A DNA stretch of 64,000 nt from Pseudonocardia kunmingensis (GTDB taxonomy: Bacteria > Actinomycetota > Actinomycetes > Mycobacteriales > Pseudonocardiaceae), in the NCBI RefSeq assembly GCF_006716445.1, contig NZ_VFPA01000009.1, positions 1 to 64,000 of the forward strand, in the 5' to 3' direction. The notes beneath the pieces are model-generated. The model was not told where the DNA came from, did no database searches, and was given only the letters and a program-made list of their open reading frames with translations. Each line of letters starts with the position of its first letter. Positions within the stretch are counted from its first letter, which is position 1. The translations under genes were made by a program, and so were the position numbers. This document shows positions 1 through 64,000 of the stretch, piece after piece.

Positions 1-384
1 GACGCTGTCGCCGTGGGTGATCAGCACCTGGTCCATGAGCCCGTTCATCAGCGTGAGGCCGTGGCCGTGGGGGCCGTGGCCGTCGGAAAGTTCGAGGATG
101 GGCCGCCAATGGCCGTGATCGCTGATTCGGACTCGGGCTCGGCGCATGCCCGTACCCAGCAGCTCCACCTCGGCGGTCACCGTCACGGTCGCATCGTCGA
201 TGCCGGCTGGATACGCGTGTTCGATGGCGTTGGTCACGGCCTCGCTCACCCCGTAGGTGATGTCGTCGCCGGGCTGGTCGGGCCAGCTCTCCCGCTCGAG
301 CCAGTGCCGAAGGTGCAGCCGAGCGGTGCGTGCTGCCACCGGGATGGCTGGCAGCAGCATGTGTAGCGGGCTGTTGCGGGTCAC
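1..384 (-). CDS. Anti-sigma regulatory factor, HATPase domain (partial at window edge)
   Basis: This is a serine/threonine kinase-type anti-sigma factor of the RsbW/SpoIIAB group, cytoplasmic, expected to bind or phosphorylate an antagonist and hold a sigma factor. In the visible part, an N-box-like stretch (GVSEAVTNAIEHAYP) is followed by a D-box-like ISDHGHW and a glycine-rich GHGLTLMNGL lid. The 3' end lies outside the window. I chose the GTG at 384; a TTG at 390 and an AAGGAG element just upstream are also compatible. The gene follows the STAS gene on the same strand by about 70 bases, the usual partner-switching pair. The family is clear; the target sigma factor is not visible. Confidence 0.75.
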   Translation of the reverse strand, partial: MTRNSPLHMLLPAIPVAARTARLHLRHWLERESWPDQPGDDITYGVSEAVTNAIEHAYPAGIDDATVTVTAEVELLGTGMRRARVRISDHGHWRPILELSDGHGPHGHGLTLMNGLMDQVLITHGDSV

Positions 385-456
385 GCTCAATGTCTTGCCC
401 GACTCCTTCGCCGCCGCTGAAGCGGCGTCGGGGGCCGCGTTACCCGTTGGTGAAGG

Positions 457-858
457 TCAATCCACATCTGCGGCGCGGTCGAGCTCCTGCAGCGCGTCGT
501 GCACGCTGGGGCTGCTGGTCAGCATCTTGTCCAGGCCGGTGATCTCAAGGGGGCGGGTGGCGTGTCGGTTGTCGGCGGTGACGAACCGGACTTTCAGCTC
601 GCGGTCACCGGCGAACGCTTGGACCTCGAGCAACACCTTGAGCCCGGGTGACCCGAGGAAGGTCACGCCGGTCAGGTCCACCACCAGCAGCCGGCAGGGC
701 TTCTTGGCCACGTATTCCACGATCGCCGGGAGCAGCTGCGGTGCGGTGAGCATGTCGACCTCACCGACCACCGATACCACCACCGCGTCCGTGGACGCGG
801 CGCGACCCGTGACGATCAGCGCCTCACCGCCAGGACCGGGACGTTGACCGCTGCTCAC
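457..858 (-). CDS. STAS-domain anti-sigma factor antagonist
   Basis: About 133 residues, a typical size for a single-STAS-domain antagonist. The core reads VVVSVVGEVDMLTAPQL, then LLVVDLTGVTFLGSPGLKVL, which is the conserved STAS phosphorylation loop with Ser as acceptor (G-S-P-G-L). Such proteins bind the HATPase anti-sigma factor when dephosphorylated and release the sigma factor. The HATPase gene lies immediately downstream on the same strand, so the two probably form a partner-switching module. I chose GTG at 858 because it begins the conserved part; an upstream extension to 975 is Arg-rich and does not look coding. Confidence 0.75.
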   Translation of the reverse strand: MSSGQRPGPGGEALIVTGRAASTDAVVVSVVGEVDMLTAPQLLPAIVEYVAKKPCRLLVVDLTGVTFLGSPGLKVLLEVQAFAGDRELKVRFVTADNRHATRPLEITGLDKMLTSSPSVHDALQELDRAADVD

Positions 859-1042
859 GAGAAAGGACAGTAGCGTCGCTGCCCCCGAGCAGCGACCTGG
901 TGATCGACACACCGCCCGGTGGACGGCGGCTCGAACCACCGAGCGAGCGCCATCGTCCGTGGCTAGGGCCGGCACCTGAGCTGACGGCCAGCGTGGTGGC
1001 TGCTATGAACAGCCCTCCGTCCCAGCTGGCGCTCGCAGGGGC

Positions 1043-1402
1043 CTACTGTGGTGGCCGACGGCCCCGCTCCTCCGCTGGAGATGCTGTCTCGTCCAAGGTG
1101 GCGATGGTGTCGCCGCGCTCCTCGAGCACGGCCTCTCGCAGCACCGCCGCGGTGCCGCTGATCAATCCCAATCCGCGCTCCAGCTCTTCGGCCGCGTGGC
1201 GCAGCTCGACCGGCACAAGGGACTCGGAGCGCCGACCTAGCCCGTCGAGTACGGCCACCGCGTCGGCGATCCGGGCGCGCGCGAGATCCGCTTGTCGGTA
1301 GGCGTCTCCAACGTGTTCGGCGGCGCCTGACAACACGGCTCGGTTCTCGTCTCGGACCCGCCGCCTCGGCGACCTCGAGGCTGGGGACGCGGCTGCTTCA
1401 GC
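1043..1402 (-). pseudogene. Hypothetical helical protein, 3' part, interrupted by the Tn3-type transposon
   Basis: A minus-strand frame with good coding character (alternating Ala/Glu/Arg helical sequence, for example ELRHAAEELERGLGL) is cut at its 5' side by the transposon inverted repeat at 1408. The residues upstream of 1407 come from transposon DNA. If the transposon and one copy of the 5-bp duplication are removed, the same reading frame continues for about 30 codons into 13117-13207 (reading ...ADRLVELRADR then AAEAAASPASRS). The function is not recognised. No start codon is visible in the upstream fragment, so the 5' end is either further altered or the gene was already damaged. Confidence 0.5.
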
Positions 1403-1407
1403 TGCTC
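1403..1407. repeat. Target-site duplication, left copy (TGCTC)
   Basis: The five bases TGCTC directly abut the left inverted repeat at 1408. The same five bases abut the right inverted repeat at 13112-13116. A 5-bp duplication is the hallmark of Tn3-family transposition and shows that the element arrived as one unit. Confidence 0.9.
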
Positions 1408-1446
1408 GGGGTTGCCGTAGCACCCGGGACAAATCGGGCGGATATG
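1408..1446 (+). repeat. Tn3-type terminal inverted repeat, left (IRL)
   Basis: Begins GGGGTTGCCGTAG and ends ATCGGGCGGATATG. Its inverted partner is at 13073-13111, with four mismatches over 39 bases. The GGGG start and 38-39 bp length match the Tn3 family. Confidence 0.9.
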
Positions 1447-1494
1447 CCTGAGTAGGGTCCTGACCTCGACGTTCGGGGGCGGGAGGGTGGCCGG

Positions 1495-4400
1495 GTGGCC
1501 GGTGCGGTGTTCAGCGACGAGGAGCTGGAGGGGCTGCGGCGGTTCCCGGAGATCGGCCGGGAGGAGCTGTTTCGGTTCTTCCGGCTGACCCCGGCGGATG
1601 TGGCGTTCGTTGACCCTGGGCGGGGTCGGGGGCCGGCGGACCGGCTGGGGCTGGCAGTCGCCTTGTGCACCCTGCCGTGGCTGGGGTTCGTGCCCGACGA
1701 CGTCGCCTCCGCACCGCGCGCGGCGGTGGCGCGGCTGGCCGAGCAGCTGGGCATCGACCCGGACGTGATCGGGTCCTACGGTCGGCGCGCGAAGACCCGC
1801 ACGGACCATCAGCGACTGGCCGCGCAGTACCTGGGGTGGCGCCAGGCCGGTTCGCTGGAGCTCAAGGAACTCGACGAGTTCCTCCTGGCCCGGGCGATGG
1901 AACATGACTTGCCGAGCCTGTTGTTCCGGCTGGCGAGCGAGTATCTGATCTCGGCGAAGGTGATCCGGCCGGGGCCGGTCACGGTGGTCAAACGAGTCGC
2001 GCACGCCCGGGAGCTTGCCCGGCAGGAGACCTACGACCGGCTGGCTCACGCGTTGACCACCGAACGCTGTACCGCCCTCGACGACCTGCTGGCGGTCGAC
2101 GCGGCGATCGGGACGACCCGGCTGCGCTGGTTGAACACCGGTCCGGTGGGGGCCTCCCCGGCCGCGGTGAAAGCCGAGGTCGCCAAGCTCGGGTTTCTGC
2201 GCGGGATGGGCGCGCACACCTTGGACTTGTCGAGCCTGCCGGCCGAGCGGCGCCGGTTCCTGGCCACGGTGGGCCGGCGGCTGACCGCCCAAGCCTTGCA
2301 GCGGCGTGAGCCGCAGCGCCGGTATCCGATCCTGCTCACGTTGGTGGCGCAGTCGGCCACCGGGGTCCTCGACGAGGTCGTCGCGCTGTTCGACCAGGCC
2401 GTGTCGGCGCGCGAGAGCAAGGCCGGTGACCGGATGCGCGACGCGCTGGCCGAGCGGGCCACCGCAGGGGAGGACCGGCAGGGGTTGTTGGACGCGATCC
2501 TGGCCATCGCCGCCGACCCAGCGGTCCCCGACGAGGAGGTCGGCGGGCTGGTCCGCGGCGAGCGGATCGGATGGCAGCGGCTACGCGCAGCACAAGCGAC
2601 CGCGTTGCCGCCGCTGCCGCGCGATCACGGGCGCCTGGCCGCCCTGGACGCTTCGTACGGGTATCTGCGGCAGTTCACCCCGCAGGTGCTCGAGACTGTG
2701 GTCTTCGCCGGCGGCACCGCGGCCGGTGACTTGCTTGCGGCAGTGGGGCTGCTGCGCGAGCTCAACGCCACCGGCGCCCGCAAGGTCCCCGCCGCCGCAC
2801 CGGTCGGGTTCGTGCCCACCCGCTGGCGCGGCTACCTGGACACCGCGGCCGCGTGCGGCAACACCAGCAGCTACCGCCACTACTGGGAGCTGTGCGTGCT
2901 GCTGGCGCTGCGCGATGGCCTGCGCTCGGGCGATGTGTGGGTGCCCGGGTCGCGCCGCTACGCCGATCCGGGCGCCTCCCTGCTGACCCCGGAGCAGTGG
3001 GACCAGCAGCGAGCCGAGTTCTGCCGGTTGGTGGGTAGACCCGCCGAGGCCACCGGCGGGCTGGCCGCGCTCGAGGACGAGCTGCACGCCGCCCTCGGCG
3101 AGCTCGAGGCCACCCTGGCCGACGGCGACGGTCCGGTCCGCCTCGACGACGCGGGCGAGCTGGTGATCTCCCCGCTGTCCGCGGAGGACATCCCGGCCGA
3201 GGCTGTGGCACTCAAGACCGAGCTGACCGAGATGCTGCCGTTCGCCCCGATCGTGTCGTTGCTGATCGAACTCGACCGCCGCACCGGGTTCCTGGACTGC
3301 TTCACCCACGCCGGCGGCAAGCAGACCCGAAGCGCGGAGCTCAAGCGCAACCTGATCGCGGTGCTCCTGAGCCATGCCACCAACCTGGGGCTGACCCGGA
3401 TGGCCGATGCCTGCGGCATCAGCTACGACATCCTGGCCTGGGCCGAGGAGTGGTACGTGCGCGAGGAGACCCTGCGCGCGGCGAACCTGGCGCTGATCGG
3501 CTACCACCAGAACCTGCCGCTGACCCCGATCTTCGGCACCGGCACCCTGTCGTCCTCGGACGGACAGCGCTTCCCCACCCGCGGCAAGTCCACCACCGCC
3601 CGGCCGATGAACCGCTACTTCGCGCACGAAGGCCTCTCGACCTACAGCGCGGTCACCGACCAGCACACCACCTACGGCACCAAGGTCATCGTGGCGACCA
3701 AGCGGGAGGCGCACTACGTGCTCGACGAGATCCTCGGCAACGCCGCCGACGTCCCGATCACCGAGCACGCCACCGACACCCACGGGGTGACCTTGGTCAA
3801 CTTCGGGTTATTCGATCTGCTCGGGCTGCAGCTCTCTCCACGCATCCGCGACCTCGGCAAGATCACTCTGTACCGGACCGGGTCGAAGTCCGACGCCGAG
3901 GCGGCGTTCCCGCACGCCGGGCCGCTGCTGACCCGCCGGGCGAACCTGGAGCTGGTGGCCGAACATTGGGATGATCTGCTCCGGCTGGCCGGCTCACTGA
4001 AGTTCGGGCACGCCACCGCCTCGCTGCTGGTCGGCAAACTCTCCGCGTCGGGCCGGCAGAACGCCCTGGCCGCGGCGCTCAAAGAATACGGGGCCCTCCG
4101 AAGAACGATCTTCGCCGCGCGCTACTTGTCCGACCCCTCGTACCGGCGCAAGATCGCCCGGCAGCTCAATAAGGGCGAGTCGCTGCACGCGCTCAAGCGC
4201 GACCTGCTCTACGCCCACGAAGGAGCCATCCGCGGCCGCCACCTCGAGGCGCAGACCGAACAAGCCTGGTGCCTGACCCTGGCCACCAATGCCGTCGTCA
4301 CCTGGACGACCGAGTACTACGGCCTGGCATTGGACTCGCTGCGCCGCTCCGGACGCCGCGTCGACGACGAAGTCTTGGCCCACGTCTCCCCGGCGCACAG

Positions 4401-4509
4401 CGAGAACATCAACTTCTTCGGCGCCATCGAGGTCGACATCGACGCCGAGCTCGCACAGCTCGGCCCCACCGGCTATCGACCACTCCGGGCGCCCGACACC
4501 CTGTTCTGA
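1495..4509 (+). CDS. tnpA: Tn3-family DDE transposase
   Basis: About 1004 residues, full length for the Tn3 family. The enzyme binds the terminal repeats and performs replicative transposition to a cointegrate. An N-terminal DUF4158-type DNA-binding region (FSDEELEGLRRFPEIGREEL) leads into the DDE_Tnp_Tn3 catalytic part from about residue 560 (SLLIELDRRTGFLDCFTH, later SSDGQRFPTRGKST, and the acidic EHATDTHG stretch). It starts with GTG at 1495, about 50 bases inside the left repeat, and reads away from that end. The frame is unbroken to TGA at 4509. The resolvase that would complete transposition is at the far right end. Confidence 0.95.
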   Translation: MAGAVFSDEELEGLRRFPEIGREELFRFFRLTPADVAFVDPGRGRGPADRLGLAVALCTLPWLGFVPDDVASAPRAAVARLAEQLGIDPDVIGSYGRRAKTRTDHQRLAAQYLGWRQAGSLELKELDEFLLARAMEHDLPSLLFRLASEYLISAKVIRPGPVTVVKRVAHARELARQETYDRLAHALTTERCTALDDLLAVDAAIGTTRLRWLNTGPVGASPAAVKAEVAKLGFLRGMGAHTLDLSSLPAERRRFLATVGRRLTAQALQRREPQRRYPILLTLVAQSATGVLDEVVALFDQAVSARESKAGDRMRDALAERATAGEDRQGLLDAILAIAADPAVPDEEVGGLVRGERIGWQRLRAAQATALPPLPRDHGRLAALDASYGYLRQFTPQVLETVVFAGGTAAGDLLAAVGLLRELNATGARKVPAAAPVGFVPTRWRGYLDTAAACGNTSSYRHYWELCVLLALRDGLRSGDVWVPGSRRYADPGASLLTPEQWDQQRAEFCRLVGRPAEATGGLAALEDELHAALGELEATLADGDGPVRLDDAGELVISPLSAEDIPAEAVALKTELTEMLPFAPIVSLLIELDRRTGFLDCFTHAGGKQTRSAELKRNLIAVLLSHATNLGLTRMADACGISYDILAWAEEWYVREETLRAANLALIGYHQNLPLTPIFGTGTLSSSDGQRFPTRGKSTTARPMNRYFAHEGLSTYSAVTDQHTTYGTKVIVATKREAHYVLDEILGNAADVPITEHATDTHGVTLVNFGLFDLLGLQLSPRIRDLGKITLYRTGSKSDAEAAFPHAGPLLTRRANLELVAEHWDDLLRLAGSLKFGHATASLLVGKLSASGRQNALAAALKEYGALRRTIFAARYLSDPSYRRKIARQLNKGESLHALKRDLLYAHEGAIRGRHLEAQTEQAWCLTLATNAVVTWTTEYYGLALDSLRRSGRRVDDEVLAHVSPAHSENINFFGAIEVDIDAELAQLGPTGYRPLRAPDTLF

Positions 4510-4871
4510 TTGGACGTTTCCGGCCGTCCCAGCTGACGATCGGCTAGCGGGACGGGCAGCGTGGCGCCGGGAATGTGGCGGCCGCGGCACGGCGGAAGCA
4601 CATCGCGGTGGAACCCGAAGTCGGGTTGGGAGAGTGCTGCACTGTCGACCGCACCCCGGCCTCCAGCGCCCGTTGCAGCGTGAACACCGCCTGCGTGTGG
4701 ATGGCGGGCATGGCGTCGAGGACGAGCTCGTCGTCGCCGAGGAGGACCTACCGTCCGACGTCGAGGAGCGGCTCGGGAACGCGCCAAGACGAGGCGCACC
4801 CTCGCCCCCTCGCCCGAAAGGGTGGTTATGGGAAGTCACTGACGCAGGCGTACCGCAGGCGTACCGCAGGG

Positions 4872-5041
4872 GTGCGCCGGGAGATGCTCACCGCCGCTCG
4901 GCAGGAGATCGTCCGGATGCGGGACGAGAGGGAGCTGGAGGACGAGGTGTTCCGGCAGGTGCAGCGCGAACTCCGACCTCAAGGAGACGACCCTCCTACG
5001 CGAGCTGACGCACGGTCACCGTGCGGCGAAGAAGGGAGATG
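4872..5041 (+). pseudogene. C-terminal fragment of a Na+/H+ antiporter-like protein
   Basis: The frame reads REMLTAARQEIVRMRDE, then ELEDEVFRQVQREL, and after a one-base slip DLKETTLLREL. This resembles the cytoplasmic tail of CPA1-type Na+/H+ antiporters, where a long helix carries 'D-E-V-x-R-x-V-Q-R-E-L-D-L'. An extra C near 4975 breaks the frame. No membrane domain remains upstream, so this is a relic inside the transposon. The region 4510-4871 between it and the transposase holds only short, unconvincing frames. Confidence 0.4.
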
Positions 5042-5125
5042 CCCCGCCCGCGGCGCACAGCGTGACCGTGCCGACCGTGGAACGGTGCGGGGAGCGGGGA
5101 GAGACCCTCTGCGCGCGGCACCGGC

Positions 5126-6241
5126 TCAGCTGCCGGCGGCCGGTCGCAGCAGCACCGGTCCGGCGTCGATCGGGGTCCGGAACACGTGGTACGGCCGTTC
5201 GCGGAGATCCTGGCCGCCCTGGTAGGCGGCTTGGCGGTGCAGCTGGTTGGCGGTGACGTAGAGGTATCGGTCGGTGCCCACCGACAGGGTATCCGGGAAC
5301 AACAACCGGGGATCGTGCACCACCGTCTCCCACTGTCCGTCCGCCAGCCGGCGCAGGATCGCGTTGTGCTCGTAGGCCGTGGCGTAGAGCGTGCCCGCAT
5401 CGTCGGTCTCGAGGCCGTCCGACGCGCTGCCCTTGTCACCTTCGGCGATCACGGTGGCGGCCACCGCGTCGTCGTCGAGGGAGGGGTCCAGCAGCGCGTC
5501 GACCGAGACGCTCCAGAGCCGCCGGGAGGCGAACGGGCAGTAGTAGAGCCGCGCGCCGTCGGAGGAGATCGCGATGCCGTCGGAACCGAGCGCGACCGGA
5601 CGGGGCGGCCCGTCCGTCGGGCGCACCATCCACGGGCGTCCCTCGATCACCGGGCGGAACGTGTCGAGGCCCTCGGGCTTGGTTGACGGGTGGTCGTGCA
5701 ACCGCCGCAGGCTCCGCCCGGACGCCAGGTCGACCACGATGATCCCGTTCGCGCCGCCGTCGGAGGAGTCCGTGATGAACGCCGTGCCTGCCTCGCCGCG
5801 GCGCAGGTCGAACCGGATGTCGTTGAGGTAGGTGGCCTCGAGCGCCACCTCGCGCGGCGGGACGATCGTCTGTACCACGGTGTCGGTGGTCAGGTCGATG
5901 CACACCAGCTTCGGCCCGCCCACCTGCGTGCGCTGGAACTGCGGGCTGCCGGTGTCCAGCGCCCAGAGCCGGTCGAGCGGGTCCACCACCACGCTCTGCA
6001 CCGACACCAGGGCCCGGTCGTCGGCGTCGTGGGCGGGATCGTTGGTCGCCTGGTCCGGATACGGCACGCACCCGCCGTCGCGGACCTCCATCACCGTTGC
6101 GGTGACGTCGTCGCCCCATTTCGGGAAGTTCACGAAGACCCTCCCGGTGTGCGACACCGTGACCCCGGTCGGCATCGGCCCTTCGAAGGTCGCGACGGTC
6201 TCCAGGGTGCCCAGCGGCTGATCGGCGGCGGCAGTGTTCAT
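5126..6241 (-). CDS. Major royal jelly/yellow-family protein (beta-propeller, SMP-30-like)
   Basis: About 371 residues. The sequence begins after MNTAAADQPLG with FEGPMPTGVTVSHTGRVFVNFPKWGDD (positions given by residues ~18-45), the family signature 'R-x-F-V-N-F-P-x-W', and contains ALDTGSPQFQ, YLNDIRFD and GIAISSDGARLYY propeller strands. Bacterial members are described as L-dopachrome-tautomerase-related or SMP-30/gluconolactonase-like, but their substrates are mostly unknown. The start at 6241 is backed by GAGGAG seven bases upstream. There is no signal peptide. The gene points away from the PfpI-formaldehyde dehydrogenase operon across a 476-base gap and may share its promoter region. Confidence 0.75.
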   Translation of the reverse strand: MNTAAADQPLGTLETVATFEGPMPTGVTVSHTGRVFVNFPKWGDDVTATVMEVRDGGCVPYPDQATNDPAHDADDRALVSVQSVVVDPLDRLWALDTGSPQFQRTQVGGPKLVCIDLTTDTVVQTIVPPREVALEATYLNDIRFDLRRGEAGTAFITDSSDGGANGIIVVDLASGRSLRRLHDHPSTKPEGLDTFRPVIEGRPWMVRPTDGPPRPVALGSDGIAISSDGARLYYCPFASRRLWSVSVDALLDPSLDDDAVAATVIAEGDKGSASDGLETDDAGTLYATAYEHNAILRRLADGQWETVVHDPRLLFPDTLSVGTDRYLYVTANQLHRQAAYQGGQDLRERPYHVFRTPIDAGPVLLRPAAGS

Positions 6242-6717
6242 GGGAGCTCCTCGGCGGGCGCGCATGTGGACCAGTCGTATACCCGGATGGGCCGGCACCA
6301 ATCCGTCACGGGTGCCAGGAGTGCAGAATCGGCGCAGCCACAGACTGGTTTCCTCCCTGGCGGCGACGCGCACGGGCACACCGTGGTTGCGGCCGCCCAC
6401 CTATGTGGGTCTTCGCAGGGTGGCACCCCACAGTCCGCCCCCGGGAGAACGATCACCGATGACCATCGAGAGCAGTTGCACCTGCAATTGGTCGACGGGT
6501 TGCTCGGCGCCGCCGAGCGCGCTCCCGCCGGGCGCGCGGCGCATCCCACCGGCGCTGCCAGGCAAGGGCACGAGCAACCATGTGGGCCACCGCCCGCACC
6601 GCCCGCACCGCCCGCCGATCCGCGTTGACCGCCACCCGGCGGGCGGTTTCGTCCCGGTCTGACCGGGCAGGCCTTCCACTCTGGTTCTGGCCACACTACG
6701 AGGAGGCGCCGATTCCC
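6242..6717. other. Divergent intergenic region in the transposon cargo
   Basis: This 476-base gap separates two divergently transcribed units and should hold both promoters. The frames that cross it are proline/arginine-rich and lack coding character. I see no convincing operator. The only firm element is the AGGAGG ribosome-binding site near 6700 for the PfpI gene. Confidence 0.5.
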
Positions 6718-7287
6718 ATGGCAGATGAGCTGCGCGGCCGGCGGGTCGCGATCCTGGCCACCGACGGTGTCGAGCAGGTCGAACTCACCCAGCCCCGCCA
6801 GGCGGTCGAGCAGGCCGGGGCGCAGGTGACCCTGCTGTCGATCCACACCGGACAGATTCAGTCGATGAACGCCGACATCGACAAGGGCGACACCTTCACC
6901 GTCGACCGGTTGGTCTCCGACGTCTCCGGCGACGACTTCGACGCCCTGATCCTGCCCGGCGGCACGGTCAACCCCGACGGGCTGCGGGTCAACCCGGACG
7001 CGGTGGGTTTCGTGCGGGAGTTCGTGGGCTCCGGTAAGCCGGTCGGCTCGCTGTGTCACGGGCCGTGGACGTTGGTCGAGGCCGGCGTGGTCCGCGGCCG
7101 CACGTTAACCTCGTTCCCCAGCATCCGCACCGACATCCGCAACGCCGGCGGCAACGTCGTCGACCAGGAGGTCGTCACCGACCAGGGCCTGGTCACCAGC
7201 CGCGACCCCAACGACCTGCCCGCGTTCTGCTCCAAGATCGTCGAAGAGTTCGCCGAAGGCCGCCACCGCGCCCCCACCCAGACCTGA
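6718..7287 (+). CDS. DJ-1/PfpI-family protein (type 1 glutamine amidotransferase fold)
   Basis: 189 residues, the usual length for PfpI/YhbO-type proteins, cytoplasmic. The fold is shown by RVAILATDGVEQVELT at the start, ALILPGGTVNPDGLR in the middle and the nucleophile elbow VGSLCHGPW with Cys113-His114. Family members act as stress proteins, proteases or deglycases acting on glyoxal-type adducts; the exact activity cannot be read from sequence. It is the first gene of the cargo operon. An AGGAGG sits about 12 bases before the ATG. Its neighbour 30 bases downstream is a formaldehyde dehydrogenase, so a role in reactive-aldehyde protection is a fair inference. Confidence 0.85.
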   Translation: MADELRGRRVAILATDGVEQVELTQPRQAVEQAGAQVTLLSIHTGQIQSMNADIDKGDTFTVDRLVSDVSGDDFDALILPGGTVNPDGLRVNPDAVGFVREFVGSGKPVGSLCHGPWTLVEAGVVRGRTLTSFPSIRTDIRNAGGNVVDQEVVTDQGLVTSRDPNDLPAFCSKIVEEFAEGRHRAPTQT

Positions 7288-7317
7288 ACCGAACCCCATC
7301 CGCCAGAGGAGAAGAAC

Positions 7318-8457
7318 ATGAAGGCACTGGTCTACAACGGCCCCCGCGACGTCAGCGTCTCCGAGGTTCCCGACGCGCGTATCGAGCGGCCCACCGACGT
7401 CCTGGTGAAGATCACGTCCACCAATATCTGCGGGTCGGACCTGCACATGTACGAAGGGCGCACCGACTTCGACAAGGGCCGCATCTTCGGCCACGAGAAC
7501 CTCGGCGAGGTCATCGAGGTCGGCGACGGGATCGACAAGATCCGGGTCGGGGACATGGTGTCCGTCCCGTTCAACGTCTCCTGCGGGCACTGTCGCAACT
7601 GTGAGCACGGACTGACCAACTACTGCCTGACCGCGAACGTCGACGGTGTCGCCGGCGGCGCCTACGGGTTCGCCGACATGGGCGGCTGGGCCGGCGGCCA
7701 AGCCGAGTACCTGCGCATCCCGTGGGGCGACCTCCAGTGCCTGCGCCTGCCCGAGGACGCCAAGGAGAAGCAGAACGACTACACGATGCTCTCCGACATC
7801 CTGCCCACCGGCTGGCACGCGGTGGAGATGTCGGGTCTGGTTCCCGGCGAGACCATCGTGATCTACGGGGGCGGCCCGGTCGGTCTGATGGCCGCGCTGT
7901 CCGCGTCGGTGAAGGGCGCGGCGAAGGTGATGGTCGTCGACCGCCACCCCGACCGGCTGCGCCTGGCCGAGCAGATCGGAGCGATCCCGATCGACGACTC
8001 GAAGGGCTCCCCGGTCGACCAGGTCATGGAGCAGACAGGCGGCCGAGGTGCCGACCGCGGCGCCGAGTGCGTCGGCTACCAGGCCCACGACCCCCAAGGC
8101 AACGAGGACAACGCGCTGACCCTCAACAACCTGGTCGCCTCGGTGAAGTTCACCGGCGGCATCGGCACCGTCGGCGTGTTCGTCCCCCAGGACCCCGGCG
8201 CGCCGGACGAGTTGGCCCAGCAGGGCAAGGCCCGCTTCGACTTCGGCTCCTTCTGGTTCAAGGGCCAGCAGATGGGCTGCGGGCAGGCCCCGGTCAAACG
8301 CTACAACCGCCACCTGCGCGACCTCATCGCCGAAAACAAGATCACACCGTCCTGGATCGTGTCCCACAACCTGACCCTCGACCAGGCACCGGAGGCCTAC
8401 CAGCACTTCGACGCCCGCGACGACGGCTGGACCAAGGTCGTGCTCAACCCCGCGTGA
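7318..8457 (+). CDS. fdhA: Glutathione-independent formaldehyde dehydrogenase (zinc MDR family)
   Basis: 379 residues, close to Pseudomonas putida FdhA in plan. It oxidises formaldehyde or other aldehydes with NAD+ in the cytoplasm. Catalytic zinc ligands are visible at Cys38 (ICGSD) and His59 (FGHEN); the structural zinc lobe has Cys89, Cys92, Cys95 and Cys103. The nucleotide-binding motif is YGGGPVGL. The long insertion QDPGAPDELAQQGKARFDFG is typical of this subfamily, as opposed to ordinary alcohol dehydrogenases. It sits 30 bases after PfpI with an AGGAG site before ATG. Substrate could also be another aldehyde or alcohol. Confidence 0.88.
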   Translation: MKALVYNGPRDVSVSEVPDARIERPTDVLVKITSTNICGSDLHMYEGRTDFDKGRIFGHENLGEVIEVGDGIDKIRVGDMVSVPFNVSCGHCRNCEHGLTNYCLTANVDGVAGGAYGFADMGGWAGGQAEYLRIPWGDLQCLRLPEDAKEKQNDYTMLSDILPTGWHAVEMSGLVPGETIVIYGGGPVGLMAALSASVKGAAKVMVVDRHPDRLRLAEQIGAIPIDDSKGSPVDQVMEQTGGRGADRGAECVGYQAHDPQGNEDNALTLNNLVASVKFTGGIGTVGVFVPQDPGAPDELAQQGKARFDFGSFWFKGQQMGCGQAPVKRYNRHLRDLIAENKITPSWIVSHNLTLDQAPEAYQHFDARDDGWTKVVLNPA

Positions 8458-8497
8458 ACAACCGGGTGCCGCGAGAAACGGACGGGGAAGGGGAACG

Positions 8498-8911
8498 ATG
8501 AGACAGGTCGAGACAGTGACCCTCGACGATGCCCGCAGGGTGATCGCCGCGGGCGAGCAGAAGGCCCGCGAGATCGGGTCGCCGAGCAACGTGGCGGTGG
8601 TCGACACGGGCGGGAACCTGGTCGCACACATCCGGATGGACGACGCCTGGATGGGCAGCATCGACATTTCGATCAACAAGGCGTTCACCGCGCGGGCCTT
8701 CGACACCTCGACCGGTGACCTCGCGAAGAACTCCCAGCCCGGCGAGCAGTTCTACGGCATCAGCGACTCCAACCACGGCCGCGTGATGATCTTCGCCGGA
8801 GGTTTGCCGCTGCACGGGAGCAACGACAACGTCGTCGGCGGGGTCGGAGTCTCCGGGGGCACCGGCGAGCAGGACCAGATCGTCGTCGAGGCCGCCAAGG
8901 CCGCGTTCTGA
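8498..8911 (+). CDS. GlcG/HbpS-family protein (heme-binding-like domain)
   Basis: 137 residues, typical for the GlcG/HbpS family. The conserved core NVAVVDTGGNLVAHIRMD, then DISINKAFTARAF and VVGGVGVSGGTGEQD are all present. Some relatives bind heme and serve in redox sensing, while many sit in catabolic operons with unknown function. There is no signal peptide, so this copy is cytoplasmic, unlike Streptomyces HbpS. It lies 40 bases after fdhA in the same operon. Confidence 0.85.
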   Translation: MRQVETVTLDDARRVIAAGEQKAREIGSPSNVAVVDTGGNLVAHIRMDDAWMGSIDISINKAFTARAFDTSTGDLAKNSQPGEQFYGISDSNHGRVMIFAGGLPLHGSNDNVVGGVGVSGGTGEQDQIVVEAAKAAF

Positions 8912-8955
8912 CCCCCGAGCCCGCCGACCGTCCCGGCCGTGCGCCAGGAGTGCCG

Positions 8956-9876
<921 letters not shown>

Positions 9877-9912
9877 CAGCCCGCGCACAACGTCCTTCGA
9901 AGGAGATCGATC

Positions 9913-10221
9913 ATGGCTGAACCAGTGACCGTGGGGCTTCTCGTGCGGATCGAGGCGCTACCCGGCCGAGAAGGCGACGTCGAGAACTTCCTGCAGCAGG
10001 GGCTCGGCATCGTGGAGCAGGAGCCCAACACGGTGCGGTGGTTCGCCATCCGCTTCGGGCCCTCGTCCTTCGGCATCTACGACGCCTTTCCCGACGACTC
10101 CGGTCGCCAGGCCCACCTCTCCGGCGACGTCGCCCAAGCCCTCGCCGACAACACCGGCACCCTGTTCGCCCAGCCCACCATCGAACCGGTCGACGTGATC
10201 GCAGAAAAGCCACCGATCTGA
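9913..10221 (+). CDS. Antibiotic biosynthesis monooxygenase (ABM)-domain protein
   Basis: 102 residues with a dimeric ferredoxin-like ABM fold: VGLLVRIEALPGREGDVENFL at the start (residues ~6-26), then TVRWFAIRF and FGIYDAFPDDSGRQAH. Members are cofactor-free monooxygenases, heme degraders or simple stress proteins. An AAGGAG lies seven bases before ATG. The gene is in the cargo operon, 36 bases after the amidohydrolase, and is followed by a strong hairpin. Its specific reaction cannot be assigned. Confidence 0.8.
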   Translation: MAEPVTVGLLVRIEALPGREGDVENFLQQGLGIVEQEPNTVRWFAIRFGPSSFGIYDAFPDDSGRQAHLSGDVAQALADNTGTLFAQPTIEPVDVIAEKPPI

Positions 10222-10224
10222 TCA

Positions 10225-10252
10225 CCGACCCGCGTGCCACGGCGCGGGTCGG
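10225..10252. terminator. Hairpin between ABM and DUF2630 genes
   Basis: Perfect 10-bp stem CCGACCCGCG / CGCGGGTCGG with an eight-base loop, starting three bases after the ABM stop codon. There is no U-tract. It could terminate or attenuate transcription before the DUF2630 gene, or protect the upstream message. Confidence 0.55.
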
Positions 10253-10290
10253 ACCGAGTAGAGAGTGCCGAGGCGGAAGGAGGCCCCGGG

Positions 10291-10539
10291 GTGACATCGG
10301 AGCAGGACCTGCTGGACCGGATCCAGCGCCTGGTCGAGGAGGAGAAGTCCCTGCGCGCCCGGCGTGGCGACGGCCGGCTGGGCCGTGACGCCGAAGCCGA
10401 ACGCCTCGACGCGGTGGAGATCCAGCTCGACCAGTGCTGGGATCTGCTGCGGCAACGCCGCGCGTTGCAGGAGGTCGGCCGCAGTCCCGACCAGGCGGCG
10501 GCGCGCCCGGCCGGCGAGGTCGAGGGTTACCTGAGCTGA
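10291..10539 (+). CDS. DUF2630 family small helical protein
   Basis: 82 residues starting GTG at 10291, with GGAAGGAGG upstream. The sequence is a helical hairpin: LLDRIQRLVEEEKSLRARR, then GRLGRDAEAERLDAVEIQLDQ and CWDLLRQRRAL, which is the DUF2630 pattern found across actinobacteria. No enzymatic motif is present. It is the last gene of the cargo operon and commonly lies near stress genes; its role is unknown. Confidence 0.8.
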   Translation: MTSEQDLLDRIQRLVEEEKSLRARRGDGRLGRDAEAERLDAVEIQLDQCWDLLRQRRALQEVGRSPDQAAARPAGEVEGYLS

Positions 10540-11178
10540 CCGTGTATGGGGCGCGGGCACCGAGCCGTACCGAGCACCTGCCTCTGGTCGCGGCCCGGCT
10601 CTCCGGGATGAAGCCCGGCGAAACCAAAGTCGGCCTCAACCCCGCCCAGTCCGCCTGATCCCGGCGCGTCGCACTCCTCCGGGTCGCGAGCTGGCGGCAA
10701 AAACCGCGCCACCGGGCTGAGCACGTCCCGGTCCGGGTCGGTGGTGTCCTACGGCTGGGGGGTGTCCGGACCCGCGTCCCCGCAGACGCTCGCTGGTTGT
10801 AGCCGGACACCCGGCGCGGGATGTCCGGGTAGCGCTCGGCGATCAGAGCCGCGTGTGGTCGAGGACCGACCAGGCCGCCGTGGGCGAGCAGAACCGGTGG
10901 TCGGTCCGACCCAATACGACGAGATCCAGTGTGCGATTGCCGCAGAGATCGCCGCCGCCGGCCGGGCCGCCCGCGCGCCGGATCCAGTGCAGCGTGCGCC
11001 GCGATGTCGAGCGCGCGTCCGGCGTCCGGCGTGCGCGCGCCGGACAGGACGTCGTGCCACGGGCCCGTCTCGGGATGCGCTCCCGCCCGACCCGCGCTAC
11101 GACGAGTGGATCACCGACGTCGCGCTGCCGTCGGGGATGGGGAAGACCCGAGCCCGGCCGTGCGTTGCACCGTGCGAG
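10540..11178. other. No confident gene
   Basis: This 640-base stretch within the transposon has open frames on both strands, but they are Arg/Pro/Ser-rich and none looks like a conserved protein. A short frame right after DUF2630 (EHLPLVAARLSGMKPG, ending at 10658) and another at about 11085-11150 (DPRYDEWITDVALPSGMGK) have better codon use and may be gene scraps. Confidence 0.4.
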
Positions 11179-11664
11179 ATGTCTGACCCCATTACCTGCA
11201 TCGAATGCGGGGGCCCGTTGCTCGAGGAGCGGGTGGAGCTCGGCTACCGGTACTGCACGCGGCCCGAGTGCCAGGCCCCGCACCACCGCGGAACGGTGGT
11301 CACCGCGATCGGGAACAACAAGAGCGCCGACACGCTGATCGTGGCCGACCCCGAGGAGATCGCCCGCCGCGGTGAGGCCGGCGAGTTCGCGCGCAAGGAC
11401 ACCGGGGTGGGGCTCGACTACCGCTCCGGCGGTGCGGTCTCCCGGTCCCGCCCGACCCGTCGACCCGGACCCGCCGGCGGGCACGCGCTCGCTCCTGTAC
11501 CGAGCCCGCGGTGGAGCGCCGACCAGGACAAGGTCGTGCGCCTCTACCACGACATGGGGCTGATCCCATCACAGATCGTCGAGCGGGCACGGCGGAACAA
11601 CCCCCGCCTGGGACTCACCGAGCGGCGGGTGGTGCAGATCCTCTCGGCGCCGCCGCGGAGGTAG
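11179..11664 (+). CDS. Hypothetical zinc-ribbon protein with C-terminal DNA-binding-like region
   Basis: 161 residues from the ATG at 11179. The N-terminus holds a likely zinc ribbon, CIECGG then YCTRPECQ, about 20 residues apart. The middle is low-complexity (RPTRRPGPAGG). The C-terminus (DKVVRLYHDMGLIPSQIVERAR) looks like a helix-turn-helix found in sigma or resolvase-type tails. The frame is open upstream to 10741, but that part is not protein-like. Not recognised as a named family; similar orphan genes travel on actinobacterial mobile elements. It lies between the cargo operon and a pseudogene patch. Confidence 0.5.
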   Translation: MSDPITCIECGGPLLEERVELGYRYCTRPECQAPHHRGTVVTAIGNNKSADTLIVADPEEIARRGEAGEFARKDTGVGLDYRSGGAVSRSRPTRRPGPAGGHALAPVPSPRWSADQDKVVRLYHDMGLIPSQIVERARRNNPRLGLTERRVVQILSAPPRR

Positions 11665-11704
11665 ACCTGCGTTTGTCCGGCCCCGTAGCGGGCAGCCGCC
11701 CGGC

Positions 11705-12080
11705 ATGGAGGCAGCCGTTCTGCACGAGCCCGGCACGACGCCCCGGTTCGGGACCTACGACGATCCGGTCGCCCACGACGAGAACGAGGCCGTCGTCGAG
11801 GTGACCGCGGCGGGCCTTAACCCGGTGGACCTGATCGTCGCGGCGGGCCGGTCCGCCGAGGCGCTGCGCCTGGTCCCGGGACTGGAGGGCGTCGGCTGGC
11901 ACCAGCGCAGGCGGGTCTATTTCGCCGGGGCCCGGGAGCCGTTCGGGTCCATGGCCGAGCGGACGATCGTCGCGCACACCGCGGGGTGATGAGCCTCCCG
12001 GACGACGCGGGGTGATGAGCCTCCCGGACGACCTGGACGACGGCACGGCCGCGTCGCTGGGCTGCGGGCTCGCCCCGGAC
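11705..12080 (+). pseudogene. N-terminal fragment of an NADPH:quinone-reductase-type MDR protein
   Basis: The frame MEAAVLHEPGTTPRFG, then EVTAAGLNPVDLIVAAG and FGSMAERTIVAHTAG is the N-terminal GroES-like domain of a zinc-free quinone oxidoreductase. It stops at about 11989 because of a frame change and a 26-bp tandem duplication. The next residues in the shifted frame, SLPDDLDDGTAASLG, are the following MDR segment. At about 12081 the sequence switches abruptly into an MFS transporter. The nucleotide-binding domain is missing, so this is dead. Confidence 0.7.
11981..12032 (+). repeat. Perfect tandem duplication, 2 x 26 bp
   Basis: The 26-base unit beginning GCGGGGTGATGAGCC and ending CCCGGACGAC occurs at 11981-12006 and again, without change, at 12007-12032. 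It lies inside the MDR fragment and adds to its frame damage. Perfect identity implies a recent replication-slippage event. Confidence 0.9.
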
Positions 12081-12330
12081 GGCGGCGCCCTGACCGGGTT
12101 CCGGCTGCTCCAGGGTGTCGGCGGCGCGCTGCTGATGCCCGGCAGCCTCGCCCTGATCGACGCGTCCATCCGCCGCGAGGACCGCGGCCGGGCGATCGGG
12201 ATCTGGGCCGGGCTGTCCGGCGTGACCTCCGCCCTCGGCCCGTTCGTCGGCGGATGGCTGGTGCGCGCCGTGTCCTGGCGCTGGGTGTTTCTGATCAACA
12301 TCCCGCTGGCCGCGGTCGCCGTCGTCGTCG
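12081..12330 (+). pseudogene. Internal fragment of a DHA2-type MFS transporter
   Basis: After the MDR fragment the frame becomes GFRLLQGVGGALLMPGSLAL, then DRGRAIGIWAGLSGV and WRWVFLINIPLAAVAVVVA. This is the TM4-TM6 region of a 14-TM EmrB/QacA-type drug exporter. It has neither N- nor C-terminal domains, and it ends at the res region of the transposon. It is a truncated leftover joined in frame to the MDR scrap by deletion. Confidence 0.75.
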
Positions 12331-12341
12331 CACAACCAAGG

Positions 12342-12459
12342 TTCTGCGACACGAACGATGAGACAACACGCGGACCACGCTCTTCCAGGTCGTCGTGTCG
12401 CAGAAGTTGGTACAAAAGTCGGCGACTGAGCAGGGATGAACACGCCGACTTCTGCGACA
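12342..12459. promoter_or_regulatory. Putative res site for TnpR
   Basis: The decamer TTCTGCGACA occurs at 12342-12351 and 12450-12459, and its reverse complement TGTCGCAGAA at 12396-12405. The three copies start exactly 54 bases apart. They lie immediately upstream of the serine resolvase, where Tn3-family res subsites and the resolvase promoter normally sit. The crossover subsite is not assigned. Confidence 0.7.
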
Positions 12460-12468
12460 ATTCTGGCC

Positions 12469-13041
12469 ATGTCGATCGTCGGCTACGCCCGAGTCAGCAC
12501 CGACCACCAGTCGCTCGACCAACAACGCGACGCGCTCACCGTCGCCGGTTGCGAGCGACTGTTCACCGATCAGCTCTCCGGCGGCGTGGGCGATAACCGC
12601 CCCGGGCTCGCCGCGCTGCTGGACTACGTCCGCGCCGGCGACACCGTGGTCGTGGTCGCCCTCGATCGACTCGGTCGAAGCCTGTCGGGGATCATCCGGA
12701 CCGTCGAAACCCTCACCGAGGCCGGAGTGCTGTTGCGCTCGCTGCGCGAAGGGATCGACTACTCGACCGCCACCGGCCGGATGCTCGCCGGGATCTTCGC
12801 CGCCCTCGCTGCCTACGAACGCGAGCTCATGCACGAACGCGCCGCCGCCGCCCGCGCCGCCGCGCGGGCGCGTGGCCGTCACACCGGCCGCCCGCCCAAG
12901 CTCACCCCGGCACAGACCCGCCAGATCCGCTCGCTCCGCGAACGCGGTGAGTCGATCTCCGACCTCGTCGCCGGCTACGGCGTCTCCCGGGCCACCATCT
13001 ACCGCGCCCTCAACACCGCCACCGAACCAGCACCTGCCTGA
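12469..13041 (+). CDS. tnpR: Serine resolvase of the Tn3-family transposon
   Basis: About 190 residues. The N-terminal catalytic domain starts MSIVGYARVS with Ser10 as nucleophile, and includes QLSGGVGDNRPGL and VVVVALDRLGRSL; the C-terminal helix-turn-helix is ESISDLVAGYGVSRATIYRA. The enzyme resolves cointegrates at res. I prefer ATG 12469 because the third res decamer ends at 12459. An in-frame ATG at 12436 would place that site inside the coding sequence. The gene lies 32 bases inside the right inverted repeat and reads toward it. Confidence 0.92.
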   Translation: MSIVGYARVSTDHQSLDQQRDALTVAGCERLFTDQLSGGVGDNRPGLAALLDYVRAGDTVVVVALDRLGRSLSGIIRTVETLTEAGVLLRSLREGIDYSTATGRMLAGIFAALAAYERELMHERAAAARAAARARGRHTGRPPKLTPAQTRQIRSLRERGESISDLVAGYGVSRATIYRALNTATEPAPA

Positions 13042-13072
13042 CGCCGGCTGCCCGGATCCCGCGCGATCGGGC

Positions 13073-13111
13073 CATATCCGCCCGATCTGTCCCGAGTACT
13101 ACGGCGACCCC
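13073..13111 (-). repeat. Tn3-type terminal inverted repeat, right (IRR)
   Basis: Read on the minus strand it starts GGGGTCGCCGTAGTACTCGG and ends CGGGCGGATATG, matching IRL at 35 of 39 positions. It is followed outward by TGCTC at 13112-13116, the second copy of the target duplication. A similar but diverged solitary copy is at 35777. Confidence 0.9.
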
Positions 13112-13116
13112 TGCTC
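13112..13116. repeat. Target-site duplication, right copy (TGCTC)
   Basis: Identical to 1403-1407. It marks the right boundary of the Tn3-family insertion. Confidence 0.9.
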
Positions 13117-13207
13117 GGTCGGCGCGGAGTTCGACGAGTCGGTCGGCGGCTGCTTGGTCGCCGCTGCACGTGACGATCGCCGGTGCCGGCGCGGCGGGCT
13201 GGGGAGG
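13117..13207 (-). pseudogene. 5'-side fragment of the gene interrupted by the transposon
   Basis: On the minus strand this reads ...GDQAAADRLVELRADR and, after virtual removal of the transposon, continues in frame into the fragment at 1043-1402. An in-frame stop lies at 13208-13210 and no ATG, GTG or TTG is seen between, so the original start is lost or the frame is also shifted here. Confidence 0.45.
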
Positions 13208-13459
13208 TCAGCGTCACCCCGTGCCGGATGGACGCGCTCGCCGAGGGCGACCTGTTCGTCGGCCCGGACTACTTCACCCACCCCCGGGCCGACCGTGTAC
13301 GAGGTGACCACCAGCTGCGCGCAGCATGAGCACGGGTGGCTGGAGGTCCGCGACCTCATCATGACCGACGCCCAGGCTGGCGGTCCTCGGTGTCGCTCAT
13401 CAGGACGGGGGGTCCTCCGCCGGTCGTCGGTGCGGATGTCGCGCTGCTGTCGCCCGGTG
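13208..13459. other. Gene scrap region between transposon and coiled-coil gene
   Basis: On the plus strand a short frame reads DALAEGDLFVGPDYF, followed after a one-base slip by PTVYEVTTSCAQHEHGW and LEVRDLIMTDAQAGG. This looks like a decayed small protein split by a frameshift around 13275. I do not recognise the family. Confidence 0.35.
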
Positions 13460-14764
13460 CTACTCGGTGGTCTTGCCCCGCCCGCGCCGCGAGGTCGACG
13501 GCGCGCGGGTCCCGGTGGTCCCGCTCTGCTCGGCGTCGGGGGCGGTGCTGAACCGGGACAGGACGGCGGCGAGCTGGTCACGGGCCTCCTGGCGCAGCGC
13601 GGCCCGCTCCTCGGCGGCTTCCCGGCGGACCTGGGCGAGCTCGGCGCGCAGCTGCTCGGCCGCGTTCCGGTCGTCGCCGGCGCGCCGCTCGGCGGCCGCC
13701 GCGTCGGCTTCGGCACGGGTGCGCGCGGTGGCCGCCTCGCTCGCCTCCTGCCGCGCGGCAGCGATCTGCGTGGCGGCGTCCCTGCGGGCGGTCTCGGCGG
13801 CCTGCTCCGCGGCGGTGGCGCGTTCCTCGGCGGCGGTGACCCGCTCGTCGGCGGCCGCGGTGATCTCGGCTCGGGCCTGCTCGACCTCGGCCCGTGCGGC
13901 CTGCGCGCGTTCGGCGAGCACCCGGTCCCGCTCGGCCTCGATCTCCTGGCGGTGCTGCTCCGCGGCCGCTCGCGCTGAGGTGACCTGCTCGCCGGCCTCG
14001 GCGCGTACCCGCTCCAGCTCCTCACGTGCAGCGGTCTCGTCGGCCACGGCCTGCTCCGCGCGCGCGGTCTGCTCGGCGACCCGGGCGTCGGTCTCGGCGG
14101 TGATCCGGGCGATCGTCTCGGCGGTCTCGGCGTGCACCGTCTCGACCTCGCGCAGGGCCTGCTCGGCGGCGTCGTCGGCCTGGGCGCGCTGCTCGGCTTC
14201 CTGTTCGGCGCGGCGGCGCTGCTCGCGGGCGTCCCGCTCGGCGGCGGCCTGCGCGCTCTGGGCCTCGGCCAGCCGCACCCCGGTCTCGCGCTGCACCTGC
14301 TCGACCTCGTACGCCGCGGCCTCCGGGTCCGCGACCGTGCGCGCCACCTCGCCGGCCCGCTCCAGGATCGCCCCGAGCTGTGCCTGCTGGTCGGCCAGCA
14401 CCCGCTGGGTCTGCCCGGCGGTCTCCTCGAACCGCGCGAGCAGCGCCCCGAACGACGCGCGCCCATCGGTCACCGGCCGCTCCGGCACCGCCGACTCCTG
14501 CTCGTCGCCACCCATACCCGGGCCTACCGGCGGCCCGCCGGCCGCGGCCAGCTGGAGCGCGCGCCGCGCGGCGAACGCCTTGGCGCGGTTGTGCCCGGGC
14601 AGGTCGCAGTACCGCGACGGCGCCCCCGGCCCGCCCGAGCGCTCGATCGGCCGCCCGCAGGTCTGCCCGCCCGGCCCGACCGGGAACTGGCACCCGCCCG
14701 CGCCGCCGTTCGCGTCTGCGTCCGCCCGGCCCGCAGGCCTGGTGCCGTGCTGCTCGTCTGCCAT
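13460..14764 (-). CDS. Long coiled-coil protein with N-terminal cysteine motif (KfrA-like in style)
   Basis: 434 residues. Residues ~20-65 hold Cys/His spacing that could bind zinc (GGCQFPVGPGGQTCGRP, then SRYCDLPGHNRAKAF). Residues ~100-410 form one uninterrupted Ala/Glu/Gln/Arg coiled coil (for example EQAVADETAAREELERV). The tail is basic (STSRRGRGKTTE). The plan resembles plasmid KfrA-type proteins, which bind their own promoter and form filaments that help partitioning, but the DNA-binding domain here differs. A palindromic AT-rich region lies just upstream. ParA/ParB are 1.3 kb away. Function is inferred from layout. Confidence 0.7.
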   Translation of the reverse strand: MADEQHGTRPAGRADADANGGAGGCQFPVGPGGQTCGRPIERSGGPGAPSRYCDLPGHNRAKAFAARRALQLAAAGGPPVGPGMGGDEQESAVPERPVTDGRASFGALLARFEETAGQTQRVLADQQAQLGAILERAGEVARTVADPEAAAYEVEQVQRETGVRLAEAQSAQAAAERDAREQRRRAEQEAEQRAQADDAAEQALREVETVHAETAETIARITAETDARVAEQTARAEQAVADETAAREELERVRAEAGEQVTSARAAAEQHRQEIEAERDRVLAERAQAARAEVEQARAEITAAADERVTAAEERATAAEQAAETARRDAATQIAAARQEASEAATARTRAEADAAAAERRAGDDRNAAEQLRAELAQVRREAAEERAALRQEARDQLAAVLSRFSTAPDAEQSGTTGTRAPSTSRRGRGKTTE

Positions 14765-14773
14765 GCGTCCATC

Positions 14774-14844
14774 ATACCGTTTCGTTTCGTTCTGTCAATA
14801 TGTTTTGTTCATATCGTTAATGACGTAACGTAACAGAACGGTAT
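14774..14844. promoter_or_regulatory. AT-rich nested inverted repeats upstream of the coiled-coil gene
   Basis: Outer arms ATACCGTT (14774-14781) and AACGGTAT (14837-14844) enclose inner arms ATATG (14798-14802) and CATAT (14810-14814). The stretch is strikingly AT-rich for this replicon and starts ten bases upstream of the minus-strand ATG at 14764. It probably contains the promoter and an operator, possibly for autoregulation. Confidence 0.5.
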
Positions 14845-14925
14845 TCGCGCGGCCGCTCGAACTCGGCCCTCCACGGCGGCGAGTTGTGCGACGCTCGGGC
14901 TCGTGGCGCGGGCGGGTCGGCGGCG

Positions 14926-15544
14926 GTGAGCAGGCTTGATACGGCGCTGAGCGTCGTCCGGACGGTGTTCACCGCCCGGCTGGCGCCGGTGCTGCTGCTC
15001 GTGTTCGTCGTGGTGTGGCCGCTGGCCGGCTTCCCGCGGTGGCCCCTGGTCCTGGTGCTCGGGCTGGCCGTCGTGCTGCGCGTGCTCGGGTTCGGCTACC
15101 TGCTCGCCGGCAAGCGCGGACCTGTGCTGCTCGTGGCGCTGCTGCTGGTCACCACCCTCGGGGCGTGGTCGCCGTGGCTGGCGGTGACCGCCCTCGGCGC
15201 GGGGATCGCGGTGGCCGGCGCGTTCCGGCTGCCGCGCTGGCAGCTGCTCGCGGTCGGGATGGTGCTGTTCCTGTGCGCCGGCGCCGGCTGGGTCACCGAG
15301 ACCGTGATCGCCGCGCAACAGCGGGCCGCGAGCTACGAGCAGACCCGCGAGCACAACCGCGCGCAGATCCTGCCGCGCTCACCCCCGGCAAGTCCTGGGC
15401 GCGGTGATGGAGACCGTCGCCGACGGCGACGCCTCGGCCGCGTGCTCGCTGTTCACCGCACCAGCGGAGGTGCAGCTGGCGGCCGCGTTCGACGCCCCGG
15501 ACTGCGCGGCCGCGGTACTCGCCAGGAACGAGCGCGTCACTTAA
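14926..15544 (+). pseudogene. Integral membrane protein, frameshifted
   Basis: From GTG 14926 the frame encodes about four hydrophobic helices (LAPVLLLVFVVVWPLAGF, WPLVLVLGLAVVLRVLG, VLLVALLLVTTLGAW, LAVGMVLFLCAGAGW) and then QTREHNRAQILPR. At the CCCCC run near 15382 the coding signal moves to the next frame, which continues QVLGAVMETVADGDASAAC, then APAEVQLAAAFDAPDCAAA, and stops at 15544. The periplasmic C-terminal domain is therefore out of frame. Similar membrane proteins occur in actinobacterial conjugative plasmids. A sequencing indel in the C-run is as likely as a real mutation. Confidence 0.6.
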
Positions 15545-15614
15545 CGGCCTGGCCCCTCGCGGCTGCTCGGAGACGATGTGCGCAGGCGCACGAGCGTGGA
15601 TTCACTTCCTCCCG

Positions 15615-15646
15615 TGCCGCCGATTAACCGCGGTTAATCGGCGGCA
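15615..15646. promoter_or_regulatory. 32-bp perfect palindrome, candidate parS copy 1
   Basis: A perfect palindrome centred between 15630 and 15631, with half-site TGCCGCCGATTAACCG. Its inner 22 bp (half-site CCGATTAACCG) recur at 15871-15894. The two copies flank the region upstream of parA, where plasmid ParB proteins usually bind. The sequence differs from the chromosomal parS (TGTTTCACGTGAAACA). Confidence 0.65.
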
Positions 15647-15870
15647 TCGTTTGACGAGGCCTGGCGGCCCGAGTGCAGCGTGTTGCAGCGAGGGACCAGG
15701 TCTCCTACTTCCACGTGTCCTCGCGCCAGCGCCGCAGCCACGTGCTCCGGTCACGTCGAGCTTCCGGGCCAGGCGGCCTCAGCTTGAGGCCGCCTGGCGG
15801 CCAGACGTCGCCGATCCGGATACCTGACGGGCGCACGCGGACGACGAGGGGTGACTCTCTCCATTCGGCT

Positions 15871-15894
15871 CCCGATTAACCGCGGTTAATCGGG
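15871..15894. promoter_or_regulatory. 24-bp perfect palindrome, candidate parS copy 2
   Basis: Half-site CCCGATTAACCG, followed by its exact mirror. It shares the 22-bp core with the palindrome at 15615-15646, 256 bases away centre to centre... the core centres being about 15630 and 15882. It sits about 105 bases before the parA start and may be both a centromere and a parAB operator. Confidence 0.65.
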
Positions 15895-15999
15895 GCGACG
15901 TTGCGGTGAGCCTGACCCTCCGCGGTGATCGCGCCCTCTACTATCGGCTGCGTCCGAAGTACCGGGCCTCGCCCGGGAAGCACACGGAGTGGAGTATCA

Positions 16000-16752
16000 G
16001 TGCCTACACAGGTGCATGTCGTTGCCAACCAGAAGGGCGGCGTGGGCAAGACGACCCTCGCCATGAACCTTGCAGCCGTCACGTACGACGTCCTCGTGAA
16101 TCCTGAGCCGCTCTTGCGGGCGACCGCAGAGGCGGTTGGGGATCCAGACAGCCCTGTCATGGTGGCGTCAACCGACCCGCAGGCATCGTCGGTGTGGTGG
16201 TCGCGCAGGGTCGAGCGAGAGGGCGGTCTACCTTTCGATTTCACACAGATCGAGGATCCAGCTGACCTACGTAAGCTGCGGAAACTGGGTAAGAGCCACA
16301 TCTTCGTCGATACGCCCGGCAGCCTCGAGGACGAGCGAATCCTCGTTGCAGCTCTGGACGAGTGCGACGACGTACTCGTTCCGATGCTGCCGGAGCCACT
16401 CGCGTACGACCCGTCTGCACGCACCATCCAGCAGGTCATCGGGCCACGCGGCATCCCGTTCAGGGTCGTGGTCAATGGGTGGGACCCCCGCGACGGCGTT
16501 TCGGACCTTCAACAGACGGCGCAGTACATCCGCAAGATGGGGTGGCCGATGTGCAACTCGGTCGTTCGGCGCTACAAGGTTCACACGAGGGCGAGCGCGA
16601 ACGGCCTGGTCGTGACCCAGTACCCGAAGAACCGGGTGGCGATGGAGGCCCGCGAGGACTTCTTCCGGCTCGCGCTTGAGCTCGGGTACGGAGGCGCCGG
16701 TTCGTCGGTCGCGTCGCAGCCGCACGATGCGGTCTTGTCAGCGGAGGTGTGA
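16000..16752 (+). CDS. parA: ParA-family partition ATPase
   Basis: 250 residues from GTG 16000, preceded by GGAG at the right distance. The deviant Walker A motif NQKGGVGKTT is at residues 10-19 with Lys12 as the signature lysine; the Walker B-like region is HIFVDTPG and the Walker A' region is ASTDPQASS. There is no N-terminal helix-turn-helix, so autoregulation would rest on ParB or another factor. It forms an ATP-dependent gradient on DNA that segregates ParB-parS complexes. parB begins two bases after the stop codon, and two palindromic candidate parS sites are upstream. Confidence 0.9.
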   Translation: MPTQVHVVANQKGGVGKTTLAMNLAAVTYDVLVNPEPLLRATAEAVGDPDSPVMVASTDPQASSVWWSRRVEREGGLPFDFTQIEDPADLRKLRKLGKSHIFVDTPGSLEDERILVAALDECDDVLVPMLPEPLAYDPSARTIQQVIGPRGIPFRVVVNGWDPRDGVSDLQQTAQYIRKMGWPMCNSVVRRYKVHTRASANGLVVTQYPKNRVAMEAREDFFRLALELGYGGAGSSVASQPHDAVLSAEV

Positions 16753-16753
16753 C

Positions 16754-17674
16754 GTGGCTGGCAAGCGCATCAATCTCGCCGAACTCGCCGACGACCCGCT
16801 GGAGGAAGCCCGGGTTCCCTCCTTCGTGGAGACGGCGCCCCGTTCGGCGCGCGTCGAGCAAGTCGCTGCGAACCCGAAGAACACCAGGGATGTGCACGGC
16901 CATCCCGAGAAGATCGCTAACATCGCGGAATCGATCCGGCTCCACGGTCAGCTGCAGCCATGCACGGTCGTCACCCGCGATGCCTTCCTCGCGATCTTCC
17001 CCGATCACACCGACGACGTGGGTCAGGCCGCCTTTGTGCAGGTGACGGGCGGACGCCGGCGAGCGGCCGTCCTTGAGCTCGGCCTCTCGACGATCGATAT
17101 CACGGTCAAGAACGCGCTCGCGGAGTCTCGAGCAAAGTTCATCTCGGCAACGGCCGCGGAGAACATCGATCGCGAGGACTACGACTTGATCGAGGAAGCG
17201 CGCGCCGTGCAGCTCCTCGTCCAGGAGTGTGGGACCGGCAAGGGTGCGGCCGAGCAGTTGGCTCGCACACCACCCTGGGTGACGCAGCGTCTCAACCTTC
17301 TGAAGCTGGAGCCAGAGCTGCATGCGGCGTTGCGGGCAGCCGAGATTCCGTTGCGCGAGGTGCGAGATCTGCACAAGCGAAGTCGAGACCAACAGCTTGC
17401 AGCGTTGAGTGCGTGGCAGAGGCTGGTGGAGTCACGCCAACAGGTCGATGGGAAACGGTGGCGGGGGTATGAGGAGGAGGAGTCCGACCTTGCCGCTGGA
17501 AACGGCTCAGTAGCCGGTTCAGCAGAGAAGACCGCTGCGTCGCGACGCTCCCCGGTCGCGGCGGCGATCATCCGGTTGGGCGGCACGCCAGCGAAGATCG
17601 CGCAGACACTACGCGCCGAGCTGTCACCTGAGGACCGACAGACGCTTGCCGAGGAGCTCATGCGCGAGTCTTGA
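16754..17674 (+). CDS. parB: ParB-family partition protein
   Basis: 306 residues from GTG 16754, directly coupled to parA. The ParB N-terminal domain includes IANIAESIRLHGQLQPCTVV and the nucleotide-binding-like GGRRRAAVLELG and AAENIDREDYDLIEEARAV. A helix-turn-helix follows (GAAEQLARTPPWVTQRLNLL). The C-terminal part is for dimerisation. It should load onto parS, most plausibly the GATTAACCG palindromes just upstream. A strong hairpin closes the operon. Confidence 0.88.
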   Translation: MAGKRINLAELADDPLEEARVPSFVETAPRSARVEQVAANPKNTRDVHGHPEKIANIAESIRLHGQLQPCTVVTRDAFLAIFPDHTDDVGQAAFVQVTGGRRRAAVLELGLSTIDITVKNALAESRAKFISATAAENIDREDYDLIEEARAVQLLVQECGTGKGAAEQLARTPPWVTQRLNLLKLEPELHAALRAAEIPLREVRDLHKRSRDQQLAALSAWQRLVESRQQVDGKRWRGYEEEESDLAAGNGSVAGSAEKTAASRRSPVAAAIIRLGGTPAKIAQTLRAELSPEDRQTLAEELMRES

Positions 17675-17681
17675 ACCCAGT

Positions 17682-17718
17682 GCCGACCGTGCTCGCGGAT
17701 GTCACGAGCACGGTCGGC
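17682..17718. terminator. Hairpin terminator after parAB
   Basis: A perfect 14-bp stem (GCCGACCGTGCTCG and its mirror) with a nine-base loop, starting eight bases after the parB stop codon. No U-tract, as is common in actinobacteria. Confidence 0.7.
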
Positions 17719-17795
17719 GGGATGCGGGTTGACGTGTTCCCGATCGATGCTGATGGTTCGGCGGACCGTGTTAAGGGATGGCACAAGCCGGAAAG

Positions 17796-19337
17796 TCATG
17801 TCCCTCCTCGCGAAAGTTCTCTGGGGTGGCATTCGCGTGAAGCACCGGAGCGGCGTGTCGCGAGGGCGTCGAGGTGCGCCTGGATCGCGGCGCGGGCGGC
17901 TCGGGCGGTGCCGCTGGTGTTGGCCGCCGCATAGCCCGCACTCGTCGCACCGCCAGCAGCAGGAGGCGAGGTTGCGGGGTGACGATCGTCGACATCGTGA
18001 CGGTGGCCGACCAGGTGCGCGGGAAGCTCTTGGGCCCGATCTCGCCAGGGGGCGAGTCGGTAGCCGAGGACGGCGAGCGGTTGATGCACGCCCCGCATCG
18101 CGTCACCGCGATGCCGGTCGGGCGCGTCAGGGTGGTGATCGATGGCGTAGACGAGTCCACGCGGACTCCACCCGGCGTCCCACCACGGGCGGAGCAACCG
18201 GACCGCCCGCCAAAGCGGGATCTTCGCTCGACCGGATACCCCCCCGCGGTCTAGGCCTAGGCGTGTGAACAGGCACTTTGTAGCGGAAATGCGTTCAGGA
18301 GCGGTCTTGGGGACCCGCCAGACTGGCCATGGTTGAGGGGCTGGATTTGAGGGGTCTAGCCGATTTTGCGTCAAGGGCTTGTTAGACCAACCCAAACAAG
18401 GGGAGGGGTCGCCATGTTGATCGGAATGGCTGCTGACCTGGTGATCCTCGCGCTGGAGGGCCGGCTCGGCCGACAGCTCTGAGGCCTTGAGCGGGGTTGT
18501 TGTTGTGAGCGCGTAGGTGGGGGTGCGGCCATGGGGAGTGCCAAGAAATTGCGCGCTTGCGCCGGGTTCGACGACAACGACGAGTCCCTGTTCGCGGGCC
18601 CAAGCAAGCACGCGGGAGACGGTGCGTGTAGCGCGTGCGCCGGCAGCGCCCAGGCGTTCAAGGGTGAGTGCCGTGATGAGCCCGGTCTCCCAGTCCATGC
18701 AGCACACGAGCTGGTGGAGGATCGCGGTCCATGCGGCGGCGCGGTCGGATCGCCAGTTCTGCTTCGCGACGAGGTCAGTGATGACGCGGATCGCTGTGGC
18801 CTGGTCCTTGATGATGGTCCAACCCGGCTCGAGGAAGTGTCGCCATCCGGGGTGTGGTTGATAGCGACCCGAGCGCAGCCGATCCGCGGCTCGCGCTCTC
18901 CCATAGGAAAGGCGCCTCTTCGTCGCACGTGCTGCGGAGATCGCCGTGCCGCGTTGGGTTGTTCGGGCTTGCCGTGGTCGCGGGTCTCGGGGGGCGGGCG
19001 AGCGCGCGGCGCGGCCGCGGGGACTTCGAGAGCCTGCACGCAGCCCAGCGCGCAGTGGGGGTGGTGATGTCTGGATCGGTGCCTCGACATCGCCAGGGCC
19101 GACTGCGTCTGCATGAAGGTGGAAGCGACACAGCGATCCGTCGGGATGTGCGGCTAGGACGGCATTCCCGCGGCCCTGGTCGTAACACGGCATGCAGAAG
19201 CCGGGTACCGACGTGCTCGGGAGCGTGGCGACGTCGTGGTCGCCGTGGGTAGAACTGGGCAGGCCGCAGCTACCGACATGTGCAGTGTCACCGTGTCGGG
19301 ATCGCGCCGGGGCCCGTCCAGGATGTATCCTGGACAC
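17796..19337 (-). CDS. Putative plasmid replication initiator (actinobacterial Rep-like)
   Basis: Up to 513 residues from GTG 19337. An N-terminal cysteine/histidine cluster (FCMPCYDQG, then SLCRFHLH) is followed by a winged-helix-like central region (RVITDLVAKQNWRSDRAAAW, ILHQLVCCMDWETGLITALT, ATRTVSRVLAWAREQGLVVV) and a C-terminal part with WDAGWSPRGLVYAIDHHPD. This plan matches helix-turn-helix replication initiators of actinobacterial plasmids; I recognise the style, not a named protein. The first ~35 residues are poor in coding character and overlap a palindrome at 19316-19335, so the real start may be further in. parAB next door supports a replication role. Confidence 0.6.
   Translation of the reverse strand: MSRIHPGRAPARSRHGDTAHVGSCGLPSSTHGDHDVATLPSTSVPGFCMPCYDQGRGNAVLAAHPDGSLCRFHLHADAVGPGDVEAPIQTSPPPLRAGLRAGSRSPRGRAARSPAPRDPRPRQARTTQRGTAISAARATKRRLSYGRARAADRLRSGRYQPHPGWRHFLEPGWTIIKDQATAIRVITDLVAKQNWRSDRAAAWTAILHQLVCCMDWETGLITALTLERLGAAGARATRTVSRVLAWAREQGLVVVVEPGASAQFLGTPHGRTPTYALTTTTPLKASELSAEPALQREDHQVSSHSDQHGDPSPCLGWSNKPLTQNRLDPSNPAPQPWPVWRVPKTAPERISATKCLFTRLGLDRGGVSGRAKIPLWRAVRLLRPWWDAGWSPRGLVYAIDHHPDAPDRHRGDAMRGVHQPLAVLGYRLAPWRDRAQELPAHLVGHRHDVDDRHPATSPPAAGGATSAGYAAANTSGTARAARAAIQAHLDALATRRSGASRECHPRELSRGGT
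19316..19335. promoter_or_regulatory. 20-bp palindrome at the start of the Rep-like gene
   Basis: Arms GTCCAGGAT and ATCCTGGAC are separated by GT. The palindrome overlaps the annotated GTG start region of the Rep-like gene and could be its operator or a Rep-binding site. Confidence 0.45.
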
Positions 19338-19435
19338 GCGAAAGCGCCCTTCCTTGGCAGGTTGGGTGGAACGCCTCGGCTGGTAACCGAGGCACGACGT
19401 CAGTCGGGCGGCATCCCGACAGACGTGACCGTTCG

Positions 19436-19466
19436 TCGAGGCGGCCCCGCTACGGGGCCGCCTCGA
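19436..19466. terminator. Strong hairpin downstream of the small DNA-binding gene
   Basis: A perfect 14-bp stem (TCGAGGCGGCCCCG and its mirror) with a CTA loop. It begins four bases beyond the stop of the minus-strand gene at 19471 and so probably terminates it and insulates the Rep-like gene. Confidence 0.75.
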
Positions 19467-19470
19467 TTGC

Positions 19471-19716
19471 TTATGAGGCCTTCGTCAAGGGCAGTTCCTC
19501 CTGCTGACCGGCAGTCTTGGGTTGGGCGTAGTCAGGGATCGGGAGTCCGAGATGCTCGCCCACGATCCGCGTGATCACGTCCTGGACGTCGATCCCATCG
19601 CGTCGGGCGATGGCTTCGACTTGAGCCCGGTAGGGCAGCGGCAGCCGTACGGCTGTGAACACACGAGGCCCCTTGGAGGGGCGCCCACGCTTGTGTCCTG
19701 AGCTGCTACTCGCCAT
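19471..19716 (-). CDS. Small ribbon-helix-helix-like DNA-binding protein
   Basis: 81 residues. A basic, Ser/Gly/Lys-rich N-terminus (SSSGHKRGRPSKGPRV) leads to FTAVRLPLPYRAQVEAIA, then DVQDVITRIVGEHLG, a strand-helix-helix arrangement as in CopG/Arc-type regulators. This kind of protein controls copy number or partition on plasmids. It lies between the Rep-like gene and a WhiB-like gene with terminator-like hairpins on both sides. Its target is not known. Confidence 0.6.
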   Translation of the reverse strand: MASSSSGHKRGRPSKGPRVFTAVRLPLPYRAQVEAIARRDGIDVQDVITRIVGEHLGLPIPDYAQPKTAGQQEELPLTKAS

Positions 19717-19813
19717 GGACAGGAGTTATACCGGTGATCGGCTCGCCGGCGCAGCCGACTCGCCGACAAGGTGAAACAGAAACAACTAGCGCACCCGTCC
19801 GTGGGGCACCTCC

Positions 19814-19840
19814 GCGGCGACCAGCGTTGCTGGTCGCCGC
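19814..19840. terminator. 12-bp stem hairpin in the region before the WhiB-like gene
   Basis: Arms GCGGCGACCAGC and GCTGGTCGCCGC with a GTT loop. It lies in the 284-base divergent gap between the small DNA-binding gene and the WhiB-like gene, where no terminator is needed by orientation. It may act as a replication or regulatory structure. Confidence 0.45.
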
Positions 19841-20000
19841 CCCCTCCCTGTAGGCGATGGCGCACGCTCAGGTTGCGCCGTGTCCCCACCTGGGTGCGTC
19901 CAAGTTGAGTAGTTTTGCTCACTGGTAAGTGCGAGTCGCCCCTCTCAGAATCCAAAGTATGTCGATCATGGGTGTCCCGGGATCCCGCGGGAGGGCCGGG

Positions 20001-20357
20001 ATGACTGGGGAGGGGTGGAGCTGGCGGGGCGCTGCGCGCTGCCGGACGGACAACGCCAACAACCTCTTCGTACGCGGGGCCAAGCAGCGGGACGCGCGGG
20101 TGTTCTGCCGGCCGTGCCCGGTTCGGACCGAGTGCCTGGCGCATGCCCTTGACGCCCGCATCGAGTGGGGGGTGTGGGGCGGCATGACCGAGCGCGAGCG
20201 GCGGGCGTTGCTCCGCCGGCGACCGGACGTGAAGTCCTGGACGGTGCTCCTGTACGCCGCGCGCCAGGAGCACTACATCTCGGCCGAGGCAACTGACAGC
20301 GACGAGAGGTCGGGCTGCTATCGAGCTAGGCCCACGCGTCTCCCGAAGCCGGTCTGA
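20001..20357 (+). CDS. WhiB-like iron-sulfur regulator
   Basis: 118 residues from ATG 20001, with GGGAGG upstream. The four cluster ligands are Cys14, Cys36, Cys39 and Cys45, the classic spacing C-x21-C-x2-C-x5-C. The GVWGG turn and basic tail ERRALLRRRPDV follow. Wbl proteins hold a [4Fe-4S] cluster and bind the primary sigma factor region 4 to alter transcription. Plasmid and phage Wbl copies are known to interfere with host Wbl regulation. The C-terminal 40 residues are not typical of WhiB or WhiD and may be a separate extension. Confidence 0.88.
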   Translation: MTGEGWSWRGAARCRTDNANNLFVRGAKQRDARVFCRPCPVRTECLAHALDARIEWGVWGGMTERERRALLRRRPDVKSWTVLLYAARQEHYISAEATDSDERSGCYRARPTRLPKPV

Positions 20358-20417
20358 AGCACAACCCTCGCCTCGAGCTCTTGTCCCAGAGGGTGGGGCG
20401 CCGTACCGCTCGCGCTG

Positions 20418-20741
20418 GTGATCATGGATCATGGTCGTGCACGCGGCTGGCATCGCATCCACTGTGGACCGTTGCGAGAATGCCGCAGCTGCCGCCCCCG
20501 TCTTCGGTGGGCGAACGCGACCGGCGGGGGCTCGTTGACGATCGGACACGGCGGTATGCCGCGGTGGGTCGTGGCGGTCGAGTTGACCATCGAACTGTCC
20601 GCGGTCACCCAGGAAGAAGCCGAAGAGCGCGCGAGGCAAGCTCTGCGGAGCCGCCGTGACAGCGGCGCCCGGATCATGCGCCAGCAGGTGCGCTGGGTAG
20701 TGCCGCCAAACGGCGACGAAAGCGCCCGACATGGTGACTGA
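20418..20741 (+). CDS. Hypothetical protein
   Basis: Up to 107 residues. The conserved-looking part is the C-terminal 60 residues (PRWVVAVELTIELSAVTQEE, then ARQALRSRRDSGARIMRQQV). An upstream Cys-rich portion (HCGPLRECRSCRP) may be part of the protein. Starts at 20418 (GTG) or 20556 (ATG) are both possible and neither has a clear ribosome-binding site. Not recognised. Confidence 0.4.
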   Translation: MIMDHGRARGWHRIHCGPLRECRSCRPRLRWANATGGGSLTIGHGGMPRWVVAVELTIELSAVTQEEAEERARQALRSRRDSGARIMRQQVRWVVPPNGDESARHGD

Positions 20742-20918
20742 GCCGCGGGCCCCGGCGGGACGTTCAGCAACGGAGAGATAGCCGCGACAGTCCTCCCATC
20801 GCGCGCTCGCTCTGGCGCGCACTCTCCGGGCCACGGTCAGCCCGCGCCCCCCGTCGACGCGGGTGGCCTACCTCTACCGTTGTCGATTTCCGTGCAGCCA
20901 CAGCAACAGGAGGCCGCG

Positions 20919-21371
20919 ATGAGCAGCGGCGACTCGCTCCCGCTCGACCCGCAGCTGGTGGCCGCGCTCGAGGAGGCGATGAGCATCTGGGCGTCGCCGG
21001 GCCTCATCGAGGATCACATGCGCCCCGATACCGGCCCGGTCGCGCTGCTGACGATGACGCCGTCGGTGACCGTGCAGACCAGCGACGAACATCCCGGCGC
21101 TGAACTCGTCGACGTGGTCGTCGCCTCCCTGCTGCGCTGGGGCTTCGATCTGGTCACCGCGATCGAACCGGCCGAACTCGCCGCGCTTCCACTGCTGCCT
21201 GCCTGGCGCGCGACGTTCGACGCGGCCGGCAACACGCTGCACATCCGCGAACCCGGCGGTGTGTTCTACGACGGCGACCTCGGCGCCGACCTACCAGCGG
21301 GTTGGCACCAGGCCCTCCACCGCCGCGGCTGCCTCGTCGTGCTCGTCTGCAGCGCGATCGCGTCGACATAA
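20919..21371 (+). CDS. Hypothetical protein
   Basis: 150 residues. The ATG at 20919 is fixed by AGGAGG five bases upstream. The sequence is acidic with mixed helices and strands (DPQLVAALEEAMSIWASPG, VALLTMTPSVTVQTSD, ELVDVVVASLLRWGFDLV) and ends in a short hydrophobic stretch GCLVVLVCSAIAST. No catalytic motif or signal peptide. It looks like a real but unassigned actinobacterial protein. Confidence 0.6.
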   Translation: MSSGDSLPLDPQLVAALEEAMSIWASPGLIEDHMRPDTGPVALLTMTPSVTVQTSDEHPGAELVDVVVASLLRWGFDLVTAIEPAELAALPLLPAWRATFDAAGNTLHIREPGGVFYDGDLGADLPAGWHQALHRRGCLVVLVCSAIAST

Positions 21372-21828
21372 GCGACCGGTTCGAGCGGATCACGGCAGCC
21401 AGCCGCGCGGGCCGGGTCGTGGGAGCGCGGCTACTTCTGGCCTGACCCATTCGTGAGGACCGCCGCGCCCCAGTCGTGCTCGGGTCGACACGTACGCGTC
21501 GGCGTGTCCCTTCGGGCAGGCACCGCTCGTTCGGCGCGCTCGGAACTTCGCTCCAGCGAGGGTTGCGATCACGCAACGCAAATGCCTTGACCAGCCAGTT
21601 CTGTCAAACGGCCCCGAGATCGGTGGTCGTCGTGCAAACCTCCGTCCAAGGTCAAACCGGCGGTGTCCGGACCCTTCCAGAGGCGAGAGCGACGCGCGCC
21701 CCCGGGATCCGGTTGCGAACGGATGACTGGCTTGATCGACGAACTGCTGAGCCCTCGCTCGGGGCTGAAATGGCGCTGCCGATGATCTCGGCCCGGGCGG
21801 GTCCTCGACGAGGCTGGAGGGAACCTGC
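21372..21828. other. No gene seen; upstream region of the secreted protease gene
   Basis: The 457 bases contain only low-quality frames. The last part holds the GGAGG ribosome-binding site of the protease gene. No repeat or operator stands out. Confidence 0.5.
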
Positions 21829-23214
21829 ATGCGAGCTGATCATCCGGAACCCACGTCATTCACGCGCTGCCTCCAACGCACCGGGCTGGTACTGAGCACC
21901 GTCTGCCTGGGCCTGAGCATGTCCGGCGCCGCAGCAGTGGCCGAGCCCCCACCGCCGACCCCCACCCCGGTAACCGGTACCGAGCCGGCACTAGCGCCGA
22001 GCGCGCCGGTTCCGGTACCCCCGCGGCATCCCGCGACCGCCGATGGCCCGGCAGTGACGGAACCGGCGCCGGCCGCGCTGAACAGCCTCATCGACCCGGC
22101 GATGCTGGAGTCGCTGCAGCAGTCGATCGTCGGCCTGGTCATCGTCTGGAGCGAGCATGAGGACCCGTTCGCCTGGCTGACCGCACCGCCGCAGGACCCG
22201 GCGGCGACACCCGAGCCGGAGCTGCCGGTCTTCTCGATCTGCACCGGGTGGTTCGACACCCCGACGACCATCGCCACCGCCGGCCACTGCGTCGACCCCG
22301 AGGAGGGCCGGATCGCGATGCACCTGGAGCGCGGCGGCGTCGACCCCGAGACCGGCCTCCCGACACCGGTCGACTACTCCCGGCCCGCGCCGACGGCCAC
22401 CGTGTACGCGTTCCAGCCGCGGGAGCTGCCGGGTGCGGTGCTCACCTCCCCGGTGATCGTGCGGGTGCACAGCTTCCGCAAGGCCACGGACGGCGACACC
22501 GCCAAACTCGAGGTGCATGGCATGCCACCGGCCAAGCCGCTGGCGATCGCCCCGACCGCGCCCAAGCTCGGCGAACCGGTGACCTCCATCGGCTTCCCCG
22601 GCGTGAACATCTCCGACACCGACGGCGTCAACATCGACAAGCTGCTGGAGGGCGGCGGCGCGACGCCCGCGGAGATCCTCCAGGACTCCCGCCTGCACCC
22701 GGTGAACACCAGTGGGACGATCATGTCCCGGCAGTTCCGGCAGGGCGTAGCGGTTTATCAGGTCAACGCCGACTTCGCGGGGGGCCTGTCCGGCGGGCCG
22801 ACGGTCAACTCCCGCGGCGAGGTCTACGGCATCAACAGCATGATGACCGTGGCGTTCTTCGCGCAGAACTTCAACGTCATCACCGACACCGGGATGCTCC
22901 GCGAGTTCCTCGGACACTCGCAGCCCCAGCCGCAGCTTCAGCTCGAGCCGCAGGCCGAGGTTCCGCCGGCGGTGGCCGATCCGGCCGCCTCCACCGCGCC
23001 GGTCCAGCCCGCGAGCCAGGCCAGCGCTGAGGCTGCACGCAGCGACACCCCCGCTGGCGGCGCGCCCGTCGGGTGGATCGTCGCCGGTTCGGTTCTCGGC
23101 GGAGCGGTTGTGGGGGGTCTTGTCATTCCTCGTCTCCGGCGCTCGAGGCGCGGGCCCGCGGCGGGCGAGCCCGCCGACAAGGCTGCGACGACACCGGAAC
23201 CTGCCTCGACATAG
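21829..23214 (+). CDS. Secreted, membrane-anchored trypsin-like serine protease
   Basis: 461 residues. A signal peptide (RTGLVLSTVCLGLSMSGAAA) is followed by a Pro-rich linker. The protease domain has the His motif TIATAGHCVD near residue 148 and the Ser motif GGLSGGPTVNS near residue 322; the Asp is probably in the DGDTAKLEV stretch. Near the C-terminus a Pro/Gln/Ala spacer precedes one transmembrane helix (GWIVAGSVLGGAVVGGLVI) and a basic tail. It would sit outside the cell, tethered to the membrane, and degrade an unknown protein. The CopC-like gene starts two bases after its stop, so the two form an operon. Confidence 0.8.
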   Translation: MRADHPEPTSFTRCLQRTGLVLSTVCLGLSMSGAAAVAEPPPPTPTPVTGTEPALAPSAPVPVPPRHPATADGPAVTEPAPAALNSLIDPAMLESLQQSIVGLVIVWSEHEDPFAWLTAPPQDPAATPEPELPVFSICTGWFDTPTTIATAGHCVDPEEGRIAMHLERGGVDPETGLPTPVDYSRPAPTATVYAFQPRELPGAVLTSPVIVRVHSFRKATDGDTAKLEVHGMPPAKPLAIAPTAPKLGEPVTSIGFPGVNISDTDGVNIDKLLEGGGATPAEILQDSRLHPVNTSGTIMSRQFRQGVAVYQVNADFAGGLSGGPTVNSRGEVYGINSMMTVAFFAQNFNVITDTGMLREFLGHSQPQPQLQLEPQAEVPPAVADPAASTAPVQPASQASAEAARSDTPAGGAPVGWIVAGSVLGGAVVGGLVIPRLRRSRRGPAAGEPADKAATTPEPAST

Positions 23215-23216
23215 CC

Positions 23217-23789
23217 ATGGCCCTCCGCATGTCCAGTGCACGGCGGCTGCTGATCGTCACCGCGGTCGTCGCTCATCTGCTGACGGTCAGCTGGGTGTGG
23301 GCGAGCCCCGCGTCGGCGCACACCCAGCTGGTCGCCAGCGACCCGCCGGACGGGGCGACTCTGGGCGACCCGCCTGAGGCGGTCACGCTGACCTTCACCG
23401 AGGTCAACGGCACGGTCTCGATCATCACGGTGCACGATCCAAGCGGCCGGCCGGTCTCCACCGACACTCCGAAGCTCGCAGGGGTCGACAGCCTCCGAGT
23501 GCCGCTCGCCATGCTGACCGACCCCGGCCGTTACGAGACGCGCTACCTGGTGACCGATGCTGACGGACATCAGATCCGCGGCATCCTCACGTTCACACTC
23601 ACCGCCCCCGTAGCAAGCTCTCCGAGCCCTGCGGTTCCCGACCAAGGCATCGGGGCTGAACCCACCCGCGAGGGCGATTCGAAGCCGGCATGGCCGTGGC
23701 TCGTCGTCACGCTGGCGGCCGTGGCCGCCGGGTGCGCCGGGATCTTGCGCGTCTACCTGACCAGCCCTTCCCGCCGGCGCCCCTGGTGA
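23217..23789 (+). CDS. CopC/YcnJ-type copper-resistance domain protein, membrane anchored
   Basis: About 190 residues. A signal peptide ends near SPASA-H, which leaves an N-terminal His as in CopC proteins (AHTQLVASDPPDG), where it is a copper ligand. The CopC fold continues with VTLTFTEVNG, RVPLAMLTDPGRYETRY and DADGHQIRGILTFTL. A C-terminal helix (PWLVVTLAAVAAGCAGIL) anchors it. It is probably an extracytoplasmic copper carrier, in operon with the serine protease and without a CopD partner here. Confidence 0.8.
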   Translation: MALRMSSARRLLIVTAVVAHLLTVSWVWASPASAHTQLVASDPPDGATLGDPPEAVTLTFTEVNGTVSIITVHDPSGRPVSTDTPKLAGVDSLRVPLAMLTDPGRYETRYLVTDADGHQIRGILTFTLTAPVASSPSPAVPDQGIGAEPTREGDSKPAWPWLVVTLAAVAAGCAGILRVYLTSPSRRRPW

Positions 23790-23859
23790 CCGACTACCAG
23801 CGGCTCCGCGAAGACCGCACCGAGATCCTGACCCTCCCACCGATCGGCCGCAGCAATCC

Positions 23860-23896
23860 GACCGGCAGGGGCGCGCACCCGGGCGCCCTGCCGGTC
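23860..23896. terminator. Hairpin after the protease-CopC operon
   Basis: Arms GACCGGCAGGG and CCCTGCCGGTC (11 bp, perfect) with a GC-rich loop, about 70 bases after the CopC stop codon. Confidence 0.6.
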
Positions 23897-24017
23897 GACG
23901 CTGCTCAGATAGGCCGGAGCATCCGTCGATCAAGCACCACCGGCGGGTGGACGCCATGGGGCAATGCCGAAGCTGTCGGAGGAAGGGGAGCCGCTGGTGG
24001 TGAGCCAGGCCCGGGTG

Positions 24018-24227
24018 TCAGAGGTCGAACTCGCCGCCAGCGGCGCCATCGAGGAAGGCTCGCCACTCGTCGCGGGTGAACTTCAGAACAGGGCCGGTCC
24101 GGTCCTTGCTGTCGCGGACCAGAACCACTCCATACTCGTCCACGAGGTTGTCGGCGACTTCGACGCAGTTGCCACCGTTGTTGCTGCGTGTGCTCTTGCG
24201 CCAGACGGCGCCGGTCAGGTCATGCAC
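24018..24227 (-). CDS. DUF397 family small protein
   Basis: 69 residues, the usual DUF397 size, with the family core AVWRKSTRSNNGGNCVEVAD, then VLVRDSKDRTGPVLKF and EWRAFLDGA. DUF397 proteins nearly always pair with an XRE/DUF5753 regulator, as here, where the start overlaps the end of the upstream gene by eight bases. In Streptomyces such pairs control development or antibiotic production, possibly in an anti-regulator manner. Confidence 0.88.
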   Translation of the reverse strand: MHDLTGAVWRKSTRSNNGGNCVEVADNLVDEYGVVLVRDSKDRTGPVLKFTRDEWRAFLDGAAGGEFDL

Positions 24228-25122
24228 CGCTGAATCCCTTCGAAGCTGCGGAGATCATCTTCCTGGACTTGGCTTCGTCGAGTGCCCGCTTCTGCAGGTC
24301 GTCCCAGACGAGCCGGTAGGCGCCGACTTCGTCGGCCTTGTTGAGGTACATCGCGCCGGTCAGGGTGTCGGCGTAGACGAGTGATGGCTCCAGCGGTTCA
24401 CCCGTGCGGGGATCGGCTGGGAAGTCGAGCAGCGCGAAAGCGCTTGCACCCATGCCGCCGTGCACGCCGGCGGACCAGGGGAGGATGCGGATCGATACGC
24501 TTGCCTGCTGCGTGACCTCGAGTAGGTGGTCTAGCTGCTCGGCCATCACTGCCTCGCCGCCGACCGGCCGGTGTAGCACGGCCTCGTTCAGGATGGCGGT
24601 CAGATGAGGCGCCCGAGGGCGGGTCAGGAGTGATTGGCGTTCCAGGCGGACGTGCACCCGGCGCTCGATCTCCTCTTCGTCGGTGTAGCCCGGAGGCATG
24701 CTGTTGATCTGCTTGGCGTAGGACCGGGTTTGGAGCAGGCCCGGAATCAGTTCCGCCTCGTACTGGCTGATCGTCTGGGCGGAGTCCTCCAGCGACACGT
24801 AGAGACCGAACCACGCTGGCAGGTCGCTCTCGGTGTAGTCGTGCCACCAGGACTTCTTGCGGCCGTTGCGGGTCTCGGCGGTCAAGGCCAGCAACATCTC
24901 GCGTTCCTGCGAGTTGGCACCGTAGAGATCCAACATCGCCCGGACATCGACATCGCGGAACCGCACCCGCTCGTCGCCGTCCTCGATGCGGCCCAGCGTC
25001 GCTCGCGCGCGTTGGAGCGCGTTCGCGGCCTGCTCTTGGGTGAGCGCGGCTTGCGTGCGCAGCGCGACGAACCGCCGGCCGATGTGGCGACGGACCAGCG
25101 CGGACCCCACCATGTCGGTCAC
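24220..25122 (-). CDS. XRE-family regulator with DUF5753 domain
   Basis: 300 residues. The N-terminal helix-turn-helix is FVALRTQAALTQEQAANAL followed by QRARATLGRIEDG. The DUF5753 domain covers residues ~85-290, including QTISQYEAELIPGLLQT, RRVHVRLERQSLL and LPWSAGVHGG. It is the standard partner of the DUF397 protein encoded downstream. The target genes are unknown; three tiny genes start about 340 bases away on the other strand. Confidence 0.88.
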   Translation of the reverse strand: MTDMVGSALVRRHIGRRFVALRTQAALTQEQAANALQRARATLGRIEDGDERVRFRDVDVRAMLDLYGANSQEREMLLALTAETRNGRKKSWWHDYTESDLPAWFGLYVSLEDSAQTISQYEAELIPGLLQTRSYAKQINSMPPGYTDEEEIERRVHVRLERQSLLTRPRAPHLTAILNEAVLHRPVGGEAVMAEQLDHLLEVTQQASVSIRILPWSAGVHGGMGASAFALLDFPADPRTGEPLEPSLVYADTLTGAMYLNKADEVGAYRLVWDDLQKRALDEAKSRKMISAASKGFSGA

Positions 25123-25461
25123 CCGACCACCTCCGGACTCTGGGCGATGCCTCGCCCAAATTAAACGTGCACCGGTGTGACGCCGGCAAGGCTATCCGCG
25201 CCCCCCTCAGTCGGCAACATAAGTCTCACTACACAGTGCTCGGCCGCACATCGGTCGGTTGCTTTTTAGTCGGACTCATGTTTACTCTGTCACCTCAGCA
25301 CGTGCTGTTGTGGATCAACTACTGGCCGTCGTCGTACCTGCCAGCTGCTAGCCCCGGCCCGCCACCAGGCGCGGATGACCTCTGAGGAGGGGGCGTGAAC
25401 TCGTGCGCACCTCGGTACCGGCTCCATCGGCTCCACCCCATCGGCTCGTCATGGGCTCACC

Positions 25462-25572
25462 ATGGCCCGCCGCGCCAAGCAGGCCTTGGTCTCCGAGCTC
25501 CCGAGCGAGCGCATCTGGCGGTCGAGGGACCTGATGCGCCCCGCGGCTTCGTTCGCCAGCCGGGTGTTATGA
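25462..25572 (+). CDS. Tiny hypothetical protein 1 of a coupled trio
   Basis: 36 residues (begins MARRAKQALVSELP and includes SERIWRSRDLMRPAAS), with codon third positions almost all G or C. It overlaps the next frame by ATGA. No recognised family. Its reality rests on codon use and coupling only. Confidence 0.4.
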   Translation: MARRAKQALVSELPSERIWRSRDLMRPAASFASRVL

Positions 25573-25709
25573 GCACCGGAAGGACGGCCGCCGCGATTTG
25601 CCAGGTCTGCACTCGGAGCGGTCAGCAGGGCTACCAGGTCTGGCCTTGCAACATCGCCTCAGCCGCTCAGCCTGCAACGCGGATCCGAGATGCCGAGGTG
25701 CCACGATGA
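25569..25709 (+). CDS. Tiny hypothetical protein 2 of a coupled trio
   Basis: 46 residues, beginning MSTGRTAAAICQVC. It carries Cys residues in ICQVCTRSG and VWPCNI that could bind metal. The start overlaps the previous stop and its own stop overlaps the next start, both as ATGA. Function unknown. Confidence 0.4.
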   Translation: MSTGRTAAAICQVCTRSGQQGYQVWPCNIASAAQPATRIRDAEVPR

Positions 25710-25930
25710 GCTTCAGCTGGGGTCGGCCGCGGCGGGTCGTCGTGACCGCCTTCGCCCGCGATAGCCAGATGCTCCAGCAATGGGAGCTCGACCTGGCGGT
25801 CGGCCAACGGGTTCTTATCCCTGAAGGTACCCGGACACTCCAGGTGGACGATCCGGCGACGATCACACGCACCCGCGTGGCGCTCGGTGAGACGCGCCGG
25901 CGGCGAACAGCACACGGGCGACCGAGGTGA
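25706..25930 (+). CDS. Small hypothetical protein 3 of a coupled trio
   Basis: 74 residues, starting MSFSWGRPRRVVVTAFARD and continuing ELDLAVGQRVLIPEGTRTLQ, which suggests a small beta-rich domain. Codon use is strongly coding. It is translationally coupled to the preceding tiny gene. Confidence 0.45.
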   Translation: MSFSWGRPRRVVVTAFARDSQMLQQWELDLAVGQRVLIPEGTRTLQVDDPATITRTRVALGETRRRRTAHGRPR

Positions 25931-26371
25931 GCAAGTTGCTGGCGGGGTGCCGCAACGCGCGCCATCATGCATCTCCCCGGAGGTCCTGGAGTTCTTCCCC
26001 TGGCCACGGCATCCCGAGGTCGCCCACACATCAGCCGCAGATGCATGGCCCAGCGCCCGCAGTGCTCCCTGCCGCCGCAGGCCCCCGTCTCTGGCCCCTG
26101 AGTCGATCAGCTGCCGACGAGCACATGGTCTGTGACCGTCTGAGCGTGCCGCTACCTGCAACCGGCTGGCCGTCACCGTGCTGAGGCCATCTGACCGCCG
26201 GGACCGCGACGCGGCCCGAACGCGGCGCGCTTCTCTGTTCGGCCCAGCCCGCCACACCTCGAAACTCCCAGGACCGAGCACGTGCACGTGTCCTGGGTGA
26301 CGCCGCTCCGACAGCGGCACACCGGCTCGCCCGCGAGCCGGAACCACCGATGAACGCCTGGAAGGAGCCCG
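25931..26371. other. Upstream region of the lanthipeptide cluster
   Basis: A 441-base gap without a convincing gene. It should hold the lanthipeptide promoter. One clear inverted repeat (26267-26297) lies about 75 bases before the precursor start. Confidence 0.5.
26267..26297. promoter_or_regulatory. Inverted repeat upstream of the lanthipeptide precursor
   Basis: Arms CCCAGGAC and GTCCTGGG enclose a 15-base spacer that itself contains CACGTGCACGTG. It is in the right place for an operator or a leader-transcript hairpin. No regulator gene is assigned to it. Confidence 0.4.
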
Positions 26372-26407
26372 ATGAGCACCACCGTGCAGATGAGTACCAC
26401 CGTGCAG
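26372..26407 (+). repeat. 18-bp tandem duplication at the precursor start
   Basis: The unit ATGAGCACCACCGTGCAG is followed by ATGAGTACCACCGTGCAG, with one mismatch. It doubles the first six codons (MSTTVQ MSTTVQ) and gives two in-frame ATG codons. Confidence 0.85.
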
Positions 26408-26542
26408 ATCCCGCCCCCCGACGAGTTCGACCTGGACATCCGCGTCGTCGAGTCCGGGGACGCTGCCGCCACCCTGATCAACCTGACCGACAACGGCTGC
26501 GGCAGCACCTGCGCCGGGCCGTGTGTCACCAACGTGGCCTGA
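26372..26542 (+). CDS. lanA: FxLD-family lanthipeptide precursor
   Basis: 56 residues, ribosomally made and then modified. The leader has the family signature F-D-L-D at residues 19-22, followed by IRVVESGDAAATLINL; the core ends TDNGCGSTCAGPCVTNVA. Three Cys (43, 47, 51) can form thioether rings with dehydrated Ser/Thr (candidates Thr39, Ser45, Thr46, Thr53). An AAGGAG precedes ATG 26372. The first six residues are an exact repeat, so translation may also start at 26390. LanB, LanC and a methyltransferase follow on the same strand. The FxLD match and the neighbours agree; ring pattern and bioactivity are unknown. Confidence 0.88.
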   Translation: MSTTVQMSTTVQIPPPDEFDLDIRVVESGDAAATLINLTDNGCGSTCAGPCVTNVA

Positions 26543-26639
26543 CGTTTCAACCACGGCCGGTGCCGGCCCGTCCCGGGTGATCCGCGGTGATCGCCCGGCG
26601 GGCCGGTGCCGGCCCAGACAACGTCGCCGAGAGGGACAC

Positions 26640-29600
26640 ATGGCAAAGAAGGCGCGACCGCTCTACCGCTGCGCTGATGCTGCGCTTGTGCGGGCCGCCC
26701 ACGCCGAGCTGACGTTGCCGATCTGTCCGGACCTGACCGGCGGCGCACCTGCAGATGTCGAACGGTGGCGTCGGTGGCTGCGGGCAGTCTGGGCCTTGGA
26801 CGTGGCCGCTGATCCCCTCGCACACGCCAGCCCCGCCCTGGCCCGCGGGGTGGCGACGGTGTGCGCGGCACAGGACCCCGATGTGGGACAGACCCGTCGC
26901 ATGGTGCTGTCGACACTGCGGTACCTGCTGCGCCTGCAGCATCGAGCGACGCCGTTCGGCCTGTTCGCCGGCGTGGCTCCGGCCCGCTTCGGCGGTGAGC
27001 TCGCGGTGCGCTGGGGTGCGGACCATCGTGCTCTCGTACGGGCCGACGCCTCCTGGCTGGCGAAGGTGATCACCCGGCTGGAGTCCAGCCCGCCCCTGTT
27101 GGCGCGCCTGCCGCTGATCACCAGCAACCTCGTCTTTCCCCGCGGCAACCGGCTGGTCGTGCCCTATCCGCCGCGCACCCACGGTGGGAACGGCGCCGGC
27201 GCGGTCGAGGTGTCCCTGCGGAACACCCCGGCGGTGCAGTTCGCGGTGGACGCAGCCCGATCACCGATCCGCTATACCGAGCTGGCCGAGAAGCTCGCCG
27301 CCGAGTTCCCGACGACGCCGCGGGCCACGGTCACCAGACTGGTGACGAGCCTGGTCAACCAGCGCGTGCTGATCAGCAGCCTTCATGCACCGTCCACGAT
27401 CGTGGATGCCTTCGGACACCTGCTGGCAGAGCTGGAGAACGCGCGCGCGGGCGTCATTCCTCAGGTGGCGGAGCTCGTGCATCAGCTGCAGCGCATCGGC
27501 GCGGACCTGACGCGGCACAACCGCGCCGTCACGGCCACCGCCGGCCGTGCCCTCCGGGTGAGCGTCGCGGAGGAGATGGGGGCGCTGAACGCCACGACAC
27601 GCCAGCCTTTGGCGGTAGACCTGCTGGTGGACTGCTCGCTCGTCCTGCCGCAGCAGGTGGCCCGGGAGACCGAAGCCGCAGCCACCGCGCTGGCCCGTCT
27701 GAGCCCGCAACCGTTCGGCACGGCAGCGTGGAGGAGCTTTCACCAGCGGTTCTTCGAGCGCTACGGGATCGGCTCGCTCGTGCCGCTGCGTGATGTCACC
27801 GATCCGGATGTCGGGCTCGGATTCCCCACCGGATACCTGGACGCGGAGCCCGAACCCCCCGCACCCGTATCCAGCCGGGACCGGCGGCTGCTTGCGCTGG
27901 CCCAGGCGGCAGCCCTGGACGGGCGCCAGGAGATCGTCCTGGACGAGCAGCTGGTCGAGCGCCTCGCGACCGGCGACCAAACCCGGACGCAGATGCCGCC
28001 GCACCTGGAACTGCGGTTCCGGGTTCATGCCTCCTCCTCGGCCACGCTCGAGGGCGGGGAGTTCCGCTTGGAGGTCCTGGGCGCGTCGCGCGGCATCGGC
28101 ACCACGACCGGCCGGTTCCTCGGCCTGCTGGAACCCCCCGACCGTGAACACGCAGCCACTGTGCTCGCCCAGCTGCCGGCGAGCGACCCCGACACCGTGG
28201 CGGCCCAACTGTCCTACGCGCCGCTGGCCCCGAAGGACGCGCACGTCACACGCGCGCCCGAGCTGCTGCCCGCGGTGATCAGCCTGGGCGAGCACCATGC
28301 GCCGTCCGCCAACCTGATCCCCCTAGATGACCTCGTGGTGGGCTGTGATCGGCGGCGCCTGTACCTGGCGTCATTGTCGCTGGGACGGCGGCTGGAGCCG
28401 ACGACGCTGCACGCCTTGGATCTGCGCGTCCACACTCTTCCGTTGGCCCGCTTCATCGCGGAGGTGGGCAGGTCCCAGACGGCCGTGGTGACCGCGTTCG
28501 ACTGGGGTGCCGCCGCTGGCCTGCCGTTTCTGCCACGGGTGCGCTTCGGGCGCACGGTGTTGTCGCCGGCCTGCTGGCGGCTCGAGGGCGGCGACCTGCC
28601 CCGCCGCGGCGCCCCATGGCGGGAGTGGGAAGAGGCCCTGACGGCGTGGTGCGCGCAACGCCGCATGCCGACAGCGGTCCTGCTCACTGAAGGGGACCAG
28701 CTGCTGAAACTCGACCTCGCCCAGAGCGCGCATCGTGTGCTGCTGCGCGCACGGGTGGACTCGGTCGGGCACGCCGTCCTGACCGAAGCCCCCGAGCGGG
28801 ACGCACACGGGTGGTTCGACGGGCACGCCCACGAGATCGTCGTCCCGATGATGGCCGCGAGCCCAGCACGGTGGCCGTCGGTGCCGCCGATCACCGCGAG
28901 CCGGGTGATCAGCCGCAACCACGGCGACCTACCCGCAGCCTCCCGATGGCTGCTCGCCAAGCTGTACGGGCACCACGAGCGCCAGCCGGAGATCCTCGCC
29001 GACCACCTGCCCGAGTTGCTGGGCGAGTGGGACAGCCCGCCCACGTGGTGGTACATGCGCTACCGCGACCCCGAATCCCATCTGCGTCTGCGGATCGCGC
29101 TGCCCGACGCCGCGGGGTTCGGCCCGGCCGCCCAACGGGTGGGCGCCTGGGCGGCCCGGCTGCGGGGCCGAGGGCTGCTGCGGGACGTGCAGTTCGCCAC
29201 CTCCTACCCGGAGGCCGGCCGCTGGGGCACGGGCGCGGTGATGGTCGCGGCCGAGGAGGTGTTCGCCGCCGACTCGCGCGCCCTGGCCGTCCAGTTCGCG
29301 CAGCCGTCCCGGCCGCGCCCGCAGGCCCTGGCCGCCGCGAACTTCGTCGCGATCGCCACCGCGTTCACCGGCAGCACCGAGACCGGAATGGCATGGCTCA
29401 TCACGCACGCGAAGACCGCGTCGTCTGCTGCGGCCTCGTCCACCGCGTTGGACCGGCTTGTGCGGGCCGAAGCGGTGCGGCTGGCCGACCCCACCGACGA
29501 CTGGGCGGCGTTGCGCGCGGAACCCGGTGGCCAGGCGATCAGCGAGTCGTGGAAGCAACGCAGCCACGCCGTGTCCCGCTACCGCGCCCGCCTCACGGAG

Positions 29601-29759
29601 GCCGAGGGCCTGGACCTGGATGTGGTGCTCGACTCCCTGCTGCACGCCCACCACATCCGGGCCGCGGGAATCGACAAGGACGACGAGCGCGTCTGCGTGC
29701 GCCTGGCCCGTGCCGCGGCCTTGGCCTGGCGGGCCCGGACCGTTGGGAGCAAGCGATGA
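26640..29759 (+). CDS. lanB: Class I lanthipeptide dehydratase LanB (full length)
   Basis: 1039 residues from ATG 26640. It uses glutamyl-tRNA to glutamylate precursor Ser/Thr and then eliminates glutamate to give dehydroamino acids. The N-terminal glutamylation domain shows RRMVLSTLRYLLRLQHRATP followed by FGLFAGVAP, the hallmark of LanB; the C-terminal SpaB_C elimination domain starts near residue 770 (WWYMRYRDPESHLRLRIAL) and runs to the end. Unlike split systems, both halves are in one protein, although a second SpaB_C-like domain is encoded downstream. The stop overlaps lanC as ATGA. Confidence 0.92.
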   Translation: MAKKARPLYRCADAALVRAAHAELTLPICPDLTGGAPADVERWRRWLRAVWALDVAADPLAHASPALARGVATVCAAQDPDVGQTRRMVLSTLRYLLRLQHRATPFGLFAGVAPARFGGELAVRWGADHRALVRADASWLAKVITRLESSPPLLARLPLITSNLVFPRGNRLVVPYPPRTHGGNGAGAVEVSLRNTPAVQFAVDAARSPIRYTELAEKLAAEFPTTPRATVTRLVTSLVNQRVLISSLHAPSTIVDAFGHLLAELENARAGVIPQVAELVHQLQRIGADLTRHNRAVTATAGRALRVSVAEEMGALNATTRQPLAVDLLVDCSLVLPQQVARETEAAATALARLSPQPFGTAAWRSFHQRFFERYGIGSLVPLRDVTDPDVGLGFPTGYLDAEPEPPAPVSSRDRRLLALAQAAALDGRQEIVLDEQLVERLATGDQTRTQMPPHLELRFRVHASSSATLEGGEFRLEVLGASRGIGTTTGRFLGLLEPPDREHAATVLAQLPASDPDTVAAQLSYAPLAPKDAHVTRAPELLPAVISLGEHHAPSANLIPLDDLVVGCDRRRLYLASLSLGRRLEPTTLHALDLRVHTLPLARFIAEVGRSQTAVVTAFDWGAAAGLPFLPRVRFGRTVLSPACWRLEGGDLPRRGAPWREWEEALTAWCAQRRMPTAVLLTEGDQLLKLDLAQSAHRVLLRARVDSVGHAVLTEAPERDAHGWFDGHAHEIVVPMMAASPARWPSVPPITASRVISRNHGDLPAASRWLLAKLYGHHERQPEILADHLPELLGEWDSPPTWWYMRYRDPESHLRLRIALPDAAGFGPAAQRVGAWAARLRGRGLLRDVQFATSYPEAGRWGTGAVMVAAEEVFAADSRALAVQFAQPSRPRPQALAAANFVAIATAFTGSTETGMAWLITHAKTASSAAASSTALDRLVRAEAVRLADPTDDWAALRAEPGGQAISESWKQRSHAVSRYRARLTEAEGLDLDVVLDSLLHAHHIRAAGIDKDDERVCVRLARAAALAWRARTVGSKR

Positions 29760-31022
29760 CGACCGCTCAGGTGGGCGCCGCGTCGGCGCTGGTCGAGGTG
29801 ATCGCCCACCGGTTGGCTTCCCCTGACCAGGTTCTCGGCCGGGAGCTCACTCATGGTTGGTGGCCTCAGTCTCTGGCCTATGGCGCCGCCGGTGTCGCAC
29901 TGCTGCACGTCGAGCGTGCCCGCGCGGGGCTGGCGCCCTGGCAGCCGGCTCACGACTGGATCGCCTGCGCGGCACACGGACCGGTGATCGCCGGTGAGGA
30001 CAGCCACCTCTACTACGGCGCGCCCTCGATCGCCTTCGCGATGCACGCCGCGGCCGACCGAACCGGCCGGTACCGCCGCGCCCTGGCCACCCTTGATCGA
30101 CACATCGCCGCCACGACGCGCCGGCGACTGGACCGCGCACACATCCGCGCGGATCGTGGCGAGCGGCCCGCGCTAGCCGAGTTCGACACCATCCGCGGTC
30201 TGACCGGCGTCGGTGCCTACCTGCTACGCCGCGAGCCGCACGGGGACCTGATGCGCGCCATCCTGGCCTACCTGGTCCGGCTGACCGAGCCGGTCACCAG
30301 CGAGGACGGCGAGGAGTCGCTCGGCTGGTGGAGCGATCTCGCCCCCTCGGGACGGCTGGCCGAGACCTTCCCCGGTGGCCATGCCAACATCGGAATGGCC
30401 CATGGCATCGGCGGGCCGCTGGCACTGCTGTCGCTGGCGATGCGCGACGGCGTGACCGTGCACGGCCAGGCCGAGGCGATCGGGCGAATCTGCGCCTGGC
30501 TCGACCAGTGGCGTCAGCACGGCGAGGCAGGTTGGTGGTGGCCGTACTGGGTCACGCCCCAGCAGGTTCGCGCCGGACAACCCGCCGCTTCGATGCCGTC
30601 ACGCCCGTCGTGGTGCTACGGCACAGCCGGGCTTGCCCGAGCACAGCAGCTCGCCGCGCTGGCCACCGGCAACACCGCCCGACGACAGATGGCCGAACAC
30701 GCCCTGCTCAGTGCGCTGACCGATCCGAGCCAGCTCGAGTCCACCACCGATATGTCGTTCTGCCACGGCTACGCCGGCCTGCTGCACATCGCCGGACGGG
30801 CCGCGGCCGACGCGATGACCCCGGACCTGGCTGGCTGCCTGCCGGAGCTGCTCGGCGCGCTCATCCCGGACAGACGGAACCGACGCGGACCTCCTGGTCA
30901 CCTCGCTGCTGGACGACGTCGGGCTACTCGAAGGCGCCACCGGCGTTGCCCTGACCCTGCTCACCGTCGCGGCCGGCACGGCCCCAGATTCCGGCTGGGA
31001 CGCATGTTTCCTGGTCGGCTGA
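29756..31022 (+). CDS. lanC: Lanthionine synthetase LanC (frameshifted near the C-terminus)
   Basis: A zinc-dependent cyclase that adds Cys thiols to dehydroamino acids. The fold is shown by TIRGLTGVGAYLL, AHGIGGPLALLSLA, and the zinc motifs WCYGTAGLA and FCHGYAG. The coding signal is in one frame from 29756 to about 30880 (ending ELLGALIP), then moves by one base to DADLLVTSLLDDVGLL, EGATGVALTLLTVAAG and WDACFLVG, stopping at 31022. The second part matches the usual LanC C-terminus. In the uncorrected frame translation would run on into the next gene. A real one-base insertion would leave a cyclase lacking its last ~45 residues; an assembly error would restore it. Confidence 0.8.
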
Positions 31023-31048
31023 CCGCGACACCTCGAAAGGGACACACG

Positions 31049-33133
31049 ATGGATCCCGGCGAGTGGCCGCAGGCCGTCATCGAGTTCGCCGACGAGGCGA
31101 GCGCCGAGCAGGTCGCTGTGGGGCATCTGGGTCCAGCGCTGGTAGCGGCACAGGCCGATGGGCTGCTTTCCAGATGGTGGTTCATCCGGAAAGCACCGTG
31201 TTGGCGACTGCGTTACCTCCCGGCAGACAGCGGCGGGTTCACGACCGTGCTGGATCGTCTGGCCGCCGAAGGCTGGATCGCCGGGTGGACGGCGGGAATC
31301 TACGAGCCGGAGACCCACGCGTTCGGTGGCGCCGCCGGCATGGACATCGCCCACGAGCTGTTTCACCGCGACAGCCGCCACCTGCTCAACCACCTCGCCC
31401 GGCAGCAGGCAGCGGCGCCTGACATGCCCGGCCTTGGACGGCGCGAACTGGCGATCCTGTTGTCCAGCATCCTGTTCCGCAACGCCGGACAGGACTGGTA
31501 CGAGCAGGGCGACGTGTGGGCGAGGGTCACCCAACACCGGTCGGTCGGAAACACCGAGCTGTCCACGCAGCGCCGCGGCCGGTTGCGGGCCGCCGTTCAC
31601 CGACTCATGACCGTCGATGCCGGCCCGACCAGCCCGTTGGTCGATGGTGGACCGTTGGCGGCCATCGCCGACTGGGCCGAGGCGTTCGAGCAGGCCGGAC
31701 AGCAGCTCGCGGAGCTGGCCCGGCGCGGAGGGCTGCAGCGCGGCCTGCGGGCTGTGCTCGCCCATCACGTGATCTTCCACTGGAACCGGCTGGGGCTGCC
31801 CGCCGCGGAACAGCACATCCTGACCGAACTAGCGAAAGAAGCAGTCATGGGAACGAGTGAGCCCGCCGCCATCAGCATCGCCGAGACGAACACCCAGGTG
31901 AACGACGAGTCCGACGCCCTCGCTGAACGCCTGCGCAACGAGCTCGCCGACCACCTGCGCCAGCAGGGCACGCTCCGCACCGAGCAGGTCGATGCTGCCG
32001 TGCGGGCCGTGCCGCGCCACCGGTTCGTGCCCGCGGTGGCGTTGGAAGAGGCGTACGCGGACAAGCCGCTCTACACCACGCATGACGGCACCGGCACGTC
32101 GATCAGCGCCGCGTCACAGCCGACGATCGTCGCGATGATGCTCGAACAACTTCAGGTCCAGCCCGGCCAACGGGTGCTGGAACTGGGTGCGGGCACCGGC
32201 TACAACGCGGGCCTGCTCGCACACCAGGTTGGCAGCGACGGCCAGGTCATCACCATCGACGTGGATGAGGACATCGTGGACGGTGCACGGTCCGGTCTGG
32301 TGGCGGCAGGACTCGCCAACGTGAAGGTCATCCTCGGTGACGGGGCGCTCGGCTACCCCGAGGGCGCACCCTATGACCGGATCGAGGCCACCGTCGGCGC
32401 CTACGGTGTGCCGACGCCGTGGCTGGAGCAGCTCGCCCCGGACGGGCGTCTGGTCGTGCCGCTGCGCCTGCGCGGGAGCGTGTCGCGATCGATCGTGTTC
32501 GAGCGCGACCATGACGGGCGCTGGCACAGCCTGTCCAGCGAGATGTGCACGTTCATGCCGCTTCGCGGGATAGCCGACGACGCGCGCCGCACCGTCGCGC
32601 TGACCTCCGACGCGGCCGTCACCCTGCAGACCCATCAGGATCAGTTGGTGGACGCAGAGGCCCTTGCCGACGTGCTCGACCAGCCCCGCACCGAAGCGTG
32701 GACAGGGGTGAAGTTCCGCGGGCCGGAATCGATGGAGTGGATGGATCTGTGGTTGGCCTGCACCCTGGACAACGCCGTGAGTCGTATGCCCGTCGAGAGA
32801 TCGGCGGTGGAACGCGGCGCGGTTAGACCCCAGTTTGGCTGGGGGTCGATGGCGACCATTGAGAAGGGCAACCTCGCTTACCTCACCGTCCGTCGGAACG
32901 GGCTCGCACCGGACGGTGGCAACCTGTACGAGACCGGGGTCATCGGCCACGGCCCCAGCCGTGACGCGTTGGTCAACCGGGTCGTGGACGCGATCTCTGC
33001 CTGGGACCGGCACTACCGCTCACGCACCGTCGGCTTTCAGATCCAGGCCACCAACACCCCGCCGATCCAGCCGAAGCCCGGCCGGTTCGCCATCGACACC
33101 CCGCTCAACCGAATCGTCATCGAGTGGCATTGA
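31049..33133 (+). CDS. Thiopeptide-type (SpaB_C-like) domain fused to an FxLD-system methyltransferase
   Basis: 694 residues in one frame. Residues ~1-265 are a thiopeptide-type bacteriocin biosynthesis domain (WWFIRKAPCWRLRYLPAD, then GGAAGMDIAHELFHRDSR and AHHVIFHWNRLGL). From about residue 267 the protein is a protein-L-isoaspartate O-methyltransferase-like enzyme: VPRHRFVPAVALEEAY, GTSISAASQPTIVAMML, SAM site VLELGAGTGYNAGLLA, then VGAYGVPTPWLEQLAPDG. In lanthipeptides related enzymes methylate a core Asp to drive isoaspartate or succinimide formation; the precursor has Asp41 beside the ring region. An in-frame ATG at 31848 could also give a free methyltransferase. Elsewhere the two parts may be separate genes. 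Confidence 0.85.
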   Translation: MDPGEWPQAVIEFADEASAEQVAVGHLGPALVAAQADGLLSRWWFIRKAPCWRLRYLPADSGGFTTVLDRLAAEGWIAGWTAGIYEPETHAFGGAAGMDIAHELFHRDSRHLLNHLARQQAAAPDMPGLGRRELAILLSSILFRNAGQDWYEQGDVWARVTQHRSVGNTELSTQRRGRLRAAVHRLMTVDAGPTSPLVDGGPLAAIADWAEAFEQAGQQLAELARRGGLQRGLRAVLAHHVIFHWNRLGLPAAEQHILTELAKEAVMGTSEPAAISIAETNTQVNDESDALAERLRNELADHLRQQGTLRTEQVDAAVRAVPRHRFVPAVALEEAYADKPLYTTHDGTGTSISAASQPTIVAMMLEQLQVQPGQRVLELGAGTGYNAGLLAHQVGSDGQVITIDVDEDIVDGARSGLVAAGLANVKVILGDGALGYPEGAPYDRIEATVGAYGVPTPWLEQLAPDGRLVVPLRLRGSVSRSIVFERDHDGRWHSLSSEMCTFMPLRGIADDARRTVALTSDAAVTLQTHQDQLVDAEALADVLDQPRTEAWTGVKFRGPESMEWMDLWLACTLDNAVSRMPVERSAVERGAVRPQFGWGSMATIEKGNLAYLTVRRNGLAPDGGNLYETGVIGHGPSRDALVNRVVDAISAWDRHYRSRTVGFQIQATNTPPIQPKPGRFAIDTPLNRIVIEWH

Positions 33134-33134
33134 G

Positions 33135-34253
33135 ATGCATGTCGAGCCGATCACTCGACGATTCCCGCTGGTCGCCCGCCCGCGACCAGCGTGCCCGCCG
33201 CTCACCGAACGGGTGCGGGAGGTAAGCGAGCTCGCCAGGACGGCCGCCGAGAAGACCGACGCCGCAGCGCTGTCGACGGCTGCCGCGGCGCACAACAGAG
33301 CCGCGCTGATCGCCAGCGACTGCGGCCTGGCCGATCTCGCCCGGTCCTGGTGCCGACAGCAACTCGACGTGTACCTGCGCGCCCTCCCCTTGGGCGTGCA
33401 GGTCGCCAAACACGCCTTGGAACCCGTCATCAACCTCGCTCGGCTATCGATCCGCGAGGGCGACGGCCATGGTGCCTATCAGCTGCTCGACACGCTGCAC
33501 CAGGCCGTCACGACTCGGACGACCAGCGCGATCGACGGCCGGCGCGTGCCCTTCGGCGAGTTCTGCGTCTCGGACGCGGACCATCGCACGCTCTGCCAAT
33601 GGCTGTGGGCCGTCTTCCTGGCCGAGGGCACCCGGGCACTGGCCGGTGGGGGTCACTGGACGCAGGCACTGGGACATGTGGGCAAGCACGGCGGTATCGG
33701 CCAGCGGCTACTGGATGGGCGGCAGGTGGCGATCCTGGCGCGCTGGAGCACGGGAGACTGCGATTCCGCGTTGGCAGCTCTCGACAACAGCACAGCATCG
33801 GAGCCCTGGGAACACGCCGTCGCCGCCTGCCTGGCGGTGCTGTGCCGCAGATCCGGCTCGTACCCCGCCGAATCCAGCGTGAGCACCATGGTGGACCGGT
33901 ACCTGGCGCTCGAACCCGAACCGCCGCTGCTGGTGTTCCGTGTCCGCCTGGGCATGACCACGTTTGACCTCGCGGGCGGTACTGACTACTCCGCGGCCGC
34001 GCAGATCGCTACCCAGCTCGTGAGGGAGGTGGTGGCATCCGGGGACGGATACGCGGCGCGCGAGGTGCTCACGCATCAGGAACTCCGGGCATGGCTGGGC
34101 GAAGCATCAGAGCAAGCGCTTGCCGAGTCCGCACGATCGTCGGGACTCGGACGCGGTGCGTTGCCCGATCGCCTGCTGGCCACACTGCTCACCGCGGTGA
34201 AGACGAGCGAGGCGGTGACCGCGCGCAATCTCGCGGTGACAGCGCATGTCTGA
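33135..34253 (+). CDS. Helical-repeat protein of the FxLD cluster, unknown function
   Basis: 372 residues, starting one base after the methyltransferase stop. It is built of Ala/Leu-rich helices in a TPR-like arrangement (ALSTAAAAHNRAALIASDCG, ADLARSWCRQQLDVYLRAL, then PVINLARLSIREGDGHGAYQ and LRAWLGEASEQALAESA). There is no enzyme motif, signal peptide or membrane helix. Its tight coupling points to a role in the pathway, such as scaffolding or regulation. Similar helical proteins are common beside FxLD genes, but I cannot name this one. Confidence 0.65.
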   Translation: MHVEPITRRFPLVARPRPACPPLTERVREVSELARTAAEKTDAAALSTAAAAHNRAALIASDCGLADLARSWCRQQLDVYLRALPLGVQVAKHALEPVINLARLSIREGDGHGAYQLLDTLHQAVTTRTTSAIDGRRVPFGEFCVSDADHRTLCQWLWAVFLAEGTRALAGGGHWTQALGHVGKHGGIGQRLLDGRQVAILARWSTGDCDSALAALDNSTASEPWEHAVAACLAVLCRRSGSYPAESSVSTMVDRYLALEPEPPLLVFRVRLGMTTFDLAGGTDYSAAAQIATQLVREVVASGDGYAAREVLTHQELRAWLGEASEQALAESARSSGLGRGALPDRLLATLLTAVKTSEAVTARNLAVTAHV

Positions 34254-34257
34254 GGGG

Positions 34258-34566
34258 TGATCGCGGGACGCCAGCTGGTTCGCGCGCTCGGTCCACGCAG
34301 GACGCCTCACCCGCGGCCTACGCGCCGTGCTCATCCAGCACATCTTGTTCGCGTGGAACCTGGCCGGCATCCCCGCCCACCGGCAGGCGCTGCTCGCCGG
34401 GGCCGCCGCGTTCGCCGCCCGCACGGGCGAGCTGCTGCAGCTGTGGCACGCGCAATGGCCCAGCCAGCCCGCCATCACCGCCGATCCGGCCGGCACTCCC
34501 GTCGGGAAGCTGCCGGCCGGGACCCGCATCCACAAGCCGAACACCACACTGACTATCGCATGGTGA
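34258..34566 (+). pseudogene. C-terminal fragment of a second thiopeptide-type domain
   Basis: The frame reads GRLTRGLRAVLIQHILFAWN, then LAGIPAHRQALLAGAAAFAA and LWHAQWPSQP. This parallels the end of the first domain (GLQRGLRAVLAHHVIFHWN) but is a distinct paralogue, not a copy. No N-terminal part remains. It suggests that the cluster once held another SpaB_C-like gene or that two clusters were fused. Confidence 0.6.
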
Positions 34567-34867
34567 CGGCGGCGCCCGATGATCGCTCAAACCGAACTGA
34601 GGACGCAGACGGCGCAGCCGTCGAGGAGATCCTCACCAGCTGCTGACCGACAAGCGGACCACCCCGGGCAGCGACCGTTGTCGCTGGTCAGGACCCGCGT
34701 CTGACGCGACACGCCAGCAAGAAGGCGTCAAGGTTGCAGACAGTTGTTCCCCGGTCGCTGTACCTTCTAGGCGTACACGCCGGGCAAGTAAGGTGAAGCC
34801 AGCCCGACGTGCACAACGGGCAGGACCGGCCCCGGGTCGCCACCCGGAACCGGCCCCACTCGATCAC
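34567..34867. other. No gene seen
   Basis: This 301-base gap contains a very short frame (MVTAAPDDRSNRTEDADG, ending at 34646) that overlaps the fragment's end and may be incidental. A direct promoter is not clear. Confidence 0.4.
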
Positions 34868-35038
34868 CTATAACAAGACCGCGCGGATCAGCTCCAGCAA
34901 GCCGACCGCGCAGCCCAGGCCCGCTCCGATCACGGCGAGGTACAACCTCGCCAGATCAAGGCGGGCCTTGTGCTTTCTCCACGTGCGCTCCGACTCGTCG
35001 CCGTCCCGCTCGTGCTCGGAACTGTTGTTCCGGCGCAC
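34868..35038 (-). CDS. Small single-pass membrane protein
   Basis: 56 residues from GTG 35038, with GGAGG five bases upstream. A charged N-terminus (RRNNSSEHERDGDESERTW) precedes one helix (LYLAVIGAGLGCAVGLLELI). It faces the lanthipeptide genes. Size and shape would fit an immunity-type protein, but there is no direct support. Confidence 0.45.
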   Translation of the reverse strand: MRRNNSSEHERDGDESERTWRKHKARLDLARLYLAVIGAGLGCAVGLLELIRAVLL

Positions 35039-35321
35039 CGTCACCTCCGTTAGGAGACGCTCCCAACCGGGGAGCGTCGGCCGGCGCCGTTCCTGACGCC
35101 GAGCTCGAGCGCAGGACCAACGCGACCATCCGACGGGCGCTGAACGAGTATCGAGCACACGACGGTGAGTTCCAGTCACCGACACACCGGAGCATGTTGT
35201 GTGTCGGTGCCGGAGCTGCCCGCCGTGCACGACGTGCTCGAGCACTGGCGGATATCTGCCGACCTGACCGGAGAACACCATCGCGTCCATCAGGCGGCCT
35301 GCGACGCGACCTGCGGGCCCG

Positions 35322-35776
35322 TGCTCCTGACCGAACTGGCGAAAGAGACAGTCATGGGGACGAGTGAGCCCGCCGCGACCGGCATCGCCGAGACGAACAC
35401 CCAGGTGAACGACGAGTCCGACACCCTCGCTGAACGCCTGCGCGACGAGCTCGCCGACCATCTGCGCGAGCAGGGCACGATCCGCACCGAGCAGGTCGAT
35501 GCGGCGGTGCGGCCGTGCCGCGCCACCGGTTCGTGCCCGCGGTGGCGTTGAAAGAGGCATACGCGGACAGGCCGCTCTACACCAGGCATGACGGCACCGG
35601 CACGTCGATCAGTGCCGCGTCACAGCCGACGATCGTCGCGATGATGCTCGAACGAGTCCAGGTCCAGCCCGGCCAGCGGGTGCTGGAGTTGGGTGCGGGC
35701 ACCGGCTACAACGCGGGCCCGCTCGCCCACCAGGCTGGCAGCGACGGCTCACCGGGCCCGCGTTGGGCCGTGAGCG
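35322..35776 (+). pseudogene. Truncated duplicate of the FxLD methyltransferase
   Basis: This stretch copies about 430 bp of the fusion gene, from LTELAKE through MGTSEPAA, the isoaspartyl-methyltransferase start and the SAM site VLELGAGTGYNAG. Near 35505 one base is missing relative to the parent (GTGCGGCC against GTGCGGGCC), which shifts the frame. It ends shortly after GSDG, just before a Tn3-type inverted repeat at 35777. The high identity to 31818-32240 shows a fairly recent duplication followed by truncation. Confidence 0.85.
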
Positions 35777-35815
35777 GGGGTCGCCGTAGTACTCGCCGAG
35801 AATCGGGCGATTTTG
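35777..35815 (+). repeat. Solitary Tn3-type terminal inverted repeat
   Basis: Starts GGGGTCGCCGTAGTACTCG, the same first 19 bases as the right repeat of the transposon at 1408-13111, then diverges (GAGAATCGGGCGATTTTG against the first element's ACAGATCGGGCGGATATG). The GGGG end faces left, so the element it bounded would extend to the right. I found no partner repeat in the window. Confidence 0.75.
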
Positions 35816-35953
35816 TTGAATAACGATGATCTGGATGCCGGGGTCGTGTCGGCTGCCTGGAGCGCCGTGACGTCGTGCCGCATGTCGCCGAACTTGGTGG
35901 ATCGGCCGCGCCTGCCGCGGGTCAGATCTCGGGCTGGTTGTCGGGGTGCACGC

Positions 35954-36199
35954 TCAGGGCGACCACCGGTAGAGCTCGCGCAGGCGGGAGCCGTCGGCGT
36001 CGTCAGCGGCGTAGGCGTAGGACGCCGGCGCGTGGTCCTCCCCCCTGACCTCGCCATGGCCACCGCGCTGCGCCCAGTGCTCCGCGCTGGCCTGGGCTTT
36101 GCTGCGGCTGAGGTAGACCTTGGCGAAGTACTTGGTGTGGCTGGCCGGTTCCGGGTCGGTGTGGTCCTCCACCAGGTAAACGATGTCCGGGTCGCTCAT
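35954..36199 (-). CDS. Small hypothetical protein
   Basis: 81 residues (MSDPDIVYLVEDHTDPEPAS, then TKYFAKVYLSRSKAQASAEH and YAADDADGSRLRELYRWSP). A start at 36211 is also possible. The codon use is good. It may be a DUF of the 'read-through companion' kind seen on mobile elements; no family is recognised. It lies just downstream of the helicase gene on the same strand. Confidence 0.55.
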   Translation of the reverse strand: MSDPDIVYLVEDHTDPEPASHTKYFAKVYLSRSKAQASAEHWAQRGGHGEVRGEDHAPASYAYAADDADGSRLRELYRWSP

Positions 36200-36322
36200 G
36201 CCCTTCAGCATCCCCGTATAGCCACGTGCAGCAACCGCGCAGTGACGCGGGGATGGTGTCGGCGTCGGGTGCGGTGGGTTACAGGAGCGTGGCGGTGGGC
36301 TGGTGGCCGTACCTCCGGGTGG

Positions 36323-38853
36323 TCAAGCAGGTCGGCAGGCCGGGACGGAGAAGACAGTGATGACGCGGTCCCCGGTGAGCCGGTAGGTCGCCAGCTGCTG
36401 GGCGACGGCCTGCTCGGCGGCCCATGCGCGATGGCCTTGGGCCAGGGCTTGAGCGAACCCTTCGATCGCGGTCTTCAGGTCGGTGAGCTTGGCCGGGGTG
36501 ATGACACGCATGCCCGGCACCGCGATCGCCTTCTCGTCGAGCACGTCGGTGGGGTGCACCATGACCGGCACGCCGGCCGCGTCGGGGTTCTTCTCGGTGT
36601 TCCACTGCACGCTGCCGCGGAGCTGATCGGCGTCCTTCTTCGCGATGCCGCCGCTGGTCGGGTCCACCCGGTCTTCAGCTCGAACACCGCGTTCTGGATG
36701 GGGGTCAAGGTCCACAGGTTGTCCGGGCCGGTGCGGTAGAGCTGCTCGGGGCGCATGCTGTCGAACCCCAGGTGCAGCCCCAGCTTCTGCCAGGCGGCTT
36801 CGGCCTCGTTGGTGCGGCCGTTGTCCCAGACGATGTCGTCGAGCACGGCGCGCACCCCGAGCACCAGCGCGGTGCTGTCGGGGTAGGTGGCGCCGAGGTA
36901 CTCGGCGGCCGCTCGGGCCTGCACCGCGGCAGCTCGGGCCTGGCGGCCGTCGACGCCCACGGTCGGGCGCAACACCATCGGGTTGTCCCGGATGGCAGCG
37001 CCGAGTTGCTGCTGGGCCGCGTTTGGGTCGGTGAAGTGCAGGTAGCCAGCCTTCTGCTCACGCACCCAGCCGCGCAGTGCGGGGTCGGTGATGACGTTGA
37101 TCGCCTGCTGGAGGCGGTCGGCGGCCAGGCTGGTCTGCCCGGCAGCGGCCAGGTCGAACGCTTCGCGGGCGGCGATCGCCTCTGGTCGTACCACGCCAGT
37201 GTTGTTGTAGCGGACCGGTGCCAGGGCGAGCTTGCTGCGCTGCACCCACTGCGGGTCGCGTTCCAGGCACATCGACAGGGCACTGCGGATGCCGTCCAGG
37301 CCGGCCTCGTAGAGCTGGATGGCGACGTCGCGGCTGAGTTCGAGCTGCGCGCGGGTGGCCGGGGAGAACAGGTCCAGCCAGGTGCGGTCGTGCACGGCCA
37401 TACCCAGGCCCGCGCCCAGCAGCAGCACTGCGCAGTGGTCGTTGACGTCACGGACTCCTCGGCCCATGCCCTGCTCGATGCGTTGGACGTCGCGGGCCCG
37501 GCGGATGGGGCTGTCGAGCAGGGCGGCGGCCTCGCGGCGGGCGGCGGCGGCCATCGGCCGCGGGATCCCGTCGATGACCAGCAGCTCGCACGCCGTGCCG
37601 GGTAGGTCGATCCCGTCGTACTTGTTGACCAGCACCACCAGGCCCACATGGCCACGGCGCAGCTCGGCGACACCGGCCTCGAGATCGCCGACGTAGTAGG
37701 TGCGGTCGGCCAGATCACGCCACAGGTTGGCCTGGGCGGCGCTGGGGACGAGCACGACCACGTTGACCGGGCGGGACTCGGGGCGGCCGTCGCCGTCACG
37801 GTCACCGAGGGAGAACTGCTTGGCCAGTTGCCGCACGGCGTCGTCGCCGAGGCTCGGGTTGAGCTGGACCGGCGCGAGCACCAGGCGGTCACCGAGGTCA
37901 GCTGCGCTGCCGGGCGTGATGACCTGGGCGAGGTTGGCCGGGTCGGCCTTGAGGTTGGTGACCAGCACGCTGTCGTCGGACAGCGTCGCGGTCAGGTAGA
38001 CGCGGCGGCGGGCGGTGACGAACGAGGGGATCTTCCCGATCGGAGGACACGGCGGCTGGATCTCGATCCCGCGGCTACTGACCATCACGGTGCACAGGCT
38101 CAGGCAATCGGCGATCAGCGGCCACGCGAACTTGAACGCGTCGTCCCGCGCGACCGCGTGCGGCTGGAGGATGTCCCAGACCTGCTTCTGCTTGTCCGCC
38201 CACGCCCAGAACGGGACCCGCACCACGGCGGTGCTGTCGCCATGCTCGATGTCCAGGCAGGCCTTCCGGTTCTCCTTGACCAGGTCGCCGTCGAACAAGC
38301 CGAACAGCGCGGCAAATGCCGGGTGGTCGACTGGGATGGTGAGCCGGAACTGGCCCTCGGTCGTGGCCAGCGCGGCATGGGCGTCGTCGACGACCAAGAC
38401 GCCGAGATCGATCGGGGTACGGTAGCCGCCGGCCACGCCGAACACCGACTGGCCGTTGATCAGCTTCTGGAAGGTCGTGACAAGGATGGCCTGTTCGGCG
38501 AGGAACCGGGGGTCCTCGGGCTGCTCCGCGGTCTGCAGCCCCAGCCGGGCGGCCTCGTCGCGCACCCGCGCCGCGAGGTAGGTGTCCGGCGCGAGGTAGA
38601 CGGTCTTCCCGATGCCCTCGTTGATGGTGCTCTGCGCGATCAGCAGGCCCACCACAGTCTTGCCGCCGCCGGTGTTCTGTTTGATCACCACGTCGCGGTC
38701 GTCCCTGCGGCGGCCGAACCAGTCCTCCAGCACTTCGCCCTGCTCCTGGCGCAGGTAGGACCACGGCTTGTTCGGCAACGCGGCGAAGATGTCGCGGGGC
38801 CGCACCAGCAGCTGCGGGGATGACGAGCCGATCTTCGTCCAGTCCAGCGTCAC
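36323..38853 (-). CDS. DEAD/DEAH-box helicase, candidate defence protein (frameshifted near the C-terminus)
   Basis: About 840 residues. Walker A is KQNTGGGKTVVGLL near residue 60; motif II is VVDDAHAAL; a motif III-like YLTATLSDDS, a VLVNKYDGIDLPG segment and motif VI EQGMGRGVRD follow. It is an SF2 ATPase with a C-terminal helicase domain, about 300 residues of linker helices, and a final domain (VHPTDVLDEKAIAVPGMRV). One base is missing near 36668: the frame FELKTG must move to VDPTSGGIAKKDADQLRGS for the last ~115 residues to be read. It follows the Abi_C gene by 39 bases, so the two likely act together against phage. Confidence 0.8.
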
Positions 38854-38892
38854 GAGCGTGCCCTTCGTCCAGCGTGGTGGGGCGCCGACCGG

Positions 38893-39804
38893 TCAGGCGC
38901 TGGCCTTCGTGGTGCGCCAGGGGGCGTTGGTGTCGGCGAGGGTGTCGAGCATGAGCTGGCACCAGGTGATCGCGGCGTTGACGGCGAGATGGGCGTGGCG
39001 GGGGCGGAGTCCAACGCGGGGGCCGGCGGCGCCGTGGCCGGTGCCGTAGCCGCGGTTGCGCAGCTCGGCGACGCCGATGGCGATGCCGGTGAGCGAGCCG
39101 AGGATCCTCTTGACCGCGTCGCTGCCGTCGGGTCCGGGGGTGGCCGCGGAGGGGTGCAGGCTCAGGGTCTGCTGTGCCTTGCGGATCAGCGCGGCGATGT
39201 CGTCCTTGTCGTTGACCGGCTCGCCGCGTTCGATCAGCACGGTCTTGGCGGTGCTCTCGATCAGTTCCTTGGCGCTGCCGACGGCCTGGGCGGGATCGTC
39301 GCTGATCGCGCGCTGGATCCGGTCGAGGTTGTCGAGGATCGCGGCGGGGTCACGCAGCCCATCGAGTGGAACCCGAGGCAGCTGGGCGGCGGCGATGGTG
39401 ATCTGGCCGTGCTCGTCGATCCGGCAGCCATCACCGCGCAGTGCCTTGCGCACCGGCTGGCTGTACTGGTCGTCGAAGTCCTCCATCAGCCGGGCAATCA
39501 CCCGCAACGCCCTGGTCACGTGGTCGTGGTCGGTCCAGTTCACCGCTTCGAGGTGGTGCTGGGTGGTGGTGCGACGCACGCTGCCGTCGTCCCAGGTGGA
39601 GTCCGGGTTCGGGGCGAAGCCCTCGTCCTGGAACGCGGCCCGGATCTGACCGTCGGTGCTGCCGGTCATCAGCGAGCGGAACCGGCCACGGGTACTACTG
39701 CTGATCAGATCCCGCCCTGACCGCGTCGGGCGACCCTGACCGCGGTGCGCTCCCGTCCGGGGGTGGCCGTCCAGGGTCTGCAGGGGTGCCGGCTGATCGT
39801 TCAC
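38893..39804 (-). CDS. Abortive-infection C-terminal (Abi_C) domain protein
   Basis: 303 residues from GTG 39804, with GAGG upstream. The C-terminal Abi_C signature is present: GSAKELIESTAKTVLIERG, ILGSLTGIAIGVAELRNRG, then GYGTGHG, and AVNAAITWCQLMLDTL. The N-terminal half (DGQIRAAFQDEGFAPNPDS, ALRVIARLMEDFDDQYSQ) is a helical sensor-like region. Abi_C proteins act in phage exclusion through growth arrest or death. The helicase is the next gene on the same strand, only 39 bases away. The pairing is suggestive of a two-gene system. Confidence 0.78.
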   Translation of the reverse strand: MNDQPAPLQTLDGHPRTGAHRGQGRPTRSGRDLISSSTRGRFRSLMTGSTDGQIRAAFQDEGFAPNPDSTWDDGSVRRTTTQHHLEAVNWTDHDHVTRALRVIARLMEDFDDQYSQPVRKALRGDGCRIDEHGQITIAAAQLPRVPLDGLRDPAAILDNLDRIQRAISDDPAQAVGSAKELIESTAKTVLIERGEPVNDKDDIAALIRKAQQTLSLHPSAATPGPDGSDAVKRILGSLTGIAIGVAELRNRGYGTGHGAAGPRVGLRPRHAHLAVNAAITWCQLMLDTLADTNAPWRTTKASA

Positions 39805-39971
39805 GTGTTCACCTCGACCTGCGGTGTTCGGTTGGTACGGATTGGCGCGTTGCCCCAGCTACAGTTCGAGTCGAGGGTGTCGTGTGCCCCGGGGGAGGCA
39901 AACTCTCCCCCCGGGGGCACGCTCCCGATCCGCCGGAGCCGCACTTACCCGTGCGGGTCCCCGCGGGAGTT

Positions 39972-40427
39972 CTAGGAGGGCTGGCTCTCGGCCTGGCCCT
40001 CGGTGTCGGCGCTCAGGTCACCGGTGTTCGCGCCGGCGCCGGTGCCGTTGCGGTTGCTGGTGACGACGGTGCCGGGCTGGCTCAGGTCCACGCACAGCAC
40101 GCCGTCCTCGATGGTCGCCGGGTAGCGGCGGGCCTCGTCGGTGTCGATGCCGTAGTAGCGGAAGAACGCCCGCCCCGAGACCATGAAGGTGCTCGAGGCG
40201 GCCTTGCCTCCCATCGCTCGGATCGCGTAGGCGTGCTCCACCGTCTCGGCGACCGCGCGGAAACCCATGACCTTCGCGGTGGCGTCGTAGAGGAGCTCGA
40301 CCGCGCCGGGGTCACCGAGCAGCGCGTGCGCCGACTTGTTCATCGAGATCGTGCCGCGCTTCTGCACGGTCACGTAGGGCTGGTTCGCCAACGGGACCAT
40401 CCGTTTGGTGAAGACCTCAAACGCCAT
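39972..40427 (-). CDS. Hypothetical protein
   Basis: 151 residues from ATG 40427, with AGGAGG just upstream. The conserved part is AFEVFTKRMVPLANQPYVTV, then SMNKSAHALLGDPGAVELLY, FMVSGRAFFRYYGID and TRRYPATIEDGVLCVDLSQ-like sequence near the middle; the last 40 residues are low-complexity. It looks like a soluble mobile-element protein of unknown role. It is upstream of the Abi_C/helicase pair on the same strand, 167 bases away. Confidence 0.55.
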   Translation of the reverse strand: MAFEVFTKRMVPLANQPYVTVQKRGTISMNKSAHALLGDPGAVELLYDATAKVMGFRAVAETVEHAYAIRAMGGKAASSTFMVSGRAFFRYYGIDTDEARRYPATIEDGVLCVDLSQPGTVVTSNRNGTGAGANTGDLSADTEGQAESQPS

Positions 40428-40559
40428 CCGAACCTCCTTTCCGTGTCTAGCAGCGCCTCCGCAAGGCGGCGAGCGAACGATATCGACGGCAGCCTTGCCG
40501 AGGCCAACTAGTTTCACGCCAGATCGATCAGCGGCCAGTCAGCCGCGATGAGCGGAGAT

Positions 40560-40578
40560 AGTGCGTAGGCTACGCACT
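40560..40578. promoter_or_regulatory. 19-bp palindrome in the recombinase upstream region
   Basis: Arms AGTGCGTAG and CTACGCACT with a single G between. It lies about 250 bases before the serine recombinase start and may be a recombination core or an operator. Confidence 0.45.
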
Positions 40579-40719
40579 GCTCCGCGTCCAACGCCTCTAA
40601 GTCTCCTAATGCACCTCGACCGCCGGACGTGAGCGCAGTGTCGCGTGGTGGAGCGCAGCGCCACCTCGACGACGTGACGGACCACGACGGCCCTTGGAGC
40701 CTGTAGTGACCCGTCTCGG

Positions 40720-40731
40720 AAACGATCGTTT
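40720..40731. promoter_or_regulatory. 12-bp palindrome AAACGATCGTTT
   Basis: A perfect palindrome 90 bases upstream of the recombinase, in a locally AT-richer stretch. A plausible promoter-proximal operator. Confidence 0.35.
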
Positions 40732-40783
40732 TTGGGATTCATGTTGCCCTGGTGGATCTTCGCGGTACGATCAGTCTCGAAAC

Positions 40784-40799
40784 TTGATCTCGAAATCAA
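40784..40799. promoter_or_regulatory. Inverted repeat TTGAT-N6-ATCAA before the recombinase
   Basis: It ends 24 bases before the recombinase ATG and overlaps the likely promoter. Together with the two palindromes further upstream it could form a res-like recombination/autoregulation region. Confidence 0.4.
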
Positions 40800-40823
40800 T
40801 GCTTCATGAAGGTTAGGAGACCC

Positions 40824-41759
40824 ATGGCTAGCTTCGGGTACGCGCGGGTGTCCACCCGTGAGCAGAGCCCCGATCATCAGATCGACGCACTGCTCGGCGC
40901 AGGCGTGCCCGCAGAGAACTTGTTCGTCGACAAGGTCTCCGGGAAGCTCGCTTCCCGGCCGAAGCTGGACGCGATGCTGGCCAAGCTCCGCGAGGGCGAC
41001 GAGGTCGTAGTGACCCGGTTGCGCCGCATCGGCCGTTCCCAGCAGCACCTGTTGGAACTGGTGCGCGGGTTCGGGGAGCAGGGGGTGGACTTCGTCGTCC
41101 TGGAGCAGGGCATCGACACGAGTACGCCGGGCGGTCGCCTCATCTTCCACTTCCTGGCCGCGCTAGCCGAGTACGACCGGGAGATGATCGTCGAAGGCAC
41201 GCGCGACGGCCTGGCCGCTGCCCGCGCTCGCGGACGCGTCGGTGGCCGCCCTCCGGCGCTGTCGCAACGCCAGCTCGACCAGGCCCAGCAGATGTACGAC
41301 TCCGGTGAACACACCGTCGAGGAGATCGCCGACACCTTCCGCGTCGGGCGCGCCACCATGTACCGCCACCTGGACGCCTACAAGGACGGTCGCGACTGCG
41401 TCTTGATCGTCTACCGCAACACCCGCCGCAAGATCGACGCCAACCTGCGCCGCTACGGCGAGACCGGCGCCAGCGAAGCCGTCCAACTCGAGGCCGACCG
41501 CAAATGGTGGCCCATCGCGCCCAACCGCGAGCCCCGGGTGAAGGCCATCGTGTACGTCGTCGACAGCACCGTGACCCGCGTCCGTGGCATCGAACCTGGC
41601 AAGAAGTGGCAGCGAGATGACCGTGGCTACGCCGACGTCCCGGCCACCAGACCGCTCACCGACAGGGAGATCGTCGAGCAGTTGCCCACGCTCGAGTTGC
41701 GGATCGGTGACCACCGCCCGCACGTGCGCGGCAAGATCCGCGAGTACCTGCCGTTGTAG
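40824..41759 (+). CDS. Serine recombinase with an extra C-terminal domain
   Basis: 311 residues. Residues 1-140 are a resolvase/invertase catalytic domain (MASFGYARVSTREQS with Ser10, then VVTRLRRIGRSQQHLL and FLAALAEYDREMI). A helix-turn-helix follows (EHTVEEIADTFRVGRATMYRH). After it comes a ~120-residue extension beginning KDGRDCVLIVYRNTRRKID and ending HVRGKIREYLPL, which ordinary resolvases lack. TAGGAG is placed before ATG 40824. It may be the site-specific recombinase of the mobile segment that carries the Abi_C/helicase genes. The C-terminal domain's role is not known to me. Confidence 0.85.
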   Translation: MASFGYARVSTREQSPDHQIDALLGAGVPAENLFVDKVSGKLASRPKLDAMLAKLREGDEVVVTRLRRIGRSQQHLLELVRGFGEQGVDFVVLEQGIDTSTPGGRLIFHFLAALAEYDREMIVEGTRDGLAAARARGRVGGRPPALSQRQLDQAQQMYDSGEHTVEEIADTFRVGRATMYRHLDAYKDGRDCVLIVYRNTRRKIDANLRRYGETGASEAVQLEADRKWWPIAPNREPRVKAIVYVVDSTVTRVRGIEPGKKWQRDDRGYADVPATRPLTDREIVEQLPTLELRIGDHRPHVRGKIREYLPL

Positions 41760-41867
41760 CCAATCACCCGGCCGCCCCGCGCCGCGCTGAGGACAACCCG
41801 GACCGCTCCGGGCATCGGTTTGTTCATTCGCCCTCGGGCGACCCGCCTCGATGTGATGATCGGCGGC

Positions 41868-42359
41868 ATGCCTGCTGATTTCATCGTCGCGACCCCTGCC
41901 GCGCGCGTGGCGCTGAATCGTGATCGCCAGCGGGCGATCTACGGTGTCCCGCTCAGCACGCTTGTGCACGGCATACTCGAGGATTACGGCATCAGCCAGG
42001 CACGGCTGGCACGGACACTGGGTGTGAGCACCGCGGCGCTGAGCCAACTGGTCCGCGGGAGCCGGATCAAGATCGGCGACCAGCTCGCGCAAGCCCGGCT
42101 ACTGATCCTCGAGCAGCGCCGCGACCAGGCCCGCGCACTGACCGACCCGGCCGAGGTCGGCGAGATCCTCGCCGACGTCGCGCGCATCGAGCGGTCATGG
42201 GTGCTGGCCCGGATGGGTGTGCGGGACTGCAGTGGCTGCACGCCGGCCAGCCTGTGCCGAGTCGCCAGCTCCGAGGACCTCGCGGCCGCCGCGGATGCAC
42301 TTGACAACGCGTTTCCGGCGATCGCGTCAACCCTGCGGCAGGCCGCCGGAACCTGCTGA
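41868..42359 (+). CDS. Helix-turn-helix DNA-binding protein
   Basis: 163 residues. The helix-turn-helix is YGISQARLARTLGVSTAALS followed by QLVRGSRIK. The remainder is helical, with a Cys pair in RDCSGCTPASLC that may bind metal. A start at 41856 is possible as well. It sits between the serine recombinase and an SDR gene on the same strand, and may regulate either. Confidence 0.6.
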   Translation: MPADFIVATPAARVALNRDRQRAIYGVPLSTLVHGILEDYGISQARLARTLGVSTAALSQLVRGSRIKIGDQLAQARLLILEQRRDQARALTDPAEVGEILADVARIERSWVLARMGVRDCSGCTPASLCRVASSEDLAAAADALDNAFPAIASTLRQAAGTC

Positions 42360-42402
42360 CGTCCTCATCCTGAACCGGACCGAGGCGAGGCTCGCATCGG
42401 AG

Positions 42403-43210
42403 ATGATCGACCGCATGCGCTTTCCTCGCACTGCGATCGTCACTGGTTCCGAGTCCGGTATCGGCCGGGCCACCGCCGTCGCTCTCGCCGCCGCTGGCTG
42501 CGACGTGGGTGTGACCTACCACTACTCCGAGGGCGGCGGGCAGGCCACCGCCGAAGAGGTCCGTTCCCATGGTCGCAAGGCCGAGGTGCGCGCCCTCGAC
42601 CTCACCGACCTGCCCGCGGCCGCTGACGTCGTCGACGTGCTGGCGGATGCCCTCGGCGGCGTGGACGTGCTGGTGAACAACGCCGGTGTCGGGGTTTCCG
42701 CCCCGCTCGTCGACATGGAATTCCACGCGTGGCGGAAGGTGCTCGCCGTCGATCTCGACGGCGCATTCTTGTGCCTGCAGCGGGCCGCGCGTCGGATGAT
42801 CGACGCCGGCCGCGGGGGCCGGATCGTCAACATCACCAGCGTGCACGAGCACCAACCCAAGGTCGGGTCGGCGCCGTACTGCGCCGCGAAGGGCGGCCTG
42901 GGCCTGTTGACGAAGGTGGCCGCGCTCGAGCTCGCCGAGCACGGGATCACGGTCAACGCGGTCGCGCCGGGTGACATCGCCACCCGGATGTCGGGCAAGG
43001 AGGACGAGGACCCCCATGCGGTCGAGCGCCCGGGTGTGCCGTTGCGCCGGCCAGGTGACGTGCGCGAGATCGCTTCGGTGGTGGCGTTCCTGTGCTCGGC
43101 GCAGGCGGCGTACGTGACCGGCGCGTCGTGGATTGTGGACGGCGGCATGACGCAGATGGGCCCGACGGCCGGGCGCGGTGCTCGAGTCCGACGACTGGCG
43201 CCGCCCTTGA
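42403..43210 (+). CDS. Short-chain dehydrogenase/reductase (frameshift near the C-terminus)
   Basis: About 268 residues if the frame is corrected. The Rossmann motif TGSESGIGRATA is at residues ~15-26, the NNAGV motif is present, and the active site is Ser (NITSVHEHQP) with Tyr-x-x-x-Lys (PYCAAKGGL). The C-terminus reads SWIVDGGMTQMGPTAG, after which the frame changes near 43174 to VLESDDWRRP and a stop at 43210. In the uncorrected frame it runs to 43428 with meaningless residues. It oxidises or reduces an unknown alcohol with NAD(P). The near-3' break may be harmless or an assembly error. Confidence 0.75.
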
Positions 43211-43295
43211 GTCGGAAGGACTCGCTACAGGCGCGAGGCGAACGCATGACCACGGCCGCTGGTTCTGCGCCTGACCCGGACCACGGTCACGCGCC

Positions 43296-43544
43296 TCACT
43301 GCCGGTGGCGCTGGTCCCATGCGACGGCGGCGTGCTGGATGTGTTGGTGCCAGCTCAGCTCGTGCGCGGTGATGGTGATGGACTGGCTGCCGGGGCCGAG
43401 GTGCCACAGCACGTCAATGACTTGGTAGGAGAGGCGGCCGTCGAAGGTGATCAATTCGTTGATCCACGGGATGTGCTCGGTTCGCATCTCCTCGTTGAGG
43501 ATGTCGCCGTCCGTGGTGCGGAGGGTGTAGCTGACGTCGATCAC
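43296..43544 (-). CDS. Small hypothetical protein
   Basis: 82 residues from GTG 43544 (VIDVSYTLRTTDGDILNEEM, then LSYQVIDVLWHLGPGSQS and HELSWHQHIQHAAV). It has an alpha/beta character and no known motif. It lies just downstream of the DUF1173-like gene on the same strand. Confidence 0.5.
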   Translation of the reverse strand: MIDVSYTLRTTDGDILNEEMRTEHIPWINELITFDGRLSYQVIDVLWHLGPGSQSITITAHELSWHQHIQHAAVAWDQRHRQ

Positions 43545-43582
43545 GAGCGCCCTTCTCTCGGTGAGCGATCTCTTCGCCGGAT

Positions 43583-44377
43583 CTACCGGGCCGAGTGGAC
43601 TGTGGGGAGCGGTTCGCGGGTGTTCCATTCGATCAGCGGCGCAGCGGTGCGCTGGTAATGCGCCAGTTTCTGCTGTTTGCGCGCTTCGTATTCTTCACGT
43701 CCGGTGACGCCCCACACCTCGACGAGCGTGTTGGGTGTGGTGTCGAGCAGCAGGAAGTCCGGGAACACGGCTTCGCGGTGGTCGTATCGGAGTGGCTTGA
43801 TGAAAGGTCGACCGGCGGCGGCGAGGTGATCAGCCATTTCCACCTCGTGTGAGGAGTCGGCAGGGATATAGTCACGATTGGTCAGCATGACCGCGCCGTC
43901 CATGACGGTAAGGTTTCCCTTCGCGGTGCGGTCGATCAGGAACAGTCCTACTGAGTGGGATCGATCCGGCCGGTTCTCCGAGAGCGCGGCACGGTGTGCT
44001 CTGCGCAGCTTCTGTCGGTGCTCTGCGGTGAGGTAGAGCGGCATCCTCTGGTTGCGCAGTTGGAATCGCCAGCCGTACCGGGTTTCCGCAGTCTCCTTAA
44101 TCTCTCCAAGGATCAACCCGCGATGTGTGATGTGGCCTCGAGTTCCAAGCTGGCTGGTAAACAGGTTCAAGCGTCTGTTGATCAGATCGGCGGAGTCGGA
44201 GCGAAATGGTGGGACGACGTACAGAGCGGCCTCGAGGGGCTGGCCGTTGAGGACGGTGTCGGCGATCGCGATGCGCAGCTGGTCGTGGCAGCTGGCCCAG
44301 CTGCGCTGGCCCGACGGTTCCCAGACGTTGAGGCGGGTCTGCTCCCACAGGTAGTGCAGCAGGCCGAGTAGCGTCAT
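43583..44377 (-). CDS. DUF1173-like protein, 5' end unclear
   Basis: 264 residues from 44377. Conserved DUF1173 features include LLGLLHYLWEQTRLNVW, then QLRNQRMPLYLTAEHRQKL, GAVMLTNRDYIPADSSHE and a C-terminal VEVWGVTGREEYEARK stretch. DUF1173 proteins are usually longer and belong to conjugative or integrative elements. A Cys-containing N-terminal part (INCRPCQFVDGQ) appears upstream in another frame at 44400-44590, so the N-terminus is probably frameshifted. Function unknown. Confidence 0.55.
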   Translation of the reverse strand: MTLLGLLHYLWEQTRLNVWEPSGQRSWASCHDQLRIAIADTVLNGQPLEAALYVVPPFRSDSADLINRRLNLFTSQLGTRGHITHRGLILGEIKETAETRYGWRFQLRNQRMPLYLTAEHRQKLRRAHRAALSENRPDRSHSVGLFLIDRTAKGNLTVMDGAVMLTNRDYIPADSSHEVEMADHLAAAGRPFIKPLRYDHREAVFPDFLLLDTTPNTLVEVWGVTGREEYEARKQQKLAHYQRTAAPLIEWNTREPLPTVHSAR

Positions 44378-44597
44378 CGATCGGCGCGGCGAGATCTTCG
44401 ACGAGCATCGGTTTCACGACGAGTGCGGCTTGCCGTCGCGCTTGGGCCTCGTCCGGAACAAGGGCGGCATCTGGCACCGGCGCGTCGAGGTGGTCGGCCG
44501 GGCGTCCTGAGCTGCTCCCCTGTCCGTCCACAAACTGGCAGGGACGGCAGTTGATGAGTCGGGAGTAGCCGATGTTGTCCGCGCTCCGGCCGGCCCG

Positions 44598-44912
44598 TCA
44601 TTTTGCTGCGTCGGCAATCTCTTGCAGTGCGCGTGCATGATCAGACAGGACAGCGCGGCCGTGCGGAGTTAGGCGGAGCCAGGCGCGACGGGCAGGTCCG
44701 GATCGCTCACGCCTCAAGGACGCAAGATCGGCGGCCGAAAGCGCCTTGACCTGTTTGGACAGCGCGGAGTCGGTGAGCCCGACCCGGTCGCGAACGAACT
44801 TGAACTCGACCTCACCGGCCCCGACGAGGGTCGCGACAATCCGGAGCCTCGTCGGATCCAGGAGCAGCGGCTCCAGACGCTCGGCGGGCGGCGCTCCGGC
44901 TGGTTCAGCCAT
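44598..44912 (-). CDS. Winged-helix transcriptional regulator (MarR/ArsR-like, DUF-type)
   Basis: 104 residues with a clear winged helix: EPLLLDPTRLRIVATLVGAG, then FVRDRVGLTDSALSKQVKAL and ARRAWLRLTPHGRAVLSDHA. The start overlaps the upstream membrane gene by eight bases, a usual pairing in which the regulator controls its own operon. The ligand is unknown. Confidence 0.75.
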   Translation of the reverse strand: MAEPAGAPPAERLEPLLLDPTRLRIVATLVGAGEVEFKFVRDRVGLTDSALSKQVKALSAADLASLRRERSGPARRAWLRLTPHGRAVLSDHARALQEIADAAK

Positions 44913-45375
44913 CGGTGCGAGGTCGTGGCGCGAGGCGCAGGACGCCGAGATAGCCCGCAGGACGCCCGACAGCCAAGATCAGACCGACGAGCGTGTTCGG
45001 GTAAGGGAGATGGCTGCGCCGTAGGCCGTGCACGAGTAGGCGTTCGGCGACTCCCCAGCCGACGAGGGCGGCTGCCATCGGCGCCGCTGCGCGAGGACCG
45101 GTGTCCGCGGGGTCGACGCTGATTGGTTGCACTGGACGGGATCGGCTGTCTAGCAACCCGAGACCGAGTGTGGCGGCCTGGCAGAGCGCCGTCACCGCCC
45201 AACGAACGCGACGATCGGGCACGTGGTCCTTGGCGGCGTAGTCCAGGAAGACCAACGAGGCCCACGCTCCGAGCAGCACGGGCAGTCGGCGCTGCCCCTC
45301 TGCGTCAATCGCTCGCCGCCCGGCGGCCAACTCCTCTAGGTCTCTCGACGCTGCGTCTTTCGTTGGCATGTTCAT
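44905..45375 (-). CDS. Integral membrane protein of unknown function
   Basis: 156 residues, with hydrophobic helices near LLGAWASLVFLDYAAKDHV, WAVTALCQAATLGLGLLD, APMAAALVGWGVAERLLV and LVGLILAVGRPAGYLGVL. GGAGGG lies seven bases before ATG 45375. It is coupled to the winged-helix regulator and has no recognised family. Confidence 0.6.
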   Translation of the reverse strand: MNMPTKDAASRDLEELAAGRRAIDAEGQRRLPVLLGAWASLVFLDYAAKDHVPDRRVRWAVTALCQAATLGLGLLDSRSRPVQPISVDPADTGPRAAAPMAAALVGWGVAERLLVHGLRRSHLPYPNTLVGLILAVGRPAGYLGVLRLAPRPRTDG

Positions 45376-45567
45376 CGATCCCTCCTTGCCAGTCAGGAAA
45401 GAAGGCTATCTAGTTTCTTCAGCGGCAACAAGATGAAGCGGCGGGATCCTGTAACGGCAGAGACCGCAGTTGATCGTGCGGAAGTAGGACACCTGCTCGG
45501 AGCTTGAGGACGATTGGAGCAACTGACGGCCCGTCGACCGCTCCAAAGCGACGCGACCCGTCGGCCG

Positions 45568-46793
45568 TCAGCTCGTGTTCGCGCGGGCTGCGACGTAGCG
45601 GGCGTAGGTCGTGGCGGAGCCGATGGCGTGCCGTTCGATCGTGGCTGGGTGGTAGCCGAGCGCCTCGGCGATGATCGCGACCGGGGTCAGCTTGGTGAGT
45701 TCGTGCAGAGTGCCGAGCCGTGCCGCCCGCGTGCTGAAGAGGTCGCGTAGGCGGGCCCGCAGACTGGCGGCGCGGATGTGTTGGCCGGGGGAGCAGCCGC
45801 GGAAAACCCAGTTGCTGTGCGGGTGGGCCGCGGTGAGGTCGTGGCCGGGTTCGACGGCGAGGTGCCGCCAGGGCTGGTCGAGCGGTGGCGGGAGCGCGAT
45901 GTCGACGCCGCCGAGTCGGACGCTGACCAGCTCCGGGGTCACCGTGACGTCGTTCCAGGTCAGACGGACGACGTGCTCGATCTGCTGACCGAACACGAGC
46001 ACCAGGACGGCGGCTGCGCGCTCGCGTGGGTCGAGGCCGTCGGGGGCGATGACGCGCTGCAGGGCGCCGTCCTGCTCGGCGGCGGACAGTTTCGGGCTGG
46101 TGCCGCGCCGGTGCGGGGTCATCGCCAGCGTCGGGGCGACGAGGCGAGTGTTGATGGCCCAGCGCAGGAAGCGGCTGGCGATCTCGCGGGTGGTCGGGCC
46201 TTCGGCCTGCCAGGTGTCGAGGTGGGCCTGCTCGAGGTGCTCGATGGCGATGCCGCGGGCGTCGAGCCAGTTGAGCAGCTCGATCGCGACGGTCACGGAC
46301 TGCTTGGCGCGCAGGAAGGTTCCCTGGGTGACGCGGTCCATGCTGTTCATCCGCCGCTGGTGGTGCCAGCGCACGTAGCGCTCGATGACGTCACGGTGGT
46401 GATCACCGACGACACGAGTCAGGGCTTGGGTGGCCCAGTCTCGGTAGCGAGCGGCCAGCTCGTCGCGGCGGGGGAGCGCACCGTGTTCGACGAGCAGGCC
46501 GCGCACGTAGCCCCGGGTTCTCGACGCCGGTAGCTGGTCCAGGCTCTCGTGGCTGATGGTCGGGGCGAGGGCCAGCTCGGACAGGAACGCTGTCACGTGT
46601 GGCTGGTTGAGCCAGGTCAGCCCGCTGTTGGCCCGTCTCATCGACTTCAACGCGGCTGCCACTTGCGCCAGCTGTGCGCTCATCGACCCGGTGTCGGGGT
46701 GCGTGAGCACCTCGTCGACCTTGGCGGCGAGGACGCAGGACCAGCACTGGCTGCCGTTGTAGAGCTCGTTCTCGGCGCCGCAGGAGCGGTCAC
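45568..46793 (-). pseudogene. Tyrosine-recombinase-like (site-specific integrase-like) protein, N-terminus truncated
   Basis: About 400 residues remain. The visible start holds a Cys motif (CGAENELYNGSQCWSCVLAA), followed by helical core-binding regions (ERYVRWHHQRRMNSMDRVTQ, SVTVAIELLNWLDARGIAIE) and a C-terminal catalytic-like domain (AAAVLVLVFGQQIEHVVRL, then LGYHPATIERHA). The R-H-R-Y residues of active recombinases are not all recognisable. Its 5' end is replaced by an IS30 fragment at about 46794, so the native start is missing. It belongs to a class of degenerate integrase-like proteins found in actinobacterial genomic islands. Confidence 0.6.
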
Positions 46794-46922
46794 GAGCTTC
46801 AGGCCGTCGCCGCGACGCTGAACGGCAGACCGCGAAAGACCCTGGGCTGGAAGACGCCGGCCGAGGCGCTCGACGACCAGCTAGCCTTGCTCCAACAGGC
46901 CGGTGTTGCGTCCACCGGTTGA
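46794..46922 (+). mobile_element. IS30-family transposase remnant, C-terminal end
   Basis: The frame LNGRPRKTLGWKTPAEALDD, then QLALLQQAGVASTG and stop is the conserved end of IS30-family transposases ('N-x-R-P-R-K-T-L-G-W-x-T-P'). Nothing of the DDE core remains. Confidence 0.85.
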
Positions 46923-47232
46923 GTCCGGTCAGTTCACCTCGTGGACCTTCACCGAACGCGCCCGCCAAGCCGGGCTGCTGCCCTCACTCGGGACCGTCGG
47001 GGACCCCTACGACAACGCCGTCGCCGAGTCCTCCTGGGGGCGCATGCAGACCGAGCTGCTCAACCGGCAACGCTGGCGGACCCGCATCGAGCTGGCCAAC
47101 GCGATCTTCGAGTACATCGAGGGCTTCCACAACCGCCGACGCCGGCACTCCGCCCTCGGCTGGACGAGCCCCGGAGAGTTCGAAACCACCACCCGGAAGC
47201 CGAACCTGGGCTCCTCACCAGCGTGTCCGTGA
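46921..47232 (+). mobile_element. IS3-family OrfB transposase remnant
   Basis: The frame QFTSWTFTERARQAGLLPSL, then DPYDNAVAESSWGRMQTELL and EYIEGFHNRRRRHSALGW is the C-terminal part of an IS3-type OrfB with the final DDE glutamate (AES). The N-terminal half is missing. The IS30 remnant abuts it directly at 46922, so one element inserted into or recombined with the other. Confidence 0.88.
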
Positions 47233-47560
47233 GACGGGGGCAACATCAAGGTGTCCGTGCCGGGGGGTCAAGCTCAACGACCGCCGATCCGCGCACCGCA
47301 CACCCGACCACCGCGGGGGCTCGCCGCGCGCGACCGGCTTCACAGCGACTTCGAGGCCGCGGGCAAGGCCCCGTTGTGGGTCCAGCAGGCCGGGCTCGTG
47401 GCGCAGGCCCCCGCAGCCGGAGGTCGTGCCCGTGCCTCGGCGCTGGTCCCCACCCGTCCCGCCGGCGTCGGTGGCGGGCCGGTCGGACTGTTCTTGGCCA
47501 TGCTGCTCCGACGTATCGACCCTCCGCGCACCGCTGGCCTGAACTTCGCCATGTGGCCGC
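47233..47560. other. IS-scar region without a gene
   Basis: 328 bases between the IS3 remnant and the flavin monooxygenase. Frames here have no protein character. This is the left border of the aromatic-catabolism island. Confidence 0.5.
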
Positions 47561-48844
47561 TCAGGCGACTCCACCCAGATCGATCTCGGTAGGCGGGCGG
47601 CCGATGCCGAAGCGCCGCACGCTCTCCAACAACGACACCCGCCGGATGTAGGCGCGGGCCCTGAGCGGGTCGGCGGCGATGGCCCGCATGTCCTCGTGGT
47701 GCTGCCTGCGCACGACATCGTCGGTCTCGCGGAGCCGGTCCGTGTTGCGCTGGGTGTCGGCCTGGACGTACTCCACGGCGACGGTGCGCCGGATGCGGTC
47801 GTAGGCCACCAGCTCGGCGTCGGCGTCGGCGTCCTCGTGCACGATGCGGGCGATCCGGACCGCACCGTCCATCGCGTCGTGGATGCCGGAGTTCAGGCCC
47901 ACGCCACCGATCGGTGAGTTGATGTGCGCAGCGTCCCCGGCCAGCAGTACCGGGCCGATGCGGAAGGAGTCGGCCACGCGCTGGTGGACGTTGTAGACCT
48001 GGTGGTTCACGATCGGGTAGCCGGCCCGGTACGGCGCCACCTGCTGGAGCTGGCGCTGCAGCCGCCCGGGGTCGCTGGCCTCCTCGGGGCTCAGATCCCC
48101 GGGCACCGGCCACACGACGCGCCAAGACTCCGGAGTCCGCAGGATGAACAGCCACTCCTGCGGGTCGGCGACATAGTTGACGTGGCCCAGGTCGGGCAGC
48201 AGCTCCTGCAGGTCGACGGAGGTGCTGGTGATGGCGAAGCGCTCCGGGTAGGTGAAGCCCTCGAAGCCCACACCCAGTGCATTGCGGACGGCGCTGCGCG
48301 GCCCGTCGGCGCCGATCACGTACGAGGCCAGAAGGTCCGCGTCACCGTCGGGGCCGGACACCCGCAGGGTTGCGCCGTCCGGGGTGACCTGCAGGCCGTC
48401 GAGGCGGGTGCCGAATCGCACCTGCACGTGGTCGTCGCGCTGCAGCCGCTCGAAGAGCATCCGCACGAGATGTTGCTGGTTCAGCTGCAGGCGATAGGGA
48501 TAGCGGGTCTCGTCGGACAGCAGCCGGAAATCGAACTCCGCGATCAGCCCGTCCCGGCGGTCCCGGAACTGGTAGGTCGGCACGACCAGGCCCTCGGCGT
48601 GCATCTGCTCGGTGATGTCGATGGTCTCGAGCATCTCGAGGGTGGCGGCATGGAAGGTGCTGGCCCGCCAGTCGGGCTGTGGCTCCGTGTTGAGATCGAG
48701 GAGAACGACCGGCAGTCCTGCGCCGGCGAGGGTGGCCGCGGCGGTCATCCCGACCGGGCCACCACCGACGACGACGACCGGACGTTCGGGGCTCACCGGC
48801 GAGGCGGAGGTCTGTTCCCAGTTCACAGGAAAACGGTAGGGCAA
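47561..48844 (-). CDS. FAD-dependent aromatic hydroxylase (PHBH/MhpA group)
   Basis: 427 residues. The FAD-binding motif VVVVGGGPVGMTAAATLAG begins near residue 22; the DG fingerprint is YVIGADGPRSAVRNALG and the second FAD motif is VLLAGDAAHINSPIGGVGLN. It hydroxylates a phenolic ring with NAD(P)H and O2. It lies in the aromatic island, divergent from an IclR regulator. With a gentisate-dioxygenase-like gene downstream in the island, a hydroxybenzoate hydroxylase making gentisate is a fair guess, but the sequence itself resembles the wider MhpA-type group. No signal peptide. Confidence 0.85.
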   Translation of the reverse strand: MPYRFPVNWEQTSASPVSPERPVVVVGGGPVGMTAAATLAGAGLPVVLLDLNTEPQPDWRASTFHAATLEMLETIDITEQMHAEGLVVPTYQFRDRRDGLIAEFDFRLLSDETRYPYRLQLNQQHLVRMLFERLQRDDHVQVRFGTRLDGLQVTPDGATLRVSGPDGDADLLASYVIGADGPRSAVRNALGVGFEGFTYPERFAITSTSVDLQELLPDLGHVNYVADPQEWLFILRTPESWRVVWPVPGDLSPEEASDPGRLQRQLQQVAPYRAGYPIVNHQVYNVHQRVADSFRIGPVLLAGDAAHINSPIGGVGLNSGIHDAMDGAVRIARIVHEDADADAELVAYDRIRRTVAVEYVQADTQRNTDRLRETDDVVRRQHHEDMRAIAADPLRARAYIRRVSLLESVRRFGIGRPPTEIDLGGVA

Positions 48845-48845
48845 A

Positions 48846-48862
48846 GTTCTGATTATAGGGAA
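48846..48862. promoter_or_regulatory. Weak match to the GTTCC-N7-GGAAC motif
   Basis: GTTCT-N7-GGGAA sits between the divergent flavin hydroxylase and IclR genes. It matches eight of the ten arm positions of the two palindromes at 56223 and 56323, if the arm ends are allowed to shift slightly. It may be the IclR autoregulatory site. Confidence 0.35.
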
Positions 48863-48884
48863 GGGCGTCCGCTAAGGTTCCTCT

Positions 48885-49694
48885 ATGTCGAATGACAGCT
48901 CGGAATCGCCGCCGCCTATCGTCCCATCGCCGGTTGGTCCGACGACGTCGGTGGACAACGCTCTCTGGTTGCTGCAGCTCATCGGGGAACGGCAGGCGCT
49001 CCGTGTCGTCGAGGTCGCCGATCTGCTGGGGGTGGCCCGATCGACCGCCCACCGGTTGCTGGCGGCGCTGCGCCACCGCGGCTTCGTGATCCAGGACCGG
49101 CCCAACGGGGCCTACCGCCCGGGGCCCGCCCTGTACGAGATCGGCCTGGCCGCGGTCAGCCGGATCGACATCCGACGGGTCGCGCGACCGGTGCTCGAAC
49201 AGATCCGCGAGGAGACCCAGGAGACAGCGAGCCTGGCCGTCCTGGAGGGGGCCATGATCAGGTTCATCGACTGCGCGGAGAGCCCGCGATCGGTCCGGGT
49301 CGGAAACCGCACCGGCGTGGTCCGGCTGGCGCATGCCTCGGCGGTCGGCAAGGCGATCCTCGCCGGCCTGTCCGACGCCGAGTTCGTTCGCCGCTACGGA
49401 GACGGCGGACTGCCTCCCACCACCACGGCCGCCGCGATCAGCGACGTCGCGCAGCTACGGCTCGAGCTCGAGGAGATCCGCCGGCGGGGGTACGCGGTCA
49501 ATCTGGAGGAGAGCGTCGACGGTGTCCACGCCGTCGGCGTGGCCCTCAACGACACGGTCGGGCAGCCGTTGGCGGCCCTGGGGGTCGCCGCACCCAGCAG
49601 CCGGTTCGGGAGCCAGGACGGGATCCTCGCCCTCGCCCCCGCGGTCCTGCGGGGAGCCGAGCTCGTGCACGAGCGGCTGCGTCGACCCGAGTGA
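48885..49694 (+). CDS. IclR-family transcriptional regulator
   Basis: 269 residues. The N-terminal winged helix is ALWLLQLIGERQALRVVEVA, then DLLGVARSTAHRLLAAL. The effector domain includes RVGNRTGVVRLAHASAVGKA and NLEESVDGVHAVGVALN. IclR regulators bind aromatic or organic-acid ligands and act as repressor or activator. It is read away from the flavin hydroxylase and borders the long minus-strand ABC/P450 operon. It is the natural regulator of the whole island. Confidence 0.9.
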   Translation: MSNDSSESPPPIVPSPVGPTTSVDNALWLLQLIGERQALRVVEVADLLGVARSTAHRLLAALRHRGFVIQDRPNGAYRPGPALYEIGLAAVSRIDIRRVARPVLEQIREETQETASLAVLEGAMIRFIDCAESPRSVRVGNRTGVVRLAHASAVGKAILAGLSDAEFVRRYGDGGLPPTTTAAAISDVAQLRLELEEIRRRGYAVNLEESVDGVHAVGVALNDTVGQPLAALGVAAPSSRFGSQDGILALAPAVLRGAELVHERLRRPE

Positions 49695-49731
49695 GGCGCC
49701 GCCCGGCGCGCGAACGGCGTGTCGTGGGTGG

Positions 49732-50433
49732 TCATCCGACGCCGAGCAACCGACGAGCCGTGTCCTTGTCGTGCCGAAAGTCCCGCGTGCTCGCGCGGTG
49801 CACGATGGTCCCCTTGGCCATCACCGCGACCTGGCCGGCCACGCTGAAGGCCAGCCGCAGGTCCTGCTCCACGAGCACGGCCGACATGCCACTCGAGGTG
49901 AGCTCGGACAGGAGGTCGCCGATTGTGCGGATGACGGCCGGCGCCAGGCCGTCGCTGGGTTCGTCGAGCAGGAGCAGCCGCGGGTTCCCCAACAGGGCGC
50001 GACCGATGGCGAGCATCTGCTGCTCGCCGCCGGAGAGCTGGTGTCCCCCGTTGTTCTTGCGCCTTGCCAGGTTGGGCATCAGCTCGTAGATGCGCTGCAG
50101 GGTCCACGGCCCGGACGAGCGCACAGCGATCCGTAGGTTCTCCTCCACGCTCAACGGGGCGAAGACGCGACGTCCCTGCGGGACGAAGCCGATCCCGGCA
50201 CGGGCGATCCTGTTGGGTGCCTGGCCGCTGATGTCGGCGCCGTCGAACGTGACGGAGCCTGCCCGCAGCCGCACCATCCCCATCAGGGTGTTGATCAGGG
50301 TGGTCTTGCCTGCGCCGTTGCGCCCCAGCACGGCAAGGACCTCCCCGGCCGGTACGTCGAGGTCGACGCCCTGCACCACGCGGCTGCGTCCGTACCCCGA
50401 CTCGACGCCGCGGACCTCGAGCAGCGCGCTCAC
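49732..50433 (-). CDS. livF: Branched-chain amino-acid-type ABC transporter ATPase (LivF)
   Basis: 233 residues from GTG 50433. Walker A is GRNGAGKTTL, the ABC signature is LSGGEQQM and Walker B is LLLLDEPSDGL. It is a HAAT-family ATPase and would pair with LivG. It is the last gene of the minus-strand operon and overlaps livG by four bases. In this context the substrate is probably an aromatic acid and not an amino acid. Confidence 0.9.
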   Translation of the reverse strand: MSALLEVRGVESGYGRSRVVQGVDLDVPAGEVLAVLGRNGAGKTTLINTLMGMVRLRAGSVTFDGADISGQAPNRIARAGIGFVPQGRRVFAPLSVEENLRIAVRSSGPWTLQRIYELMPNLARRKNNGGHQLSGGEQQMLAIGRALLGNPRLLLLDEPSDGLAPAVIRTIGDLLSELTSSGMSAVLVEQDLRLAFSVAGQVAVMAKGTIVHRASTRDFRHDKDTARRLLGVG

Positions 50434-51248
50434 TCCGTCTCCAGGAACAGGTCGGTGTCGTCGGCCGCGCCCAGGTAGGCGTGTTGAACCTCGGCCGACG
50501 TGCGGACCTCCTCCGGAGTGCCGTCGGCGAGGAGTCGGCCGGTCACCATCACCGACACGCGGTCGGCGAGGGAGAACACGACGTCGAGGTCGTGCTCCAC
50601 GATGACGATCGTGAGCGACCGCGGTAGCGACCTGACGAGCTCGACGAGACCCGCCGTCTCGACGGGTGACATCCCCGCGGTCGGTTCGTCGAGCAGCAGG
50701 ACCCGGGGTGCCGTGGCCAGCGAGACCGCGACCTCGAGCTGGCGTCGTTCGCCATGCGAGAGATCGGCGACGAGGTCGTCCTCCCGGCGCGCGAGCCCGA
50801 CCCGCGCCAGATGTCCACGTGCGGTCTCCACGACCAGACGTTCGCGGGTGCGACGAATCATCCTGAAGGAGATGCCTGCCCGCCGTTGCCCGGCGAGGAC
50901 GACGTTGTCCAGTACCGAGAGGTCGAGGAAGAGGCTGGAGGTCTGGAACGTCTGGGTGATGCCGAGCACGGCTCGATCGTGGACCGGACGGGTGCTCACG
51001 TCCCGGTCGCCCAGCCACACGCTCCCGCCGGTGAGCGGGATCGTGCCGGCGATCAGGCCGAACAGTGTCGACTTGCCGGCGCCGTTGGGGCCGATCACCG
51101 CGTGCCTGCTCCCCACCGCGACGTCGAACGAGACGTCCCGGACGGCGTCGATCTTCCCGTAGCGGCAGCCGACCCGGCGCAGGCTCAGCGCGACCGGCGA
51201 TCCACGGAGTGCAGCCCACGTCGTCGACGTAGCAGGGGTCCCGGTCAT
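50430..51248 (-). CDS. livG: Branched-chain amino-acid-type ABC transporter ATPase (LivG)
   Basis: 272 residues from ATG 51248. Walker A is GPNGAGKSTL, the signature is LSHGERRQL and Walker B is VLLLDEPTAGM. The LivG-type switch region FQTSSLFLDLSVLDNV is present. It overlaps livM and livF by four bases at either end (ATGA-type). Confidence 0.9.
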   Translation of the reverse strand: MTGTPATSTTWAALRGSPVALSLRRVGCRYGKIDAVRDVSFDVAVGSRHAVIGPNGAGKSTLFGLIAGTIPLTGGSVWLGDRDVSTRPVHDRAVLGITQTFQTSSLFLDLSVLDNVVLAGQRRAGISFRMIRRTRERLVVETARGHLARVGLARREDDLVADLSHGERRQLEVAVSLATAPRVLLLDEPTAGMSPVETAGLVELVRSLPRSLTIVIVEHDLDVVFSLADRVSVMVTGRLLADGTPEEVRTSAEVQHAYLGAADDTDLFLETE

Positions 51249-52315
51249 AATGGCGCTCCTGTCGCAGGCGGCACAGCGGGAGGCGCGGGCCGACGTGGTC
51301 GCCACCAGCGGGACACCAGCGGCCACACCGTGCCGACGACACCCTTGGGCATCAGGTAGACGACGACGACGAACAGGACACCCAGCAGGAGAACTCCGTG
51401 AACGCCGACGTCCGGAGCGAGCTGGTCACGGACGAGCACCACCGCGAGGGCGCCGACGAATCCGCCATACAGCGTTCCCGTCCCGCCGGTGACGATCACC
51501 AGCAGTGCCAGTGCGGCCACCGAGAACCCGACGTCGGACGGCGAGACGAAACGGGTCTGGGCCACGAGCAGGCTGCCGGCGACGCCGGCGACGGCCCCGG
51601 CGATCACGAAGGCGGCGAGCCGGTAGGCCGTGACGTTGTAGCCGATGGCCCGCATCCGGTGTTCGTTCGCCTTGATCCCACGCAGGGCGCGGCCGAACGG
51701 CGATCGGACGACGAGGTGCAGACCGGCTGTGGCCACCACGACCACCACCAGGACGTACCAGAACGTGAAGGCGTTGGCCGACAGCACGAAGACGCCGGGC
51801 AGGACGTCCAGGCGGGGGATACCGGACACGCCGTTCGAGCCACCGGTCACCCCACGCAGCGACAGCGCCAACGTCCGTCCGAGCTCGGCGATCGCCAGCG
51901 TGAACATGAGGAAGTAGATGCCGCGCAGCCGGACGGCCACGAGCCCCACGAGGAGGGACAGCAACGCACCGGCGGTGAGCCCGACGAGCAGGTGCAGGGG
52001 CGCGAGCGGCAGGAGGTCGACGGCGACGATGGCAGAGGCGTAGGCCCCGACCCCGTAGTAGATGGAGTGCCCGAGCGAGGGCAGCCCGGTGTAGCCGACC
52101 AGCAGGTCGAGGCTCGCGGCGAGGAGGCCCAGGACGAGGACGTCGGTAAGCAGGGACACGGTGAAATCGTCGGCCATCAGTGGCGTCGCGCCGAGGACGA
52201 GGAGACCGCCGACGACGGCGATCACCGCCCGGACGGGGCGACGCGTCGTCGCCTGCGGGCGTGACCCCGCCTCCTGCCCGCGGAGGGGTGTCGAGCGGGA
52301 CGTCGTCGAGCTCAT
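51245..52315 (-). CDS. livM: Branched-chain amino-acid-type ABC transporter permease (LivM)
   Basis: 356 residues with about nine or ten membrane helices. The family motif GYTGLPSLGHSIYYGVGAYA and the EAA-like loop SPFGRALRGIKANEHRMRAI are clear. It overlaps livH and livG. It forms the channel with LivH. Confidence 0.88.
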   Translation of the reverse strand: MSSTTSRSTPLRGQEAGSRPQATTRRPVRAVIAVVGGLLVLGATPLMADDFTVSLLTDVLVLGLLAASLDLLVGYTGLPSLGHSIYYGVGAYASAIVAVDLLPLAPLHLLVGLTAGALLSLLVGLVAVRLRGIYFLMFTLAIAELGRTLALSLRGVTGGSNGVSGIPRLDVLPGVFVLSANAFTFWYVLVVVVVATAGLHLVVRSPFGRALRGIKANEHRMRAIGYNVTAYRLAAFVIAGAVAGVAGSLLVAQTRFVSPSDVGFSVAALALLVIVTGGTGTLYGGFVGALAVVLVRDQLAPDVGVHGVLLLGVLFVVVVYLMPKGVVGTVWPLVSRWWRPRRPAPPAVPPATGAPL

Positions 52316-53202
52316 GAGTGGCTCCTCGTGGCGTCTCCGAGGAGACCTGCGGGGCGGAAGGTCAGAACGAGCGCCATCACGGCGAACACCAGGAAGCCCG
52401 CGATCTCCGGGACGAAGGCGGCTCCGAGGGCCTGGACCTGACCGATGAGCAGCGCTCCGACCAGAGCGCCGCGGACCGACCCCAGCCCACCGACGACGAC
52501 GACGACGAGCGTGAGGATGAGCATCTCGTGGTCCAGGCCGGGGTGGGCACCGAACAACGGGGCTCCGAGCACTCCACCCAGCACGGCCAGGGCGGACCCC
52601 GCCGCGAACACTCCGAGCAGGACCTTCCGGACGTCGACGCCCAGAGCCGCGACCATGTCCCGGTCCACCACGGCTGCCCGGACCAGCGCGCCGAGCCTGG
52701 TGCGCTCGAAGGCCACGTAGACCGCGACCGCGATGACGGCCCCGAACCCGATCAACGCAAGGCGGTAGGCTGGGTACGAGCTGCTGGCGACGTTCACGCT
52801 GCCGGATAGCGCTTCCGGGGCTGCGACACTGAACACGTCGTTGCCGAAGATGAGGTATACGACCTCGACCAGGATGAACGCCACCCCCAGGGTGAGCAGG
52901 GCCTGGTCGAGGTGACCGCGTCCGGCCAGCGGCCGGGTCATACCCATCAGTGCCGCTCCGCCGACGAGGCCGACGACGATGGCCAATAGCGCGGCCCAGA
53001 CGAAGCCGCCGCCTCCGCGGACCACCAGATAGGCCAGATAGGCGCCCACCAGGTACAGCGCGCCGTGGGCCAGGTTCAGCACGTCCATCAGCCCGAAGAT
53101 GAGCGAGAGGCCGACGGCGATGGTGAACAACAGGAGGCCGACGGCCAAGCCGTTGAGAACGTTGATGAGGTTGCTGTCGAACCAGCTGATCACGGCGGTC
53201 AC
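52312..53202 (-). CDS. livH: Branched-chain amino-acid-type ABC transporter permease (LivH)
   Basis: 296 residues, polytopic. The family motifs FGLMDVLNLAHGALYLVGAY and ERTRLGALVRAAVVDRDMVA are present, and the C-terminus ends in LVFAVMALVLTFRPAGLLG-like sequence. It starts 33 bases after the ferredoxin gene, so the transporter is probably cotranscribed with the P450 system. Confidence 0.88.
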   Translation of the reverse strand: MTAVISWFDSNLINVLNGLAVGLLLFTIAVGLSLIFGLMDVLNLAHGALYLVGAYLAYLVVRGGGGFVWAALLAIVVGLVGGAALMGMTRPLAGRGHLDQALLTLGVAFILVEVVYLIFGNDVFSVAAPEALSGSVNVASSSYPAYRLALIGFGAVIAVAVYVAFERTRLGALVRAAVVDRDMVAALGVDVRKVLLGVFAAGSALAVLGGVLGAPLFGAHPGLDHEMLILTLVVVVVGGLGSVRGALVGALLIGQVQALGAAFVPEIAGFLVFAVMALVLTFRPAGLLGDATRSHS

Positions 53203-53235
53203 GGGTGCTCCTGTCGGCGGCTGGGCGGTCCGGGC

Positions 53236-53556
53236 CTAGATCTGCGACTCGGGGATGGTGACCACGAGTTCGTCCGAGTCATGGGAAACCACGAGACGGC
53301 AGCTCAACCGGCTGTTGTCCTGGCGGCCGACGGCGAACTCGAGCATCTCCAGTTCCGCGCCGGAGCGTGCGGGCAGATCCGGCTGTGGGTCGCTCACCAC
53401 GTAGACGTGGCAGGTCGCACAGGAGCAGACGCCACCGCAGTCGGCGTCGATCCCGGGAACGCCGTTGTCGATGGCGGCCTCCATGACGGTGGTCCCGGGA
53501 TCCGCGTCGACGACGTGCTCCGTGCCGTCGTGCTCGACGTAGGTGATGCGTGCCAC
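53236..53556 (-). CDS. Adrenodoxin-type [2Fe-2S] ferredoxin
   Basis: 106 residues. Cluster ligands are Cys40, Cys46, Cys49 and a fourth Cys near residue 85 (RLSCRLVV), the adrenodoxin/putidaredoxin spacing. It carries electrons from the adjacent reductase to the P450, and perhaps to the Rieske oxygenase. It follows the reductase gene directly with a one-base gap. Confidence 0.9.
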   Translation of the reverse strand: MARITYVEHDGTEHVVDADPGTTVMEAAIDNGVPGIDADCGGVCSCATCHVYVVSDPQPDLPARSGAELEMLEFAVGRQDNSRLSCRLVVSHDSDELVVTIPESQI

Positions 53557-53557
53557 G

Positions 53558-54799
53558 TCAACTCCGGTCTGCGGTCGCCCCGGGGGGCGGCCAGTCGTCG
53601 GGGGTAGGGAACGAGAGGCACGCGGCTGCTCGTCCGAGGGTAAGGCGGGCCAGGGAGAACTCCCGTGGGGCGTTCACGGCGTCGACCGCGATCACTCGGC
53701 CGTCGCCGTCGGCGTAGAGGACGGCGAAGGAGCCGTCCACCGGATTGCCGCGCAGGACCGTCGTCGCGTGCCCGGTCAGGAGCCCGACGGTCTGTAGCTT
53801 GACGTCGTACTGGTCGGACCAGAACCAGGGCACGCGCTCGGTGGGCCGGGTCCGGCCGGTGATGGCGGCGGCGACGGTCTTGCCCTGCTCGACGGCGTTG
53901 CTCACCGACTCCAGCCGGATCCGCCGGCCGTAGAGCGGGTTGTGGGCGTTGGTGCAATCGCCCGCCGCGTAGATCTGCGGATCGGTCGTGCGGCAGACCT
54001 CGTCGACGGCGATGCCGTCCGCGCACCGGATCCCGGCCGCTTCGGCGAGCTCGACCCGGGGAAGCACACCGATGGCCACGAGCACGAGATCGGCCTGCCA
54101 CCGTCGGCCGTCGTGACACGTGACGACGCTGCCGGTCGTCCCGTTCGTCGGGTCGATCGTCGAGACGGCGACCCCCGTCACTACCTCGACGCCGGCCGCC
54201 CGGTGCAGCGCTGTCAGGTGCTCGGACACCGCGTGACCCGCGACGCGGGCCAGGACGCGGTCGGCGGCCTCCAGTACGGTGACGGCGACGCCCAGCCCGG
54301 TGGCGACCGACGCGACCTCCATACCGACGTAACCGGCACCGACGATGACGAGCCGGCGGCCCGGGCGCAGGTGCGGTCGCAGCCGGTCGGCGTCCTCGAC
54401 CGTGCGCAGGGCATGGACCGTCGGCGAGCCGGCCCCGCCGAAGGGGAGGGGTCGCTGCACGGCGCCGGTCGCCAGGACGAGATGGTCGTACCCGAGCCGT
54501 TCCCCGTCGTCGAGTCGGATCTCGGCGCGGTCGCGGTCGACGGCGCGGACGCACGCCCGGGTCCGTACCTCGACCTCCAGCTTCTGGTAGAGGGCGGGCG
54601 GCCGCAGCGTCAGCCGGTCGGTTCCGAGCCCGCCCCGGAGGTAGGCTTTGCTGACGGGCGGCCGCATGTAGGGGTGCAGGGGCTCGTCCCCGACGATGGT
54701 GAGGCTCGATGCGTAGCCCGCCTGCCGCAGGCTGACCGCGACCTGCGCCGCGGCCTGGCCCCCGCCGACGACCACGCACCGCTCCTGCGTGGCGGTCAC
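53558..54799 (-). CDS. Ferredoxin reductase (FAD/NAD(P), putidaredoxin-reductase type)
   Basis: 413 residues from GTG 54799. FAD motif VVVGGGQAAAQVAVSLRQAG and NAD motif VIVGAGYVGMEVASVATGLG are at the usual distances, and the C-terminal AAGDCTNAHNPLYG is the second FAD signature. It passes electrons from NAD(P)H to the ferredoxin. The P450 gene is 34 bases upstream. Confidence 0.9.
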   Translation of the reverse strand: MTATQERCVVVGGGQAAAQVAVSLRQAGYASSLTIVGDEPLHPYMRPPVSKAYLRGGLGTDRLTLRPPALYQKLEVEVRTRACVRAVDRDRAEIRLDDGERLGYDHLVLATGAVQRPLPFGGAGSPTVHALRTVEDADRLRPHLRPGRRLVIVGAGYVGMEVASVATGLGVAVTVLEAADRVLARVAGHAVSEHLTALHRAAGVEVVTGVAVSTIDPTNGTTGSVVTCHDGRRWQADLVLVAIGVLPRVELAEAAGIRCADGIAVDEVCRTTDPQIYAAGDCTNAHNPLYGRRIRLESVSNAVEQGKTVAAAITGRTRPTERVPWFWSDQYDVKLQTVGLLTGHATTVLRGNPVDGSFAVLYADGDGRVIAVDAVNAPREFSLARLTLGRAAACLSFPTPDDWPPPGATADRS

Positions 54800-54833
54800 G
54801 ACGCCGTCTCGGCGGGAGGACGCAGCTCGGCGT

Positions 54834-56078
54834 TCATGAGGTGCGGACGGGGAGGCTGCGCAGGCCGCGGAAGCGCACGTTGTCGTTCCAGACCGGGTCA
54901 CCGGCCCGCTGCAGGCCGGGGAATCGGGCTGCCAACCGGGGGAACACGATCCTCGTCTCGAGCCGGGCGAGCGGTCGCCCGACGCAGACGTGGACCCCGA
55001 GTCCGAACGACACGTGCGCGTTGGGCCTGCGCCCCAGGTCGAGCACGTCGGGCCGGTCGAAGGCGCGTTCGTCTCGGTTGGCCGAGGCCTGGCAGAGGAT
55101 CACCTCGGTACCGGCGGGCAGGGTGACACCGGAGGACGGGAGGTCCGCCGGCCGGGTGGTCCGTCGGCCCTGGAGCTGCAGCGGGGTCACGAACCGGATC
55201 AGCTCCTCGACGGCGCCGTCCCCGAGGCCCGTACCTGCGCCGAGGCCGCAGTACTGGTCCGGGTGGTCGAGCAGGGAGTGCGCGCCGACGGCCATCAGGT
55301 TCGTGGTCGTCTCGTGCCCCCCGTTCATCAGGAGCAGGCACATGTGGACCACCTCGGCGATGGAGACCCGGTCGCCGTCCAGGTGGGCCGCGACCAGGGC
55401 CTCGAGCACCGTCTCCGGGTCGCCGTCGACCCCCTTCGCGCGGACCCGCTGCACGTGCTCGTCGAGATAGTCGATGAACTGCGCCGCGCCCTCGTGGCCG
55501 GCCCGGACCGTCTCGGGCGACACGGTCGGATTGAGGGGGAGCAGGACCGTCAGGCCCATCGCCCTGAGCAGGTCCCCGTCCTCCGGAGGGACGCCGAGGA
55601 TCCGCGTGATCAGCGCGATGGGGATGCGCGCGGCGAAGTCGTCGACGAAGTCGAGCTCAACCCGGTCCTCGGCCTCGTCGAGCAGGTCCTCGACCAGGTT
55701 CTCGATGAAGGGCCGAAGGCGTTCCACCGACCCCGGGGAGAAGAACGGTGTCACGACCGCGCGGAGCCGGTCGTGGTCGGGCGGGTCCCGGAAGAGCATC
55801 GCCGTCGAGTGGTGTTCGTAGAGCGGGCCGTCCCCGAACTTCGCGTGGAACATCTCGTTCTTGTCCACGATCGCCGAGACGTCGCGCCACACGGTCCGCA
55901 CGTCGGCGTAGCGGGTGAGCAGCACCGTGCCGTCGCCGTTGCGATGCACCGGATCGTGGTCGCGAAGCGCCCGGAACCACGGGTAGGGCGCCTGGATATA
56001 GCCCGGCGGCAGGTCGAACATGTCGAACGTCCGTGCCGCCTCCGGCGTGGAGGGAAGGGCACTGCTGGTGCTCGTCAT
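54834..56078 (-). CDS. Cytochrome P450
   Basis: 414 residues. I-helix motif MNGGHETTTN, ExxR motif AVEELIRFV, and the heme loop FGLGVHVCVGRPLARLE with Cys ligand near residue 365. It is a soluble bacterial class I P450, fed by the ferredoxin reductase and ferredoxin encoded next. Its substrate is unknown; the aromatic context suggests hydroxylation or O-demethylation of a benzoate-type compound. It is the first gene of the minus-strand operon. Confidence 0.92.
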   Translation of the reverse strand: MTSTSSALPSTPEAARTFDMFDLPPGYIQAPYPWFRALRDHDPVHRNGDGTVLLTRYADVRTVWRDVSAIVDKNEMFHAKFGDGPLYEHHSTAMLFRDPPDHDRLRAVVTPFFSPGSVERLRPFIENLVEDLLDEAEDRVELDFVDDFAARIPIALITRILGVPPEDGDLLRAMGLTVLLPLNPTVSPETVRAGHEGAAQFIDYLDEHVQRVRAKGVDGDPETVLEALVAAHLDGDRVSIAEVVHMCLLLMNGGHETTTNLMAVGAHSLLDHPDQYCGLGAGTGLGDGAVEELIRFVTPLQLQGRRTTRPADLPSSGVTLPAGTEVILCQASANRDERAFDRPDVLDLGRRPNAHVSFGLGVHVCVGRPLARLETRIVFPRLAARFPGLQRAGDPVWNDNVRFRGLRSLPVRTS

Positions 56079-56222
56079 CGGGTGCTCCCGGGATCTCGAC
56101 GGCGGGCGAGGGGGCGTGCTGCTACGCGGTGGCGAGCACGTACGACCCGGTCATCGCCCGGAGCTGGAACGAGGCGGCTCACATGACTGAGATGTAAGCA
56201 TGGCGGGACGAAATGTCCAACT

Positions 56223-56239
56223 GTTCCTTAGAGCGGAAC
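56223..56239. promoter_or_regulatory. Palindrome GTTCC-N7-GGAAC, copy 1
   Basis: GTTCCTTAGAGCGGAAC, in the divergent region between the P450 operon and the substrate-binding-protein operon. Its start is exactly 100 bases before the second copy. The form suits an IclR-family operator. Confidence 0.65.
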
Positions 56240-56322
56240 TGTCTGATGGATGGCGCGGGGGCCATCCGTCTGATCGCGCGAGGACCGACCGATCTCCGAA
56301 GGAGAAGAACGCTCCGCTGACT

Positions 56323-56339
56323 GTTCCTCAAGACGGAAC
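56323..56339. promoter_or_regulatory. Palindrome GTTCC-N7-GGAAC, copy 2
   Basis: GTTCCTCAAGACGGAAC, flanked like copy 1 by CT on the left and T on the right. It lies about 100 bases before the start of the substrate-binding-protein gene, where it could control the plus-strand operon. Confidence 0.65.
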
Positions 56340-56436
56340 TATCGCAGCTCGTATTCCGTACGCGGCTGTGTCCGACCTAACATCCTACGTAGCACCGGCC
56401 GCGCTCGCGGCGTCGAGTTCTACGTCAGGAGTCGCT

Positions 56437-57669
56437 GTGCTCGGACCGAGCCCCCGTACCCGCCCCGGGTTCCGCCGTATTCCACTCGTTGCTCTGACCG
56501 CCTCGGTCGCGCTCGCGTTGTCCTCCTGCGCCGGTTCCAGCCTGGGGGAGGCCCAGGGGGACGCAGCCCCCGAGACCGGTGGGCCCGTCCGGGTCGGCCT
56601 GCTGCTGCCCACCTCCGGGGTCTATGCCCCCGTCGGCGCGGACATGCTGGCCGCTTTCGAGCTCTACATCGAGGAGAACGGCGGACAGCTCGGCGGTCGT
56701 GATGTGGAGGTCGTCATCGCCGACGAGGGAGGCGATCCCGCGACCGGACTTCCCGCCGCGCAGCGGCTGGTGGTCCAGGAGGATGTGGACGTCGTCGCCG
56801 GGGCCGTCAACAGCGCGACGGCCATCGCGGTGACGAGCCTGTTCAACGAGGAGGAGGTCCCCCTGGTCATCTCCAACGCGGGTGCCGACGCCCTGACCGG
56901 TCCGAGCGGTTCCCCGTATGTCTGGCGCACTTCGTTCCACAACTCGCAGGGTGACGCGGCGGCCGGCCCGTGGATCCAGGCCGCCGTCGGCGACGGCGTC
57001 TACGCGATCGGGGCCGACTATGCCGGTGGCCGTGAGCACGTCGGCGGTTTCGTGCGGGGCTACACCGAGGCCGGCGGCAGCCTGGCCGGCGAGGTGTACA
57101 CGCCCTTCGGCACGACGCAGGACTACCAGCCGTACCTCACGGCGATCGCGAACTCCGGGGCGAAGGCGACGTACGCGTTCTTCGCCGGTGCGGAGTCGGT
57201 CCGGTTCGTGCAGCAGTACAAGGAGTTCGGTCTGGACGAGACCATCCCGCTGTACGGCTTCGGCTCACTGACGAGCTCCGACGTGCTCTCGGCCATCGGC
57301 CCCCCGGCCGTGGGCGTCACCACGGTCCTGCACTACACACCGCAGCTGGACAACGAGGCCAACGGGGCTTTCGTCGCGGCGTACGAGGCCAAGACCTCGC
57401 GGCTGCCGAGTGTCTACTCGGTGCAGTCCTGGGATGCCGCACAGCTAATCGACCTCGCGCTCGCGAGCAGCGGTGGCGACGCCTCGGGACCGGTGCTGGC
57501 CGAGGCGTTCGGTGAGGTCGGCGAGATCGACAGCCCGCGCGGCGCCTTCACGCTGGACGGCCAGAGCCCCGCTCAGCCGTTTTACATGCTGGAGACCCAG
57601 GACGTGGACGGGACCCTGCAGAACATCGTGGTCGACGAACTCGGGATCGCGTCGAGCACGGTCCCGTAG
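56437..57669 (+). CDS. ABC transporter substrate-binding lipoprotein (LivK-type)
   Basis: 410 residues from GTG 56437, with AGGAG upstream. A lipobox LALSSC places the acylated Cys near residue 31. The periplasmic-binding domain reads VRVGLLLPTSGVYAPVGADM and continues to LTSLFNEEEVPLVISNAG-like and VYSVQSWDAAQLIDLAL segments. It delivers substrate to the LivHMGF transporter encoded on the other strand. It opens the plus-strand catabolic operon. Confidence 0.88.
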   Translation: MLGPSPRTRPGFRRIPLVALTASVALALSSCAGSSLGEAQGDAAPETGGPVRVGLLLPTSGVYAPVGADMLAAFELYIEENGGQLGGRDVEVVIADEGGDPATGLPAAQRLVVQEDVDVVAGAVNSATAIAVTSLFNEEEVPLVISNAGADALTGPSGSPYVWRTSFHNSQGDAAAGPWIQAAVGDGVYAIGADYAGGREHVGGFVRGYTEAGGSLAGEVYTPFGTTQDYQPYLTAIANSGAKATYAFFAGAESVRFVQQYKEFGLDETIPLYGFGSLTSSDVLSAIGPPAVGVTTVLHYTPQLDNEANGAFVAAYEAKTSRLPSVYSVQSWDAAQLIDLALASSGGDASGPVLAEAFGEVGEIDSPRGAFTLDGQSPAQPFYMLETQDVDGTLQNIVVDELGIASSTVP

Positions 57670-57710
57670 CCCCCTCATCGCCATGCCATCACCCACCGCG
57701 AAGGAGCCCC

Positions 57711-58754
57711 GTGTACCCCACCGAGTTTCCCCGTAGCCAGTGGTACGTCGCCGCACGCAGCGAGGAGATCACGCGCGAGCTGTTCTCCCGATGGATCCTC
57801 GACGACCCGATCTGCTTCTATCGGAAGCTCGACGGCGCACCCGTCGCGATGGTGGACCGCTGCATCCACCGACAGATGCCGCTGTCGAAGGGCCGGTTGA
57901 GGGAGGACGCGCTGGAGTGCGGCTACCACGGCATCCTCTACGGCGACGACGGTCGCGCCCTGCGCATCCCGTCGCAGGACCACGTGCCCCCGGCCTGCCG
58001 GGTGCACCGCTACCCGCTGGTGGAGAGCGGCGGCGCGATCTGGATCTGGATGGGCGACCCTGAGGATGCCGACGAGTCGCTGATCCCCGACCACCGATGG
58101 ATGAGCGATCCGGAATGGGTGACCGTCGGCGGAATCCTCCCCATGAAGGCTCGCGCGCAGCTGCTCAACGAGAATCTGCTGGACCTCTCGCACCTGACCT
58201 TCCTACATCCCGAGTCGATTGGGACCGACAAGCTCGCCGAAGTGCCGGTCACGTCGGAGTTCGACGAGAACTCGGTGCGCGTCAGCCGGGTGATGAACGG
58301 GATCGACTCGCCGCCGTTCTTCACCAAGGTGATGAAACTGTCGGGCCTCATCGACCGCACGCAGGTCGCGGAGTTCACCGCACCCGCCTTCCACGTCACC
58401 CATGTGTCGGCGCAGCCGGTCGACGCCGATGGTGACGACGGGCTCCGTCAGCACAAGGCGATCCACGCGGTCACCCCCGAGCGCCGGACGAGCACGCACT
58501 ACTTCTGGTTCGTCGCCCGCGACTACGAGGTCGACGACCAGGAGGTCTCCGACCTGTGGACCCACGGCGGCAAGACCGTGTTCTCGCAGGACGTCGACGC
58601 GTGTGAGGCGATCGAGGAGATCATCGGGTCCTACGAGCCCAGCTACCCGGTCGAGCTCAACATGAAGGTCGACGCAGGCCCCTTGCGCGCGCGTCGGATC
58701 GTCGAACGAATGGTCGCCGACGAAGCAGCAGCGCCGCGCGAGCAGGGTTCGTGA
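57711..58754 (+). CDS. Rieske non-heme iron oxygenase (VanA-like O-demethylase type)
   Basis: 347 residues from GTG 57711, with AAGGAG upstream. The Rieske cluster ligands are Cys51, His53, Cys70 and His73 (CIHRQMPLSKG, then CGYHG). The mononuclear iron site is NLLDLSHLTFLHPESIG with its two His and the bridging Asp. Family members O-demethylate methoxybenzoates or hydroxylate rings. No dedicated FMN reductase follows; a small ferredoxin is encoded next with a four-base overlap and the P450 reductase may serve. Confidence 0.88.
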   Translation: MYPTEFPRSQWYVAARSEEITRELFSRWILDDPICFYRKLDGAPVAMVDRCIHRQMPLSKGRLREDALECGYHGILYGDDGRALRIPSQDHVPPACRVHRYPLVESGGAIWIWMGDPEDADESLIPDHRWMSDPEWVTVGGILPMKARAQLLNENLLDLSHLTFLHPESIGTDKLAEVPVTSEFDENSVRVSRVMNGIDSPPFFTKVMKLSGLIDRTQVAEFTAPAFHVTHVSAQPVDADGDDGLRQHKAIHAVTPERRTSTHYFWFVARDYEVDDQEVSDLWTHGGKTVFSQDVDACEAIEEIIGSYEPSYPVELNMKVDAGPLRARRIVERMVADEAAAPREQGS

Positions 58755-58954
58755 GCAGGCTCCAGCTGATGGTCGACCAGGACAAATGCTGCGGTTTCGG
58801 AAACTGCGTCCTGGTCGCTCCCGGGCTCTTCGACCTCGACGACGACCGACACCTCGCCTACGCACTGGAACCGGAGATCGGCCCCGGGGCCCGCGGGGCC
58901 GTGGACCGGGCGATGGACGGGTGCCCCACCGACGCCATCTCGCTCGCGCCGTGA
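58751..58954 (+). CDS. Small [3Fe-4S]/[4Fe-4S]-type ferredoxin
   Basis: 67 residues from GTG 58751, overlapping the Rieske gene by four bases. Cluster Cys are at 13 or 14, 19 and near 58 (DKCCGFGNC, then DGCPTDAI), as in P450-associated actinobacterial ferredoxins. It may carry electrons to the Rieske oxygenase or to the P450. Confidence 0.85.
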   Translation: MSRLQLMVDQDKCCGFGNCVLVAPGLFDLDDDRHLAYALEPEIGPGARGAVDRAMDGCPTDAISLAP

Positions 58955-59997
58955 CCGGGATGAGCGAGGTGACCCACCAGGCGACTCCCGTGCCCGACCG
59001 GGGTGCCCGGGTCCGCACCGGCGGCGAGGTCGTGGCGCTGGTGGCTGCACGGACCTTGCAGGTCCAGCAGCGCCCGGTGCCGCAGGTCGGCCCGGACGAG
59101 GTGCTCCTCGCACCGGCCGCGGTCGGCATCTGCGGTACCGACGTGCACGTCTGGCGGGGCCGGACCGACACGCTCCCGGTGGTCCTGACCCACGACGGGG
59201 TCGCCTGGGTGACCGCCGTGGGAGACCGGGTGGACCGGGCGCTGCTCGGCCGGCGGGTCGTCGTCGACCCCGTCGACTCCTGCGGCTCGTGCGCGGCATG
59301 CGACCGGTACCGCAACGGGATCTGCCCGCGCGGCGGCTACCTCGGGCTGACGGTCGACGGTCTCCTGGCCGAACATGTGGCGATGCCCGCGTCCCGGGTG
59401 GTCCCGCTGCCGGCGTCGGTCGACGATGTGGACGCGACGGTGCTCGAGCCGGTGGCGATTGGCCTGCGGATCGCCGATGAGGCGCCGCACTGGGGGCTGA
59501 TCCCGCAGACCGCGGTGATGATCGGCGGCGGGCCGCTGGGGGTGCTCGCCGGCGTCGTACTGCGTGAGCGGGGATGGGACGTGCGGGTGGTGGAGCCGCA
59601 GCGGTCGCGGCGGGCGGTGGCCGAACGGCTCGGGTTGACCCCGGTCGCCGTGGCGGACGCCCGCGCCGCCGGGCCCGCGGAGATGGTCGTCGAGACCTCG
59701 GCCACCGAGGCCGGCGGCACACTCGCGATGGAGGTCGCCGCGGCGGGCGCGGCGATCGTGGTCCTCGGCAGGTCGCCGGGGATGCTGCCGTCGTCCCAGG
59801 TGCTGCTGCGGGAGCTGACCGTCGTCGGGCTCCGCGGGGCGCCGGGCCGCTACGCCGACGCCGTCCGGCTCGTGACCGACGGGACGGTCCGGCCGTCGGC
59901 CGTCGTCAGCCATGAGTTCGAACCCGACGAGGTCACCGCGGCCTTCGTGGCCCACGACCAGCCTGCGCCGCCGTTCCGGGCGGTGCTCCAACGTTGA
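58951..59997 (+). CDS. Zinc-containing alcohol dehydrogenase (MDR)
   Basis: About 348 residues. The start overlaps the ferredoxin stop (GTG 58951) or is ATG 58960. Catalytic zinc motif GICGTDVHVW and the structural zinc region CGSCAACDRYRNGIC are present, although GHE is replaced by LTHDG, an unusual variation at the second zinc ligand. Rossmann motif IGGGPLGVLAG. It oxidises an alcohol, perhaps a benzyl alcohol, to the aldehyde. Confidence 0.75.
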   Translation: MTGMSEVTHQATPVPDRGARVRTGGEVVALVAARTLQVQQRPVPQVGPDEVLLAPAAVGICGTDVHVWRGRTDTLPVVLTHDGVAWVTAVGDRVDRALLGRRVVVDPVDSCGSCAACDRYRNGICPRGGYLGLTVDGLLAEHVAMPASRVVPLPASVDDVDATVLEPVAIGLRIADEAPHWGLIPQTAVMIGGGPLGVLAGVVLRERGWDVRVVEPQRSRRAVAERLGLTPVAVADARAAGPAEMVVETSATEAGGTLAMEVAAAGAAIVVLGRSPGMLPSSQVLLRELTVVGLRGAPGRYADAVRLVTDGTVRPSAVVSHEFEPDEVTAAFVAHDQPAPPFRAVLQR

Positions 59998-60013
59998 CGA
60001 GAAGGCGGAGTTG

Positions 60014-61108
60014 ATGGTCACCCAGCGGTTCCGGAACACGGAGGACCCCGGCCTGGACGAGCTGTACGGGGACATGGCGGATGCCGACCTGCAACCGCTG
60101 TGGCTGCAGAAGGGTCTGCTCCCCCGAATGCCGAACGGGCTGTCGCCACACATCTGGCGGTGGAAGACGTTGCGGGCGCTCGCCGAACGGTCGGGCGACC
60201 TGGTCGGGATCGACCGCGGTGGCGACCGGCGGGTCCTCGCGCTCGCGCACCCGGACCTGCGAGGGGAGCCGTTCGCGACCCACACTCTGTGGGGCGCGAT
60301 CCAGTACCTCAACGCCGGTGAACTGGCCCCCGCGCACCGGCACAGCCCGGCGGCGCTGCGCTTCGTCCTCGAAGGCACCGGGGTGTGGACCCTCGTCGAC
60401 GGTGACCCGGTCCTCATGGAGCCAGGCGACCTGGTGCTCACGCCCAGCTACAACTGGCACGAGCACCACAACCCCGGTAACACCCCCATGATCTGGTTCG
60501 ACGGCCTCGACCTGCCGCTCGTGCGCAACCTCGACGCCGTCTTCTTCGAGGAGGGCCCCGACGAGCCGACCGACTACGCGCAGGTCCGGACATCGCGGTC
60601 CGAGCACCGGTTCGGCATGGCCGGTATGCAGCCGGTGGGCCACGTCCGCGCGGTGCAGCACCCGGCCTCCGGCCGGCACTCGCCGCTGTTGACCTACCGC
60701 TGGGCGGCCACCGACGCGGCGCTCACCTCGATGCTGGACGCGGGCGCGGCGGGCTGGGCCGCCGCCAGGTACGTCGACCCCGCCACCGGCGGCGACATCA
60801 TGCCGACGCTGCGCAGCGAGATGCACCGGGTGCTGGCCGGGCACCGCACGCCCACCACCCGAACCGTCGGCGGCGGTCTGTGGGTGGTCCACAGCGGATC
60901 CGGTGCGTCGGTCATCGGCGGGGTGCGGTTCCCATGGGCGGCCGGGGACGTCTTCGTCGTCCCCTCGTGGGCGGCGGTCGACCACGAGGCGACCGAGAAC
61001 GCCGACCTCTTCCTGCTGTCCGACGGGCCGATGGTCGAAGCGGCGGGGCTCGGACGCACCGAGACGCTGCCGGAGCACCAGCACGTGACGGGGACCGTCG
61101 CAGGCTGA
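60014..61108 (+). CDS. Gentisate 1,2-dioxygenase-like double cupin
   Basis: 364 residues from ATG 60014, with GGAG three bases upstream (TTG 60011 also possible). The first cupin holds the metal-binding HRHSPAALRFVLEG and WHEHHNPG; a second cupin follows (VHSGSGASVIGGVRFPWAAG). The order and length match gentisate/1-hydroxy-2-naphthoate dioxygenases, which open the ring of gentisate to maleylpyruvate. A homologue acting on another dihydroxybenzoate cannot be ruled out. The FAH-family hydrolase is the next gene. Confidence 0.85.
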   Translation: MVTQRFRNTEDPGLDELYGDMADADLQPLWLQKGLLPRMPNGLSPHIWRWKTLRALAERSGDLVGIDRGGDRRVLALAHPDLRGEPFATHTLWGAIQYLNAGELAPAHRHSPAALRFVLEGTGVWTLVDGDPVLMEPGDLVLTPSYNWHEHHNPGNTPMIWFDGLDLPLVRNLDAVFFEEGPDEPTDYAQVRTSRSEHRFGMAGMQPVGHVRAVQHPASGRHSPLLTYRWAATDAALTSMLDAGAAGWAAARYVDPATGGDIMPTLRSEMHRVLAGHRTPTTRTVGGGLWVVHSGSGASVIGGVRFPWAAGDVFVVPSWAAVDHEATENADLFLLSDGPMVEAAGLGRTETLPEHQHVTGTVAG

Positions 61109-61150
61109 CGGCGGCACCCCCGACCCGAACCACTAACGAGAGGCCCCACC

Positions 61151-62080
61151 GTGCGCCTGGCCACGTTCGACGAAGATCGCATCGGGGTCGTCCAGGACGA
61201 TCATGTCCTCGACGTCACCTCACTGGTCGAGCCCCTCGGGACCGGCACGAGCGCGATGCGCCGCCTGATCACGAACTGGGGCGAGCTGGACCTCTCCTCG
61301 GCGACGGGGCCGCGGCGGCCGCTGGCCGAGGTCAGACTGGAGGCCCCGGTGCCCGACCCGACCAAGGTCATCGCAGCGCCGGTCAACTACCGCGACCACC
61401 AGTCGGAGATGAGCCAGGCGTCCCACGTCAGCTCGTTGGGCTTCTTCCTCAAGGCGCCCTCGTCGCTGCTCCGCCCGCAGGGCACGGTGCAGTTGCCCTA
61501 CACCGACCGGCGATTCGACCAGGAGGGCGAGCTGGCCTGCGTCATCGGACGGCAAGCACGTGCCGTGTCACCCGAGGACGCGCTCTCCTACGTCTTCGGC
61601 TATACCGGGCTGCTCGACATCACGATGCGCGGCGGGGAGGACCGGTCGACCCGCAAGTCGTTCGAGACCTTCACCCCCATGGGACCGTGGCTCGTCACGG
61701 CGGACGAGTTCGGCCCACCGGTCGACGTGGACCTGCGGTGCTGGGTCACAGGTAACCTGCGGCAGCGAGCAAACACCGCAGATCTCATCTGGGACGTGGC
61801 CCGGCTTGTCTCCTACGCCTCCTGGGTCACCACCCTCGAGCCGGGCGACATCCTCACCACGGGCACCCCCGCCGGCGTCGGCCCGTTGCAGGACGGCGAC
61901 ACCATCGAGCTCGACCTCGCCCGGATCGGCGGCGTGCTGCGGGTGACGGTCTCCGCGGGTGGCGCAGGTACGAGCCACACCTTGGGTAGGGACACCGGTC
62001 CGGTGCCCCCGCCCGCCCTCACCTGGGGCGCCGCTGGTTCTGCCTCGGCCGAACCGGCCGGCGAACCGACACCTTCGTAA
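61151..62080 (+). CDS. Fumarylacetoacetate hydrolase-family protein
   Basis: 309 residues. The FAH domain from about residue 70 holds KVIAAPVNYRDHQSEM, the metal-binding region FDQEGELACVIG, then GYTGLLDITMRGGEDR, and PGDILTTGTPAGVGPL. It would hydrolyse fumarylpyruvate or maleylpyruvate formed after gentisate cleavage. The last 40 residues (VPPPALTWGAAGSASAEP) look like a non-native extension. No maleylpyruvate isomerase gene is seen in this window. Confidence 0.85.
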   Translation: MRLATFDEDRIGVVQDDHVLDVTSLVEPLGTGTSAMRRLITNWGELDLSSATGPRRPLAEVRLEAPVPDPTKVIAAPVNYRDHQSEMSQASHVSSLGFFLKAPSSLLRPQGTVQLPYTDRRFDQEGELACVIGRQARAVSPEDALSYVFGYTGLLDITMRGGEDRSTRKSFETFTPMGPWLVTADEFGPPVDVDLRCWVTGNLRQRANTADLIWDVARLVSYASWVTTLEPGDILTTGTPAGVGPLQDGDTIELDLARIGGVLRVTVSAGGAGTSHTLGRDTGPVPPPALTWGAAGSASAEPAGEPTPS

Positions 62081-62260
62081 GCACCGCACGGACGGCCCAT
62101 ATGCCCGCCCCGGATCGTTCAGCCTGGATCCACCGGATAGGCCGGGCTCATGGGCTGGCTGATCTTGGTCGGGGTGTGTGGCGCGGTGGGCGTGGTCGGT
62201 TCGCCGGTCTGTCCGGCTGTTCCACTGCAGGTTCTCCGGTCGTGGCCCTCGGGCCGGTGG

Positions 62261-62712
62261 TCAGGGTGCGGCCGGGAGGGGGTCGTGCAAGGCGATGCGC
62301 AGCAGCGCATCGAGCCCGGCTCCCCAGGGCCATCGCCGAGGTAGGTGCAGCACGAGCCGTCCGGCGGAGCGGGCGAGCCGGGCCGGGACGCCGATGAGCC
62401 GGTCGCGCAGGGTCCCGGTGCGGGCGCGGGCGTGCAGGGTGCCGGCGAGCGCGCCAGCGGCGCGGGTGAGGTTGAAGGCGATGGTCGCGTAGGCCGGCCA
62501 GGCCGCGTTCGCGGTGAACCGCCCGGAGGGCAGGTGGGCGAGGGCGGAGTTCTTCAGGTCCGCGATGACCTGCTCGACGATGGCGTGGTCGCGGTGGGTG
62601 CCTCCGCGGTGAGCATCGGCTCGGGGTTGTCGGTGAACACCGCGTGGAACCGGTGGGTGGCGAACAGCGCCGACTGGCCGGCTGGCACCGACAGGCTCCC
62701 GGCGATGAGACG
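62261..62712 (-). mobile_element. IS1380-family transposase remnant
   Basis: Read on the minus strand: QSALFATHRFHAVFTDNPEP, then after a frame break near 62600 HAIVEQVIADLKNSALAHLP, RFTANAAWPAYATIAFNL and RAAGALAGTLHARAR. This is the C-terminal third of an IS1380 transposase. It is frameshifted and lacks its N-terminus. Confidence 0.8.
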
Positions 62713-62896
62713 CGGGGAGCTGCGCGGGCGGATCTCGACCAAGCCCGGCCTCAACCGCTACCTGCGGGTGACCCCCGGCGGGCTGCTGCGCGTCGACAAG
62801 ACCAAGATCACGGCCGAGGGGAACCTGGACGGGAAGTACCTGCTGCGCTGCTCGGACCCGCACCTCTCGGCCGCCGACATCGCCCTGGGCTACTAG
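62703..62896 (+). mobile_element. IS4/IS1634-type transposase remnant
   Basis: The plus-strand frame reads LRGRISTKPGLNRYLRVTPG, then LLRVDKTKITAEGNLDGKYL and CSDPHLSAADIALGY, ending at TAG 62896. This resembles the core of an IS1634-like transposase. It abuts the IS1380 remnant head to head. Confidence 0.6.
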
Positions 62897-62982
62897 ACGG
62901 TATGGAGGTCCGGGCTGGGGCCTCGCCACATGTGAACGTGGGTTGCCGGGCAGGAGCGGGTCCTGGCCGGTAGAGCCACAAG

Positions 62983-64000
62983 ATGTGGGAGGCCCCAGTG
63001 GACCGGAAGCGTACGAGTGTCGGGCTGGATGTGCACGCACGATCGGTGGTGGCGTGTGGCCTGGACGGGGTGACGGGGGAGCTGTCCGAGCGCCGGTTGA
63101 CCCCGGACCACGCCGAACTCCTGGGCTGGCTGCAGGCGCTGCCCGGTCCGGTCGAGGTGGTCTACGAGGCGGGTCCGACCGGGTTCGGGTTGGCCCGGTT
63201 CTTGACAGGGCGGGGAGTCCGGTGCCGGGTGGCGGCGCCCTCGCGGCTGCAACGCCCGTCCGGAGACCGGGTCAAGACCGACAAGCGCGATGCCCGGCAT
63301 CTGGCCCGGCTTCTACATCTCGAGGAGATCGTCTCGATCGCGGTGCCGAGCGTGGAACAGGAGGCCGCCCGGGATCTGGTGCGGGCTCGCGAAGATGTCC
63401 GGTGTGATCTGATGTCGGCCCGGCATCGGCTGTCGAAGCTGCTGCTGCGCCAGGGGATCGTCTACTACGGCGGGAAGCCCTGGACGGTGAACCATGACCT
63501 ATGGCTGCGGGCCCGTCGCCGGCAGCCGGTGTTCGACCAGCCCGGCCTGGGGCTGGCATTCGACATCGCCTACGACACGATGCCGGCCACGGTGGCCCGT
63601 CGGGACCGGCTCGACACCGCGATCGCTGAGATGGCCACCGAGAGTGAGTTCACCCCGGTCGTGACTCGGTTGGGCTGCCTGCGCGGGGTGTCGACGCTGA
63701 CCGCGTTCGGGCTCGCGGTCGAGATCGGGGACTGGCAGCGGTTGACCGGCCGGTCGATCGGCGCCTACCTCGGGCTGGTCCCGACCGAGTCCTCCTCGGG
63801 GGCGTCACGCTCGCAGGGATCGATCACCAAGACCGGCAACGCTCACGCCCGACGGTTGTTGATCGAGGCCGCTTGGCATCACCGGCGTCCGAGCCGGCCC
63901 AGCGTGGTCCTGCGGCGCCGCCAGGACAAGGCCGGGGCCGCGGCACGGGACCGGGGTGAGCGGGCCAACCGGCGCCTGCACGCCCGCTGGGCCCGGTTCG
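62983..64000 (+). CDS. IS110-family transposase (runs off the window)
   Basis: At least 339 residues from ATG 62983 (or GTG 62998). The N-terminal DEDD domain has VGLDVHARSVVACGLDG, then YEAGPTGFGLARFL and KTDKRDARHLARLL; the C-terminal domain with the catalytic Ser region includes YLGLVPTESSSGASRSQGSI and TKTGNAHARRLLIEAAWHH. IS110 enzymes move circular intermediates guided by a bridge RNA from the element's non-coding end. The frame is intact up to the window edge, so it may be active. The left end of the element is between 62897 and 62982. Confidence 0.9.
   Translation, partial: MWEAPVDRKRTSVGLDVHARSVVACGLDGVTGELSERRLTPDHAELLGWLQALPGPVEVVYEAGPTGFGLARFLTGRGVRCRVAAPSRLQRPSGDRVKTDKRDARHLARLLHLEEIVSIAVPSVEQEAARDLVRAREDVRCDLMSARHRLSKLLLRQGIVYYGGKPWTVNHDLWLRARRRQPVFDQPGLGLAFDIAYDTMPATVARRDRLDTAIAEMATESEFTPVVTRLGCLRGVSTLTAFGLAVEIGDWQRLTGRSIGAYLGLVPTESSSGASRSQGSITKTGNAHARRLLIEAAWHHRRPSRPSVVLRRRQDKAGAAARDRGERANRRLHARWARF

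Follow-up and report, generated by a model that had tools for sequence, protein, structure and literature searches.

A probable coi-type class I lanthipeptide cluster with a frameshifted lanC gene in Pseudonocardia kunmingensis

Five genes fill positions 26372-34253 of the window, the 64,000-nucleotide stretch of Pseudonocardia kunmingensis DNA analysed here, and their order is conserved in relatives: a precursor, a LanB dehydratase, a LanC cyclase, a lyase-methyltransferase fusion and a helical, predicted TPR protein (Table 1). An initial annotation had described the locus as an FxLD class I lanthipeptide cluster, and this assignment is borne out by the precursor and the methyltransferase, which both pass the curated cut-offs of their NCBIfam families (TIGR04363 and TIGR04364); no difference in kind from other FxLD lanthipeptides was seen. 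According to the portion of PMC7268733 that covers them, FxLD lanthipeptides span families I 1-4 of Walker 2020. The profile scores and the gene order kept in relatives exclude a chance match for the cluster. All five genes listed in the initial annotation were found again, but lanC is not intact and carries a frameshift. This frameshift, an Asn in the core peptide and decayed gene pieces downstream are three points absent from that annotation.

Table 1. Features of the lanthipeptide cluster and its surroundings, in window coordinates
Feature	Position	Strand	Evidence
XRE-family regulator with DUF5753	24220-25122	-	Profile matches; family gene in 22/84 sources surveyed
lanA, FxLD-family precursor, 56 aa	26372-26542	+	TIGR04363 55.3 bits (cut-off 30)
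lanB, full-length dehydratase, 1039 aa	26640-29759	+	Lant_dehydr_N 726.8 bits, Lant_dehydr_C 144 bits
lanC, cyclase with frameshift	29756-31022	+	LANC_like 137.8 bits (cut-off 23.2)
CoiSA-like fusion, 694 aa	31049-33133	+	TIGR03891 195.8 bits, TIGR04364 482.4 bits (cut-off 320)
TPR-solenoid protein, putatively CoiH-like, 372 aa	33135-34253	+	AlphaFold2 model
Decayed lyase-methyltransferase piece	about 34276-34567	+	18.5 bits to TIGR04364 positions 337-394
Decayed lyase-methyltransferase piece	about 35228-35748	+	97.2 bits at 35512-35748

Related clusters were surveyed in 83 loci that, with the window slice, make up 84 sources, each chosen because it matched either the fusion or the TPR protein; one set of these loci comprises the best 80 of 124. 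The methyltransferase occurs in 84/84 sources by selection, LanB in 68, LanC in 67 (a count that leaves out the window's own LanC, whose frame runs on into the fusion) and the TPR protein in 65. Some loci are redundant: about 20 kb of L027 recurs at about 99.6% identity in L028, L029 and L035, lesser stretches of it recur in L038 and L066, and 6.9 kb is 99.99% identical to L068. Several of the Streptomyces loci resemble one another as well, and locus counts overstate the independent cases.

The precursor is the sole TIGR04363 match in the genome by profile search, and its translation carries the leader motif FDLD at residues 19-22. The core, TDNGCGSTCAGPC, contains three Cys, as had been noted before, and is numbered T39-D-N41-G-C43-G-S-T46-C47-A-G-P-C51-V-T53-N-V-A. 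The position at which lanthimiditides are marked by the Asp of TxDGC is occupied by Asn41, with Asp40 just before it. TDNGC is found in four of the 58 distinct cores compared, the others having DD (46), DG (six), TNDGC (one) or TSDNC (one). The script gave 59 distinct rows, from which L063 was left out as a chance ORF, and the registers of L017 and L018 were read by eye as SDGGS and SDGGC. The extended pattern TDNGCGxTC is confined to the Pseudonocardia kunmingensis genome among 298 genomes of the order; the reversed-pattern control gave 0 matches in this search and one (in genome G262) in another pattern search. A PDB sequence search with the precursor returned no relative, only filamin at E 0.058 and above.

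LanB is full-length and contains both the glutamylation and the elimination domains that class I requires, the latter being an anti-type glutamyl lyase; column comparison shows Tyr808, Arg816, Arg818, Arg861 and His1002, the last presumed catalytic. Its ATG start is our choice within a reading frame that opens at 26523. The fusion combines a syn-type glutamyl lyase domain (TIGR03891 at residues 8-266; Lys48, Arg53, Arg55, Ala91) with a PIMT-type aspartate O-methyltransferase (TIGR04364 at residues 292-693). Syn-lyases are marked by a Lys replacing Tyr and a hydrophobic residue replacing Arg, in the section of PMC9486935 that describes them. Across the fused lyase domains compared, window included, the Lys is present in 61/61 and Ala in 59/61, and at the same positions the LanB lyase domains have Tyr in 39/59 and Arg in 57/59. 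The earlier description of a thiopeptide domain fused to a methyltransferase is right as to the fusion, but the domain is a glutamyl lyase with the published syn-lyase residues. These residues also mark the lyases resembling SptBb, the split dehydratase lyase of SapT, as far as the relevant part of PMC9486935 sets them out; unlike SptBb, the window lyase is fused to a methyltransferase and stands beside a full-length LanB. Downstream, the first decayed piece joins the lyase C-terminus straight to the methyltransferase C-terminus, and the second consists of the linker and the methyltransferase N-terminus, with a frameshift of its own near 35512. A second methyltransferase above the cut-off lies at C3:697555-698742, with ProB-like and Obg-like frames, recognised by eye, nearby.

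Gene content and the domain and catalytic signatures are direct observations, and they make the locus very probably a coi-type class I lanthipeptide cluster. The coi cluster of Streptomyces coelicolor A3(2), in the parts of PMC9486935 that concern it, comprises A1, B, C, SA (a lyase fused to a methyltransferase) and CoiH; the rings of CoiA1 are given as Thr43-Cys47, Thr50-Cys55 and Thr57-Cys51, and the assays described there for CoiSA address its lyase domain only. The window has the same gene set (counting its TPR protein as the likely CoiH), a lyase-methyltransferase fusion with syn-lyase residues and no protease, and its core has Thr or Cys at all six ring positions (T39-C43, T46-C51, T53-C47), CoiA1 being known here by its numbering. 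It differs from coi in the frameshifted lanC, the TDNGC core and the decayed lyase-methyltransferase pieces. With the olv cluster of Streptomyces olivaceus NRRL B-3009 (OlvA, OlvB, OlvC, OlvSA), as partly described in PMC13001092 and PMC9486935, the window shares an FxLD-family precursor, the lack of a protease and a class I lanthipeptide pathway with a PIMT-type methyltransferase, which in olv makes isoAsp. OlvSA, however, has no fused lyase, and the olv cluster as presented in that portion of PMC9486935 has no extra protein of unknown function. The sole TIGR04363 match of S. olivaceus NRRL B-3009, presumably OlvA, reads TGDGC where the window reads TDNGC. Locus L054, an S. olivaceus hit of the methyltransferase search, was considered as the olv cluster and rejected, having no LanB match.

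The chemistry, ring pattern and step order proposed for the Pseudonocardia kunmingensis cluster follow by analogy with coi and olv, both of which have been studied biochemically. LanB would glutamylate core Thr residues in a glutamyl-tRNA-dependent manner, and its own lyase domain would eliminate the glutamate, leaving (Z)-Dhb at T39 and T46; (E)-Dhb at T53 would come from the fusion's syn-lyase domain. LanC would form three methyllanthionine rings from the Thr-Cys pairs above, which in a coi-type product would be LL-, DL- and D-allo-L-methyllanthionine, and the methyltransferase domain would then methylate an acidic residue in the first ring, leading to succinimide and isoaspartate. With Asn41-Gly at that site, either the preceding Asp40 could serve as the alternative target, or deamidation would give the succinimide and the methyltransferase would merely recycle isoAsp. 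Leader cleavage and export would fall to unlinked host genes.

The LanC-type cyclase gene that class I requires is present: it scores over the LANC_like cut-off, both Cys/His motifs, SWCYGTAG (285) and SFCHGYAG (334), are intact, and it is the sole LANC_like match in the genome by profile search. Its frame breaks within about 30862-30882, as located by tblastn with LanC of four relatives. These match frame +2 of the window until about 30862-30871 and frame +3 from 30864-30882 to 31016, two of the four frame +2 matches extending at low similarity to 30952-30955. The Pfam LANC_like match ends at profile position 291 of 350, and the conserved C-terminal stretch, up to 31019, sits in another frame, where it is 47-51% identical to the four relatives and without a stop. 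Since this tail is still conserved and stop-free, the frameshift is either recent or a sequencing error. A working class I pathway needs an unbroken LanC reading frame, which the Pseudonocardia kunmingensis copy lacks, possibly through such an error, and the frameshift is directly relevant to whether any product comes from this copy. A serious contender, to which we would give somewhat below an even chance, is that the cluster is decaying: the lanC mutation would be real, the core Asn relaxed and the fragments the remains of a duplicated or larger locus, with no ringed peptide made now. Decay is favoured by the break in lanC, for which the genome search gave no second copy, by the two decayed pieces downstream and by the TDNGCGxTC core, peculiar to this genome among the 298 of the order. 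Against it, the other four genes (LanA, LanB, fusion, TPR protein) have open frames and good scores, and the LanC tail is preserved.

The helical protein, reported as such in the initial annotation, is nearly all helical in an AlphaFold2 model (mean pLDDT 95.2, pTM 0.90) and is predicted with high confidence to fold as a TPR solenoid. TPR profile matches are weak and occur in relatives, with none in the window protein itself, and profile scans gave no match to an HTH family. A Foldseek search of the PDB with the model returned TM-scores of 0.40 or less by query length among the 50 matches listed. In VIA-align rows NprR and Rap score the same as eukaryotic scaffold TPR proteins, and because of this tie the fold shows no function. 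The linkage of the gene, on the other hand, is observed directly: it follows the fusion in 52 of the 62 loci where LanB, LanC and a lyase domain downstream are present and enough sequence is left to hold it, its strong matches outside its own genome adjoin lyase or methyltransferase genes in 23 of 23 cases (148 genomes of the class), and in two genomes TPR protein and lyase share one open frame. From cluster content we infer that the protein is CoiH, which is known by description rather than sequence; its probable role is to hold the peptide or offer it to the lyase. A bolder proposal, which we hold tentatively and consider rather unlikely, is that it is an obligatory syn-lyase subunit that passes the leader or half-modified core among LanB, the fusion and LanC, and maybe keeps the product cytoplasmic until it is cut by a protease encoded elsewhere, with Asn41-Gly forming the succinimide by itself, so that the methyltransferase would need no Asp.

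No exporter or protease is encoded among the five genes, ABC and S8 patterns have no match at window positions 15001-45000, and the nearest ABC genes noticed in the window are Liv/Urt-like, at about 49.7-53.2 kb. The initial annotation was correct in that no exporter, leader peptidase or immunity gene is seen linked to the cluster, but it took this absence for a special feature, which the relatives do not support. Clustering of families present in five or more sources left 31 non-core families, and the 20 identified by scanning representatives against Pfam include no exporter or protease family that recurs beyond single lineages in the 83 related loci; the remaining 11 each occur in at most nine sources, mostly of the L027 group or the look-alike Streptomyces loci. 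Lineage-local exceptions are an amino acid permease (6 loci), a UPF0014 protein (6 loci, L027 group), a Peptidase_M15 protein (5) and a peptide deformylase (5). A pattern scan of ORFs at least 150 aa long that lie beyond the cluster limits compared sources with a match within 3 kb with those matching farther out. ABC ATPases were found in 3 versus 6 sources (0.69 versus 1.08 per 100 kb), the three being Streptomyces loci, which a stricter ABC pattern recovered again within 5 kb; ORFs with five or more hydrophobic segments were found in 13 versus 15 (3.0 versus 2.7 per 100 kb). HExxH motifs are denser near the clusters (5 versus 1 sources, 1.15 versus 0.18 per 100 kb), but four of the five near matches fall in Streptomyces loci that seem alike. 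The S8, S9, M16 and C39 patterns matched no ORF near or far, which in a scan without a positive control says little, and no C39 peptidase was found in the organism's own genome. A gene of the DD-metalloendopeptidase family is annotated downstream, on the opposite strand, in plasmid record L131.

As none of the families identified in the related loci is an exporter or protease family that recurs beyond single lineages, the absence is a family trait, and the view of the window as an anomaly that lost its exporter is rejected. The pertinent passage of PMC9486935 likewise states that a protease is absent from coi and related clusters, and for paenilan, another class I lanthipeptide, the maturation protease is encoded elsewhere, according to the part of PMC8960859 that treats it. 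Unlinked host genes most likely take care of leader removal and export, as usual for the family. An intracellular or signalling product, which the initial annotation offered as an alternative to export by host machinery, is not forced; the simplest reading is still a protease encoded elsewhere together with a general exporter. It seems improbable that the product is an intracellular signal or regulator with the TPR protein as its receptor, Rap/NprR-like in mode rather than descent, and the nearby XRE regulators as output. The equal scores of eukaryotic scaffolds argue against it, as does the weak profile similarity of the TPR protein to TPR-like and HTH neighbours (probability 54% and 11%), for which kinship is not claimed; the two lyase-TPR open frames point to a biosynthetic place, and ABC genes lie close downstream in three loci and one plasmid cluster.

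No stop separates the lanC frame from the fusion gene, but a working three-part LanC-lyase-methyltransferase protein is highly improbable, even though the LANC_like and TIGR04364 matches share an uninterrupted open frame of 1480 codons (28811-33133), because the linker is rich in Arg and reads the conserved LanC C-terminus out of frame, the genes are separate in relatives and the fusion retains its own ATG at 31049.

Read as a coi-type cluster, the locus would be a further member of a kind already known in actinobacteria, and its function in Pseudonocardia kunmingensis would depend on the lanC frameshift being real or a sequencing error. Among the relatives compared, it is the rule that a cluster has neither exporter nor protease. 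For the protein of unknown function, a predicted TPR fold, a tight linkage to lyase and methyltransferase genes and two natural fusions with the lyase make its role directly testable. In addition, the natural Asn-for-Asp core variant could test the real requirement of the methyltransferase.

The sequence bears out the initial annotation in that all five components of the FxLD lanthipeptide cluster, namely the precursor, LanB, LanC, a fusion with a methyltransferase and a helical protein, are present at 26372-34253. The genes are arranged as a compact operon in a contig of 147,617 bases (genome size 9.14 Mb), whose first 64,000 bases form the window. The precursor (55.3 bits; cut-off 30) is the sole match to the NCBIfam FxLD model in its own genome, and the fusion exceeds the NCBIfam FxLD methyltransferase threshold (482 bits; cut-off 320) and also passes the lyase model. 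A second, separate methyltransferase above the FxLD cut-off occurs in the same genome (G000:C3:697555-698742), next to frames that on visual inspection look ProB-like and Obg-like.

Features of the FxLD cluster and its contig within the window
Feature	Position	Strand	Model
Tn3-type transposase	1495-4506		
Precursor, 56 aa	26372-26542	+	NCBIfam FxLD, TIGR04363
LanB	26640-29759	+	
LanC	start 29756	+	
Lyase-methyltransferase fusion	31049-33133	+	FxLD methyltransferase; TIGR03891
Helical protein, 372 aa	33135-34253	+	
Abi_C (abortive infection) protein	38896-39804		
Resolvase	40806-41756		

According to PMC9486935, syn-lyases are marked by a Lys replacing the anti-lyase Tyr and a hydrophobic residue replacing the anti-lyase Arg. 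An alignment took in 59 LanB proteins and 61 lyase domains, fused or free, drawn from the window and the related loci; at these two columns the fused or free domains contain Lys (61/61) and Ala (59/61), and the LanB proteins Tyr (39/59) and Arg (57/59). The window matches both patterns (Lys48 and Ala91 in the fusion; Tyr808 and Arg861 in LanB), and the part of the fusion previously read as a 'thiopeptide domain' is therefore a second glutamyl lyase, which would be expected to generate (E)-Dhb at T53. The rings that PMC9486935 describes for CoiA1 of the Streptomyces coelicolor coi cluster are Thr43-Cys47, Thr50-Cys55 and Thr57-Cys51; all equivalent positions of the window core are likewise Thr and Cys (T39-C43, T46-C51 and T53-C47).

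The reported lack of an exporter and protease holds, but not as a peculiarity of this cluster, as the non-core families identified in its relatives likewise include no exporter or protease that recurs outside single lineages. A scan of the genome collection gave 124 relatives of the fusion, the 80 best of which, each taken with flanks not exceeding 10 kb, were combined with three genus-search loci (83) and a 30-kb window slice into 84 sources. The core families are the methyltransferase (84, by selection), LanB (68), LanC (67) and the helical protein (65). Among the 20 identified of 31 non-core families recurring in at least 5 of the 84 sources, no family of exporters or proteases extends past a single lineage; the most frequent is an XRE-DUF5753 regulator (22/84), and others include one whose TPR match falls below threshold (16/84), HTH proteins (9 and 5 sources) and another TPR-like family (7). 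Three of the 84 sources (L011, L012 and L016, all Streptomyces) have ABC ATPases at a distance of 3 kb or less, a density not above that of the farther flanks. Three plasmid clusters are annotated, and in one of these an ABC gene lies some 1.2 kb downstream; a fourth record lacks a gene table. Peptidase_C39 has no match in the organism's own genome. Because none of the identified families of this kind recurs across lineages in the relatives, coi-type clusters are stated to lack a protease in PMC9486935, and an unlinked protease matures a class I lanthipeptide according to PMC8960859, the missing exporter and protease are an already known family trait. PMC9486935 also states that native producers have yielded no reported product of coi-type clusters.

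The window lanC, the sole LANC_like match in its genome, is frameshifted, judging from its sequence. LanC of four relatives aligns in frame +2 as far as roughly 30862-30871, with two of the alignments extending at low similarity to 30952-30955, and resumes in frame +3 at 30864-30882, ending at 31016. The conserved LanC end (GLLEG...SGWDxC) lies in a different frame, and the frame of lanC itself stays open to the end of the fusion gene. The Cys/His motifs upstream of the shift, presumably the zinc ligands, are intact. Relatives have intact LanC copies. A sequencing error is possible; as a frameshift of the gene itself, the change may impair the window copy of the cluster.

Downstream of the cluster are two decayed pieces of lyase-methyltransferase genes, and the transposase, Abi_C protein and resolvase on the contig are signs of mobile elements. 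A near-identical FxLD cluster with its flanks is common to seven relatives' loci (L027, L028, L029, L035, L038, L066 and L068; the longest pairs agree at about 99.6% across some 20 kb), in records named Amycolatopsis, Prauserella, Saccharopolyspora, Saccharomonospora and Pseudonocardia, and reflects either recent island transfer or contamination. At 49735-53202 and 56200-61105 lie genes resembling those of Liv/Urt ABC transporters, a gene for a periplasmic binding protein and one resembling gentisate dioxygenase (NCBIfam scores below curated cut-offs), which may together serve uptake and the breakdown of aromatic compounds.

PMC10787088 and PMC13001092 place the modification on the Asp of a TxDGC motif. 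The window core reads T-D-N-G-C, whereas TGDGC is the reading in the olv strain's one identified FxLD precursor. The 58 distinct readable cores (loci and window) comprise 46 DD, 4 DN (window, L056, L070 and L081), 6 DG, 1 ND and 1 SD. Across 298 genomes of the order, TDNGCGxTC occurs in one, the organism's own (backward control 0), and TDDGCGxTC in three (backward control 1). Some clusters (L009, L010, L013, L014, L016, L018 and L045) encode more than one FxLD precursor (two or three), and the core of one of these is SDGGC or TDGGC, in which the second Asp is absent. Since no other dipeptide forms a succinimide spontaneously as readily as Asn-Gly, the product could retain isoAsp without any Asp being methylated; alternatively, Asp40 could be the target. 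A glutamyl lyase and a CoiH-like TPR protein share one open frame in two genomes (L136:4706-6847 and L135:2557-5022, minus strand). The helical protein, a predicted TPR solenoid, and the Asn core variant are the parts of the cluster that merit follow-up.
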